Origin: Harmothoe impar
Taxonomy: Eukaryota; Annelida; Polychaeta; Phyllodocida; Polynoidae
Direction of reading: 5' to 3'
Length of the DNA: 64,000 bases
Assembly: GCA_947462335.1 (NCBI GenBank)
Contig: OX381707.1
Location: 62,163,773 to 62,227,772 of the forward strand
Shown here: one piece after another, positions 1-64,000 of the stretch
Numbering within the stretch: the stretch's first letter is position 1
Layout: the number at the start of each line of letters is the position of its first letter
The notes under the pieces: generated by a model
The model's database searches: none
Seen by the model: the letters and a program-made list of their open reading frames with translations, nothing else
What the model was told of the DNA's origin: nothing
Made by a program: the position numbers and the translations under genes

Positions 1-540
1 CCGGACAGTGAGAGAGAGAATGAAATTAGATAGTCTGTGGTTACTTGATATCATTAGCTCTATTTTCTTCCAATTAAAAACATTTTGAGAGTTTTGAAAT
101 AATTTTATTAGCATGTGAACATGCTGCATCCAATTCATTATCAGTCGTCTCACTGACGGGCGATGGTATATGACCGCTTAAAGGGCAGCAAGAAGAGTGA
201 ACAGGTATCCAGTGCTTCTCAAATTGGATAAACCATATCATACGAAATGCACTTTAGGGAAATAGCAATTATGAGGTGATACGCCTTTACCCTCAACCCT
301 AATCCTCGGTCTTCTGATATATAGAGGGCATCGCTACAGATGACAGGCTATTGGGGCACACACGCAAGGGGTCAAGGCTAAGGTCAGGGTCGAAAGTTCC
401 AATGGCCTCTCCAATATTGGGGTCAGTTATTGAATCCGTTTCTAATCGTAAATTGCCAGGAATGTCCATAGACCATTGCAACAGTATATCGATAATCCAT
501 TTAACCCGATATGCTGTCGGGTGAAAAGGAATAACAGAGA
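1..540. other. Non-coding stretch, nothing recognised
   Basis: No open frame with a recognisable domain, no paired terminal repeats and no array were seen. The only frame of note is a 60-codon antisense one near 299-481 without similarity I can name. Confidence 0.5.
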
Positions 541-594
541 AGTGGTGAGAGACAGAGAGAGACAGAGGAACAGCTTGAAAGAAAGAGGGAGAAG

Positions 595-646
<52 letters not shown>

Positions 647-720
647 GCAAGAGCAAGAGACAGTAACAGTGACAGTGACAGACAGACAGATGCCAGGGAA
701 AAGAGAGAAAGAAACTAAAA
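541..720. repeat. GA/GACA-rich microsatellite
   Basis: The stretch is almost pure purine, with a (GA)n core at about 601-640 flanked by GAGACAGA and GTGACA variants. The antisense frame over it reads as Leu/Ser low complexity (SLSLSL) and is not a gene. Confidence 0.9.
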
Positions 721-1534
721 AATATTCTCGTGCTTTTTTTCATTCGCAGATTTATAAGTACATATAGTATAGTACTACATTCTTTTTAGACTGAATAGCC
801 GCTGACATGATATGGTAGAGCTGCGTGACCTTGACATATTGACTAGACTACACACAGTTATGTAGAGGTGCCTACATATGGATGAGCTACTCTCTGAGCA
901 ACTCCCATCAATTACGCTGGTTCCCCACGGTGCAGTATACTTTACCTCAGGTACCTGCACGGGCTGGGGGAACCAGCAAGTGGGAGATCTAACCTGAAGC
1001 CACACCCTGAAGCCACTAGAGACCATGGGAAGCCATCGCTGTATATCTTATGACTCATTTATCTCATCTGCCTTCACAGATTATGCTATGGAGGGTGGGG
1101 CCTATCAGGGCCTGGGAGACGGTGCTGATATGTGAGGCCAAGGGGCAAAGATGCAATATTTTTGTTGAGGGTCTGGATAGTTGAGGATGAAACATAATGC
1201 TGCCGCTACTCCAAACCCCCTGCAAGCAGCCAGATCTATGTAAATAAACATGTGATCCTCCTCCAACGGAACATCGTGGTGGAATAACTTAGAATCCTAA
1301 AATGGCAAATGGTACTTTATGTTTCAATAAAGGCATTGAGGTATGTTGAGTTAGTAGGGGATACCGACGGAGAGGTGGTGCGCGCAATAAATTGAGACCT
1401 TATTGGGTGAAGAAGCAGGGGGAAGGGGTCTAAAGGTAGGTTATAGTCTCTGCAAATATAGCAGGTATACAGCAATAAAGGGAAATAACATGAGCCCAGT
1501 ATGAAGCTGGCAGATCATGATATGATAATATTAT
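721..1534. other. Non-coding stretch, nothing recognised
   Basis: Only short unsupported frames and no repeat structure were found. An 83-codon antisense frame at 775-1026 lacks any recognisable motif. Confidence 0.5.
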
Positions 1535-1536
1535 TA

Positions 1537-1717
1537 CCGTATTCGACGTAATAAGCGCACACCCCCTAATAAGCGCACACCCCCTGTTTTTGGCAGATTC
1601 TTATACTAGAAATAACCAAAAATATTTCAATTTTTGACCCCAAATAAACTCTTAAGTACTAAAAGGTGCCCATAATAATTTTTTAAGCGCACTGTGCGCT
1701 TATCACGTCGAATACGG
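1537..1717. mobile_element. TA-flanked MITE with CCGTATTCGACG ends
   Basis: The 181-bp unit begins CCGTATTCGACGTAATAAGC and ends with its near-exact reverse complement (…GCTTATCACGTCGAATACGG). TA lies on each side at 1535-1536 and 1718-1719. Just inside the left end, AATAAGCGCACACCCCCT is repeated in tandem. The TA target and the short length without coding capacity fit a non-autonomous Tc1/mariner-type element; the superfamily is an inference. A related but distinct element lies at 4259-4450. Confidence 0.85.
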
Positions 1718-1719
1718 TA

Positions 1720-2394
1720 TATGGGAATCTGTTACCTGCCTAAATCTCGCGAGGTATTCCGAGATTTAAGGTCAAGATGGCCACGTATAGGCCCCCTATA
1801 CCGAGGAACCAGGTCTATCCTTATAAGGTGAACATATCCCATAATGATATTATTTACTCTCAAATAGTGTACTGCACACGCAACCAATCGATCTGTATGT
1901 CATGACTCCAACATAAATAGCCTGCGCCGGAAGTCATTGGGAGACAGATATTGCCTGGATAGACCATATAGCCTGAAGCAATCCCCTGCAAGAAGCCATA
2001 GATAATAGTAGAGCACAGACCAATGGACTGCAGATACTTGGACACACATAATTGGTGCCTATCCAGTAAGAGAAGCCCTTACTAAAGATGATGGACTTCT
2101 AGATTGGTTATGGCGCTGAAGGATATATTGGCGGAGAGTTTTGTTTTAATATGTATGACCTGCGATTGGAGCAACAGGTATAAGCTAGACATATTATCCG
2201 AGATTGCTGTCTGAGGGATATAAAAGCGGTGTAATATAGCGCTCTATACGGTCTGGCTAGATTGTTTGTCCGGACATAGGGATCAGGTATTGCACTGCTG
2301 GGTGCCACAAAGTCTTCTGGGAAACCTGTGCAAGATGAGTTCTCCATTTTAGTAATGTGTTTTTACAAAACCTTCTCTTCGGTTCACATTTTGA
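1720..2394. other. Non-coding stretch, nothing recognised
   Basis: Two antisense frames (1860-2045 and 2108-2347) show no domain, repeat or codon signal that would support a gene. Confidence 0.5.
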
Positions 2395-2397
2395 TTA

Positions 2398-2608
2398 GGC
2401 CCAAAAAAAGGTTTGTTTCATGTCACACGACCGACCCTATCAAAACAGTGCCGACCCTACGTTTTTATGCAATTTTGAAGACATTTCCGTACTTCGAAGA
2501 GGCTGGCTACTTCTTTCACGTTTGAAAAAAAAAAGAAGAAAAAAGAAGAAAAAATCTTACCTACCGACCCTATATGTTACCTGAAACATACCTTTTTTTT
2601 TTATTGGC
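2398..2608. mobile_element. Harbinger-like MITE, GGCC-A-rich family, copy 1
   Basis: The left end is TTA|GGCCCAAAAAAAGGTTTG followed by a GACCGACCCTA motif. The right end is ACCGACCCTAT…GTTACCTGAAACATACC, a T run, then TTGGC. The ends are inverted copies of each other and match the elements at 31529 and 58989. A TTA target with G/C-rich tips suggests PIF/Harbinger (inference). The right tip has diverged. Confidence 0.75.
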
Positions 2609-2639
2609 ATAGCCTATAGACGGGGTTGTATGCCTGCAT

Positions 2640-2675
2640 CAGGTTGGGTTTTAAACACAGCCGTTAATGGGCGTA
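2640..2675 (+). repeat. 36-bp direct repeat, left copy, flanking minisatellite
   Basis: A 36-bp sequence starting CAGGTTGGGTTTTAAACACA and ending GTTAATGGGCGTA is present here and, identically, at 3607-3642. The two copies bracket the 27-bp minisatellite array. Confidence 0.95.
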
Positions 2676-2771
2676 CACTGATAATAATAGACCTGGAAAA
2701 GTAGTCACTATGACTAATAGATATAGTCAATCATGAGAAATAAGGGAAAGGCAGGTCAAGCTTTGTCCTAC

Positions 2772-3603
2772 TCTAGAATAGGATAAGGCAGGGCAGGGGA
2801 GAGGCTAGGAAAGGGTAGGGAAAGGGACAGGCTAGGATAAGGCATGGCGGGGGACAGGCTAGGATATATAGGTAGGGCAGGGGACAGGCTAGGATAAGAC
2901 AGGGTAGGGGACAGGCTAGGATAGGGCAGGGCAGGTGACAGGCTAGGATAAGGTAGGCCAGGGGACAAGCTAGGATAAGGCATGGCAAGGGGCAGGCTAG
3001 GATAAAGCAGGCCAGGAGACAGGCTAGGATAAGGCAGGGCAATGAACATGTTAGAAGAAGGCATGGCAGGGGACATTCTAGGATAAGGCAGGGCAGGTGA
3101 CAGGCTAGGATAAGGCAGGGCAATGAACATGCTAGAAGAAGGCATGGCAGGGGACATTCTAGGATAATGCAGGGCAGGTGACAGGCTAGGATAAGGCAGG
3201 CCAGGGGACAGGCTAGGATAAGGCAGGCCAGGGGGCAGGCTTGGATAAGGCAGGGTAGGTATAGGCTAGGATAAGGCAAGGCAAGGGACAGGCTAGGATA
3301 AGGCAGAGCAGGGGACAGGCAATGGTAGGCAATGAACATGCTAGGATAAGGCAGGGCAGGTGACAGGCTAGGATAAGGCAGGCCAGGCGACACGCTAGAA
3401 TAAGGCATGGCAAGGGACAGGCTAGGATAAGGCAGGCCAGGACAGGCTAGGATAAGGCGGGCCAGGGGACAGGCTAGGATAGGGCAGGGCAGGGGACTGG
3501 TTAGGATAAGGCATGGCAGGGGACAGGCTAGGATAAGGCAGGGCAAGGGACAGGCTAGGATAAGGCATGGTAGGTGACAGGCTAGGATAGGTAGGGCAGG
3601 TGA
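2772..3603. repeat. 27-bp minisatellite, about 30 units
   Basis: The tandem unit is about GGACAGGCTAGGATAAGGCA plus GGGCAGG, mostly 27 bp with occasional shorter units. Variant units carry 'aatgaacatgctagaagaa' and recur in pairs, which shows block duplication. Because 27 is a multiple of three, antisense frames stay open and read as a 9-residue repeat (LPCLILACP, LPYPSLSPA). These frames are repeat artefacts. Confidence 0.95.
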
Positions 3604-3606
3604 CAC

Positions 3607-3642
3607 CAGGTTGGGTTTTAAACACAGCCGTTAATGGGCGTA
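3607..3642 (+). repeat. 36-bp direct repeat, right copy
   Basis: This is the identical partner of 2640-2675. It immediately follows the last minisatellite unit, after TGACAC. Confidence 0.95.
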
Positions 3643-4256
3643 TATATCTCCTCTTGTGACCGGATACCTACATTGATATTCTTTGGCTCCCTAAAATTAT
3701 GACCAATCTCTCAGTCACCATATTGCCTATCCAAGTAAGGCATTTTTTGGCCCCCTATACAATCAACCTAAGTTAGTTAATAGTGGCAGGTTGGTCAGTA
3801 CTGACTAACCTGGGATAGCCAATACAGACTGGGGGCCTAGGCTTTTAGATTATCTGTGTAGCCATGCAGTTCATGCAATGCCTGCAGCATTGCAGGGTGC
3901 AGACATCTATAGCCAGTGCTGAGCAGCGAGTGCAACAGGTGTATGGGGGGAGGTATAGCCAGGTACAGAGAGTACATCCCCCACAGGTGCAGCCAACCTC
4001 CCAGTAAGGGGTATGACTCATCACTACCTTAAACTGCTTCATATCTACAGTGCATCCTGCAGCAAAGGTACGCACACTATAGGTATTGGGAACTATGCCA
4101 ACGTTTATAAATCTAGCCAGACAGGTGTAATTGTTCTAGTAAAGCATGTCAAATGAAGTACATAAAAACAAGCAAAACGAGCTCATTTGTAGGAAAAAAC
4201 GTAGGCATAGACTGTAGATTTGCGACCAAATACACTCATCGGTATGCATTTATATA
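3643..4256. other. Non-coding stretch, nothing recognised
   Basis: There is one Cys-rich antisense frame of 76 codons (3845-4075) without a recognisable pattern. No repeats were paired here. Confidence 0.45.
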
Positions 4257-4258
4257 TA

Positions 4259-4450
4259 CCGTACCGTCGCGATAAAGCGCCTGGTCCTGAATAAGCGCCG
4301 GTCTTGATTAAGCGCCGGGGTGTAGGGGTTTCCAAATACTTCTTAAGCACTAAAATCGTGATCTTGAATAAGCGCCTGTCTTGTATAAGCGCCTGGGTAA
4401 GAGCCCCTTCAAATTGAAGAGCGCCCCGGCGCTTAATCGCGACGGTACGG
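4259..4450. mobile_element. TA-flanked MITE with CCGTACCGTCGCGAT ends
   Basis: The 192-bp element has termini CCGTACCGTCGCGATAAAGC and the reverse complement (GCTTAATCGCGACGGTACGG). TA lies at 4257-4258 and 4451-4452. Inside it repeats AATAAGCGCC-like decamers about five times. The layout (TA target, CCGTA tip, internal ATAAGCGC repeats) mirrors the element at 1537-1717, but the sequence differs, so these are two related families. The forward frame 4381-4884 starts inside it and is not credible as a gene. Confidence 0.85.
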
Positions 4451-4452
4451 TA

Positions 4453-7400
4453 CTACTCACTCACATTATACTCCCAGGTTTAAGAAACGTAATCCATGGT
4501 ACATGCGCCTACTCACTGGAAGCAACTCCTGAACTGCTCCAATTACCACTAATTAATATGACCAATGGGGCCATAGTAAAGCTGCACCAAGCAGCCTACC
4601 CTACTCCTGTCTCCTCCAGGGGTCCCCTGATGCTAACTGCCCTTCATGGAACATGGAATTCCAATTCAGCTCTTGCCATAGTCTGCTGGGTAGGTTCCCA
4701 TGCAGGCACAGCTAAGGAGGTACTAGTACATAAGGCCCCTCAAGTGTGGCTTCTCCTGCTCCTTATTGGTGCAGACTTGTATATGCTCAGCAGACTGGAG
4801 GAGGGTGGGGGGGGGGCACAGGAGGCAGCATGTATTGATGTCCACACAGGAGGAAGGGGTGAGTCATCTCTCTATGGGAAGTAGACCCACTGCATACAAG
4901 TACTAGTGAAAGCCTCCATCAGAGCTTGTTCTGCTCACATCTGCTCATTGAGGCTAATGTCAGGAGACAGAGCTGCCCTTAGGAATCCATTGCGTCAGAC
5001 ACAACCATTGGAGTAAGTCAGACCCTATTGAGGACTCCCTCATTAGTACATGAGTACTAGCCTAGGCTTATAAAGTTCAGACAGCCATTCATTGCAACAC
5101 AGGAAGTCACAGATCCTCACCCAATAACTTCCCTTATTAAATCTGATCATACAGCCTAGATGCCATTGTAGACTATACCCTGCTATGTATCACCAATGTA
5201 ACTCATAGACAGATAGAGGGAATTCATAATAAGTAATGGCTTGACCAACATGACAATTATATACAGAAATTAATCAAATCAGAATCGAAATTAGAATTAT
5301 GTAGTATATTTCTATATAGTTATACCCCATTGCACAGTGCTGAATTAGAGAGCTCTCGCACGCTAAGCCACTAATTATGCTAACATCGTTTGGCCCTGTC
5401 TACAGACTACCTTTTAGATTAATGTAATTACATAGACCAGTCTAGCAAGCCCTCTAATGGTATTACAGTGCCCAGCAGACCCCCTCCATCCACTCATCAA
5501 TGCCTAGATGCTATCTGGTTATTCATGCCCTCATTAGTTCCATCAGGGCCCTCATAACGGTGGGGTTAATGGTCGCAGTAGAGCAGTAAACCACACGATC
5601 CTCTAATAAACTGATCAGTGGGAAATGTAAAACCCACGCATTACACAAATCTGGTCATGCCTGAGTAGCCATCCTTTTTATGTTTCTATTTTAAATTCAA
5701 TAGCAAAATAAAAGAGAATTACCCGGGTGGCTTACGAGGGAGTGTGGAAATTGGCTATTATTCATGGGCGCCGGTAGTTTATGCAGAGTTTGCACTGCTA
5801 TTTTGTATACATGGTATGGTTTTATACTTTGTTAATGGTGTGGTTTTATATAGAAGCCTAATGCTGGTTTGAATAATCCATGAGAGTGTCTGGCTGTGCG
5901 GATACGGATAGCAACACAGCATCAATCTCACCGCGTTTTGGAGGTGGTGACACACACATTCAGTCAGCCATTACAGATGGTGTCTCTATTCATAGAATAA
6001 ATCCACTACAAGGTATGCATCAATAATGTAATGATAGATGACAGTCACACGTAGACATGCATAGTTTGTAATGAGTACATGTATGTGTAAATGGAATATA
6101 TTGGGGTATTTAGCGAAGTAAAAATTATGTAAAAAGATTGTAGTATGTCATTCTGGAGATTTAAGCTTGAAGAGTTTTCTAAAAGAGCAGTACATACAAA
6201 CACAACTACAGTGTTCATTCCTGCTCCCTTTTGTGGCTATTCTATAATAGAGCAACAGTTTAACCATACAACAAGACTGGAAAAATAATCGTAATACATA
6301 TACAATTACTTGTAACTATTGATCGATGTCGTCAACAACTCCTACCAACATCCACACCTACACAACATGATACATGCAGTGTACACGACCCCTGCCCTCC
6401 AGGATCCACCCTGGAGGATCCCCTGTGTGGTAAATGTGCGAAATGAATGCTGAGTTTGCATGTTTGAGGTCTGTTGGTATCAACATATACTGCACGACTA
6501 GGGACCAGCTCACAGCATAGGAACTGGCCACTAGGGCTATTCCCAGCACTATAGGCCTACATGCCCCCACCCTCCACAACTCTCTCACAGCTCTCTCTCT
6601 ACATGTCAAGGGCCTCATTATACCTCCTCATGATGCAGACTACCCCACGCTGTAATTCCCTGTATGAGTTATTAATGAGTGGTAATTGTTTTATCCTCAC
6701 CAAATGAGCTGCTCAGCGCAAGAAGCCAGTGCCCACCCTTAATTCTCTATAGATAAGGATGCAAAGTAGCACCGGTAGACTCAATGTATCCGTCGCCAGA
6801 CTCAGAGAGAGGGACGCCATTTATTCAAGAAAATTACGAATAACTAAGACATTTTAAGGAGGGATAGTGCAAAGTGCAATCCTAAAGTGCAATCCTACCT
6901 CCATCCCTAGGTACTACAAAATGCTATCCGAATGATTGAACCACCAAGTCTATTTCCATTCATTCTACTTCCATCCAATTTATGCCCCTCCTACTGAGCT
7001 TTACAAATAATACATTCACAGATTCACTGAGCAGGAAATAGAAGGTGCACGCCATAGGGCAGGATCAGTTGAAACCACGTGACCCACGCGATTTGACGGG
7101 ATCTCCCCGTGACCTCCTGATATGAACTCTGACCCCAAACAAATGACCCATGACGGCAGTGTCAGAGGTCATGCTGTGCTCTCCAAGCAGATTTAAGTAT
7201 ATTGCTCAATAGTGAAGCTATATTTGTTCAATTTACAGTTTCTAAAGGTCTGTCTGGAGATTGACAGCCCAGAGGACTGTGTGGCGTCCCCCAGGTGGCG
7301 TCTGGCGCCATGATTCACAGACGCAGGGGTCAATGTCGTCACGTGACCTTTGCATATTTAAAGTAGGGAGAAAGGGCAAATATCGATCAACGAAACCAGT

Positions 7401-9510
7401 GCATTAAGTACTGTCTCTGAGTATGGGACTAAGTCAGAGCCGTTTTAAAATAGACTCGCCAACGTTGGACTGTGAAACATTTATGAAGACTTTTACTCTA
7501 ACTGTATTGTGGGTGAAAATCTAATTTGAACAGGACATGTAGTTGTTTGAGAAAAGTCAAGTAGGCACGTCATGTATGCTCATTTTCTACAAGCCCCCGG
7601 CTGTTCAACTTACAAAGAACCTCTGTGTATAGTTGAGGAGGGGAGGAAAGATTAGAAAATGAAGATTTCTGGTTGTATTACCTGGAGATATATATCTTCT
7701 CATTTTTGAATAGAACTCAAAAAGCTACCAGACAGGTAATTCCTGTGTGTGTGGGTGGTATCGATGGGAAAGATAAGGTCTGGTTAAAGGGAACATACAT
7801 ATAAAATTGTAGTGGTTGTATTCACAATTTTATAACCACCTTCCTATAACAAATCCGCCCACCAATATAACGATAAAAACGTTCACTATACGTATTCGCA
7901 CTGAGAGAGGTACGCCCTTCCTTACAATTCACAACGCTGGTCTTTCAGACTGACTTGAATATACAATAAAGGGAATGCAGAGTGAAAACGTTTGTCCAAT
8001 AAATCTTTGCATGCATTAAACTGTCAAAGGGGCCAAAATGGCTACCATTTGTTACAACTCTAAGGACTTGCGGTTCAGTCCTGAATACTCCCACCATATT
8101 GGTTTTCCATACTAAACATTGATTTAGGAGCATTCACAAGAGTCCTAACTAGCACTGCCCTTAGGGCCAGAATGTATTCATGCCCTCAGGGAAAGTGAAT
8201 GGGAAGAGGAGGGGGAGGGGAGGGGGTGGGCGCCAACTATCGGATAGAATGTGAACTGACGAAGCACACGTTGCGCAGGCGCAAGAAGGCACATGCTCCG
8301 GTGGTCTATCCAGAACTACCAGACCAAAGCTACAATGACATCTAACCGGGCTGCTGATTTACAGATTTATGCAGTGTAGCTGAGAAAACAGTACATCCTG
8401 GGCTGTCTCATTATAGTGCCACCCTTCCTATTATATCGATAGTCTAACTAGTATCAAAGGAATGAAATGTTTTCCATCTCCAAAGGACTAAGATAGACAG
8501 AGAATTCCTCACATAACGATCGATGGGCTTCAGAGGGGAGGAATGAAACCTTCCCCTTCCCGCGTGACAGAGATAAAGTTACCGGCCACCAATAAAGAGA
8601 CCTAGAGTCTAGAAAGGCAGTACTCCACAGATAACCGTGGATGAACTATATGATGCTAGCCTGAGGAAGCGCACCTGGGGGACACCTCAGACTGGTCAGA
8701 CCATCACCATAACCTCCCCCTTCTCTCCCCCTCTTACAGCCAGGCATACTGGTAGCCGAGGGTCTCTAGATCCCAGCCTCACTCACTAGCAGCCCACTGA
8801 CAGGCCCTTTTGTATAGCCCTTTTATAAAGCTGTCTTTGAATTCGGGTCAGCTTGGGTCAGGTCGGGTCTCCATACTAGTGCGGTGCTGACAGTGGTGAA
8901 GTGTCCGTTACTGTAAGCCTCCACGATAGATTCTAATCAGTAACCTCCACACCCATACTGCACCATGGCTTTCAGATCCTTTCAGGGAGATAACACATAT
9001 ATCTACAGTATAACCGAAGCTATTATAGTGTTTGGTGTTATATTCCCTCCTCACTCTATGTTATCCCGATGTTATAGGCGTTCACACAAATTGTTCTAGT
9101 GGGATGTAGCTTCAATTTACTCTCCCTCTCTATTTTATGATAGCTAATAATACAGTAGGCGACAAAGAGTCCCTTTCATGGCTGTAGGACTAGGAGGCCT
9201 CAAATACCTCATAGTGAAGGCCTTCCTAGTTATTTCATGAATAGGCCTATCTATTGGCGTCATACAACAAGCCTTCCGCATGCCAGACCTGTTCAGAATG
9301 TCCTTCCCATCTCCAGACTGTAACAAGTCCAGATGGTTTTCTCTACACCTCTCCAGCTTCCCACTCTTCACATTCACACCCACTCTGGTCTGACCCTTCC
9401 ATCCCCTCCCTCCCTACCCCCCCCCCCCCCACCACCTCTTACTCCCCCACTGAAGCCCCTACAGATCAATACTAACACAGGGGGTCACTGAGGCCCCTAA
9501 CACCTCCCCG
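4453..9510. other. Long non-coding stretch
   Basis: No supported gene, array or terminal-inverted-repeat pair was identified. Points noted are a GAGCTGCTC palindrome at 6706-6714, a GTCACGTGAC E-box palindrome at 7338-7347 just before CTTTGCATATTTAAA, and a small hairpin around 7801-7835 (ATAAAATTGT/ACAATTTTAT). Confidence 0.45.
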
Positions 9511-9518
9511 GCCACCAG

Positions 9519-9583
9519 CCACTAGGGGGCAGCAGTAGGTGGTCATGTGGGATTCTTATCTGACGGTCGCTCCCTCTGGTGGC
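9519..9583. promoter_or_regulatory. Two CTCF-like motifs in opposite orientation
   Basis: CCACTAGGGGGCAGC (9519-9533, plus strand) fits the bilaterian CTCF core consensus. On the minus strand, 9569-9583 reads GCCACCAGAGGGAGC, also a close match. They lie about 36 bp apart in opposite orientations. Function is inference from motif only. Confidence 0.4.
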
Positions 9584-9589
9584 AGAAAC

Positions 9590-10689
9590 AATTGATGTGC
9601 CCCCAGCACCCGGCCCCAGCTGGATCACCCACACTGCAGGGAATCTCACAGATCCCATAGCTGTCCTGTCTCCTTCCCTTCCCTTAAGACACATTTTATT
9701 CTCCCTTGCTTACCCCCTGGTTCCATATCCCTTTCTGGTCACCTATAGCCCCTACTCAGAATTTCTTCTGAGTTCTCTTTTGTCTATGATGCATCAATGT
9801 CTCTAGAGGATCCTCCTCCCTAGTGCCCATAGCCCGAGCCCCCTTCCCTATACTTCCTAGAGTAGCCTTCCTGTAGGTCCCTACCCCCTCGTCTAGCATG
9901 CATGGTCGCTGATTGATCACCCAAGGGTGTGGTGGGCACTGAGACAGTCTGGTACCACTCTAGACACCCCCCAACACCACCAGTTCAACAGGCATCACCC
10001 TGGTCTGGGTCATCACAAATGACATTTTGTCTGGAAATGGACATGGCTGTCGGAAAAAAACATTATTCTGCTTCACTGCTGTCCACACTTGGTCAGAGAG
10101 TCACATTTTGTACAATCTACGATTCTTGAATGGAGAGGAAGCATTGAAACAAATGGCCCAAGGATTTAAATTTTAATAGTAAATGGGTGATAACATCATT
10201 GTCTCTTTTGGAAATGATATAACATTTCATCTCTTGAGATGTTCGGCTCAGCTTTCTGAATTATCTAAATGATGAAACCAATGGTGTTTTCTTTTTGAAA
10301 AGATAATAACTCATTTCTGAGATGTTCAGTTCAACTTTCTGAAGCTTTAATACTGCCAGCCCCAATGTAAATGTTTCCTGCAGGTTCCAGGTATGGACAA
10401 TACTGTCTGGTCTCCTGCTTCATTTGTCAGCAGAGTCACTCACCACCCCCAGACACGGTGGGTGTGAGGAGAAGGTGGAAGAGCCTGCTGTGTGGGGGTG
10501 TCAGGGGGTGTGACCAGAGGGTGGAAGGGGCTGGAGCTGCTGTATTGTTTACCCGGCAGGCGGCGCGTGTCACACCTCTGTAGGCCACATCCACAAACCA
10601 TATTAGGCAGTGTTTGTGCTGCCTGGGACTGCTGCATGGGAGGCAGCGTCTATAGACGGGGCAATACTGATACTGCAAGAGAAAAAGGT
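9590..10689. other. Non-coding stretch, nothing recognised
   Basis: C/T-rich sequence with several short overlapping frames on both strands. None has a domain or stays convincing next to the others. Confidence 0.45.
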
Positions 10690-11590
10690 TGATTCTGTGC
10701 CATCGTGGCACAGGCAATGGTGACACAGGTTATATTCAATTGCCATGGTCGTGGTAAAGCCATGGCAGAGGCAATGTTGCATGCGACAGCCATGACAGAT
10801 GCGATAGTGGCACAGCCATAGTGCAGGCAATGTTAGTACAGTAATGGCAGAAGCATTGGTGGCACAGTCATGACAGGCAATTGTGGTACAGCTCTGGCAG
10901 AGGCAATGGTGGCACAGCCATGGCAGAGGCAATTCCAGTCCAGCTATGGCAGAGGCAATGTTGTCACAGCCATGAAGGACACAATGGTGCTGGTGCAGCC
11001 ATGGTGAAGGCAATGCTGGCACAGCTATGACAGAGGCAGTGGTGGCACAGCCATGGCAGATATGATGGTTCCAGGCAATGGTGACACACGTTATATTTAA
11101 TTACCATAGTGGTAAGCCATGGCAGAGGCAATGTTGCATGCGACAGCCATGACAGATGCGATGGTGGCACAGCCATAGTGAAGGCAATGTTGGAACAAAT
11201 ATGGCAGAGGTAATGGTGGCACAGTCATGACAGAGGCAATTGTGGTACAGCTCGGGCAGATGCAATGTTGTCACAGCCATGCCGGACGCAATGGTGGTGC
11301 AGCCATGGTGAAGGCAATGGTGTCATTATATAGTGTCATAGCCATGGCTAGGCAATGGTGGCACAGCCATGGTGAAGGCAATGGCGGCACTTCTTCCATA
11401 ACAAAGGCTACGGTGGCACAGCCATGATAGAGGCAATGGTGGTGCCTCCATGCCCGAGGCAATGGTGGCGCCGCCATGACCGAGGCAATGGTACCACAGC
11501 CATGATAGTTGCAATAATGCCCAAGCCATGGCGAAGGCAATGGTGGTACAGCCATGGCAGGGGCAATGATGGTGCCTCAATGGCAGATAT
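10690..11590. repeat. 26-bp minisatellite with higher-order duplication
   Basis: The unit is about GGCACAGCCATGGCAGAGGC plus AATGGT, close to 26 bp and diverged. A longer block starting 'ggtgacacaggttatattcaatt' near 10720 recurs with changes near 11079 (GGTGACACACGTTATATTTAATT), followed by the same run of units (GTTGCATGCGACAGCCATGA). So part of the array was duplicated as a block of about 360 bp. Antisense frames with CHH/PWL repeats are artefacts. Confidence 0.9.
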
Positions 11591-12883
11591 GACGCACGTA
11601 CTGCAAGCCCACATAATTATTAGTAGAGCCATGCATGTCAAACCCAATATTCTACTGTTGTGGTTGTTATCTCCCCGTCACAGTATACAATCTGGTAATT
11701 GTATTTCATTGTTGAACCATGGAATGAGAGCTTTCCTTCAATATTGAATACCTACAATTGGGATCACACGAACTATAATATATATAACAAGTTGTCAAGC
11801 TAGAAATGCCCTCATCCGTACCATTAGTAGCTATCTGTTTCTATACCATGAGCCCCCTTACTAAGGGCCTTAGTTGTTCTTAAGTTCCCAAGGTGTATAA
11901 CCTGTGTGCCTACCTCTCCTCCTATTCCTGTCTCGTCCTGTAGCTCATGTCCATTGTAGAAGCTGGTTATTGCAGCTGCCAAGAGCAAGGAGGGCCCCAC
12001 CTTATATCTGTCCGGTGAGGGTGCTATGTGAGGCAATACACCTCTACTCCAGGCGGCCACCTGGAAGTTTCTGGCAGCCCTCTCTGGAGCAGAGGACGTG
12101 ATGGGAATCAAGCCTGGCGAGCGCAGAGTCTACTGTTACTAGTGCTAGAACCTAACTAGACACTTGTTGAGGATATGTGGGACTACGCATCTTGAGAGGG
12201 CAGTGTGGGCGGGGGGAAGGATGAAAATGACAAGATCATCAGATAAGAGGTATCGTTTACTTCTAAAATGTAGGGAGGTATTGGGAGTATCTACATATAC
12301 ATACTGTAGGCTACATGGTGTATGCCCCTCCCAGTATGTTTTGCCCTCCTCCCGACACCCTTGTAAATCTAAGTTTTTTGGAATTATAAGAAGATAATCT
12401 GCTAAATGTACGACTTTCTATAATAGCAATAGCCATACATCCCATGGAGAGTGGGACTATAATTTATGACAACAGCGTTAAAAGCATTGCATCCCTAGCC
12501 CTGGCCAGCCTATGCTGTGCGCTTATCACACTCAACCTTCACCCTCTGAGGAATCCTAGATCACTCTGATATAAATCCTTGATAATCCTGCATACCAAGC
12601 CAGCACCCACACCACACCCCCTCCCCAGCCTATCATCTGCCCCCTACAGAATGCATGTAATGACCAGTTTAGGGATTGGGGAGTGGGTGGGAAACCCTGT
12701 AGTATTGACTGACACAAGAGGCAAGTATTGAGATTACCCCCCCCCCTCCCTTCCCAATATCCACCCAGATCCACCAGACCGTGGAGGAAATTCATATGCT
12801 TCAACAAGCCCCGCGGTGGAGTCTATTTCACGCTGTTAACAATACGGCAGTGTAGGGTGGAGATGAGTAGGGTGTGAGGGAGG
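11591..12883. other. Non-coding stretch, nothing recognised
   Basis: Short frames on both strands only. A C run lies near 12737. No motif supports a gene. Confidence 0.45.
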
Positions 12884-12891
12884 GGTATGGG

Positions 12892-13376
12892 CCCGGGGGG
12901 GGCACTGACTCTTTGATGCTGACTACCCACTGCCGCCCTACAGCCCCCCTTTTTTACACTCAGAAGTTCTGGCAGTGTTCTGACCGCCCCTCCTTTTCAA
13001 GTAAAGGGAAAATGTGCATATTGACCGCCCCCTATTATGGAGAAGGTGAGGTTTAAGGTCCAGACAGAGCAATGGCAAACTCACCAATTAAAACTGCAAA
13101 CTTACCAATTAGCACTGCAAGCTTAACAATTCACCCTTTCTCACAATCAGACATGGTTTTGTGATCAATTAGTGCTGTATAAGCTCAAGAAATCATCATC
13201 CAGAAAACCTTATGCCCTAATTCCCAATGGGATTAGTGGTGACCGCCCTTCCCTTTTAACCTGGGAGTGGAGTGACCGCCCCTCCTTTTGAGCCCTACCG
13301 ACATTCGACCGCCACCGCTCTGGACAGTCGTGCTGCAGTGGGTACCCAAATCATACCTCAGTGCCCCCCCCCCGGG
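12892..13376. mobile_element. hAT-like MITE with CCCGGGGGGGG-CACTGA ends
   Basis: The left tip CCCGGGGGGGGCACTGA is matched by the right tip TCAGTGCCCCCCCCCCGGG. The direct repeat GGGTATGGG lies at 12883-12891 and 13377-13385, giving an 8-9 bp target duplication. TGACCGCCCCTCCTTTT occurs near both ends (12979 and 13272), and ACCAATTA/GCACTGCAAGCTTA-type repeats lie between. The hAT assignment rests only on the target length. The element at 22273-22727 has a related tip. Confidence 0.75.
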
Positions 13377-14016
13377 GGGTATGGGGCTAGTAGGGGTGTT
13401 AGGCTGTTGGGATACTCTCAATCATTTATCATGATTTTATTTCATCGAAGGCAGCAGAAAAGAGCATTCCCATATATTAAAGTCAGTGCTTTAACACACG
13501 TGCAGGCGTCTATATTTATCCTCCATACATGTCAACTTTCGTATTCTGCAACTTTTACGGTGGCACTAAAGCTACCTGGCAAAATGCGTATAGTTATTTG
13601 CATCCATGGTATTATGAATTATCGTCCGCTTAGGTATACACTATATGATGCTATAGGGTACTTTACGTAGAGCACCATACATATTCCATCACATTTTTAT
13701 GGTAGGAAGGAAGCATACCGGATCCCTACACTTATCTCTCGCCTCCATTTCGCTCGGAGGAACCGCGAGTGATCAATCTCAACCTCTCATCTGTGATCAC
13801 ACCTCCCTTCTCACTTTTTTACCTCCCAGCCACAAGACATGTGTCGGGCAGTAGGCCGAGTAGGGAGCAGCTCAGTGCAATGCCTGTTAATCATCTCCGA
13901 TCCAGGAGCAACTCACGGTCAATTTCCCCACTTCGAGCAGATCCCTAGTACATGTCCATGCAATCAAACCCATGCACGCATTTACCATTACCACGCCTGG
14001 AGAGTGTTGGTGCTGA
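13377..14016. other. Non-coding stretch, nothing recognised
   Basis: The plus frame 13272-13670 begins inside the neighbouring MITE and has no recognisable domain. Otherwise nothing was seen. Confidence 0.4.
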
Positions 14017-14159
14017 ACGCATGCGCGTGGTCACGTGAACGGTCGGAGGGAGTGTCCGACGCCGGAAGTGAACGATTCATGAAAAATCGCTGAGTCAGCA
14101 ATGTCCGCTACCCACAAGGCACCGCCCCGGACATGACCTACATTTTCTCGTCACGTGAC
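14017..14159. promoter_or_regulatory. CpG-rich cluster of promoter motifs
   Basis: Within 143 bp are ACGCATGCGCGT (NRF1-like, 14017-14028), TCACGTGA (E-box, 14031-14038), CCGGAAGTG (ETS/GABP-like, 14062-14070), GCTGAGTCAGCA (MAF/AP-1-like, 14089-14100) and GTCACGTGAC (14150-14159). This mix is typical of TATA-less CpG promoters in animals. No adjacent coding exon could be recognised on either strand. Confidence 0.4.
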
Positions 14160-17100
14160 CTGCCTGCAACTGAACAGCTCGGGGAACTCTGATGAGCGAT
14201 AATAAGGGGCCACGGGAGGAGAGCAGATCATGGGGCAAATGGCAATGAATTGCTCTGGCTGTTTTCTCGATGGGAGTGGGAGATATTTAATATGGCAGAC
14301 ACGCCGGGCGTTATTGGACTCGTTATTGCAGGGACAGTCCTGTGATACCAGGGGAGGGGGATGATCCTGGGACCATTCATCATCCAGATCAGCCAAGGCT
14401 ACCCCCACTCAATAGGACATCTCTCAGACGGTGGGTCAGATCCAAGACAGGAAATTGGAGAATCTTCTTCGTAACTCTTTTGATAAAGAGGCAAATCACA
14501 GGGGAATTTAGCGTCAGATGGTAAGAGCATAATCAGGAAGTGAGTTATTGGTCTCTAATCAGAATTGATAGGTTACAGGAAATAACTAGGCCCAATGAAC
14601 CCCAGCAAACTCTTGTCCACTATTTGACTATTAGGGAGGGAATCATTGTCCTATATATTGCACTATATAAGGGAGTCATACCACCAACACATGGAAACAC
14701 ATTCCTTTATTGAGTTTGGCAAGTAGCATCTTCACATCAAAAGCTAAGATTACATCCAGCAATGCCACCTGCCAAAGCCACACACATTGGCCATACATTT
14801 AAATGCAAGCTTACAATGGGACAATCAGACGTAAATGAATAGCAAATTGTCTGGGAAAAAAGTCTAAATCAGGCGGGGAATGCCAAGTGCCAACAGTAGC
14901 CCAATGATGAATCACTGTAGCAGCCCTTGTTAGGACAACTTCCCGACGGGAGGGGTTGACAAGAAAAGGAGTGGAGTGGCAGTGTAGACATACACCGGGT
15001 CGGCCTGCGACAAAAGAGGGGGATTTGTCATTGCAAAGGAGGGAAAAGAGGCAGCACTGCTCTGTGCCATTGCCTGGATGGTGGGTGCTGGTGGTTGTAT
15101 ACTGGAGGACCTATAGGAGGAGGGAGGTTGGGGAGTGGGGCAGGATGAATGAGGCACCCTGGAGGCCTTTAGACATGGGTGGAATATGCAACGCCATTGA
15201 GAAGGTGGGCTAGACCTGCCATGGTGTCCAGACATGATCTATATACAGTGTATACCAGCTATACTATAGCCTATAGCCTGCAATAGATGCATAGCCAATT
15301 CCCAGGAGAACACTCTGTCAGTTCTGTCTTTAATATTTTAAGTGACTGAGCTGCTCCTTAAAAGTACTCATTTAGACCTTGCACTGATTCCCATTCTATA
15401 ACTATGACTGCTACCAGTGACTATTACCTTTCATCTTTAGTTTTTTCCCTGTATTAGGGCCTACTTGGAAAGGTTCCTGCGCAATATTGTGTTTTCATTG
15501 ATCTTGCTTTTTTTCAGAAACCACGCAACACCTCTTGCCTGTCTTAACAATATCATTGTGTGGGTTAGACAACAAAAACACTGTAACAATGCAAATGGCT
15601 TGCGCTTTACTTGTTGTATAGTATTACAGTTGACTGATGCTATTCTGTTACACTTGAGCTGCCCTACTTATACACTGTAAGTAACTGTCCCATTTCATTG
15701 TTTTCCTTTAGCGGCCTTTTATTACTTTCACCCTGACATTGGCCCTCCCTGTAACACTCTTTAAACGCTATTAACCTTTCCAAGGGATACAGTTTATGGG
15801 CTTTAGTCCGGGCTTCAGTCAAGTCCAATAAGGAGTAACTGGGAGTGCTTTCAAACAGACCTTGAACAAACCTGACATGTATTGGCACAGAGCTCTCTTC
15901 ACAACAAATACTGTGGATTATCAATTCCACAAAGCCAAGGCCTTATCCCAATACAATTATTTCGATGATAGACATATCCACAGCCGGGGAAGGGCGTCAT
16001 GGGAGATGAAAGCAGGTGTGCCATATCTGTTTTTAAAATCCTTAGGACCATAATAATATATGGTTCTAAAAGGACGTAGGTTTCTCAGAAAATAAAGCCA
16101 TAGAAAGGTTATGGTCTCAAGAAAAAGAGCCTTGAATGTCTGAGCAACTCCAAACAACATTTATTTATCCACACCTGAAGCATTTATACGAGCGCCCATA
16201 TGTGAGCTGCACTGAAGCAGTGAGCATGTTAACAACGTCGTTTACTGGTGTTACCTGAGTAGTGTATCAGGTGTGAGCAGCTCTGGAGCAACTCATAGAG
16301 CAGCTCATGAAGCGGTTAGCACCTGACCTATGGTGAACTATAGAAGCCATACAATAATTAGGGCCCCACTATATGCTGGAGGCGGCTCGTTACTATTGTA
16401 CTAGACATGTTTCAATCCAATTTACTTTATCATGTGTGCAATTAAAGCTGCCAATAGACCAACCCAACAATGACTGGACGTTGTTATACATCGTTTTCGA
16501 TGGCAGTTATTAGTTCTCCTTGGGTATATCTAAAATCTAAAACACCAATTATTAAAACCGAAAATGAATCTGGACTGTGAAAAGAACCAAAGAAAAAACG
16601 TATTTCAGCATGTATGATAGATATGTTATACACGAAAGGTATTAATAGTACTAGGTATATAAATAAAGTGTGTATACTTCTTTTGCAGGTGGTCGTGAAC
16701 TGATGTTTAGAAAATAAACACCTCATCATCTTGTGTACGACCCCCTTGGTGAGGCTCATACACTAGAGGCCTTATCTAGGCAGGTGGTAGGAGGTGGAAC
16801 GATGAGACGAATTTTCTTATTATCACCCTCTTATGTTACCGTTACTGCTAAATACTCCTCCCTACCGTGAGGTTAGGCCAGGCCCAGAAGGATGTAATAA
16901 CATATCTTGTCAGAAAGTGTATTATTATGAAAGAGCAAATAATAATAATAATTATCATTATTAGCTATTTGTTAGTACTATGCTATAATAATACTTATCA
17001 TCCTAATTATTCGAATTTCTTGATCCTACGTTGAATGATTTTCCTTGGCTGTTTCCATTGCAAAGGCGTTGGCATGCCTAAGTTGATTCTTATCAAGTAT

Positions 17101-20100
17101 AAATATAACAATATGTAATTGAGTATACGTTCCCTGCATCTTCAAATTACATCAGTATCATATATCCAGTATCATAAATCCATCCCACAACACCAGCTCT
17201 GCAGACCACCCACACATTAACTCCTATAGTTTACACAATTTGGTAGACGATAATTGTCAATCTAGCTGCAGTGTAGGAAGCCATCAGCAGTGCCCCTCCC
17301 TCATCTAGCCACCAACCACTGAGCCAACACTAATGAAAAAAGGACCACCAGGGAAAAATGTCACCACCCCCTGCTTCCATGCCAGGCAGGTTGTGTGGAG
17401 AGGCCTGCCAAATGACTGCAGCACTCCTCCGGTGTAGCAAGGTAAATAGCACAGATCCCCTGGAGGTGCCATGGAGCTGCGTGCCTGGAGTGGGGAGGAG
17501 ATTGAGATCCCTACCTGTAGCATTAGAGGTGTGGGCAAGATATCCACCTCCTGGGCTGGTGTACAGTAATATGTTTTCTTTACTTAGTGTGTTGTGTATA
17601 TATGCAAACAAGTTGCAGATAGACTAGGATGCTATCATACAGCAATGCTGGGATACACAGGGCACCAGTTAACAGAGGTTATATGTATTAATTCCCGTGT
17701 GGTCCTTTTCATGGATGGCGTATATATCAGAAGTATATTTTGTCGGTATAAAGTCTAGACTAGTCAGTGTCATGATTACATTAACCACCATAAGTATATG
17801 AAACACTGCATCAAACTTATAATTCAATATATTGAAAATGGATTAAACCACCATCATGACTATAACACATGGAGCAGATGTGTTAAGTTTGTTGCTATAG
17901 ATGTATATGGCTTCTATCCCATTTCCCTCAACTTCCGGTGAGAGGCAACTATGGCTTCTTCCTAGGGGGCTTTTTGTGCAGAATCAATCAGTTTTATATT
18001 TATTTCTGTAGACTATAGTCAAGTGACTAATGGTTATAAATATGCTGAAGTATGACTTGCTTTCTCCTGCTTTGATTTAATAAGATATGTTTTATGTTAA
18101 ATATATTATAGGTTTGATGTAGGACATAACTATGTTTTAACGCGGATCACTAACTGTTGTACATTGCATTCGTATTTACTGCACTTGTGTCTGTTTACCC
18201 CTTTCCCATATTTAACCACCGCTAATCCCTGATGCTGACGGCTGATAGACGATTCTGATCATCTTGGGAGGACTTCCATGCCTAAGGAACCTCCCACTCC
18301 CCTCAACCACCACTCTCACCGCCACCAAAGGACCATCACTCTCCAGAAGGGTTTAGTCAACAGTGCCCCATATTAGAGCTGTAGCTCCTGGCTGGACCTC
18401 TGCTGGGAGTGCATGTGGGTGGTGTAGGGCTATCGGAGCCCCCCCTGGTGAGGCCATTGGTGTTTATTCACCGTCCGATCTGGGTACAGTATTGATCAGT
18501 GAGTGACAGAGCCATGGCTGGCCGTCAAGGTGCTGGCAGTGCTCAGCGTAGGGCTGGTGTAGGTGGGGTTGAGTGGGGGGGGGGGGTTGATTGAAGGCAT
18601 CGGGTATAGGGAGAAGACCAGCTCCTTTAGATCCAACCCACACAGATGTTGTAAGTGGGTATACCCTATATCTGCTCAAGGCACCTTCCGCAGCGCCCTG
18701 AGCATATTATGTCGGCAGTCAATACTAGGAGCTCGGAGCTGCTCACCATCCATTCAATAACGCCCAGTGAGCTGCTCTTTCAATAGGCAGTCCTCGTTCT
18801 ACTATTGATGGAGCCACAGTGTTCATTATAACCCCCATGCAGGATTCTCCATGTGGAGGGGCCCAGTAGACATATACAATTTTTTTCCTTCTATTAATCT
18901 AGGCGGTCAGGCCAGTATTATGGGCTGCAGACACTGTAATAAGTCCCAGTACGCTCCAGGTCCAACCAGGCAGCTATCTTGACCCCATGAGGGCAACCTT
19001 CATCGACTCATATCGACTCGCTCCGACTCAATTATTCCCCGAGAGCTCGCTATATGCGTTTAGTGACCATCATCTGCTCAGAACAGCAGGAGGGATGTTG
19101 TGAGCTGCTCCACCCTGTTGTTTGTAAGAGGTTAGGAGTAGGAGTTGCTCAGTGAGCTGGGTATATAATAAGATGAGCAATTCATTGCCTGCAGTGTTCT
19201 GTGTTTAGCTGCTCATCATTGCCACTTATTACAGACCACTGGATGCAGATAACAGAAGAGCAGCTCTCACTCAGCGAGGAGCTGCTCAATCTATAGACAG
19301 CTTTATGTCTCCTCATCCCATTCATGCCAGATTAACTTGCCCATTAATGTTGTATGAGAACAGAAGCAGTCTAGATATCCATGTCCAGGGGGGAGTATTA
19401 CAGGAGTGAGGGACAGGTTGTACATGGTTCCTACCCCCTCCAGCTTTGGTCAAAGAGAGATCAGACATGGAAGTCAAGTGAAAAGGGGTCAGAAATTCAT
19501 TTTGTCCCTCCTACTTTGAAACTGCTTGCTACTGCATAGCCACAAACAGTTTTTAAGCTTGCCCTTCACCTTTCACCTAGACAGAGTTTAGTGCCTTCCC
19601 TCGGTCTACCCTGCCATACACCCTCCCTGGTGTGTCATGTCCAGAAGGCCGTTGCAGACCTGAAAGGGGCAAGGATCAGGCGTCCTCAAGGGGGACCAGA
19701 GTTGACAGAATTAATCAATATGTGGAGGCCCTTCCAGGCAACAAGGTTAATACAGAGGATCCAGGCCCAAACACTAAAGGTCCCGGGCCCAAAGAGGAGG
19801 GGTGTGTGACCTGCTCCGTCCTGCCATGGGAAATCTATAGTGCACGGTAAGGAGAGGATCAGAGGGTCTAGGAAGCTGAGATAACGATTACTAATCAATA
19901 TCAGGAGAGCAGGAACATAGCTATATCTATGTCCCAGGGTAGGTTATACCCCCAAGGCATTCAGCAACACTATCCAGCATTAGAACTAGAAGAAAGTTCA
20001 GGTAATTCCATGAAGTGGTTTTTCAAGTTCAATCAATAACCAATCTTACCAGCAGATCAATAGAATTGGATTAGAGCATAACAAACTCTCGTTCACCCAC

Positions 20101-22264
20101 CTTGAACTTTGAGAAAGTGCTTAAAGGTCTTACCCAGGATAATGGTATAAGTGCCAAAGCAAGGATCTGGGTCTCACATCCCAACCCGGACCTCTACCAT
20201 CATCCCAACTCCCACCACCATATAACCTACTCTAACCACAGCCGGACATCTGGACGTCCTCTGAGTACATGAGTTGTGACTGTGTGGGACAGATACCACC
20301 AGGCCTGGATGCTCCCTCCTCCAGGGTCCCTGTAACGCATATCGTGTCCCTAGTGCAGGGTGGGGCCATTGTCAAGCCAATTGTCTGCACGTTATAGTAT
20401 ACCACTGGTCCCACTCACTGGCTGTTACATGCTTACACTGCCATGTGTTTGACCCATCTCAGCTAGGGGCCTAGGGGTACCATTTTCAATACCTTTTTTG
20501 TGTTTGTATTTTCTGTCTCTTCTCTTTTTTTTTGGGGGGGGGGGGGGGGGGTTGGGGTGTGAATGGTCGTTTTGTACTGAGGTCTAACAAATATGTAAGA
20601 ACGTGGAGCATAATGATGGTGACATTCAGCTACATGGCTTCAATGACGTAACTGAAACCTTTTCTCTGTTTCTTATTTTCTGTATTTTGTTTCAGAAAAG
20701 TATAAGAAATGAATGTATCTCGTTTACTACGGGACGTGTAATGTCAGTGAATGTCTTGGCAAATAGGCTATGCGTGTATCAATCCCGGTGGGTGGATAAC
20801 CACTGCAGCACAACTGCCAAGAGCGGTCACGGTCAATTTCTTTTAGATCCTGAAAAGGGTGCGCATCCCGAGGTAACAATGTATACTGTGCCTTTGTTCT
20901 TGATCATATAGAGGGACTGGCTTACTTTAATGTACCTACAAAGGTCTCTGATTCGGAAGATCTACGCAATCCCTGATCGGCTTTTAAAAACGTCAGGAGT
21001 CAGTTTGAACAAAACATAATACATCGTTATGTTATCTATCAATTCTAACCTGTCACACATTCCCTGAACTGTTATCCGATTACTAGCAGGCCTTTGATCC
21101 TATGTTGAAATATCTTTACCATCGGTGTGACGGAATCGTTTCGAGTCTTTTTCTGCTCATATCAAGACTCTGAGCAGCCCTAGTTCCTCCTCATTCAAGA
21201 TTGAAGCCGTACTTTTTAACACCAATACAGTGAGATACACCCTCCCACCATATGGGATCTCTTCCAGGGTAGGGATGAGCATGGGGAATCCCAGGGCCTA
21301 TACCTTATAGTAACAATCCATCACACATACCCATCTGACAGGCCATGAATGAGGTACAAACTATAGGCAGAGGTCACACCAGCAGCAGATGGGGAGGGGT
21401 TGGCAGGCTGGGGATGGATGAGCACATCATAGACAGGAGGATGTTTTTAAAGGTTGTAACCAGAGGATTCAGGCAGCTGGCACTGATCAACCCTACAAAG
21501 ACGTGCATGTATGTCAGTCCACAACCACTGGTGGATGGAAGTTGGAGTGGCCTTTCATATTTTTCTGTTATGGTGGTGGTATAGTGTTTTAAATGGATTT
21601 TTCTACTGAAGTGTGTGTGTCTGAAGGTGCCGATAGCAGTAGAGGTGGTGATGGGGAAGTTGTCCGAGAAGGCCTCTAAACAGTACCAGGGGTAGTGGTG
21701 AGGATCATGGAAGAGTATAAGGCCTGTGATAGTAAGGATGGTTTGCGATGGAGCTGCTCGTGGCTGTATATTATCATGTATGCAAGGTTGTGGGTTGAAC
21801 AGGTGGTGCTTGCACTGTTAAAGATGGTGAAGGTCTGTGTATGGCCACTATGGGTGATGACTGCTGTGGTTGGATAAGGCATGGTTGGTGGCAGAATGTT
21901 AATAGTGGCAGCTATATAGATGCTGTTTTTATAATCATAACTTGTCTTCTTCGCAACTACAGCAAGCATGTATGAGTGAGATTTGAATTTTTCCAGTTTG
22001 AATAGTTTAATCATAGACTTGAACAAGTCTATCTAGGGCAGCATACAGGTGGTAGGACTGTAGTACACTGAAGGATATATACTGGTAGTTTACAGTATTG
22101 ATGTTTTGCAGCCCTGTGGTCTAGTGGGGGCATGGTGCCTGTGCTGTTTTGATATATTTGGTATACATGTGGTTCTGTGGTATCCCCCCACATCCAACAC
22201 ACAGTGGTTATGATACATTGCACATACCATCCACCAGGCACAGGCATTAGATACCATGATGTGA
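14160..22264. other. Long non-coding stretch
   Basis: No gene or array could be supported. Items seen are an (AAT)n tract near 16940, a run of about 20 G at 20531-20551, and a concentration of the palindromic nonamer GAGCWGCTC (15348, 16275, 16298, 18736, 18769, 19102, 19258, 19279, 21751). All frames here are short and without known motifs. Confidence 0.45.
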
Positions 22265-22272
22265 AGGGAATG

Positions 22273-22727
22273 CCCGGGGGGTCCACTCCCTATCTTTTCT
22301 ATAGTAACTATGTGCGTACATCACCCCAAATTTAGAACCCTTATAACTGCGGGAAATTCTGAAAAAGGTACCCCTTAGAGAGAGATTTTTTTGTGGGTAA
22401 AAGAAAGAAAGTGATTGCCTAAAACACCCAAATATAGTTAAATTCTAAGGGGGAAATCCAGGAAAATTTATCATGTTTAAAGTGATATTATCAGAAAAGC
22501 ACCCCTTTCCCTACCAAAAGCGAAAGAAGAAGCACTTAAAATATTATGATTTGGTAAATGTTATGAAAATTCCCAAACATGTGCTCTAAAAGGTACCCCT
22601 TTGGCCCAAAATGAGTACCCCTTAGAGAGGGCCTGCATGCACAGTTGGTGGCACCCAAAAAGGACCCCTTTTCCTTCAGTTTGTGTACGCACATAGTAAC
22701 TAAAAGTCAAGGAGTGGACCCCCCGGG
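22273..22727. mobile_element. hAT-like MITE with CCCGGGGGGTCCACTCC ends
   Basis: The left end CCCGGGGGGTCCACTCC and a following TAGTAACTATGTGCGTACA are mirrored at the right (TGTACGCACATAGTAACT…GGAGTGGACCCCCCGGG). Flanks AGGGAATG (22265-22272) and AGGGAAGG (22728-22735) form an 8-bp duplication with one mismatch. Inside are repeated AAAGGTACCCCTT / TACCCCTTAGAGAG motifs. It has no coding capacity; the 125-codon antisense frame 22561-22938 crosses its right end. Confidence 0.8.
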
Positions 22728-22735
22728 AGGGAAGG

Positions 22736-24118
22736 CCTAAATTACCTTCATGATACTGGCCAGGCAATTGCTTTAACGCACAATGTTGGTATGCACTATA
22801 TCCATCACCAATGATACAATAAGCCACACCAACATCCAATACAGATTGTTGGCTGCATATACTGTCAGAATTGCTATACAAAATGTGGTTACAAATACAA
22901 TAACCTGTCGCACCAGCGACACCGTGCAATAAATTCATTTTGATTGTTCAAACACACACTATTATGAGTCTGATATGTAAGAGTAAGGTAATATGGAATA
23001 GTTATAGTGTTGTGCACATCATGTATGTGGCAACGTATATATAGATCGTCGTAGTAGGCTACTGTAATAGACAGAATACAGGAGCATAGCCCTTGTCTTG
23101 CTTTAGCCTAAATATTTTAATTCAAACTGAACGGAAATGAATTGGCAAAACTGAGACATAAAGTATTCTCTGCGTTTGGTAGATGTGAGTATACTTCAGA
23201 AAGGGGGTGGTATTCCTTTCTAGCTGTATACAGCTGGAGTAGCTCGAGGTCTATACCAATAGTGTGTGAGCAGTTCAGGAACAAATCATAACCATTCTGA
23301 GTCATGAATCACAATGATAATCTGAATAACAACACACCCATGCCACATTACAGCATTGGCACCATGGTGTCGGGGCTTGTTTTTCAGTATTGATTTTTAC
23401 TGTAGAGCCACATGGAAAAGACATCTGGTCAACACAGTATCATGTGACAACAGGGTGTGGTTTATGGCACATGGAGAGGGGGGTCTATTATCACTGGCTG
23501 CTTGGGGACAATACTGATGGGATTCTTGCATTGTTTTCTCACTACATGTACAGCATTGTGTGTACACCCTTTCCCATTGCACTCAACACATGCCCCATGG
23601 GTTTACCCTCCATATTGACTGGCCCATATTAGGCATCATGCTGCCGCTATATGATTGGAACTCATATCTCAATGTTTGAATGTTTACAAACAGATATAAA
23701 TCTCTGATCTTAAAATTGTATAAAATGCTTCCTTTCTTAGAATGACGAATAGATTGTTTTCATCACCCATACTGTTAGAGGCACTAAGGTTATATTGGAA
23801 TAACAATCTTTGCATTGTCCCTTGCAGGAGAGATGGCATCTCATTTCCAGAAGCTCTAGGTGGTTGACACTATTTATGCGTCCATTTAGACGCAGCATTC
23901 TGTGCATACCGAATAAGGGAGTTGGTGCGTAAATACGGTAGGCGTTAACGGACGGTAAAGAGAGAAAACACAGATTTAATGCCCTGGAGCTATCTAGATA
24001 ATATTATCATAACGTGTTATTTCAGAGGTTGCAGGGTTGTTCTCTCCCTTTCATGAATTGCCAATCAATCACTGTCCAATTCTTTAAAAGTGTGTGCAAG
24101 TGGAGGATATATTTGGTA
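22736..24118. other. Non-coding stretch, nothing recognised
   Basis: Short frames only. The boundary with the LINE fragment at about 24120 is uncertain. Confidence 0.45.
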
Positions 24119-24121
24119 TAA

Positions 24122-24511
24122 TTGGTGCAATTAATCTATGGCACGGGCAACAAATCTGCCCTGGGCAAAATTCAGGGTACCATTGATAGGATGCTTAAGG
24201 TATGTTACTTTATGCTTAAGGATGAAAATGCTGAGGACATCAGGAAAAGAGCCAAAATCAAGTCCCTAGACAAAAGAAGGGACCTAGCCCTGGCCCTAGC
24301 CTCATACAAATATGCTAGTTTTCCAGACAATTTAGACAATAGGGATATAAGAACTCGTCAGCATGATGCCAAACTGGTGAAAGTCAAGACATATAAGCTA
24401 GCTACAGCAAGACACAGTGTCACATATCGTATAGGTCATAAATGGAACTCCCTATCCCCAGAGATAAGAAATTCCTCATCCCTGGAGGTGTTCAAAACGA
24501 ATGTCTCGTGA
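24122..24511 (+). pseudogene. LINE ORF2 C-terminal remnant
   Basis: This frame encodes the region after the polymerase domain. It has the pattern 'SLDKRRDLALALASYKYA' followed by RTRQ and a terminal HKWNSLSPEIRNSSSLEVFK. That pattern is the common C-terminal signature of CR1/Jockey-superfamily reverse transcriptases (WNsLP…R…sL..FK). There is no credible start codon: the frame opens with TTG directly after TAA (24119-24121), so it is a 5'-truncated remnant and not a separate gene. The natural stop TGA at 24509-24511 is kept. No endonuclease or YADD motif is present. Confidence 0.75.
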
Positions 24512-24889
24512 AAAATGATGAAAAATGAGTGTCCTAAAAGGTATGATAGTATCAAGCTCCGGCCCGAGCGCTCTCCATGGTTCCCCTAACAATCCTCCCA
24601 TTGGTCCTCTCTCTGACCAATTTTCTTTCTTTCACTTTAAATGTACTAATAATAATGAAGATAGACATGACTACTCACACACTAACTTACAGGAAAAAGC
24701 TACTTTTTGATGCAACATGCTAAGTAAAACTTGCATCTATAAAGTGATGCTAACTGTATGCTAGCATATGTATTACTATAAAGCATAATTATATCTCAGA
24801 CTTGCTGTAACCGACAATATACAGGACTAGTTCCTGTCAGTTGCAGTTGAAATAAAGATCTTTGAATTGAATTGAATTGAATTGAATTG
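24122..24889 (+). mobile_element. 5'-truncated LINE (CR1/Jockey-like) fragment
   Basis: It consists of the last 129 codons of a non-LTR reverse-transcriptase ORF (24122-24511), a 3' UTR, an AATAAA at 24851-24856 and a terminal (TTGAA)n tail at about 24862-24889. A short 3' microsatellite in place of poly(A) is usual for CR1/L2/Jockey-type elements. The 5' end is cut off by an in-frame stop at 24119-24121, as expected from incomplete reverse transcription. It may belong to the same family as the element at 59660-64000, but that element's 3' end lies outside the window. Confidence 0.75.
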
Positions 24890-27800
24890 TATAAGTTGAC
24901 ATTCCTTCAAATAGTAATTGATTATGTTCTGATAAAATACCATAAAACTTAATGTGTTCTCGGCCCATACATATCAAATCAAAAGAACGATTTGTTCCGA
25001 GAGCATATGCCATAAGCACCTGAATGGAATTCTTGGAATTGGCAATAAAGTAAGTCACTCAAAATGCCACAGGTGTTGAAACAACTTCCTGTATAAATAC
25101 ATGTACTAGGTTTTACCTTGCATGTATGAAGATACAAACATTTAAAGCACATATACCACTGACCTAACCTCCCTTTATAAATAAGCACAATCCCACTGTT
25201 GTCAAAGAGCCATCACTCTGCATTTATTTTGTGCTGGTCTGTATATTGTCCAAGCACACATAGGAATGCCCAACATTCAATAAGCTCTCTCATACCAATT
25301 TGTTGCCGTCTGAAGGTCTGTTTTCTTACTGCCGTTACACTCAGGCAGGAGTAACTCGGTCCCATTGAGGAGCAGCTTTGAGTGGGTAACCTGAAGCTAA
25401 GGGTCAGGTAGAGAGGTGAAGGAGGGTGAAGGATAGGGGCACCTAGGTGTAAGATCAACATCTGGTCTCTATGGGGAGTGACCCCTGAAGTATAAATGTG
25501 ACCAACATGTTACACTCCCCTTCACTAACACCCACCATCCAAGTATACCTACCCCACAAGACCTATGCTGAAAATTCCGGCTGTTCCTTTAACCTAAATG
25601 ATTTGTCTCCAGAGCAGCCTGGGTCCTTACTGCCTGCTTCTAACCTGGTTTATGTTTGTATCACCCTCCAGATGGCTCTGATCTATAAGGGTCAAAGGAT
25701 GGCAGACATAAAAAATGAAGGAGTGTAATAAAGATCTTTCCCCCAAGTGGGGGGCACTCACTCTCAGGATCTGAGGCGTGTAGAGATAGTGTACCCTCTC
25801 ACTGACCCAACACCAACATCTCCACATGTCTGGTGCTCTTACAATATACTGCCTTCTACTCTCACCTTTAGAATAAGAGGCATCTTTCTGTATGGTAGTG
25901 TGCATGTCTACAAACAGTATCTCTTCCCCATAACTTCTCTTGAGAATCCTATTCTAAAAGTTTTTCTTTTCTTTTCCTACAGCAATTTTGCCATTGTTTT
26001 ATCACCCGTATTACATCTCCATCACACCTGTAATGTCATGATACATGGAGAAGTGTGAACTAAACCATAGTACTAATGCTTTTATCAATCACTAAATTAA
26101 ATAAACTCTCCATGATGGGGGGTACATGAATGAATGGAGTGATGTTTTACTTTAACACTAGTTCTCTATAACTATAGGTTTGCTGTTTCTCATGATGCAC
26201 GATTTAGCCTGCATGGAGTAAGCTGGGAAACGCCATAAAAAACAGCCATTAAGAATCTTCAGTTGAATTGGGCATGTATAAGCTTCAAAAGCAAGTAAGT
26301 ATTATCAATATGAACATAAAAAGACCAAGCCATCCACAGGGAATGATCCCACATACGTGTGCATGCCACATGCCCATGAACTATGATCCAACATGAATTG
26401 ATAATGAGTACACATTAGACTCATCATAGTGTATTAAGGCTCTATAACTACAGAATTGGGACACCCTACTTGTGGAGGCCAGGAGCAATAATACCATATT
26501 TGGCATTAGCAATGGCTGTGTTTAGTTCAAAGTTCTGAAGTTTTACAATAAATCAATTCATACTTTTTGTAAATTTGTGTTAAAGGCCTTTCAGTGTGAT
26601 CCTGAAGTTTTGACATTTCCAAGTGGCACTGCAACTCACTTGCTTGACGGGCCCCGCGTGGGTAGTTCTGAAAAGGCTTGTTATTCTTGGCTCTGCCTCA
26701 AAGAATTAATTTTTGTTGACTGCAACTGTGGGTCCCTCTAAAGTGTCAAAACCCATGAGCCCCAGGACAGTAAGCGTGTGTACTTAGTGATTCTGGCTAA
26801 CACGTTTCCATCTGTATTTGATAACATGTATTGGAGGAAAATCTATAGTAGGCCCATTTGAGTGTGTTCTATTCATGGAGGACATGTGTCGTGACTTTAT
26901 TATGCATATTTAACATCGTACACCTATACTTTACTGCTTGTATCCTATTTGTAGCTTAATTGTACTTTCTGTAGTTCCATACGAATCATTGCTGTCTTTT
27001 TTCTCGCCTTACCCCGTTTCCCCGTTTACTGTCATGAGTTGTGCACCTTTGCCAAAGCCATTTCTAAATGGAAATCCTCCCAAGAAAAGAAGTTATAAAT
27101 AAAATTGACAGCCACTAACAATACTGAAAGCTCGTCTTCGAATAGCTTAAATCCTCATTGAGACTTCCAGACATAGACCAGCACTCTGCTTGCCAACCCA
27201 TCCAAGAATCCAAATCCTAGCTACAGACCATTACTCCCCTTATAAACATCTTATTTAGACGCAGTATTGTGGAAACATCAATAATTGCCTATGCACCATA
27301 ATCCCAGGGTCCAGAACCAACCCTGAGGAGCTTAGGAGGCAAAGAAGGATGTCTGTGTGGTTAGACCAATATAAAAGATAGTTAGGTCTCACTATAGCTC
27401 TTCATGAACTCTCATCCAGGGTATTAGTAGCCATTAGTCAAAAATGTGCGTTCTGTGCATATCACTATAGCTCTAAGGATGAGACAAGCACCCTTAACAC
27501 CGTAACAAAATATACAAAATGTATAGGACTTACAAAGGACGCTTAGGGGGGTTATGGAGGTAAAGATCCATGATCCTCCAGTGGCCGAAAGCTGTCTTGT
27601 GATGTGGATCTTTGTGGTATGCGTGCTGGAGGGAGGAGAAGGGGGTTAAGGGACAGCTGGGAGGGTGGCTGGAGAAGGGGAGGGTCCCTGGAGTGGAAAA
27701 GAGACCACACACATGTATACCTTGTATTTTGTGAGTACGTAAGACGAGATGCATGCCCATGCCCCATGCCTGCTTTAGACATCCCTCACGTCACGCCAGC

Positions 27801-30709
27801 CCATCCCAATCAATAGGAACCTCACACCCCTCACACCGAGACAGAAACCCACACCAGACCACACCAATCCCCCAAACACCCACCTCACACCAGGCCTGCT
27901 ATCCTCCACAACATAACACCATACACGCAGCCAATACCTCAGATTTTCCTTTAAGCGGGGATCTTCCACTACACACCTGATTTTGAGACTTCTGATCATT
28001 TGGATAGGCCACAGTATAGCTGGCCACGATATAATATTATCTCTTGGAGTTATATCAACCAGGCATATTTTATCATTATATTATATTGTATTATTTGACA
28101 TAAACAGAACACTGGGAAAATTGGCCATTGTGAACTTATCAGTAGCCCTATTATTATGCATAAGAAGCTCTCAAGCAGGGTATCCTTCAGGGACATCAGC
28201 CAAAGTCTGCACAGATCTGAGCCCATTATAGTGGGATGAGGGTCTAGCACGGCAATCATACCCTATTCAGAAACCCAACGTAGTGTGTACCACCCGCTAC
28301 CCTGACCCCATTCCAACTAAAGCCTCACCCAGTCCATCCGTAATGCATGCAATGAAGCATGCCACACCCCCTTTCCACATAACCTACACCAACCCTTAGC
28401 TTATAGACATATGCTTCCATTTTACAATGACCTTCGTTATATAATTGCCCAACTAAAATCTCATTTCAAATCCTATCCCTCTATTCCACATAATGATAAT
28501 ACAGGATATCTGTGCATGTCACACATGCAGTTCTGAGAAGATCCAGTTAGCTTGAGAATTAAACACTTTAGTTTTACTCATTGCACAAAACACCAAAACC
28601 ATGTACCACTATAGAATACCCAATGATGAACCCAGATTCAGGAACCCTTCTTTACTGAGATTAGTCCTGGCTTACTGACAGGAAAATCTGCCCTTCTCTT
28701 GGCCTCAATAGATGAAAGGGTATTGCTGCTGTTCTGTTGATGCTGGCCACAAAGGTAGACACAGGTGGGCATGTCCCTCTTCCAACCTGCTGGGCAGGAT
28801 CTAACAGGGTTCACCCCATTCCTGTGTTAATCATTGATCTCTCCAGTGAATGGCTTCTGGAGATTCTCCCCTCTAGTGTACCAACTCCAGAGGGAATGCG
28901 TTAATTTGGACATTAAGACCAGACACTTTCATGTGTCCACACGTGGATCATGAGGGTATCTGATTCGAGGGGGTATTCTAAATGATTTCTTTGTCTGCAT
29001 ACCTCTTGTGAATTGTGTAGTTTAGATGCTTCAATACGTTTAAATCTGTATCCATGATATTAAACGTGGTTACTTATCCTCCCTGATACGAAGTTCAATT
29101 CTAGGCTAACACATTTATATATATATAGATGAACAATTTATGTGAGAATGAAGATATTGAAGTATACCTTCTCCGAAAATACGCCCAGAAGCTGTACATA
29201 CCACACGTAATACACATGTCAACGTCACCACAGTAGACATGCAGTACAGCCTTCCCCTTAAATCACCCTCCGGCAAGAGCAGGCTCATCTGGAAATGAAA
29301 TTATAGGAACTGGGAAGGTTGTATAGGAAGGAGAGATGGGCTGAAAGTTCGCCTATCGCTTCCTGCCCAGTGCCCATCCCATCCCATGGTCTGAGAGGAG
29401 AGCATAATACATGTATTCATTTTGGGTATAGCTCTCGGGTTATAGCTAAAGAATACTCCTATTCTCTAGCCCCATACTTGTTCTTTCCTAAAACAAGAAC
29501 ATGTTATTTGGTTGGTTCAGCTATTTCAATGACATAATTGTTATTGTCAGAAACTGTTAATCGCCTTAAGAGGATGGCACTGAATAGGTTTTCAATGTTA
29601 TTTTCATAAATCAGGTCTCAGGCTATAGCTACCACCACCCACCCTACATGAAAATCATCCCCAGCAGTAAAGTGAATGGCTCATCAGTGTCCAGTGCTAT
29701 TGTGGCCCAAACTTTGGTCTAGATGTATCTATAATACATATAGCTGGGACACCCGAATAAAGTTATAAACTCAGGCTTTTACTTCAGCTACACGTGGATG
29801 GTGTATAGAGCCCCCACCCACGTTTCCACCACCACGCCACCTAGCGCCTGCCCACATCGTAAACTCGTTTTGGCGTGAAGAAGGCGTGGCCACGCGGGGC
29901 TGGGCGATAATAGGCTGTATAGACGTCGTCTATATGGAAACCTCACAGGGATAGGGAGGTTTGGCACCAGTGGGAATCTGGGGAGACGAGGGTGGTACTG
30001 TAATTTTACAGGCCTGGAAGATCCAATGATTTTTACATTAGACCCCTAGGTGGGAACTTTCTACTCTCTTTTATATACTCCTTCTTTCTTGGAGGATGGT
30101 TATTCATACGGTGGTTGTATTTAGTATGATGATTACCATGATAGGATGTTACTACTGCAACATATACGTGTTCTCGTGTTTGATACAAATTAATCCATCC
30201 AAATGACATAGTCTATGGACGTTGTGTTACTATAGTAATCCATCACAAAGCCATTAGATGGACGTCGTGTTAATGCCAATTAAGACTTCCCAACGCCAAT
30301 ACACGGTCTAGCCTAATTAAATGACTGAAGCCTAATTAAAATGGTTCAATCACGATATACTTTAATGTCCCAGGGATGATCTGAATATCATGGGAAACTC
30401 GAGAAACCTGTTTAAGGTGTCCCAGGCTGGATCTCCATTCCATACAAAGAGGTGGAGGGAGGGGGGGGGGCATTTCTATGCCGGGTCCAGCCATGAATGG
30501 CTGATGCTGATAGGAGTGGGTGGCCTTGAGCCATGACGGCGTACAAGTAGGAGTCCATCTGCCCTGGACCGTAGACTGTAGTACATTGTGTACAGTGAAT
30601 AACACATGAGATGGTGGTGTGTCGTCACTGCAGTGCCACCAGGTCATGGTGAGTGGTCAGGGAGGCTGCTATTGTCCAGCCTCTACAAGGTATCCATGGC
30701 ATGGTATGT
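24890..30709. other. Long non-coding stretch
   Basis: No supported gene, array or element ends were found. Weak CACACC-rich low complexity lies at about 27820-27905 and a short (TA)n near 29120. Several 70-90 codon frames on both strands overlap one another and lack motifs. Confidence 0.45.
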
Positions 30710-30874
30710 CTATTCCGCATTAGCGAGATGCAGTAATTCTACCTTGTGAGACCTTTAGCTGAAGCTGGTTCCTGTCATGTCCTAAATCAGAGTTTTAGGG
30801 GTCATAAACTTTTGATTCAGTTGTATTTGAATATTCTTTAGGTCACCTGGTTGGATTGGGCGGGGGGGGGGGGG

Positions 30875-30920
30875 TGGTTATGACACTGGCAAACCGATGC
30901 AAGAGTCATAAGTTCAAATC
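30875..30920 (+). other. tRNA-like A and B boxes, left half
   Basis: The A-box-like TGGTTATGACACTGG at 30875-30889 and the B-box GTTCAAATC at 30912-30920 have spacing compatible with a tRNA-derived pol III promoter. A run of 12 G lies just upstream. This is not a functional tRNA: no acceptor stem is evident. Confidence 0.55.
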
Positions 30921-31127
30921 CATGCCTGGGTTACATATTTTTTCTTGGTCAAAAATAATGATACATGTTGTATTTACAAAAGAACTAGCAATACAATATT
31001 ATTTTAGATTACACTATGAATATGTATCTTGTGTAAAGGATCTTTACAACTGAATTGTTAACTGTCACAATTTTTGACCAACCAAAAATACTTTTTAAAA
31101 TTGTGTCTGAATGAAATAGCCTGACAT

Positions 31128-31175
31128 GGATTTGAACTCATGACCCATAGATTAGTAGGTGAGAGTCCTAACCAC
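31128..31175 (-). other. tRNA-like A and B boxes, right half
   Basis: On the minus strand GTGGTTAGGACTCTC (31175-31161) is an A-box-like sequence, and AGTTCAAATCC (31138-31128) is close to the canonical B box. The half folds more like a tRNA than its partner, but I do not assign an anticodon. Confidence 0.6.
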
Positions 31176-31528
31176 TCTCCCAATCTGAACAGATGAAGTG
31201 AGGACCCATGATAGAGACCTATAACTCAGAGGTTTATGGCCCCTAAAACTTCAATTTTGGGACATGACAGGAACCAGCTGCAGCTGATCAGCTATAGTTA
31301 GCAGAGGAATGAGCACTGATATAAGACAAAATGGCGCTGTACAGTGATCATCTTGCTAATGCGGAATAGAATAGGGCAGAAGGCTAATGGGAAACTCCAA
31401 TGATCAGTGTACCACATTTCTGAGCAACTCTCTTGTAAACATTATAATCATTATGTGAGGCATCAGTATTTCAAGGTGTCCCACATTTGTACTGTTTGGA
31501 TTATGATTAAAGAGTTATTAAAGACTTA

Positions 31529-31740
31529 GGCCAAAAAAAGAAGGTTTGTTTCCGGTAACCCGGCCGGGTCTAGCAAAAAGGGCCGGGTCCTACTCTTTTT
31601 TTTTCTCTTTTTCAAATGTTTCCCTACCTGCCAGTTTTTACGGTTTGTAAATCGGATGATTTTTAAGCATTTTAGAGGAAAAACGGTAAAAATAGGCCTA
31701 AAATAGGAAAATTCTAAAAAAAAAAGAAAAGAACAAAGAA
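31529..31740. mobile_element. Harbinger-like MITE, GGCC-A-rich family, copy 2
   Basis: The left end TTA|GGCCAAAAAAAGAAGGTTTG then TTTCCGGTAACC closely matches the copies at 2398 and (inverted) 59273. A GGGCCGGGTCC motif replaces the GGGTCGG of the other copies. The right tip is eroded in an A-rich run and its exact end is uncertain. Confidence 0.6.
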
Positions 31741-33462
31741 GCTTATTGAGATAGTATGGGCTACAACGTGATTCTCAGTACACCATGACTGTTTACTGCA
31801 TGTATATTGTGTTAACCATGACATGATGGTAGGTATTACATTTAGCTCCACACATATTGTTCATATTGTCCTTTGTAAGAACCAGCTAGATTTCACTACA
31901 AAAAAAACCCAGCAACTTATCCATCTCTGAACGTCACACATGTGAAGTATGGCCACTACCTGTCAGTTCAGACCGATAAAATATGTGCTTGAACTCATCC
32001 CTGCTACAACAATACCCAGAGGAGCAGCTCTAACTATCTACACATGTAGACCCCTAACCCCTGAGCTGCTCATTCACCCCAGCACTCCCACAAGTTATGC
32101 ATGGCTACCACTAAGTAGTATATGATCACCAGTCAGTACATGTAATGTGTTTATGGAATGTGTATAAAAATGCCAATTTTTAGTCTTCAGAACTAGGTCT
32201 TGCATGTATTCACCGTATACTATTGGCCGTGCTTCATTTAACAACATTTTGTACAATGTCCCGCCTCCCCTGTGATAGTATAGTATAGCCATGTGCCTCC
32301 ACTTTTCCCCCAGTGGGGAGCAGTGGATATGGCCATCCATAACCACACATTGGTATCAGCATGAGGGTCCCTCTTCACTGCCCTTGAGACATTGAGAGGC
32401 AGGGTGGAAAGGAGGAATTCAGTCCCAAGAGGGAGGAGCTGATATGTGATGTAGTTCTACTCCAAATTGATGGCAGTTCTAGATATTTCTAGACATGAAA
32501 TGCTCCGCCATGATAGGAACATACTATAGTGACATGAATATGAGGGTGGATTTATGAGCATTTCCTCTTTACAGTATAAGAAGGCTACCGTTAAGGTTTT
32601 AATTCATAATGAATGTATATTAAGTATTTGATTTTCTCCTCAATGTAATGTATTTGTCCTCCACAATGCACCCATGTAGTGTCTGCAAAGCTTAAAAACT
32701 TGTTTGCAGTTAAGAGTTGCAGTGTCACTCATCGGTAGAACCTGAGAAGATCCAGAATAGATCAGAAGTGTTACATGGAGGTTGGCACGGGGTACACCCC
32801 GGGGCACAGCCACTCCCATCTTACCCCTGTCCCGGGAGGCTGTGTCAAAATAATTCTACATTGCAGGCCCCTTTCCTCTAAGAACTGTGAAGGCCTGGGC
32901 ATTGGGCACTGTATCCTTGCTTGGTTCTTCTACATAAATGTTGATAAAATGCTCATATATTAGCACGCATTACTAGATCTCCCCTCGCCTATGAAACAAT
33001 AATATAATGTGAAACTGAAATTAGCACTGGATACGTTGCAATGGATAATATTCTGTACAATATTTAAACAGTTAACAGACTGCCTTTATCGCAGCTTATA
33101 TGGGAACTTCAGCCAATGAATTTATGTACTGGATCTTTCACTCAATCAAGCGATAACATTTATAATAACCCAGAACACGGGGTTGTTGAGAGTTAATTTT
33201 GTATCTAAAATGAAAGAAAAGGGGGGAAAGGGAGAAAGGAAAGAAAAAGTAGACCTAGTAGCATGCACAGGGGAAAGTGCAGATGGTGGCATATTCTACA
33301 CACTACTCATTCCACTGGGGAGTCATAAAATCCCCCCATGCTTTGTTCTAAATGGAAATGTGACTTTGTGGCTGCGAAGTGAACAGCTGTGCACTGCGAT
33401 GTGCTAAGTATCGTTCATTATGTCTGGCCAATATTATCGTGCCTGAATGACGTCATTTTGTT
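31741..33462. other. Non-coding stretch, nothing recognised
   Basis: Two GAGCWGCTC palindromes lie at 32022-32030 and 32063-32071. Frames at 32095-32346 and 33183-33407 have no recognisable domain. Confidence 0.45.
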
Positions 33463-33647
33463 AATCAACCATCTAAATGCCGCATATTTTGCTTTAATGC
33501 CAGTCCCTTGGGAGTGTATCATACCACAGGCTCGTCATGATGCTTGAATGCAGCACTGGCGAGCTTCTCACCAGAGATGTCTGCATGAATTATGACGACA
33601 TAAGGGCATGCTGCATTAATGCACTGTGTGGTCTTTAAAGGGTTAAT
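33463..33647. mobile_element. Diverged MITE, AACCCTTTAA family
   Basis: The segment shares ATGCCGCATATT…GCTTTAATG on the left and GCATTAATGCACTG…TTTAAAGGGTTAA on the right with the better preserved copy at 39730-39916. Internal similarity (CATGATGC.TG.ATGCAGC..TGGCGAG) supports common origin. The left tip is eroded. Confidence 0.55.
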
Positions 33648-33649
33648 GA

Positions 33650-34707
33650 CGTCACTTTGTGTAATTAATGGGTATTATGGGTAATCCCCTGGGTTCAGGA
33701 AGCTGACCGTTAAGTAATGGCCCCGTGAGGTGACACACTTATAGACCATGATTGATGATTTGTAATACCCACACCTTGTAATTATGTAATAGCTACATGC
33801 TCTTGGGTTAAAGGTCCATTTGTGAAGGAATACAAATTGATTCGAGTTCTTTGTTCTGCCTTTCATGGACAGATTAATTTGTTTCAATATCAGCACACTC
33901 ACCTCCTGATTTAATACTGTGTCTCTGTGTGTTTGCGTTTTCCATCATTCTCAGAATAAAAAGTAAAAACAACAGTAAAATTACACTTGACAGAAGTAAC
34001 TTGAGTTAACATTATCATGAGCCCCAGAGGTCCATATACCTCTCCATTACTGATGACGTCACAGATACACATAGGGTGTGGTGACTAAGAGGCCCTCTGG
34101 TGGTACAGACCATTGGTAACCATGGAAACGATACATGTAAGAGACATTGGAGATTGTCAATCAGGGCTGTTTTTGCAGTAGGTGGTGTGACCCTGCCCTG
34201 TTGGTCGTGTTCCCCGTCTAACCTGCACCAGGCTACACCAATGTTATTGTGCTGGCTTCTTTCATCAGGTATCAAGGAGTGGGGAGTTATCTGGTATATA
34301 TACCACATATATACTATAGGGGGGGGGGGGTCACATACATACAAAAACACTAATAGAGTGTAAAGTACCCATATCTAAGTAGTGGCTGATATAATATTAT
34401 CCTTAGCACAACCATAGTGGGCCAATGTGTATAGTAAAAAGGGCCCCCTGAAAGCCAAGATTTTGCGTTTGCATTGGAAACAATACACTATGGCAATGCG
34501 CCTCCAGAAAGTACTGGCAGTCCTAAGGATCAGGATCTATCTTTCACACTATAAAAGCAGACCTAAGTGTAAAAGGACCCGACAAAAACATGTGGCATTC
34601 TATTGAAACCTCAACATGAGAAATCTTTCCAAACAGGAGATTGTTGACTCACTCAAGTCAACCTAGGGTACATTACATAAGGAGGCCTCTTGGCCATATA
34701 CAAAAAC
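33650..34707. other. Non-coding stretch, nothing recognised
   Basis: A CRE-like TGACGTCA lies near 34053, a CTCF-like core on the minus strand at 34091-34103 (CCACCAGAGGGCC), and a G run near 34320. No gene is supported. Confidence 0.4.
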
Positions 34708-34880
34708 GCTATTGACAGTTTGAACTGTCAATAGTGGAAAACATTTCTGTTATTGACAGTTCCTCATGCGAACTGTCAATAGTGGAATATTTCTGTCTTA
34801 TTGACAGTTCCCACTGACATTGGAGTCAAAAGTATTTTTTTTTAGCAAAATTGTATTTTTTAGCAAAAGTGTTTTTTTCA

Positions 34881-35182
34881 CCAAAATCGGTTTTGCCCTC
34901 AAAATCGGTTTCGCCCCAAAAATCGGTTTTGGCCCATAATCGGTTTTGCCCCAAAATTGGTTATGCCTCCAAAATCGGTTTTGGACCCAAATCGGTTTTG
35001 CCCCAAAAATCGATTTTGCCCCAAAAATCGGGGTTGCACTGAAAATCGGTTTTGCCCCCAAAATCGGTTTTACCCTCAAAATCAGTTTTGCCCTCAAAAA
35101 CGGTTTTGCCCCTGAAATCGAGGTTTGCACTGAGATCGGTTATGCACTAAAAATCGGGTTTCCACTAAAATAGATTTTTCCA
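34881..35182. repeat. 18-bp iteron array A
   Basis: About 17 units of CCAAAATCGGTTTTGCCC with drift, 17-18 bp each. The antisense frame reads as FGAKPI repeats, an artefact. The array shares CCAAAATCG with array B, so one was derived from the other. Confidence 0.9.
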
Positions 35183-35335
35183 CCAAAATCGAACTTCCCA
35201 CCAAAATCGAACTTTACACCCAAATCGAACTTTACACCAAAATCGAACTTTACACCAAAATCGAACTTTACACCAAAATCGAACTTTACACCAAAATCGA
35301 ACTTTACACCAAAATTGAACTTTACACCAAAATCG
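35183..35335. repeat. 18-bp iteron array B
   Basis: About 8.5 units of CCAAAATCGAACTTTACA, more uniform than array A and so probably a younger expansion. The antisense frame reads as FGVKFD repeats, an artefact. Confidence 0.92.
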
Positions 35336-35871
35336 CTCTCAGGGTTATGACAGTAATTATAAGGAACTGTCAATAAGAGAGGAAATTCCCACTATTGACA
35401 GTTCAGTGAAGAGCTGTCAATAACGCTATAATTTACCACTATTGACAGTTTGAACTGTCAATAAGAGAAAAATGTCCCACTATTGACAGTTTGAAAGTTT
35501 TCCACTATTGACAGTTTGAACTGTCAATAGCTAAATCAAGGTGGGCCGGCTATTGACAGTGCAAACTGTCAATAGTGGGATATTTTTCTCTTATTGACAG
35601 TTCAAACTGTCAAGAGTGGGATATTTTTCTCTTATTGACAGTTCAAACTGTCAATACCAGGATATTATTCCCTTATTGACAGTTCACACTGGCAATAAGA
35701 GATTCGTTTTTTCTTATTGACAGTTCCTTTTTGGAAGTGTCAATAAGAGAATCTTTTTTTCCTTATTGACAGTTTGAACTGTCAATAAAGGAATTATATC
35801 CTGGTATTGACAGTTCAAACTGTCAATAAGGGAATTTTATTCTGTTATTGACAGTTCGAACTGTCAATAGT

Positions 35872-36230
35872 CACGGCCATACATATATGCGTAGTTTTTT
35901 CCATACTTGACAAAGATGTCGAACTCACTTTAGAAAATTTCACTCTCTGTTTTTAGGGCTGAACAAGGGGCCATTGAGATTGGAACGAACTTTGTTTGAT
36001 ATATATATGCAGTATTTATAATCCACTGATGCAAAAACATAAATATGGCTTGAAGCGCAGATATGACTTGAGGGCGGATAATATTTAGTGCAACCGATTA
36101 ATCCATATTTTTCTGTGTATTTTTCTGCAAGCCAAATAAGGCTTTCTGTACTGAGGTGCATGGCTAACTTCACGACGACTGTATTGTTGGCTATAAACAG
36201 ACTTTGAATGTTAAATCCTCCTTCGGGATA
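35872..36230. other. Non-coding stretch, nothing recognised
   Basis: The antisense frame 35940-36341 overlaps the neighbouring MITE and has no recognisable domain. Confidence 0.4.
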
Positions 36231-36233
36231 TAA

Positions 36234-36363
36234 GGGCCATAACCCACTAGCCGATTTGGAGGCATTATCGGCCAATACACCCTCAACAAACAGTACTTTG
36301 TAGTATAATTTTGGGGATGTATCGGCCGATAATGCCACCAAATCGGGTAATGGGTTATGGCCC
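36234..36363. mobile_element. 130-bp Harbinger-like MITE with GGGCCATAACCC ends
   Basis: The ends GGGCCATAACCCACTAGCCG and CGGGTAATGGGTTATGGCCC are inverted copies. The inverted match runs on to GCATTATCGGCC / GGCCGATAATGC. TAA flanks both sides (36231-36233 and 36364-36366). The 3-bp TAA target and G/C-rich tip fit PIF/Harbinger (inference). Confidence 0.8.
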
Positions 36364-36366
36364 TAA

Positions 36367-37261
36367 CTCAGTGTATCGCATTTCTCAGTAGATGCTGTGA
36401 AAGGTAGAAAGGGGAGGGTAAAGCAATGAGTTACAGTATAAGGAACCTTATGGTATTGCCTCCACTTTTAGGTGCACTACAGACAAAAGAGCAATTTCCC
36501 CTGGGCGGTAGGTTGTTCCAGATATAACAGAGGGCTCATGGAACATAAAAGTGTCCCATAAACCAGTGCCAACGGCCATGTAGAAGCCCACTTCCTACCC
36601 TAACCATGTCTCCTGCCTTGCTATTGTTTTAGTATACCGGTATGCAGCACCGCCATAATGACGTACATACATCATAGATGCCTGGCCTTACTTCAGTAAA
36701 TTGCATATAGACCGTTTATAGACTCTAATGGGAAAGATGCCGTGACAAAATATGATACCATGGACATTAATTGTCTAAATCAATTAGAACTACATTTATA
36801 TTATATACATAAGAACAGTAGGCTATTACAATAAACAATACAATATGAATAATATAACCACTACCAGGTACCGTACCTATACAGGGGTGTATACATATTG
36901 GCTTCATCAATATCTGTATCACTTGATTATCTGCATAATGCATGCCCTATGTTACCAGGCCCGCACAGACACTATCTATAGGTGCACTATAGTTATCAGC
37001 TCACAATTTCAATATAAACTTGCTGGTGTTCTGGTGCAACATAAGGAATGGTTCAATATATGGAATAAAAGGTGAAAGTAATAGGATACATTTGTCTAAT
37101 TTGCCTATACTATATGATATTATAGGCATAACAGTGTATTGACCTCCAGGGCTTCTTGCCGACTATATAATACACCATTGTATCCCAACAGTCTGAACAG
37201 GGTGGTTACTCCAGGGTCAACCAGGTCATCTAGCTTATAGTTATACTCCTGGCTTATACTA
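36367..37261. other. Non-coding stretch, nothing recognised
   Basis: AT-rich sequence with short unsupported frames. Confidence 0.45.
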
Positions 37262-37263
37262 TA

Positions 37264-38831
37264 GGGTTGATTCAGGTAAAGTGGGACATCAGGTAAAGTG
37301 GGACAACTAACATTAAGGCCATTTTTAGAGGTTATTTTCTTTCCTGAGTGTAAAATTCTATTTTTTTCTTGGAAATATATGTTTGACACCTCTTAACTGC
37401 ACCTATTTCACCAAAGTTAAGAGGTAATCATACCTTCTAAATTTCAATATGATATGGGTGGAGAGCTTTTGTCGCTATGAATTTGGAATTACATAAGAAA
37501 TAGTACAATTATTTGTTAGTAGTGGTACTAAGAATGATAACATGATATTTCAAAATGTATGTATATATTAGATACATATATTGTTTCTTTACATCCTGAT
37601 ATTTTTTTATTAGTCAGATATTGAAATGAAGTACACTGAGACCTTAAATGCAAGTGTCCCACTTTAGCTGAAAGTGTTAGGTAAAGTGGGACAGACAGAT
37701 TCAGGTTAAGTGGGACACTATATTAATCCCCTTTCTCAGAGTATCATTACCTGATATGCCCATATTTTGATTCATAATGAGAAGAAGTATCATAGAAAAT
37801 ATCATTACAATACTTACTTGTGTAAATAATACCAAACTATTAAGTATAACAGCCAAAATAGGGCTTTGTTAGTGATCCAGATTGTGGTTTATCTAGTGAC
37901 TTAACTCATGATCATTATTTAGATGAGCGAACTATTGACTTCCATCAGTGATCCATTGACTTCCATCATAATTTCAGATAGTTATCATAATATTTCTTAC
38001 CTTAAATGATTTTTAATCATACATTATGATGTCTAATGGTAAAATCTGTAGCTAATTCATTTAGAATTGGTATTTGATATACATTGAGGCTAAAACCATA
38101 GAAATCATTCACCAATACTACCTTCTTACAATTTATAGAAATTATTCCCATAAATAGTTATATTTAGTAATTAATATGCCCCTGAAATGCTCCTGCGTTC
38201 CTACCTCATTAACAAAACATTTAATTTTAGATGCTTACAATTAAGAGTATGAGCTATATAATTGTGCATAAAATTATTTAGCACTTTGTAAAAATAATTT
38301 TAGGATATAGATTCAGTTAGGTACAAATATGTTGTCATCTGACATAATGCAGTGCAGCTAGCACACAGTTAGGCCCACATGCACAGCATTTTGGCAGTTT
38401 TGCATTTATACTCTGCATACTTGATTCATTCCTGTATAGGACCCTACATAAATTTCCTTAATGTTTTTGATGTAGTGCATCAAAAATATATATCACCTTC
38501 AAAAATTGACCTTTACCATATTTGTCATATGGAATATAAAGCATGGGGGTCAATTCTTATCAATTGTTCCACTTTACATGAAGCAAGTGTCCCACTTTAC
38601 CAAAAATACAAGTAAAGTGGGACGCTTCAATTTTGAAATGGCATCTCCAAGAAATGGGCTATTTAGGCAACATTGGTTAAGGTATTTCATATCTTTTTTA
38701 TATTTTTGTTTAAAGGAATAAATATTGAACCTACTTGATGTTTTGGCATTTTCTACTATTGGTACCAAATGTGTGAATGGAACACAAAGTCAGAGTATGG
38801 CTTAGGTGTCCCACTTTACCTGAATCAACCC
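37264..38831. mobile_element. 1.57-kb TA-flanked DNA element with GTCCCACTTT motifs
   Basis: The termini GGGTTGATTCAGGTAAAGTG and the exact reverse complement (CACTTTACCTGAATCAACCC) are flanked by TA at 37262-37263 and 38832-38833. The core AAAGTGGGAC/GTCCCACTTT recurs inside near both ends and in the middle (about 37290, 37665, 37685, 38572, 38587 and 38610). This is a subterminal-repeat pattern. No transposase frame survives. The TA target suggests a non-autonomous Tc1/mariner/pogo-type element. Confidence 0.85.
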
Positions 38832-38833
38832 TA

Positions 38834-39729
38834 CCCCAGACTGTACCCCCTGGAGGAGGGAGATGATTGCCATAGACCATGGAGAGGGTATAGGGCAATA
38901 CCAGTTGAAACATGTATGAGCATGGAGCTATAAGGGTAGAGATGCTGGGAAAACCAGCTCAGGTCAACTATTTATATCTAACACATATATCAAATAACAT
39001 TTGACATTTTTCAAAAGCTTGGTCTGAGAATGTTTAAGTTAATCTACAGATTTTACTAGGCAGTGGTCCTAGGTCTGTCGGCATCCATTCCGGGACATCT
39101 ATAGTTACATGATATACATTGAATACTATACTGATTATAGTGGTGATAGTATCCCAGAGCTGTGATATGTTATGCATGACGCTCCCACCCCCTGAGATCC
39201 TTACATCGACAAGAATGTGGCACTAATGGAGGTTCCACCCCATCAACAAATGGTCACGTCCCCGATTACATAACCACCATGTTACCACCAGAATAACTAT
39301 TCTATCTTAACTAACCCACATTTCTGACATACCTCTGAAACCAGAGATGTAAATCATTTGGGATTCTTTAGTCACACGATGAATGTGCAGATTTCTCCCC
39401 GTGTCCACAACGGATGTGCAGTCACTTTGTTGTTAAGTAGATAGTAATTGAACCACGGAGGAGTCACTATATTGAGTGGTATACACATACTCATCAGTCA
39501 TAATAACATAATCTCCTCTGATGAATTACATGTACAGTATCGAATAGTTATAAACATGTACACACATGCCATAGTGCTGTACTGATATTGATGGTATTTG
39601 GGCCATCTATTCCCTTTCAATTAGTCGAGTACTTTCTTTTCCCATCAAAAAGATTTGACCAGAGCTCGGCCCTGGATGGTGGTTAGAACTTGAATTCGTC
39701 CCATGCTATAACGGTCAGACACCAGCCAG
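38834..39729. other. Non-coding stretch, nothing recognised
   Basis: No frame, array or element boundary could be supported. Confidence 0.45.
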
Positions 39730-39916
39730 TAACCCTTTAAGAGCCGCATATTGCATTAATGTGCTCTGCCCCATGTCGTCATGATGCATGGATGCAGCCT
39801 TGGCGAGTCAACTCATCAGGACTGTATGTACAGGGATCATGCCGACCATCAGGGAGTGAATAATCCATATAGCATAGGCTCGGCATAATGAATGCTATGC
39901 GGCCGTTAAAGGGTTA
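39730..39916. mobile_element. MITE with AACCCTTTAA-GCCGCATA ends
   Basis: The left end AACCCTTTAAGAGCCGCATA is mirrored by TATGCGGCCGTTAAAGGGTT on the right. The internal sequence matches the diverged copy at 33463-33647. The exact target duplication is unclear (TA or TTAA). Confidence 0.7.
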
Positions 39917-41876
39917 ACTGCCTGGAGTATTAGCCAGGTGTACTGAGTGGGGCAGCCTCCATGTCCTGGAGGCGCTCCCTTGATGAGGTAAGGGGCCAAT
40001 TAGTGCTAATTAATGGTGAGTTTACATGGATTAACTGCCATTTTATACACTGCAGTGCTGGGGGTCTCTCCTATAGTATGTAGCTTACATTATCAATATC
40101 TAGGAATGTCATGATCATAATTCCTTTAATAGCTTTTAATAGCCGTCAATCTTTTAATAGCAACATCGAGGTCAATAATATTTAAAGCAGATATATCTGA
40201 TTTGATGTGACTTTCAGTTTCCAATACTCAATCTTGATTTTATTCTCCTCACTGAGCTGCTCTCATAGGTCAGATACAGAGCTATCCCCGATCTCATGCC
40301 TGCAGCCAACTTACTATGGACGTGAACCTATCCTGCGCAGCACCAGTCCTAAATCTTGAGCCCCTTCCGTAGTAATATTTGAGCAGCTCCACCAGGCAAT
40401 TCTCCAGCATCACCGTGTCCCAGCACCCTATATCATATTAAACCGATTTTCCTTTGAGCAGTTCCCAATTTCTATCTGAGCCTAACCCCACGAGTTGCTC
40501 CCAATAAAATGGTCCGGGGGTTGGAGCAGCTCGATAAAGCAATTCTCCATGCAGTACCACACCCTCACCGCTGCCGACCACATCCTATTAAACTTATTCA
40601 ATTTCATCTGAGCATTCCCACATTTGTGCACCTTACAATCCTTGACCCTGAGCTGCTCCCAATGAAGTATTCCGAGCAGCTCCAGCCACCTCACACCCTA
40701 TACTGCATTCCACACTGTTAACCGTTGCTGTAAGAGGAGAAAGCTTGGGGTGGAGTTAATCAATACAACGTGAGCCATGCTATAAAAGTATTATAATAGC
40801 AGTAGACTGGCAGGGGTGGGGTGCACGTGCTTGGGAGGGCAGAGAGTGAGGGTGGGTTGGGGTGGGGGGGGGGGGGTGTCTGGGCGTGCAGAAGGCGAGC
40901 CGCTGATTAGACTGGGAATCGAGGTCACGTTGAGCAGACTGCCTTTACAGGCGTCTGCCGGCCTCTCTGGTGACAGTGGTGCTGGGGTGGTGCTGGGGGT
41001 GGTGCCATGGTGGTGCAGGGTGGCGGCGGGGTGCTGATGCTAAGCAGTAGATGGCAGTTGGCGCCAGTAGGTTCAGGTGGGTACTGGAGGTGAGCACACC
41101 CCCCCCCACCCCCTCCTCTCTCTCCCCTACACCTCCCCCCTCCCCCATCATCCTCAGCCCATCCCAGTACGAGCATGCAGCAGGTGTGTGTGGGTAGCTG
41201 CCTTTATAGTAGTAGACTTGCCCATCCTACCGATTGTACGATGAGAAGGTGGAATTTCAAATTAGGTCATTAATACTATTGGCAGATATATTAAATGGTA
41301 CGTACGCTTGCACATGGCTATACTGAAAGTCAAACATTACACAATATCCATTTCGATTCCAAGCATATTCCTGGATGCATCAATTATAATGAATTATGAT
41401 ACAGTCAACAAATTCTTTGGATAGATGGAACAGGGATGTGCAGTTCAGGGAGTATATCCTCTCTCAGAAAGGCATACCTTTAGTAAACTGACCACAGACT
41501 CTTGTCTTCTGAGGCATTAACTTAGGTGCGTTCTAGTATTTGGATTTGGGACTACATTCATTATGTGAATGTATTTTTCATGTACTGTTTACATATTTAA
41601 AAGGGAAATCTGAGCAAGTCTAGCAATGTGTAGGCACCAACCAAGGTGATGTCCGAGGGGTGAGGGGCTACCAAATACCAGTAGTGGGATGGTGGCGGCA
41701 TGGTGGTGGTATTGGTCCCAGGGCCTGCAGGCAGGGGGGGGGATGCTGGCTGCTGCTGTTACTCACTGAGCCTGCTGCCTCATTAATGCACATTGAGGCA
41801 GGTGGGTGGGGGTAGGATAACGGGGTCAGCGTGCATGCACGCACACAGACGTGCATACACTTGCCCATTACACCCT
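39917..41876. other. Non-coding stretch with dispersed GAGCWGCTC palindromes
   Basis: Five exact GAGCAGCTC/GAGCTGCTC sites lie between 40254 and 40682 (40254, 40381, 40524, 40650, 40674). G- and C-runs occur at about 40863 and 41100. The short frames on both strands around 40480-41180 overlap and are unsupported. Confidence 0.45.
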
Positions 41877-41880
41877 CCTC

Positions 41881-41924
41881 CTGCTGCTGCTGCTGCTGCC
41901 AGTGACCTGCTGCTGCTGCTGCTG
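41881..41924. repeat. Interrupted CTG trinucleotide repeat
   Basis: Two (CTG)5-6 blocks are separated by CCAGTGAC. Confidence 0.9.
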
Positions 41925-41973
41925 TTTGGTGCTGATGTCACACAAAGGGTGGGAATAGCAGGACTAGAGTCCC

Positions 41974-42840
41974 AGTCACTGTGTTATAGGCGTCAGTCAC
42001 TGTGTTATAGGCGTCAGTCACTGTGTTATAGGCGTCAGCCACTGTGTTATAGGCGTCAGCCACTGTGTTATAGGCGTCAGTCACTGTGTTATAGGCGTCA
42101 GCCACTGTGTTATAGGCGTCAGCCACTGTGTTCAAGGCGTCAGTCACTGTGTTCAAGGCGTCAGTCACTGTGTTATAGGCGTCAGTCACGGTGTTATAGG
42201 CGTCAGTCACTGTGTTCAAGGCGTCAGTCACTGTGTTATAGGCGTCAGTCACTGTGTTATAGGCGTCAGTCACTGTGTTATAGGCGTCAGTCACTGTGTT
42301 ATAGACGTCAGTCACTGTGTTATAGGCGTCAGTCACTGTGTTATAGGCGTCAGTCACTGTGTTATAGGCATCAGTCACTGTGTTATAGGCGTCAGTCACT
42401 GTGTTATAGGCGTCAGTCACTGTGTTATAGGCGTCAGTCACTGTGTTATAGGCGTCAGTCACTGTGTTATAGGCGTCAGTCACTGTGTTATAGGCGTCAG
42501 TCACTGTGTTATAGGCGTCAGTCACTGTGTTATAGGCGTCAGTCACTGTGTTATAGGCGTCAGTCACTGTGTTATAGGCGTCGGTCACTGTGTTATAGGC
42601 GTCGGTCACGGTGTTATAGGCGTCAGTCACGGTGTTATAGGCGTCAGTCCATTTGTTATAGGCGTTGGTGTTATAGGCGTTGGTCACTGTGTGATATGGG
42701 CGTCGCTCACTGTGTTATAGGCGTCGGTCACTGTGATATTGGCGTCGGTCACTGTGTGATATAGGTGTCAGTCACTGTGTTCAGGGCGTCAGTCACTGTG
42801 TTCAAGGCGTCAGTCACTGTGTTAAAGGCGCCAGTCACTG
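41974..42840. repeat. 21-bp satellite, about 40 units
   Basis: The unit is CAGTCACTGTGTTATAGGCG plus T. Most units are identical or differ at one or two sites (TTATAG versus TTCAAG, AGTC versus GGTC/AGCC). Since 21 is divisible by three and the unit lacks stops in two frames, a plus frame (SLCYRRQ repeat, 41793-42764) and a minus frame (VTDAYNT repeat, 41938-42687) are both open. These are taken as repeat artefacts. Variation clusters at the array ends, as expected if unequal exchange homogenises the centre. Confidence 0.95.
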
Positions 42841-43040
42841 TTTATTTACATTACAATTTCTCTTTTTATGCACCAGTTGGTGTTCTCAGACTTCAGTTGG
42901 TGTGTATAGGCGTCAGTTTCTATTTGTCATTCTGTGTTTATAGGCGCCAGTCTCTATTTATAGGCGCCAGTCTCTATTTATAGGCGCCAGTCTGTGTTTA
43001 TAGGCGCCAGTCTGTGTTTATAGGCGTCACCCTCTGTGCA
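42841..43040. repeat. Degenerate continuation with TAGGCGCCAGTCT units
   Basis: Four or five 18-19-bp units of TATAGGCGCCAGTCTCTATT / TCTGTGTT type. They are derived from the same GGCGTCAGTC core as the 21-bp satellite but have a different period. Confidence 0.75.
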
Positions 43041-44668
43041 TCAGCTGTTTATAGGTCATGCAATAGGGGCTTACAAGCGTCACCACACCTCATGACATTT
43101 AATGAATGGGTATTGATGGCGGTTTTAAAAACGGTTAAAGCCTGACCATGTGGAAACCCTAGTCATTACATCTGATTGCTGGTTTACAAGTTGTACGGGT
43201 AGATACGTGAACCCTTAATTATAGAATCTGAAAGGCGGCAGTGCCTTTCCAAATGTATAGAGTATAAATTGCTAACATGGTTGCACGTTATTGGAGGCAG
43301 AAACAGCTCGGTAATTGCTAGCTGTCTTTGTTCTAAAACATATCTGTATATCTATACTGTAGTGTGCATGCTATGTATTGGTAGACCCGCAACTGGAAAT
43401 GGCATATCAGGTACATACAGGTACATATAGCTGTATTCATTGTATTACACTATATGGGTGTTAGATTCAAGTTATAGGTAAAACGTAAGTATGAATACGC
43501 TTACACATGTATATGGTTGGTGTGTGTGTGTGGTAAATCAAATCCAGATATACAATAATTCCTTGATGTGTCAGCGCTCCATGACTCAAGGCGTCAATAC
43601 GGGCGCTATGCTTCATAACTATACAGACATATACGGTACATTGATTCTGTTGGTCTGGATGCAATGAGGTACTAGTATACGCTACGCTAGGCGTCACCAT
43701 AGAACAGGCGTCAGCTTCCGCCACCAGAGACTCTAACACTGACCCCTACTCCCTCCTCTCAGGCCTGAGTCATTGGGTTCAGGATTCAAAGCAGTCTCCT
43801 TCCTTCATCAGTGCACCCAGAGAGACCCCCCCCCCCCCACCCCACTCCCTCCATCCCTCCCCTCTGCCCATAACATCCCTCCTCCCTCTGCCAGTCTACC
43901 CCCCTCACCACATCCCATCCTACCCTCCTTCCCTGCCACTATTGGTGCTACAGAAATACCCAAATAATGATGAAATGAATATATTGCATCATGTATCTAG
44001 AAAATGAAATAAAAGGCAGCATCCTACCTTTATGGTGTGAGGTATAGTAGTGATGAGGCTGGAGGCTGGAGCACCACCTCAGGTATAGGCTCCGTGTATC
44101 CGGCTCTAGGTATGAGGCGCTTGTGGATAGCAGCAGGTGTGTGATGTTTTATTAGGTGATGTGTAGTGTGGGCAGGGTAGGCCCACTACTCCAGCATGTA
44201 TCCTCCAGGGCGGCAATAAGCTGGCACTAGTCCACCTCCTACCCCCTCCTCCTGCTCCGCCCCCTCCTCTCCCCCTGCCAGCCCGGGGCCTGGCCGTCCA
44301 CGTCCAGAAGGGATGGCCTCAGAGGTACCTCCCTGTCCCTTCTCTATGCCACTGCCTGCCGGCCACCCTGCGACCTCCGTCCGTCAACCTTATTCCCTCC
44401 CACCGGTGTCCTCTTCCTTGCCTTTGGTAAAAAAATATATCCAGTAAGAGTGGTTGGGTGCGAGCAGATATGAGCCTTTGCACTGTGTGGCTCTGTACTA
44501 ATGTATACTGAGGAGGTGCAGAGAGCTCACCAAGATTGTGTATAGAGATCCAGCAGAGACAAATCAATGTCTCTGTGCCAGCTCTGGTGCCTTCTCTCTT
44601 GTTCCTGCTGCCTCCCCTCTCCTCTCTCCTCCTGCTGCTGTTGTTTGGCTTCACCAGAGATGCTTTAA
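43041..44668. other. Non-coding stretch, nothing firm
   Basis: A C-rich low-complexity zone lies at about 43827-43930 and the sequence is GC-rich towards 44700. The antisense frame 44319-44654 (111 codons) abuts the CpG patch and could be exonic, but has no domain. Confidence 0.4.
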
Positions 44669-44758
44669 TCGGGCGTCGGGCGCTGATTGGTCGACGCCAG
44701 CTCTAAGCCACGCCCACCCGACCCCCCGCGACGCGGCGGGAAGGCTGCTGTGACGCTA
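44669..44758. promoter_or_regulatory. CpG-rich promoter-like patch
   Basis: Dense CpG (GGGCGTCGGGCGC, CCCCGCGACGCGGCGGG) with an inverted CCAAT box (ATTGG, 44686-44690) and a GC/CACC box CCACGCCC (44708-44715). This could be the promoter of an unrecognised gene on either strand. No TATA box was seen. Confidence 0.35.
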
Positions 44759-47426
44759 GGAGGGCAGCAACAATGAGAGGAGAACACCATGCTGACTGGG
44801 GTAGAGGGGAACTCTGTCAGATTGGAGGAGGATAGACATGCTGTTCTACTGACATTTGTTACTGGAAAGGAAGCTGTTTGCAGACTGTTGGGTGGTATTT
44901 ACTGATAAGGTTGGCTCTCTCACTCCACTTGGGGCTGAGCACGAGCCTTGGAGCACGAGCAAGTAGGTACGGAAGGAGCAACCACATCATCATCATCATA
45001 CCAAAGTGAACAAGTGCACTGAAGCGTATCTGCGTTCATTAAAGCATGTTTAAATCTTCTTAGTTACATGGCTCTTAAAGGCTTAAAGGGAGAACAGACA
45101 AACTTTTCCACACACAAACACACATGCCATTATACTCAACCAAACTTACAAACATGGATAAACATGAGAAAATAAAGATGAAGCGTGTCATAAACTACAT
45201 GAGCATCCCTATTTACAGTTATTCTAGTACGTGTACCAATCATTAATAACAACCCTTGATTGCATCCATTAAAAAGTACAATGATGTTATGTATATATAT
45301 GGGAAAGACCATCGACGTCCGAAGACCCAGTTACAACATCTTCACGTCCAAACTCCAAATCATGATGAAGCAACGAATGATTGGTATTTACAAGATGAGG
45401 TACGATGTTGAATACCACACAGTTTAATAGTGGAGAATGTAACCAATATAGCCTAGGAGTGGAATCTACTGAATTTACTACGGTATGAGTGTACAAGGGC
45501 AGTAGAATCTAATAGTTTACAGTGGGAGGAGGGGGGGGGGCATTTGTAAACATTCTCCTGGGTATGTAACTATATGAGACTCATAGCTGAGCAACTCAAG
45601 GCTTAGAGGGAAATGCGGGAATGACTCAGGTTGGGATCGAACTGCTCTTACACCATCTATGGTCATCGGTGACGTGGTCGACTACAGAGAATGTCACAAG
45701 AGAAGACGTGGTACTTGTCAATCATTATAGCATGACCGTGGAGACCACCCCATACTGTGGAGTATAGACCTACGTCAACAAACACACGTCACCGTGTCTA
45801 TGGCATGACGTCACTCACAGTATGATCTCTGCATGACGTTATCAGGGGCTTCTGACGCCATGCAGGGAGCTACTGCGCTAGCAGGGTTGACTGTAAATAC
45901 AGTGGAGCATACAGGTCTACTTTTAATAATAGTTGGATTAGTACAGTATTGTCACAGGATCTGTTGGTCCTTATTTCGGGAGTATTAGTAGTACTCTATA
46001 GGGCATGTAGATCTCTATGGAACCGACATCATTATGTTCAACTGTATTGTTCGATTGGTTGACTCTGATGGGCTAACACTTAAGAAACGACAATAGTGGC
46101 ATATTTTCAAGAGGCTCAATTAAGGAGGCACTTGATGGGGGTCCCCATGTTCCATGTCGATTTTAAGAAATGCCCATGTCACCATATGAATGTCCATGTC
46201 GCCATATCGATTTTAAGAAATGACCCATGTCCCAATCACCCCCCCCCCCCATGTCCCATGTCATTATGGCCCAAGATGGCCCATGTTGCCGTGTCAAATG
46301 TAAGGGTCTAGGGCAATATTAAGACCTGTTTAAAAAAACACATATACGCCAATATTATAAAGGATACACTACAATCAGTATTTTACCATTGCTTAAAACT
46401 GACTAAAGTACCCTTCCAATGCCATATGGCCACTGCAGTCTGCTACAGTCCGGCTGCAGTGCAACAGTCGCTCACCGGGTGGCTGCCCTCCCCAGCCATA
46501 AGCCACATGGCTTCCACACGTTGTGGCTTCTATATGCCGCCAGATGCCGCCTCTAGGACTATCACTCCCTTATCAGCACTGGTGATAAGGAGGGGAAATT
46601 GCCCCCACAGCTCCAACCAGGTTGTCGCCAGTCTCCCCATGTCTAGATGGGGTTGCAATGCGATTGGAGAGTGAAATCTCAACCCACGTGACCCACGACG
46701 AGATTTGCTAACTGGAGTCTGGTGTGCCTGATAAAACGGCACACCTCAAAATGATGGAAATGACTGATAGTGGGGTGTGATAACATACAACGTGACAGGG
46801 GTGCATTCAATAACGTACGCTACCCATTCAGCCCAGACACGACAGAGAGCAATCACGGATAGTTCAATAGATTTGGGCACATGTGCCATATCAGGCCTCC
46901 ATATCGCTGGCCATATCTATATACTAAAGTACCCTCTATAGCAACTATATACATGTATAATTCATATACACAAGTATGATGAAGCATAACATTTCTATTT
47001 CCCATTATATTTGCCATTGTGTAGCAACAATGTAATGTGTTGCATTCCCGGGGTTGCATTGGAGGACAGCATCGAATAAACAGGAAAATTATAAGATTAG
47101 GAAATTGTCGAGAACACGATATACTTCTTTCTTTTCAAATGAAAATTCATCAGAGACAGCACATTGTTTTCTATGAAAGTAATTAGGAGCTTTACACGAA
47201 AATATCCGATTCCAATCATTATGAATGAACCCTATTCAACGGCATACATGTACATCTGGGGGAATTATATTTGTATAAAATGCACCACTATTTGATTGCT
47301 GTCAGTCCATGGGGATTCAAGATGTCAGGGGTCAGAAGGATAACTGGTTGGGGGTTACCAGAGGTCAACCCATAAAGAGGCTGGACAGTGTCTGCGAATA
47401 CACAGGGTCATGAGAGGAATGGCTTA
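44759..47426. other. Non-coding stretch, nothing firm
   Basis: A partial direct repeat lies at about 46155-46240 (CATGTCGATTTTAAGAAATG / CATATCGATTTTAAGAAATG). CRE-like TGACGT sites lie at 45806-45840. The frames have no recognisable domain. Confidence 0.4.
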
Positions 47427-47710
47427 GGCCTGTAACGGGTTGACTATAAAGTCTAACTGTTATTGTTGTATATCTATTGTATGTTGTATGATGTAAGACA
47501 ACACGGTTCTATTGTGTTTAATAACTGTTTTATTCATCTAACTAGTGTCGTCGGTTCGTTACATACACCGACTCCTCTAGTTCGGTTATCTATACGGTAG
47601 TGTACCGGTACCACCTTCGGTTACCGTCGGTAGTTGTTACATAATCATTTTTACATAACTAAACCTAACAGGTGGCGCTGCTAGTACGGTCACGTGGCTA
47701 CGCAGCGCTG

Positions 47711-47718
47711 TATATAAG
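47711..47718 (+). promoter_or_regulatory. LTR TATA box
   Basis: TATATAAG, expected to start the genomic RNA about 25-30 bp downstream (around 47740), which would make U3 about 310 bp. The same octamer is used in the internal ORF3 promoter. Confidence 0.75.
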
Positions 47719-47891
47719 ACGGCTGCTTCCCCATTGGAAGTCAGTCAGGTTTGGGACTGTCGTGACATGACCACCCTGTGCTCACGGGCTTAACTCTATG
47801 CTATAGGGTTGCCCACTGTATTATATATCTGTTCTGATCTCGTATATCCGCTGGTTATACTTGTACTATAATACCCAAGAGTTACCTTTAC

Positions 47892-47897
47892 AATAAA
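47892..47897 (+). terminator. LTR polyadenylation signal
   Basis: AATAAA, about 180 bp downstream of the TATA box. The functional copy for the full transcript is the one in the 3' LTR at 58903-58908. Confidence 0.65.
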
Positions 47898-47978
47898 GTC
47901 GCCGTATATTAAAGTCTAATTTACCTTGTCTGGTTTTTGTACTCAAGTGTTACATACGTAGTAAGAGACCAACTACAT

Positions 47979-47991
47979 TGGTGCCGTGACC
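47979..47991 (+). other. Primer binding site, tRNA-His
   Basis: TGGTGCCGTGACC begins one base after the LTR. Its first 12 bases are complementary to the 3' end of animal tRNA-His (…GTCACGGCACCA). The assignment is from my knowledge of the tRNA sequence. Confidence 0.7.
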
Positions 47992-48038
47992 ACTTGACGA
48001 ACCGACCATTGATAGGGTATTAAATAGACTTACAGTAT

Positions 48039-50192
48039 ATGGATTACCTATACGATTTTGTCAGCTCGTTCAGCGGCAGGACTAAAACCCCTGCTGAGGA
48101 ACGTGAAGAAGCCGTACAGAATGTACGCTTCTTCACAGGCAAATCTAATAGGCGGGAGAGCCGGGCAGCCTTGGAGGTGCCCGGTGACGACCTCTCCCAA
48201 GAAGCAATAGGTGATCCTATTGTGGAAGCCTTTACCAAAGGAGAGGATGGGGAGCAATCTCCAATCCCGGGACCCTTTGATATAAGCTCCAGGAGATCGT
48301 TGGACTCCCTTTCCACGAATCTTTTCTGTCCGGAGGGTCAGAAAATACCGGGTAGAGAGCCTAAAACTCTCGGCCCAGCTGCCTTCGGTTCTACACCGAC
48401 GGTAGCAGATCCTTCATTGGATCCAGACACGTCGGTTTTCACTGATGGTGCCACTCCTACACCGAACGGTATGGGGGGTGGCGGGCTATCAAAGAAAACT
48501 AACGTGGCAACAGAAGCTCCTGGTAAGGGGTACCCGGCAGCAGTAGATGAGCCATCCAGTTTACCACTGGATGGGGACCTACTAGCTGCCATGGGGATCC
48601 CCACCAAGAAAACTGAGTTGCATGAGCTCGCTGAAGCCCGGAGGGAACTTGCTTCCATCAATCAAACTAGGAAGTTATTCCTAAGGGAGGTTGATGAGAA
48701 GAAAAAGTTCCTACTGGAACTCCAGAACGAGATGGCTTCCCACAAGGTGGAGGTTGACAAACTTTTGCACCAGAGGGTGTCCGGCGAATGTGAGGTTGCA
48801 AGCTTAACTTCCTTGGGAAAGGATTTGAGCACGCAACTCCACTTAGCCAGACAGGACCTCGCAAGCTTAAGGCAAGTCAATCAGGACCTGAAGACGAAGT
48901 CGGAGAAAGTACCACCACCTTCCACGGTGGTACCTCCAGTCATACCCGTACCCAGTGTATACACGACAGTGACACCTTCGAGTGTCCCGCCGCTAGTACA
49001 CACCACGGTAACAGGTATGACACCTCAGATGGGGGCTAGCTATCTACAGACTCCGGTCTGTGGTGGCGCCTTTGGAGGCACGGCAACACCTCCAGGGTAC
49101 ACCCACCCATCTACTGGTTCAACGATGTTGAACCAACAGCAGACCATGGTCTCAGTTCCAGTACCGAAACCCAGAGCTAGACAGGGCTTAACTCCTGTCC
49201 AGCGGGCTAAGTACGACCGGAACCCGGCTATTGAGAAGCTGGGGACAGACATCGTCCCGCGGGACATCGATGAACTGGATGAACGGTATGCTCCTTTCAA
49301 CTTTGGGGAGATCAAACATCCGGATGCAGCCCGTCAAAAGGCCATCGATATTCCGCCTTTCACAGGGTCGCCACCCTGGAGAAAGTACAAAGTTCGGTTC
49401 AAGGCTATTGTGGAGAGCAATCGCTGGAACAATCAGCAAGCGCTGGTTGCTCTGAAGCAAGCACTCTGCAACGGGCCAGGTGAACCAGCCCTTTTGGCAT
49501 TCGAGAGAGTGAAGATCAAGACATTGAGCTCACTTGAAGAAACAGCTGAATGGGCGATTGGGAAGATTGGTGAGCATGACCCAAGGACTCAGCTGCTCAA
49601 ACGTGTCCAACGCAAGGACGAGCATCTGAGATCCTACGGATTTGCTCTACAAGAACTGATATCCGAGTGTTATCAGGGATGTAGACCTGACACCCCCACT
49701 GTCATCCAGGAGTTAACCTCCAGGTTTGTCAATGGAGTCAGAGACACCAATCTCCAGGCATATCTGCGGGAGAAATGGCAGCCGGACTTATCTCTAGCTG
49801 ACCTTTTTGACCATGCAGATGTGTATGACACCAAACAGGCTGTTTTTCCTAGTGGAGGAGTGTCGGCAGCTCCATCTGTAGCCCCGAAAGGAGCTCAGGT
49901 GGTAGAGGCCGCCACAAAACCACCTAAGAAAAAACAGCCCGCCTCTGAGGAGGTGGCGGCAGTAATGCCTGACAGGGACATGGAGAAGATGATTGAGGGT
50001 TTGTTGCGGAAGCACTTGGAAAAGAGCTCTGCGTCCACTTCTGATTCTGGATCTGGAAAGAGAAGGAAAAAGAAGAAAAAGGACACGAAACCTCAGCCAT
50101 GTAGACGCTGTCAGAAGATGGGTCATTGGGCTAGCGAATGCAAAGCCCCTGCACCCATCGCTGCTAAAACCGAAAAGGAGACGGAAAACTGA
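48039..50192 (+). CDS. gag: Gag polyprotein
   Basis: This is the 717-aa capsid/nucleocapsid precursor of the LTR element, the structural protein that packages its RNA in cytoplasmic particles. Residues about 1-190 are low-complexity and Pro/Gly/Ser-rich. Residues 193-288 are a charged coiled coil (heptads such as ELHELAEARRELASI). A Pro/Thr-rich linker follows, then a capsid-like region at about 430-600 of the retrotransposon-gag type (FKAIVESNRWNNQQALVALKQ…). A Lys-rich stretch (RRKKKKKD) precedes one CCHC zinc knuckle at 688-701 (CRRCQKMGHWASEC). The start is the first ATG after the primer site, 61 bp past the LTR. It is larger than typical gypsy Gags (300-500 aa), mainly through its N-terminal half. 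It ends at TGA, 3 bp before the hairpin of the frameshift signal. Confidence 0.92.
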   Translation: MDYLYDFVSSFSGRTKTPAEEREEAVQNVRFFTGKSNRRESRAALEVPGDDLSQEAIGDPIVEAFTKGEDGEQSPIPGPFDISSRRSLDSLSTNLFCPEGQKIPGREPKTLGPAAFGSTPTVADPSLDPDTSVFTDGATPTPNGMGGGGLSKKTNVATEAPGKGYPAAVDEPSSLPLDGDLLAAMGIPTKKTELHELAEARRELASINQTRKLFLREVDEKKKFLLELQNEMASHKVEVDKLLHQRVSGECEVASLTSLGKDLSTQLHLARQDLASLRQVNQDLKTKSEKVPPPSTVVPPVIPVPSVYTTVTPSSVPPLVHTTVTGMTPQMGASYLQTPVCGGAFGGTATPPGYTHPSTGSTMLNQQQTMVSVPVPKPRARQGLTPVQRAKYDRNPAIEKLGTDIVPRDIDELDERYAPFNFGEIKHPDAARQKAIDIPPFTGSPPWRKYKVRFKAIVESNRWNNQQALVALKQALCNGPGEPALLAFERVKIKTLSSLEETAEWAIGKIGEHDPRTQLLKRVQRKDEHLRSYGFALQELISECYQGCRPDTPTVIQELTSRFVNGVRDTNLQAYLREKWQPDLSLADLFDHADVYDTKQAVFPSGGVSAAPSVAPKGAQVVEAATKPPKKKQPASEEVAAVMPDRDMEKMIEGLLRKHLEKSSASTSDSGSGKRRKKKKKDTKPQPCRRCQKMGHWASECKAPAPIAAKTEKETEN

Positions 50193-50228
50193 ATGGGGCC
50201 CATCCTCTTGGCAAGGATGGCGCCCCCA
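50183..50228 (+). promoter_or_regulatory. Probable -1 ribosomal frameshift signal at gag/pol
   Basis: pol lies in the -1 frame relative to gag, and its frame opens at 50168, so the two overlap by about 25 nt. At 50183-50189 GGAAAAC resembles slippery heptamers (GGGAAAC, AAAAAAC). Four bases later a stem-loop begins: TGGGGCCCATCC (50194-50205), loop TCTTGGCAA, then GGATGGCGCCCCCA (50215-50228). The stem is about 12 bp, with one bulged base in the 3' arm. Slippage on GAA-AAC would read on as CTG AAT GGG. The heptamer is not canonical at its first triplet. Confidence 0.6.
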
Positions 50229-50275
50229 CAGTTAGCCATACCTGTAAGGGATTAGTAGACGGTGTTAACTCTTCC

Positions 50276-53200
50276 ATGAACCAAGGCCGCGCAGAGGCAG
50301 AAGGGTCTGTACAACCTGTAAGCGTCTGGCAAGGCGGGGCTGGCAAGGACGAACGGAATCCGGAGGATTCTGTAGTCGCTGGCTTAGAGGAGTCTTGGTT
50401 AGAATCAATTGCCCAGAGCAGTGTGATTCAAGACTCCCCGAGCGACCCATGTTGGGATTATCTCCTGACAAAAGGGGTTGCTATGGATGGAGGGGGAAGC
50501 CCGATGCTGACCTCTGAGTGTGTCCCTTTACGGGGACAGCGTTGGTACCTGAGTCTGGTTATTTCCGGGACGCGTGGTGAATTTTTGGTCGACACGGGTG
50601 CATCTCACACCTTGGTCGACCGTAAATTCATGGCCCGTCTTTGCAACCAGCCCGAAGCTCCGCTACTAGGAGTAAAGGCTCGGACTGCTACGGGAGATAG
50701 TATGCAGACTTATGGCAGAACTGTAAAACCTATGTTGGTTGATGGCAAGACATACTGGATATGTCCAACCATCACCGACATCACTGATGATGGCATACTG
50801 GGGATGGACTTTGCTGCTCTTTACGGGGTAACAATGAACACCGCCACGGGCCGACTTCAGATTAAACATCCTTATAAACAATCTGTACAGTGCGTTTTAA
50901 GGAATGGTTCTTCTGTGGCGTCAGTGGCACAAGACACAAAGTTGGCAGCAGGACATGTATCTGATGTCCTAGTCAGCTGCGTGGGAGTGCAGGCCAAACG
51001 ACCGGGAATGTTTGAACCAGAAGATCAAAAGCTCTCTGAGTTAGGTCTTGCTGGCTATCATACTTACCTGGCCAACGCTCGTTGGGGGGTGATACCGATT
51101 TGTAACTCGAGTAGTAGAGAAATCACTCTACGAAAGGGGACGCCTATTGGTAACACCACGCGAGCATATGGGGTAGACTCACTAACTACTGACTTTGTGG
51201 AAGTAGGTGTGGTGGCGGGAGACTCTTCCCACGAAGAGGCTCTAGCTAAATCCAACCTACCGAAACATTTAAGGTCCCTGTTGTGTGAGTCACACCTCAC
51301 AACCCTAGAGAGCGAAATGGTGGCAAATGAGCTGTCGGAGTTATCTGACGCCTTTGCGCAACCAGGAGATCCTCTAGGGCGTACCAATACGGTACAACAC
51401 CGGGTTGACACTGGGGACGCGCTTCCCAGTAGAATCCCCTACCGTCGGTTACCCATGGCTAAAAAAAGTGCTATGGAGGCTGAGGTAGAAAAGATGTTGG
51501 ATGAAGATGTGATTCAACCTAGTGAAAGTCCATGGTCAAGTCCTGTGGTGATGGTCACCAAGAAGGATGGTTCCTGTCGATTTTGTATCGACTATAGGAA
51601 GTTGAACGGACTCACTAGGAAGAATGCATATCCTCTACCTCGGATAGATGAATGTGTGGAGTCTCTGGGTGGGGCGAAATGGTTCTGTACACTAGATTTA
51701 CAATCTGGTTATTGGCAGATCGGCATGGACCCCCGGGACCGAGAAAAAACCGCATTTTCTACCCATATGGGACTATTTGAGTTCAACGTCATGCCATTCG
51801 GGCTATGCAATGCCCCGGCAACCTTCGAGGCAATGATGGAAACCATGTTACGGGGTTTACTTTGGAAAAAGTGCCTAGTATACTTGGACGACATCATCGT
51901 CTTCGGTGGTTCTGTGGAGGAAACTCTACAGAACCTCCAAGCTGTGCTGAAACGCATCTTATCATATGGTCTGAAATTGAAACCTTCAAAGTGCAAGCTT
52001 TTTAGGAAGTCAGTTGAATACCTAGGTAGAATTGTTTCTGAACATGGCATCATGGCTGATCCTCATAAGATCGAAGTGGTACAGAACTGGCCTCGTCCGA
52101 TGGACACGAAGGAGATACGCTCTTTCATCGGGTTTTGTTCATACTACAGAGATTTTATACCTGGATTCTCGAGAGTCGCAGCTCCCTTACAAGAGCTGAT
52201 GATTGGAGAGAAGAAGGCTAAGGCTAAAATAGTCTGGTCTCCAGCCGCAGAACAGTCTTTCAGTGAGTTAAAGAGACTCTTCTTAGAAACACCTGTTTTG
52301 CACTACCCTGCACCTGTTGGTAAGTTCATCTTGGACACTGATGCTTCTAATACAAGTATTGGTGCTGCCTTGTCGCAGATCCAGGATGGGCGAGAAGTGC
52401 CGCTGGCATTTTCGTCCAACAGTCTAAGCAAAACACAACGTAACTACTGCACAACCAAGCGTGAACTCTTGGCAGTGGTGGTTTACACAAAAAAGTACAG
52501 ACATTTCCTATATGGTGGGAATTATCTCGTACGGACGGATCATTCATCTCTGCAGTGGCTCCTTAACTTCAAGGACGCTGAGGGGATGATGGGTAGATGG
52601 TTGAACCACCTCTCTGAGTTTGGCATGACGAATGAGCATATCATACACAGGAGTGGAGTAGATCATGTGAATGCGGACAGCTTGTCCCGCTATCCTATCC
52701 GGAACTGTCACCGTGTAGACTGCCGAGACTGTGGGTCTCACAATGCAGTGATTGCGTCTGTGGGTGCGAAAGTTCCTAACTGGACGTTAAATCACTTGAA
52801 GGATGAGCAGCTTGCAGATCCGGCTATTTCGAGGGTGTACTCCTTGAAGTTGTTGGGCCTGTCCAAGCCTGTTCGCCCCGCACTTTCGCTGGAATGTAAA
52901 GAAGTTAGACAACTGTTAGCTCAGTGGGATAATCTTTTTATACGGAACAGTGTATTGTGCCGCTGGAGAGTGCAACCTGGCAGGAAGAGAACAGCTCAGT
53001 CTGTAGTGCCTCTGTCACTCAGACTACAGTTGCTCAATTACTGTCATGGCCACCGAACTTCAGCACACTTTGGCAGACAACGGACTGAGGCAAAGATTAA
53101 GAGTAGATATTACTGGCCTGGTATGACTTTGGACATACGGCGTTGGGTAAAGCAATGCCCCCAATGCTGTTTATCAAAGCCTGGACCTGGTATCGGTAAA

Positions 53201-54415
53201 CTACCTCTAAGTCAAGAGCTATTCGGTGTTCGGTTTGCCCGGATCGCTGTTGATATCATTAGTGGTTTCAACACGACCCCCCGTGGGAATACCTGTATGA
53301 TGGTGGTACAGGACTACTATACCAAGTACGTCCAAGTATATCCGTTGGTAAATCATACAGCTGTTACCTGCGCTGAAGCACTTTTCGAGAATTGGATCCT
53401 CACGTGGGGAGGTCCTTTAATGCTTCACTCCGACCAGGGTCGTGAGTTTGAATCTCGACTGTGGGCAGAACTGTGTAGTAAAATACACATCTGCAAGACG
53501 CATACGAACCCCTACCGACCTCAATCGGATGGTATGGTGGAACGTTTCAATCGGACGTTGATCCAATGTCTCACGACAATGGTTAATGAGCACCGGGATG
53601 ATTGGGATGAGCATGCTCGCTATATCTCCCATGCTTACAATGCTACCGAACATGCGTCGACGGGCTGTACGCCTAATATGCTCGTAATGGGTGAAGACAT
53701 AGTCATGCCGAGTGACATGGTCTATGGAGTGCAGGGACACCAGCTCGAGCAACCCTGCACAGTGATGTTTGTTGAATCACTTCGACAATCATTACGCGAG
53801 TCCTATGGAGTAGTAAGGGACAACTTGGAAAAATCTGCTAGTTTGCAGAAGGTGGGCTATGACACGGGCCTTAAACTCCGCCAATTCAAGGTGGGGGATA
53901 AGGTCGCGAGATTTAGCACACCAAATTCCAAAGTCAAGACCCTGTACTCCTGGGATGGTCCGCATACGGTTACTATGGTGGTTAGTGAAACTACTGTAGT
54001 AATACGGTTGCAAAAAGGGACTCTCACTAAATCACATGTGGCTAGACTCCGACCTTGGTATGGAGTCCCATATATAGATGACGGTGAAGATTCCCTCGGT
54101 GCTGGTCGAGTACCAGCACCAACCGACCCTGCGCTACCGAAGATACCGAAGGCAGGACCAACGGTCATACCGTCGGTACCGACGGTAGCGCGCCGAAGGG
54201 GTCGTCCTAGGAAATTACCGATTGAACCACAGTCGTGTGTTACCAAGCCCAAGCGCGGTAGGCCTCGTAAAAAAGGGTCAGCTGTGCGTAAAGGACTAAC
54301 CATAGACACCGGTAAACAAAGCAAGGTGATACCTCCGGTGTCATCATTGCTGGACATACCGGTACAAGGTCTACGGAGGAGCACACGTGTCAGAGAGCGA
54401 GATAAAATTGTGTAA
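50276..54415 (+). CDS. pol: Pol polyprotein: protease, RT, RNase H, integrase
   Basis: This frame provides the enzymes that copy the element and insert it. The first ATG gives 1379 aa, but the frame is open from 50168 and is probably entered by -1 frameshifting from gag. The aspartic protease has VDTGAS at about 105-110. The reverse transcriptase spans about 395-620 with YLDD at 536-539. RNase H follows at about 675-795. The integrase has an N-terminal HHCC finger (H926, H931, C961, C964) and the catalytic triad D993, D1053, E1089 (a D,D-35-E spacing). It ends with a GPY/F-like module (YSWDGPHTV, then RPWYG). The C-terminal tail carries two AT-hook-like motifs, RRRGRPRK (about 1306-1313) and KRGRPRKK (about 1326-1333), that may bind AT-rich DNA. 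All catalytic residues seen are intact. Confidence 0.95.
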   Translation: MNQGRAEAEGSVQPVSVWQGGAGKDERNPEDSVVAGLEESWLESIAQSSVIQDSPSDPCWDYLLTKGVAMDGGGSPMLTSECVPLRGQRWYLSLVISGTRGEFLVDTGASHTLVDRKFMARLCNQPEAPLLGVKARTATGDSMQTYGRTVKPMLVDGKTYWICPTITDITDDGILGMDFAALYGVTMNTATGRLQIKHPYKQSVQCVLRNGSSVASVAQDTKLAAGHVSDVLVSCVGVQAKRPGMFEPEDQKLSELGLAGYHTYLANARWGVIPICNSSSREITLRKGTPIGNTTRAYGVDSLTTDFVEVGVVAGDSSHEEALAKSNLPKHLRSLLCESHLTTLESEMVANELSELSDAFAQPGDPLGRTNTVQHRVDTGDALPSRIPYRRLPMAKKSAMEAEVEKMLDEDVIQPSESPWSSPVVMVTKKDGSCRFCIDYRKLNGLTRKNAYPLPRIDECVESLGGAKWFCTLDLQSGYWQIGMDPRDREKTAFSTHMGLFEFNVMPFGLCNAPATFEAMMETMLRGLLWKKCLVYLDDIIVFGGSVEETLQNLQAVLKRILSYGLKLKPSKCKLFRKSVEYLGRIVSEHGIMADPHKIEVVQNWPRPMDTKEIRSFIGFCSYYRDFIPGFSRVAAPLQELMIGEKKAKAKIVWSPAAEQSFSELKRLFLETPVLHYPAPVGKFILDTDASNTSIGAALSQIQDGREVPLAFSSNSLSKTQRNYCTTKRELLAVVVYTKKYRHFLYGGNYLVRTDHSSLQWLLNFKDAEGMMGRWLNHLSEFGMTNEHIIHRSGVDHVNADSLSRYPIRNCHRVDCRDCGSHNAVIASVGAKVPNWTLNHLKDEQLADPAISRVYSLKLLGLSKPVRPALSLECKEVRQLLAQWDNLFIRNSVLCRWRVQPGRKRTAQSVVPLSLRLQLLNYCHGHRTSAHFGRQRTEAKIKSRYYWPGMTLDIRRWVKQCPQCCLSKPGPGIGKLPLSQELFGVRFARIAVDIISGFNTTPRGNTCMMVVQDYYTKYVQVYPLVNHTAVTCAEALFENWILTWGGPLMLHSDQGREFESRLWAELCSKIHICKTHTNPYRPQSDGMVERFNRTLIQCLTTMVNEHRDDWDEHARYISHAYNATEHASTGCTPNMLVMGEDIVMPSDMVYGVQGHQLEQPCTVMFVESLRQSLRESYGVVRDNLEKSASLQKVGYDTGLKLRQFKVGDKVARFSTPNSKVKTLYSWDGPHTVTMVVSETTVVIRLQKGTLTKSHVARLRPWYGVPYIDDGEDSLGAGRVPAPTDPALPKIPKAGPTVIPSVPTVARRRGRPRKLPIEPQSCVTKPKRGRPRKKGSAVRKGLTIDTGKQSKVIPPVSSLLDIPVQGLRRSTRVRERDKIV

Positions 54416-54751
54416 ACATTTTTTTCTTACCTTGTTGACGACATTTAGCTGCTGGCTTGATTAAATTTCCCTGGACAGTTCCGTACTGGGCCGGTGGTCA
54501 TTGGCCCGGTACTCGATCACCAAAACACAACGAGAAGAGACGGGTTATCCGGTGTGGTTATCCGTTGGAGGTAGAAAAGCACGTGTTCAGGGCGGGTGGC
54601 TGGCTTTGCCGATTAGTTCTAAGTATGGGACTAGTTTTGACCACATATTGCTTAGCAACACGCTGCTGTGTATATCCTCTAATGCCGGTATATCATTCCC
54701 GGGTTATCCGGTGGCTACGCCACGAAAATTGTAAACAACAGTGAGGTTCCC

Positions 54752-54926
54752 ACCGTCGGATATGCCAGACGTGGGAAGGGCGCTGCCCGCGTCACCTGAT
54801 CGATTTCTCCCGCCAAATGAGCCGTGAGAAATTGGGTCACCTCGTCGCGTCTTCGGGGCGCGACCCCTGATTGGCTGAGAAGCCGGTCAAGGGGCGGGGT
54901 CACGGGGGACGGGTGGGGTATATAAG
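54752..54926 (+). promoter_or_regulatory. Internal RNA polymerase II promoter for ORF3
   Basis: Between pol and ORF3 lie, in textbook order, the motif ACCGTCGG (54752-54759), an inverted CCAAT box (ATTGG, 54870-54874), the GC box GGGGCGGGG (54891-54899) and TATATAAG (54919-54926). The expected start is near 54950, about 150 bp before the ORF3 ATG. The region is much more CpG/GC-rich than pol. A dedicated promoter would free ORF3 expression from the LTR and from splicing. Confidence 0.65.
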
Positions 54927-54951
54927 CCCCACAGGCAGCCAGGCTTCTTCA

Positions 54952-54987
54952 GATCAACACGTTTGCCCGTAGGGTAGCGTGTTGATC
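54952..54987 (+). other. Hairpin at the predicted 5' end of ORF3 mRNA
   Basis: A perfect 10-bp inverted repeat, GATCAACACG / CGTGTTGATC, with a 16-nt loop. It would sit almost at the cap of an RNA started from the internal TATA box, and could equally be a DNA-level operator-like site. Confidence 0.6.
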
Positions 54988-55050
54988 AGTGGTGCCTAGG
55001 TCTGCCCGGCAGTACCTACACTATTGTTTACTGTAGCTGTGCTACTAAAT

Positions 55051-55092
55051 GCTCGGGTGAGTGAACCGTGAGGTTCACCTACGCCTGAGCTA
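55051..55092 (+). other. Second hairpin just before the ORF3 start
   Basis: The inner stem GTGAACC-GTGA-GGTTCAC (55061-55078) extends outward to GCTCGGG / CCTGAGC with a few mismatches and ends 6 bp before the ATG. Its left arm includes GGGTGAGT, a good splice-donor-like sequence. The hairpin might control translation or hide a donor site; the sequence alone does not decide between these. Confidence 0.5.
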
Positions 55093-55097
55093 ACAGT

Positions 55098-57509
55098 ATG
55101 GCAGCCCGTGTAGATGGCAAATGCACGGCCCCGGAGAAGGCTGAGGCCTCCGATGGGGAAGACCGAGTTCTCGAGTCTGACACGGAAATGGACACTACCG
55201 GTGCTCCAACCGTCGGTCAAGGCTCGGCTTCGGTACCAACTGAACCTAACCCTGAGGGGTCGGGTGATGTTGTTCCGAAGACAGAACCTGGTCTGGGTGG
55301 TAGTAATACCAACCAGGAGGAGAACCCTGCAGGGGGATCTTCTCCGAAACCCGCCGGTGTATTGGCACAAGAACCGACGGTCCCTGATGGTGATTCATCA
55401 GACGGGTCCACGGTTCGTGCTAAGACCAAACGGAAACGGAAGCGTAAGAGGAAGATTACATCTTCCCCTGAAACTCCTGCTACCGAAGAGGTCGCACCGA
55501 CTGAGGCAGATCGGCTCAAAGCTGTTGCTGATAGAGTGTCCAAGGCGGAAGCCGAGGGATGGTCTGTCGCAGAGAGCAGAGCCAATCGACGCCTCCGCGC
55601 CAAGGCAGCGCATGTCCGTCTAAACCTGTGTCTCCGTGATGATGACCGGGAGAACCTGAGCCTCACTGATTTAATTCAGGAGAATGGCAAAATGGCTCTT
55701 CCTGCACCTCACACGGTCGACGGTTCAGACGACGAAGACTGGTTGACAGGTGATTCCCATCCCATTGACTGGTACCTCGTGTACCTCAAGGCAGTGTTGG
55801 CGGGGAATAAACCTAACATCCATAGGTCATGCCGTCCCAAGCTGAAATATGCTTGGAAGAACTACGTGCCAGGGGATCCCTGCCCGTACGTTCGCTGTCA
55901 GCGCCTGAAAGGGACTGCGACAGCAGCAAAACGGTGGCCAAACCTTTTCAAGTTTGCCCGTCATTTGGTAGAGAAGCACATGAATGTGCGTCCCTACTTG
56001 TACTGTGTGAGTGGAAGTACGAGTACTTCCTGCCCTGAGTACAGTGACGGGGAACTATTCCGTAGCCAACGGAGATCTGGTTTGGTAAGGCATCTTTGCG
56101 ACAATAAGGGCGTGCACAAGCGCACTATTAGTCGTGGAGTTGAGGCTGCACTGAAAGTTTGGGGTGTCCACAAACGTGTAGGAAATCTACAGTTTAAGTG
56201 GCGAACCAACAAACTTAAACAGTGGAACTACCTCACGGAGGCTGACTGGGAGAGGTTGTGTAAGGGCGCCAAGTGCGAACAAACCGACCTGGGACCAGCT
56301 ACAGAAGCTCCGATGCCCACTGTAAAGAAGGATACCCCTCCTAAGAAGAAAAATCTAAAAAGGGGCCGCCAGGCATCCAAAGATGATACCAAAGGTGGAC
56401 GTGACCGTTCCCGCAGTGAACCTGCGAAGAAACGTGTCGCCTCCGCCACGGTAACATCTGAGGTCGACCGTAGCCAAACCGTCGGTACCATCACGGTATC
56501 TTCGGTTGCATTGCCCCCGGTTGCTGATCAACTGCCCAGGCAGGAGAGACAGAAACTGGGGAATGCACTGGCTATTGTTCAGAACTCTTTGGGTGACGAG
56601 CAGGCGGAACAAGTCGCTGCTGACTATGTCAAGCAGTACAAGTGGAGTCAGAAGCAAAAGAAAGCTTCAGCCCCACAGGAGAGTGTCTCACCTGTCAGTG
56701 ACGCTGAACAGGTAGAGGTACAACAGCCGGATGGGGCGTCAGCCCAGCCGACTGCTCCACCCCAGCACGGAGCAACCTCTGACCCCGCAAGGGATGACGA
56801 GGTGACTCCAGACCCTGAGCACAGGGCTGTTGACGAAGGGCTAGCAGGGTTACCTGTGTTGCCTGGAGACGGTCCTGCCTTTGACACTGGATTCTCTGAC
56901 ACTCTAGTCCCCGGATTTGAGTGCTACAGAGCTAAGATGGCTGAAAACGCAAGTAAGCTACTCCAGTTTCAGGTTTCCTTCTTGGAGAAGTCGTACTTTG
57001 AGCAGTACAAGTTGCTCAGAGAACAGGCTATCCGGGAAGGGAAAGCTTGGGTTGCTGAACGCACCAGAGTCCTTGCCGAGCGCGAGGCGAGTCTGGAGCA
57101 AGATCATGCCTTCTGGAGGGCTACGATCGACCAACTCGAATCAAGGTTGACAACTTGTGACGCCAAGTTCTTCCGGCAGTTCGGGTTTAAGCTGACAGAG
57201 TGGGAGAGATCTGGTTTTCCAGATCTCCAGTCCAGGTTGGGGCTTGCCGCAAGGCCTGCTCCTCCTGTGACCCCGGTACTGTCAGTACACCCACCTAGGT
57301 ATGAGATGCCATTTTCTTTCATGGCACAATCTACCCGGGTGGTCAGTGGCGGGGAGCCTACTGCGGCGCCGAGTACCCTCTCGGTGGCCCCAGGTGGAGC
57401 CCTTCCTCTCCAGGTGGAGGCTGCTGTGGTTTGCACCACGGAGGCCCCTCCTGGAGGAAGTCCTGATGGGGAAGGAAAGCCATCCGGCGGTGTCCCTATG
57501 GACACCTAA
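55098..57509 (+). CDS. ORF3: putative nuclear zinc-finger/coiled-coil protein of the LTR element
   Basis: An 803-aa protein that I do not recognise as a known family. Residues 1-110 are acidic and low-complexity. KRKRKRKRK at 111-119 is a strong nuclear-localisation signal. Residues about 225-390 form the only compact-looking domain, with two variant C2H2 fingers: C262-X4-C267…H289-X4-H294 and C303-X8-C312…H332-X7-H340. A second basic region lies at 410-447, a Pro/Gln/Asp-rich linker at 520-600, and a coiled coil at about 610-690. There is no signal peptide or membrane segment, so it is not an envelope. It sits between pol and the 3' LTR behind its own TATA promoter, where some retroelements carry accessory regulators. 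DNA or RNA binding and control of the element's promoters is my inference. Confidence 0.8.
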   Translation: MAARVDGKCTAPEKAEASDGEDRVLESDTEMDTTGAPTVGQGSASVPTEPNPEGSGDVVPKTEPGLGGSNTNQEENPAGGSSPKPAGVLAQEPTVPDGDSSDGSTVRAKTKRKRKRKRKITSSPETPATEEVAPTEADRLKAVADRVSKAEAEGWSVAESRANRRLRAKAAHVRLNLCLRDDDRENLSLTDLIQENGKMALPAPHTVDGSDDEDWLTGDSHPIDWYLVYLKAVLAGNKPNIHRSCRPKLKYAWKNYVPGDPCPYVRCQRLKGTATAAKRWPNLFKFARHLVEKHMNVRPYLYCVSGSTSTSCPEYSDGELFRSQRRSGLVRHLCDNKGVHKRTISRGVEAALKVWGVHKRVGNLQFKWRTNKLKQWNYLTEADWERLCKGAKCEQTDLGPATEAPMPTVKKDTPPKKKNLKRGRQASKDDTKGGRDRSRSEPAKKRVASATVTSEVDRSQTVGTITVSSVALPPVADQLPRQERQKLGNALAIVQNSLGDEQAEQVAADYVKQYKWSQKQKKASAPQESVSPVSDAEQVEVQQPDGASAQPTAPPQHGATSDPARDDEVTPDPEHRAVDEGLAGLPVLPGDGPAFDTGFSDTLVPGFECYRAKMAENASKLLQFQVSFLEKSYFEQYKLLREQAIREGKAWVAERTRVLAEREASLEQDHAFWRATIDQLESRLTTCDAKFFRQFGFKLTEWERSGFPDLQSRLGLAARPAPPVTPVLSVHPPRYEMPFSFMAQSTRVVSGGEPTAAPSTLSVAPGGALPLQVEAAVVCTTEAPPGGSPDGEGKPSGGVPMDT

Positions 57510-58429
57510 GGTTGGTCCCCCGTCAGGCCCTCTGGGGTGCACTGTTCCGCCCCTCGGAGGTAAAACTAAACCATCGACGCAGCTACACGCCCCTGGACAC
57601 CCAAAAGCAGACCGACGGTGCTGTCGTGACTTAACTGAGTCTCTACTGCCACCACACTGGAAGCAGCCTGATGTCTTCAACCGTGGTTTACTACTAAGCC
57701 ACAACCGTCGGTGCTCTACTACTGTCCAGGGCTCCTGATCCTGTGGTCACATTCTGCTATTGTGACCTATGAACTATTATATGGATCATCCTCCTGTGAT
57801 AATTATTTATAGGGAGGCACGGACCTACCTTTTTATATTTATATTTCACAAGAGATGGAAGTACTATACCGGTACTGGACTCTATCCATCTCTACCACCA
57901 TAAACTGCTAGGTACTGGAGTACCGCCCCTAATAAGGATGACGATCTATCCCACCTTATTTTAGGATACGCTATTATGGATTTTTATATATAAACTTTTC
58001 TACGCCAAAGGAAGTGGGAACTGCTATAGTTCCTATTATAAAACTTTTCTTCGCCAAAGGAAGTGAGAGCTATTATAGTTCTATTATTTATATATAAGGA
58101 CACTAACTCCACACGGATTCGCACCATTGCTGAATGAAGTAGGTGATGTGTTGAGTTTCCAAGGTGGTTATTTGGTGCCTTTACTATTAACTGATACTAG
58201 TCTAGGACTATCAGTTGGACAGTTTTTATATCATGTGCCTACGGGACTATGGTTTTACAAAGACTATATTGTTGATATAAACTGTTATGTGCATGTTAAC
58301 ATGTATGTTCATGTATGTATGCCTGTTGTTACTATGAGTAGAAATGTTACTTGTTGATAAATAGATATACGTGGTATATAATGTATCCAAGAGGTATTAT
58401 TATTATAAAACCAACCCTTCCTACATTCT
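57510..58429 (+). other. 3' untranslated region of the LTR element
   Basis: Non-coding sequence between ORF3 and the polypurine tract. It holds two more ACCGWCGGT motifs (57611-57619 and 57704-57712) and a tandem duplication of about 50 bp at about 57985-58085 (AAACTTTTCTACGCCAAAGG… / AAACTTTTCTTCGCCAAAGG…). The 76-codon frame at 58127-58357 lacks an ATG start and has no domain. Confidence 0.7.
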
Positions 58430-58441
58430 AAAGGGGGGTAG
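58430..58441 (+). other. Polypurine tract
   Basis: AAAGGGGGGTAG directly abuts the 3' LTR and is the expected plus-strand primer for reverse transcription. The T at the second-last-but-one position is a small departure from pure purine. Confidence 0.85.
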
Positions 58442-58988
58442 TGTAACGGGTTGACTATAAAGTCTAACTGTTATTGTTGTATATCTATTGTATGTTGTAT
58501 GATGTAAGACAACACGGTTCTATTGTGTTTAATAACTGTTTTATTCATCTAACTAGTGTCGTCGGTTCGTTACATACACCGACTCCTCTAGTTCGGTTAT
58601 CTATACGGTAGTGTACCGGTACCACCTTCGGTTACCGTCGGTAGTTGTTACATAATCATTTTTACATAACTAAACCTAACAGGTGGCGCTGCTAGTACGG
58701 TCACGTGGCTACGCAGCGCTGTATATAAGACGGCTGCTTCCCCATTGGAAGTCAGTCAGGTTTGGGACTGTCGTGACATGACCACCCTGTGCTCACGGGC
58801 TTAACTCTATGCTATAGGGTTGCCCACTGTATTATATATCTGTTCTGATCTCGTATATCCGCTGGTTATACTTGTACTATAATACCCAAGAGTTACCTTT
58901 ACAATAAAGTCGCCGTATATTAAAGTCTAATTTACCTTGTCTGGTTTTTGTACTCAAGTGTTACATACGTAGTAAGAGACCAACTACA
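58442..58988 (+). repeat. 3' LTR
   Basis: It has the same 547-bp sequence as 47431-47977; no difference was seen on a line-by-line reading. It has TATATAAG at 58722-58729 and AATAAA at 58903-58908. Confidence 0.97.
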
Positions 58989-59273
58989 GGCCAAATAAAA
59001 AAAAAGTTTTGTTTCAGGTAACATGAGAAGAAACTCTAGGGTCGGTAGGTCGGATTTTTTTAAAACTTTTTTTTTTCTACTTCCCCTGTATAATTGACCC
59101 AAAAAAGTGCAAAAATGAGGAGATTTTTTCCCTAAATTTTGTAAACCTAACATTGACCCCAAAAAAGTATAAAAATAAAAATTTCTTTAAAATTGCATAA
59201 AAAAACGTAGGGTCGGCCCTGTTTAGATAGGGTCGGTCGGGTGACCTAAAGCAAACCTTCTTTTTTTTTGGCC
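58989..59273. mobile_element. Harbinger-like MITE, copy 3, split by the LTR element
   Basis: The ends are GGCCAAATAAAAAAAAAGTT and, inverted, GGCCAAAAAAAAAGAAGGTT, with GGGTCGG motifs inside each end. The right flank is TTA (59274-59276). The matching left TTA lies at 47424-47426, followed by GGCC at 47427-47430. The LTR retrotransposon therefore inserted at the very tip of this MITE and duplicated GGCC. Confidence 0.8.
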
Positions 59274-59276
59274 TTA

Positions 59277-59659
59277 GGAAATACGGGAATCAGGCTATAA
59301 AACTGTGGTCATTAACAAGATCCAATGAATATACAAAGCGTGTTATGTCCATTACAATATTGATATTTGAAAAATCAATTCAATGTTTGGATGTTAATGT
59401 TGAATAATATCATTCAATATCAAAGTTCAACTGTTGTTTAACAATTAATGAACTTCAATTCAGTAGTGATAGATAGAGCTATAGATAAACGTTATCTTCT
59501 AAAAGTTGTCTTACTCTCAGTTTAAAAACTGAGCTACTTGATAATTATTCTCAACATTCTTAGCTTAGAATGGCACTGTATGTGTAAAACAAACACTTTT
59601 TACAACGGTCAGTAGGCTGTAAACTGAGGAAGATATATGGAATGTATTACTTTATACAT
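59277..59659. other. Gap between MITE and LINE, nothing recognised
   Basis: AT-rich sequence without a recognisable frame or repeat. The true 5' end of the LINE could lie here. Confidence 0.4.
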
Positions 59660-59667
59660 GACTATAG

Positions 59668-59677
59668 CAAGATGGCG
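59668..59677 (+). promoter_or_regulatory. YY1-like site at putative LINE 5' end
   Basis: CAAGATGGCG followed by GAATACTGGCAGC. Mammalian L1 starts with a closely similar CAAGATGGCCGAATA, a known YY1 site that sets the transcription start. It lies 162 bp before the ORF1 ATG. Confidence 0.45.
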
Positions 59678-59829
59678 AATACTGGCAGCGGTTGACTTTT
59701 GAGAAGGTCCGCATTAGATCCACTAACATCGGAGTCTATGTTACAATCAGGACATTTATTTTCACCCTGATGCCTCTATGAATAACATCGCTCGCCGAGG
59801 GTTATAAATTTGACCTATGGGAGTATTAA

Positions 59830-61197
59830 ATGGAGGAGAAACGTGAAGGTATTCAAACTAGAAGCCAGCGTAAGGAACAGGAGGACGATAATAGGGTTGA
59901 TTCAGGTCAAATCGGCATCGTCACTAAGGTAAACAAACCGTGTGTCAACATGGCGAATGACGATACTATTAGGACTTTTATGGCTGACATAAAGAAAATA
60001 AATGAATCAACCCTGGATAGGCTTGGCTCCATTGATACGTCTCTTAGTGGTCTAAACAAGAAAGTTGACGACAATAAGGGGCTAATCGAGTCTTATGTAA
60101 CATCCAATGATATGGTAGTGTCCGGCTTGAAGGAACGTATAGAGGATATAGAGGAACACCGCGGGAAGGCGGATCAGTATTGTCGTCAACTGGAGTTGGA
60201 CAATGCTAGACTAGAGCACAAGTTGGATAAACTCTCACTTAGGGTCAGGCAAAACGAAGAGATGTTAAAGCGCCACAACATCCTTATTGAAGGGGTACCG
60301 GAAAAGCAAGGTGATACTCCAAAGAAGATTTTGATTGATTTAATGGTAGATATAGGTGCCATTAAAGGCAATGAGCGTGTACATCTTGACGCGGCCTATA
60401 GGATTGGAAAACATCGGCCTAACCAAACCAGACCCAGGAATATCCTTGTGAGATTTAAGGACTTAGATCTCAAACTCAGACTCTTCCAAGAAATTGGAAA
60501 TATGAAGCACAAGAAGAGGTGGGAGGACGTTTATGTATCTGACGATCTCAGCATGGAACAGCAGAATGAGAGGAAAGAACTGAGGTGCTTGGCTAAAGTA
60601 GCCACCACTAAAGGTATGTCTGCAAAGGTTAAAGGTGGCAAACTGGAAATTGGCGACAAAACGATGACGTACAGAGATCTGTACCAACTACCCCAAGGAG
60701 TCACCATGGAGGCTGCAAAATTAGTGGTGATACCTTCAGGGACTTGCTTTCAATCGCATCATGCATTCCTCTCCAATATGCACCAATGCGAAATTGAGCA
60801 TGAGGGTATTATTTGGAACAGCTCAGAACAACTCTTCTGGTACAGAATGGCGAAATATAATGACGATGAGGAAATGGCTCGTAAAATCATGTTGAGTACT
60901 GATGGATATGAAGCTAAGAGACTGTCTTACCAGATTAAGGTGTCCAAGGCCGACAACGCAACCAACAGGTTCAAGATCATGGAGGAGGTATCAGAGCTGA
61001 AGTATCTCCAAAACACAGACATGGGTGAGAGACTCAAGGCGATTTCTGGTGGGATTTACGAATGTACCCTCGAAAAACCCTGGGGGTGCGGATTCACAAT
61101 TGCCAGAGCACACGAGATTACACCAAATAACATTAAGGAAAACAAGATGGGAAAGATCCTCGAGGCTCTAAGGGACAAGCTGAATAGCGCAACATAA
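59830..61197 (+). CDS. LINE ORF1 protein with C-terminal NADAR domain
   Basis: A 455-aa protein. Residues about 45-145 form a coiled coil (expected trimer). Residues about 148-250 look like the RRM of L1-type ORF1 proteins (RHNILIEGVPE… then RPRNILVRFKDLDLKLRLF). About 251-298 resembles the following C-terminal domain (YRDLYQLPQG). These parts normally bind element RNA. Unexpectedly, 305-455 matches the NADAR/YbiA fold: FLSN (313-316), the strand CEIEHEGIIWNSSEQ with E333-Q334, MAKYNDDEEMARKI, KYLQN, then PWGCGF (417-422) and a final KMGKILEALRDKL helix. NADAR enzymes cleave N-glycosidic bonds in ADP-ribose derivatives, including ADP-ribosyl-guanine in DNA. A Lys usual eight residues after the Glu appears as Met340 here, so activity is uncertain. 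The start is the only ATG giving the full coiled coil, with A at -3. Confidence 0.85.
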   Translation: MEEKREGIQTRSQRKEQEDDNRVDSGQIGIVTKVNKPCVNMANDDTIRTFMADIKKINESTLDRLGSIDTSLSGLNKKVDDNKGLIESYVTSNDMVVSGLKERIEDIEEHRGKADQYCRQLELDNARLEHKLDKLSLRVRQNEEMLKRHNILIEGVPEKQGDTPKKILIDLMVDIGAIKGNERVHLDAAYRIGKHRPNQTRPRNILVRFKDLDLKLRLFQEIGNMKHKKRWEDVYVSDDLSMEQQNERKELRCLAKVATTKGMSAKVKGGKLEIGDKTMTYRDLYQLPQGVTMEAAKLVVIPSGTCFQSHHAFLSNMHQCEIEHEGIIWNSSEQLFWYRMAKYNDDEEMARKIMLSTDGYEAKRLSYQIKVSKADNATNRFKIMEEVSELKYLQNTDMGERLKAISGGIYECTLEKPWGCGFTIARAHEITPNNIKENKMGKILEALRDKLNSAT

Positions 61198-62083
61198 TGT
61201 ATAGATATATGTAACTCAATATCTGCTGAAAGGTTCCCAAAGTAATTGCATTTTCCCCATGTCATGTCTTATTTTTTCATGTAAAAACACAGTGGAAATT
61301 GACTCACATTTTAATGTACGGTATATTTAAATTCTATGAATTTAAAGATATTTGTAATAATTACTTTGTACAAGTCATTCAACAATATCCTCTCTATATA
61401 TAATCATAATGTTATGGTGTAGGCCAATAATTACCCTGTTTAGGTTGTCTTAGATCCATCTGTATTATTGTGTTAATGCTAAATAGCCTACATACGGTAT
61501 AATATACACCAGCGATCAGCTGTTGAGCGGTCGTGGTCAGTGATTCACCTCTAACACGACAGGTGGCGCCAGTGAGTGTCGAACATTGTGCTCGCTTGAT
61601 ATGTATATTGTTGGTTTCTCGACTTACCGGTACTTTATTATAGAGCATCCTAGCAAATTGGAGAGGAGACTAAGCCACCATGGTTGTAATGTTTCTTTTG
61701 TTTATTACTAGTATATTTGTATGTCTCACGCTAGACACTGTTGGGTTAATTATTGTTGATCGAAGCCTACCGGTACTGATTGTATTGTCTAGACCTATGG
61801 CAATGAGCCTTTAATTCTGTCGGTATTTAAAATAACTATTTTCACAGGATATATTCGTTTAATCTAGAAATTGATTGATGTAACGATTTAAATTTATTTA
61901 AGTCTATATATTGATTAAGTGGTATATAGCTGACCCTATCTAGGGGTTAACTCTGTACAACTTATCTCATGTGGGAGACTTACTTCTCCTCTGTAGGTGG
62001 CACGAGTTACCTATACCTACCTTACTGTATTCATGTGTATTATGTAGTGATTGACTGGATATCATTGGGCTACCCTGTATTCT
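61198..62083 (+). other. Long spacer between LINE ORF1 and ORF2
   Basis: 886 bp without a domain-bearing frame. Most two-ORF LINEs have overlapping or closely spaced ORFs, so ORF2 may need an internal ribosome entry or its own transcript. An AGGTGGCGCC motif lies at 61561-61570, and a 44-codon hydrophobic frame lies at 61680-61814. It cannot be excluded that two different elements are joined here. Confidence 0.55.
61680..61814 (+). CDS. Small hydrophobic ORF with optimal start context (tentative)
   Basis: 44 codons, beginning in GCCACCATGG, the ideal vertebrate-type initiation context. The product is strongly hydrophobic over its first 26 residues (MVVMFLLFITSIFVCL…), like a signal anchor or transmembrane segment, and then has DRS and SRP. 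I recognise no family. It lies between ORF1 and ORF2 of the LINE. The context may be coincidental, so confidence is low. Confidence 0.2.
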   Translation: MVVMFLLFITSIFVCLTLDTVGLIIVDRSLPVLIVLSRPMAMSL

Positions 62084-64000
62084 ATGGTGGGTAGACACGT
62101 GAAAAGGGGTAGCAAAAATGATTTTTCATTGTCACATATTAATATTAGAAGTCTTAAGTCTAAGATTGAGACATTGCGTACACACATGTTTAGTAATTCT
62201 GATGCTGTATTGGGTATATCTGAAAGCTGGCTCCATGAAGCGGTACCTACTCACTTTGTGGATTTAGTTGGCTATAATTTGGAAAGACACGATAGAGCAT
62301 GGGGTGATGATATTATAAAAACAGGGGGGGGTGTTGCCATTTATATTAGGAAGGATTTATCCTATTCGACTACTAATTATCAACACCTTAATGTCAGTAG
62401 TAACGACATTGAGATTCAATGGGTTGAAATTATAAGAAATGGCAAAAAAAATATTGTGGTGGCAAATGTGTATAGGCCACCTGATGGTGACAAGGCCTCG
62501 TTTATTGAGCAGTTTAATTCGCTTATTAATAGAGCTCAACTTAGGAGAAAAGACCTAATGATTTTAGGATACTTTAATTTTGATTATTTGAATGTTACCA
62601 AGGTCTCGACAAGACTTATGAAAATATGTTTAAATATTCTAGGGCTGCAACAAATTATTGGCACCGCCACCAGGTCTAATGAGACGTCTAGTACATGCCT
62701 AGATTGGGTTATTACTAACACTACTAAACTGTTTGAATCATACACTAGAAAATGGAACTTGAGTGATCACCTTATGGTAGGAATCACTTTAGTTGATCAT
62801 TACTATGTAAATGAAAAGGTGTCCTTTGAGGGACGCTCGTATAAACGCTATAATGCTGAATTGTTTAAAGCCTGCATTAGAGATGCCGATTGGGGCCCTA
62901 TTGACGACTGTAATAACATTAATGAGAGATGGCAATTTATTTTGAATTTATTTACGTCGGAGCTTGATAATATGTGTCCTATTAAGACATTCAAGGTAAA
63001 AAAGGACAGGGCACCCTGGATCACCGACCACATCTTAGAAATTATCCATGATAAAGATACAGCTTTGGCGAGGGCTATTAGAAGCAAATCAGCAGATGAC
63101 TGGCGTTTGGCTAGTAGTCTAAGAAATAAAGTTAATAAATTTATAAGAAAGGCCAAAAGTAAATTTATTAGAGATAGCCTTGAAGAAAATCAGAAAAATA
63201 GCAAGAAATTTTGGCGTATCATAAATGGATTGGTCAAAGGTGATAGGGGTGTGCCACACTTTAAATTGAAGGACCATGTCAGGGGGGTGCTGGTAGATGA
63301 TGGTGATACACCTGACTTTATTAATGATTATTTCTTAAATATAGGTCCCAACCTTGCCAGAGCATATAATGTACCTTGGTCGTTCGACGGGGAAGAACTT
63401 GAGCAGGGGCTGTCAGATATAGAGACAAATGAGACTGAGGTATTGAAACTCATCAAGGGTTTGGATACTACTAAGTCATCTTGTATCGATGGTCTGTCTT
63501 CACCAGCTCTTAAGGATGCTATGACAGCAGTTCCTGAGCGTATAGCGGCATTGTTTAATGAATCCTTTATCACCAGCTCTATCCCAGATATATGGAAGGT
63601 TGGTACTATTGTTCCATTACAAAAGGATGGTGACAAATCGGAGGTGTCTAACCTGAGACCTGTGACTTTACTTCCTGTTATTGGTAAATTATTAGAAAAA
63701 ATAGTTAATGATAGATTAATTAATTATTTAGAAGATAATGATATTTTGGATCCCAAACAGGGGGGTTTCAGGTCAGATCACTCCACTATTAGTACTGTAA
63801 GCTATTTCACAGATGACATTTACACAGGGTTTAATACAAGGCAGTATACCTTGGCTACATTTATCGATTTGAAGAAGGCTTTCGACACCGTAAACCACTC
63901 GATTTTATTAGAAAAATTGTCCAAAATTGGTGTCGGGGGCCTTCTTCAAAAATGGTTGACCTGCTATCTTAGTAAAAGAAAGCAACGCACCTCTGCTAAT
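62084..64000 (+). CDS. LINE ORF2: AP endonuclease and reverse transcriptase (partial, runs off window)
   Basis: 639 codons are open to the window edge without a stop. The first in-frame ATG follows a TGA at 62048-62050. An AP-type endonuclease spans about 16-235: SHINIRSL, E47 in SESWL, IYIRKDL, VANVYRPP, then GYFN (162-165) and LSDH (226-229). In active endonucleases the third-last motif is GDxN; here the catalytic Asp is Tyr163 (GGA TAC), so nicking by this copy is probably lost. The RT begins near 500 (GTIVPLQKDGD, LRPVTLLPVIGKLLEK, GGFRSDHST) and reaches motif A, FIDLKKAFDTVNH, with D595. The YADD box and C-terminal part are beyond the window. It would make cDNA by target-primed reverse transcription. 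Confidence 0.92.
   Translation, partial: MVGRHVKRGSKNDFSLSHINIRSLKSKIETLRTHMFSNSDAVLGISESWLHEAVPTHFVDLVGYNLERHDRAWGDDIIKTGGGVAIYIRKDLSYSTTNYQHLNVSSNDIEIQWVEIIRNGKKNIVVANVYRPPDGDKASFIEQFNSLINRAQLRRKDLMILGYFNFDYLNVTKVSTRLMKICLNILGLQQIIGTATRSNETSSTCLDWVITNTTKLFESYTRKWNLSDHLMVGITLVDHYYVNEKVSFEGRSYKRYNAELFKACIRDADWGPIDDCNNINERWQFILNLFTSELDNMCPIKTFKVKKDRAPWITDHILEIIHDKDTALARAIRSKSADDWRLASSLRNKVNKFIRKAKSKFIRDSLEENQKNSKKFWRIINGLVKGDRGVPHFKLKDHVRGVLVDDGDTPDFINDYFLNIGPNLARAYNVPWSFDGEELEQGLSDIETNETEVLKLIKGLDTTKSSCIDGLSSPALKDAMTAVPERIAALFNESFITSSIPDIWKVGTIVPLQKDGDKSEVSNLRPVTLLPVIGKLLEKIVNDRLINYLEDNDILDPKQGGFRSDHSTISTVSYFTDDIYTGFNTRQYTLATFIDLKKAFDTVNHSILLEKLSKIGVGGLLQKWLTCYLSKRKQRTSAN

Follow-up and report, generated by a model that had tools for sequence, protein, structure and literature searches.

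A NADAR domain under purifying selection, with an altered pocket, in the ORF1 protein of a LINE from Harmothoe impar

YbiA-family NADAR domains in LINEs are noted in one sentence of a 2025 paper, which places them in the ORF1 of Tx1 elements of Crassostrea gigas (passages of PMC12477816). The same paper names a NADAR in the Pol of an Ectocarpus Gypsy element, and suggests that such domains process RNA intermediates. The earlier note on this DNA knew of no described LINE with such a fusion; the C. gigas elements show that it is not new. Further reports of NADAR in retrotransposons were sought in the main texts of open-access journal papers, with none among the matches listed, and the main text of the 2014 survey of ORF1 proteins (PMC4120745) has no mention of NADAR or YbiA. 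The type II ORF1 of the Jockey superfamily, as presented in parts of that survey, has the coil-RRM-CTD plan also found here, together with exchange of ORF1 modules between lineages. The Ectocarpus case shares with the present locus a NADAR in a retrotransposon, but the host is an LTR element and the domain lies in Pol rather than ORF1. The passages of PMC12477816 on these elements contain nothing on selection, lysine loss or a common junction, all of which are reported below.

NADARs form a family known for removing ADP-ribose from DNA. In the P. nicotianae NADAR the distal ribose is held by E43 and E125, K50 contacts the adenine and phosphates, and R79 contacts the phosphates (passages of PMC11543638). 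According to the same passages the lysine is essential in the E. coli C7 NADAR, with arginine working as a substitute in vitro, and alanine at the E43 site has a minor effect in vitro; exchange of the lysine for a hydrophobic residue is not described in section 12 of that paper. The DarT1-associated NADAR and YbiA N-glycosidases (PMC11543638 and PMC11125620, in part) belong to the same sequence family as the domain studied here and, as in YbiA, have Glu and Glu at the acidic sites. They differ in keeping K50, which the branch described below has lost, and the passages concerned describe no RNA-binding tether. YbiA proteins have served to rescue laboratory E. coli from DarT1 (PMC11125620). The role of eukaryotic NADARs, animals included, is called unclear in a passage of PMC11125620. 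Positive-strand RNA viruses offer a further parallel, being RNA parasites with a NADAR thought to counter host ADP-ribosylation, but there the context is the polyprotein of a virus, an element unrelated to LINEs (passages of PMC9503650).

The window, the whole 64,000-nucleotide stretch of H. impar DNA that was analysed, contains the following features of the LINE.

59668..59829, + strand: 5′ UTR; the inferred 5′ end of the element is at about 59664-59670, where seven genomic copies (L167-L172, L179) begin to resemble it
59830..61197, + strand: ORF1, 455 aa, coil-RRM-CTD-NADAR; ATG start and open frame, with Pfam, profile and AlphaFold model evidence
59965..60270, + strand: coiled coil, residues 46-147; predicted as a single helix and matching the L1 ORF1p coil
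60265..60534, + strand: RRM, about residues 146-235 (approximate limits); profile match to L1 ORF1p chains
60535..60738, + strand: CTD with the beginning of the junction, residues ~236-303 (approximate limits); profile match, with a 30-residue junction from LP (residue 287) to LSN
60757..61182, + strand: NADAR domain, residues 310-451; Pfam PF08719 match, with 8bau and profile matches
60826..60828, + strand: E333, by alignment the counterpart of active-site E43 of the P. nicotianae NADAR; Glu in 33/33 ORF1s of this genome
60847..60849, + strand: M340, where the essential lysine (K50) would stand; Lys in 160/160 bacterial and viral NADARs and in 0/33 window-type copies
61060..61062, + strand: E411, counterpart of E125, the residue distinguishing the YbiA family; Glu in 33/33 copies of this genome and 160/160 comparison NADARs
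61198..62083, + strand: spacer of 886 nt between ORF1 and ORF2; comparable spacing in other copies
62084..64000 in the window, on to coordinate 64942, + strand: ORF2, endonuclease and reverse transcriptase, 952 aa, fully open; from the ORF list, Pfam and sequence beyond the window (L196)

The element is a young, coding-intact APE-type LINE of about 5870 bp. Upstream of the 5′ end the flanks differ among the compared copies. At the 3′ side, similarity to a copy on another contig (C10) that is 99.6-99.7% identical to the window's element stops at L196:3010, window coordinate 65537, after ACTCAAAAA. ORF2 matches RVT_1 of Pfam at 131 bits. No clear target-site duplication was found for the window's LINE (the best is a 9-mer, against 11 reached in 300 shuffles; 6 for the C10 copy), and Rfam gave no match at gathering score in 46000-64000. 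The third-position GC content of ORF1 is 0.48-0.55 against 0.36 in ORF2, a discrepancy that is outweighed by the linkage of the two frames at other loci. In 26 of 30 loci an ORF2 of the window's type follows ORF1 in the same orientation, and for 24 of these the distance from ORF1 to the N-terminus of ORF2 is about 0.7-1.1 kb. In L171 and L180 ORF2 is without its first ~110 residues, the pieces of L180 lying within a single 1174-aa frame, and no ORF2 was found within 1.5 kb behind ORF1 in L172, L177, L178 and L179.

NADAR is the sole Pfam family over its cut-off in ORF1 (PF08719, 60.6 bits against a cut-off of 35.1, E 2.8e-16), and the isolated NADAR part of 155 residues scores 64.2 bits. The profile of the riboflavin-intermediate N-glycosidase, TIGR02464, remains below its cut-off of 73.7 both with ORF1 (53.1) and with the domain alone (56.8). 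In a single-sequence search of the PDB, ORF1 by itself matches the solved NADAR 8bau with E 2.9e-8. This entry, entitled 'NADAR domain-containing protein', we take to be the P. nicotianae NADAR. A profile made from ORF1 aligned with six database relatives (the A1 profile) matches 8bau (2.7e-21) and YbiA 2b3w (1.2e-14) with its C-terminal part, while its middle, positions 91-254, matches the LINE-1 ORF1p 2yko (E 1.8e-10). The earlier note had read an in-frame NADAR at the C-terminus of ORF1, preceded by a coiled coil, an RRM and a CTD. The Pfam match and these profile matches bear out both parts, and the E333 and Met340 that it had named align with E43 and K50 of the P. nicotianae NADAR. By sequence comparison the order coil-RRM-CTD followed by NADAR is confirmed, with the features of a type II LINE ORF1, and the glutamate of the last strand (the E125 equivalent), as expected in the YbiA family, is E411. 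The AlphaFold model of ORF1 (mean pLDDT 78.5, pTM 0.48) has one helix of 102 residues (46-147), followed by mixed alpha/beta parts, RRM-like and CTD-like ones first and the NADAR after them. The pLDDT of the NADAR is 81-94 to residue 410, falling to 50 at 411-420 and 64 at 421-430, the region of the last-strand motif.

Six full-length relatives of ORF1 (P0001-P0006), all from other public contigs, were found on searching 5.8 billion proteins. They are 28-44% identical over 85-93% of ORF1, and NADAR is present in 6/6. A repeat search of this collection using the alignment of the six gave the same six and no others. Searching with the NADAR alone added four short proteins among 10 scored candidates, all resembling LINE NADARs; P0007 and P0010 among them retain part of the CTD in front. 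Within the genome itself (1.51 Gb, 736 contigs) the best 93 of 3436 first-look ORF1 candidates were scored, a selection that favours complete copies and in which a NADAR-less relative would score lower. The matches extend to residue 443 or beyond, i.e. to the end of the NADAR, in 87 of the 93 (counted by eye); the other six end at 341-412, within the NADAR, and none ends at the CTD. With these copies, the near-identical copy on C10 and the six outside relatives, the fusion is not unique to the window's copy, which the earlier note had named as an outcome that would tell against it; the lack of a significant NADAR profile match, which it had named as well, is countered by the PF08719 score.

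A viral or prokaryotic home for ORF1 was considered and rejected, as no relative was found in IMG/VR or in GTDB genomes by short-pattern scans sensitive to close relatives only, and a scan of the same kind and sensitivity gave no ORF2 relative in IMG/VR. The domain has distant matches in phage NADARs (131 records, the best 15 of the 131 at 26.5-32.7% identity). A nearest non-LINE source of the domain was also sought to no effect: the NADAR-only protein search gave LINE-like proteins, and standalone NADAR ORFs of this genome group with bacterial and viral rows.

The active site of the window-type domain departs from the canonical pattern in a consistent manner. Among 80 bacterial and 80 viral NADARs, E43, K50, G78, E125 and W133 are each present in 160/160 and R79 in 157/160; these sequences were fetched with patterns containing parts of the E43 or last-strand motifs, and so lean canonical. 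In 33 intact window-type ORF1s (a count omitting L172, L174, L177, L178, L179 and L180 of the first 30 loci) E333, E411 and W418 are each found in 33/33. The K50 site has no lysine in any of them (I 12, M 6, V 5, F 5, L 4, Y 1), the G78 site is Ser in 33/33, and the R79 site is Tyr in 24 and His in 9. Methionine 340, given in the earlier note as a caution about activity, is hence a trait of the branch and not the defect of one copy. Of the E43-K50-E/D125 triad for catalytic competence, E333 and E411 are present, with K50 replaced by Met. The two glutamates lie within the 16 invariant columns of 148 NADAR columns over 39 rows (the 33 copies plus P0001-P0006, many of them close kin). Lysine is kept by P0005 and P0006 among the six relatives. 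The count made with the bacterial and viral NADARs leaves out P0010, where the K50 site is Met by eye, and P0008 is without that region. Among the other LINE NADARs of the genome the lysine is kept in 24 of 26 examined, comprising 24/24 of types B, C and D and 0/2 of type E (types defined below), where the site is Arg in L235 and Cys in L237.

Purifying selection acts on the NADAR codons with about the same strength as on those of the RRM. For eight hand-chosen pairs of intact ORF1s the pooled dN/dS is 0.110 for the coil, 0.036 for the RRM, 0.026 for the CTD and 0.043 for the NADAR, these values being rough as synonymous sites are near saturation in most pairs. Two less saturated pairs give similar NADAR ratios, 0.05 in L166-L168 (dS 0.32, dN 0.017) and 0.04 in L182-L189. 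Type B NADARs were compared in two pairs, L212-L219 (dS 0.199, dN 0.019) and L227-L230 (dS 0.268, dN 0.026), again with low ratios. Over seven full-length proteins the mean identity is 37.5% in the NADAR against 30.2% in the RRM. The Ka/Ks comparison among copies that the earlier note had proposed thus indicates that the elements leaving copies retained the sequence of the domain.

NADAR domains are plentiful in this genome. When the best 150 of 3484 candidates were scored, at least 150 PF08719 matches lay above the cut-off, all at 88 bits or more; the window's own domain reaches only about 60 bits, so that these are other copies. The best 30 loci comprise four standalone ORFs (L208-L211) and 18 loci of type B, three of type C, three of type D and two of type E, a grouping of our own in which type A is window-like. 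By reading, 26 of the 30 lie in LINE-like ORF1 settings. The RRM-CTD part of the A1 profile matches 15/18 of type B, 3/3 of type D and 2/2 of type E, with 0/3 for type C and 0/4 for the standalone ORFs, and a window-like ORF2 is matched in 18/18 type B loci and 0/12 of the others. The ORF2 behind a type C ORF1 was read at one locus (L234 with L239), as was that behind a type E ORF1 (L235 with L238), which is the one locus providing an L1-like ORF2 behind a NADAR ORF1.

The reverse transcriptases (RTs) of these elements are of unlike kinds. That of type E matches human L1 ORF2p at 245 bits and that of type C at 62 bits. Window ORF2 (804 of 952 aa, including the whole RT) reaches 42 bits and has R2 as its first match, so that it is not L1-like. 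For type B, R2 is again first, with 8c8j at 39 bits and human L1 ORF2p absent among the matches listed. Between types, the RT comparisons give 337 bits for A-B, 343 for A-C and 352 for B-C, against 71 for A-E, 86 for B-E and 67 for C-E. Of the class assignments only the L1 likeness of type E comes from a direct sequence comparison; 'Jockey superfamily' and 'Tx1' are used for these types as provisional names, and the window RT is tentatively placed in the Jockey superfamily (CR1/L2-like) by its motifs. Type E has an L1-like ORF2 as expected for Tx1, which we take to be a member of the L1 group. The window's element shares with the C. gigas Tx1 LINEs a YbiA-family NADAR in ORF1 (passages of PMC12477816) but differs from them in its ORF2, which is unlike that of L1 (42 bits, where type E scores 245).

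The ORF1 proteins in front of these RTs are joined to the NADAR in the same way. Exactly 30 residues run from LP of the CTD to SN of the NADAR in one ORF1 of type A, in two each of types B, D and E, and in P0003 and P0006; the tenth ORF1 in this comparison, of type C (L234), is without this junction. When a type E ORF1 was compared with this genome, 88 of the 91 matches scored extend, by our count, to its NADAR end, most of them being other ORF1 kinds at 23-38% identity. A tree of NADARs was built with 21 of the 80 bacterial and 25 of the 80 IMG/VR sequences, hand-picked for variety before the tree was seen, together with E. coli YbiA and two phage rows (a third, L004, was omitted). The LINE rows lie apart from the bacterial, viral and standalone rows, save for E. 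coli YbiA, which falls inside the LINE set on a long branch. A single LINE clade is not rejected (p-AU 0.389); the bootstrap is not settled and deep branches are weak. We read these results as a probable single fusion of NADAR to the CTD, after which ORF1 would have passed from one LINE superfamily to another; type C may stand apart. If more loci bear it out, the presence of one ORF1 module before two unlike RTs would clearly exemplify such an exchange.

Several of these loci have features of their own. The standalone ORFs L208-L211 (G000 C19:3415138 and C21:30057793-30084570, three of the four lying in 27 kb of a single contig) have the canonical lysine in 4/4 and are candidates for cellular NADAR genes. 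In type D the locus L229/L240 (G000 C18:17527669-17534600) has a NADAR ORF1, then two extra ORFs, then the start of an endonuclease, and is perhaps a LINE with extra ORFs. The two extra ORFs of L240 are 28% identical to each other; a motif reading as esterases was rejected, with no Pfam match for either and no PDB match for the one searched. The type C loci L231, L234 and L236 have long ORF1s rich in Pro, His and Gln, a NADAR with the lysine, and a part that looks RRM-like without matching the A1 profile.

Our preferred reading, held tentatively and at rather less than even probability, is that the NADAR is a tethered ADP-ribosyl-processing module on the RNP of the element, with a pocket altered in the window branch, and that a single fusion was spread by ORF1 exchange. 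Oligomers of ORF1p would coat the element's RNA, thereby concentrating the NADAR locally on the RNP and near the cDNA and target site. It would most likely recognise N-glycosidic ADP-ribosyl (or related ribosyl) adducts on RNA, DNA or RNP proteins, placed by host ADP-ribosyltransferases, and in most lineages would hydrolyse them, so protecting transposition. In the window branch, where a hydrophobic residue replaces the phosphate-gripping lysine and Tyr or His stands at the R79 site, with both ribose glutamates kept, the pocket has probably moved to another ribosyl substrate or to binding. What weighs against the module reading is that the lysine essential in the E. coli C7 NADAR, and also G78 and R79, are missing from the window branch. 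That the window-branch domain is instead a pseudo-enzyme, a folded accessory of ORF1p that binds ADP-ribose or nucleic acid without hydrolysis, is somewhat unlikely. It would explain a K50 site that is hydrophobic, a G78 site that is Ser and an R79 site that is Tyr or His, each in 33/33, where the bacterial and viral NADARs have K 160, G 160 and R 157 of 160; yet both ribose-contacting glutamates are invariant in 39/39 rows, the domain is selected about as strongly as the RRM, and 24 of 26 other LINE NADARs examined keep the lysine. Distinctly improbable is action on NAD derivatives that are small or RNA-terminal (NAD-capped RNA, or cyclic or phosphorylated ADP-ribose signals) rather than on macromolecular adducts. 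Small derivatives are proposed for phage NADARs (in part of PMC9503650) and processing of RNA intermediates for those of retrotransposons (in part of PMC12477816), but the fixed tether to an RNA-binding part suggests a substrate on the RNP, and for RNA viruses of eukaryotes macromolecular adducts are favoured (same part of PMC9503650).

The single-fusion element of the preferred reading has its own rival in repeated capture of NADAR by different LINE lineages, which we regard as unlikely. Type C, with its long Pro/His-rich linker and no common junction, would fit such captures, as would the weak deep support in the NADAR tree and the Ectocarpus Gypsy Pol with a NADAR at its N-terminal region (passage of PMC12477816). 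Types A, B, D and E nevertheless have RRM-CTD matches in common, and their junctions are equally long, though the RTs of A and E score just 71 bits, and a single LINE clade is not rejected. Chance read-through, or an assembly artefact of one copy, has practically no probability left; it is refuted by the copies of this genome that reach the NADAR end and by the purifying selection, and is opposed also by the near-identical copy on another contig, the many open-frame relatives and the six outside relatives. The module reading can be widened to a class of LINEs in which an ORF1-tethered NADAR erases ADP-ribosyl marks from the element's own RNA, cDNA or target DNA, the window branch acts on another ribosyl mark, and LINE superfamilies have passed the module from one to another. 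We consider this unlikely as a whole; if true, it would reveal nucleic-acid ADP-ribosylation as a host defence against transposons.

What is new here is the occurrence in one genome of the same ORF1 plan and 30-residue junction before two unlike RTs, the selection, and the altered pocket. The first observation was right and is stronger than the earlier note had claimed; the novelty of the fusion itself is smaller, and that of the selection, the pocket and the two kinds of RT is larger. ZAP reportedly restricts human retrotransposition. A NADAR-rich genome, with purifying selection in types A and B, suggests that ADP-ribosylation has a bearing on retrotransposition in hosts of this kind, and this genome supplies natural versions of the domain with and without the lysine.

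The LINE has repetitive neighbours in the window. Upstream lies a Gypsy-like LTR retrotransposon (47431-58988) with two 547-bp LTRs that are 100% identical (47431-47977 and 58442-58988) and, by eye, GGCC on both flanks. It contains one ORF with a zinc knuckle, one that is pol-like (protease, RT, RNase H and integrase) and an extra ORF of 803 aa (55098-57509) that has no Pfam match at E 0.01. The stretch 41938-42764 is minisatellite-like and open in three frames (repeated SLCYRRQ / SHCVIGV), and is taken for a repeat rather than a gene. A stretch of 87 bp at 59179-59265, upstream of the LINE, recurs inverted at 2403-2486 with 87% identity, and is perhaps a short interspersed repeat.
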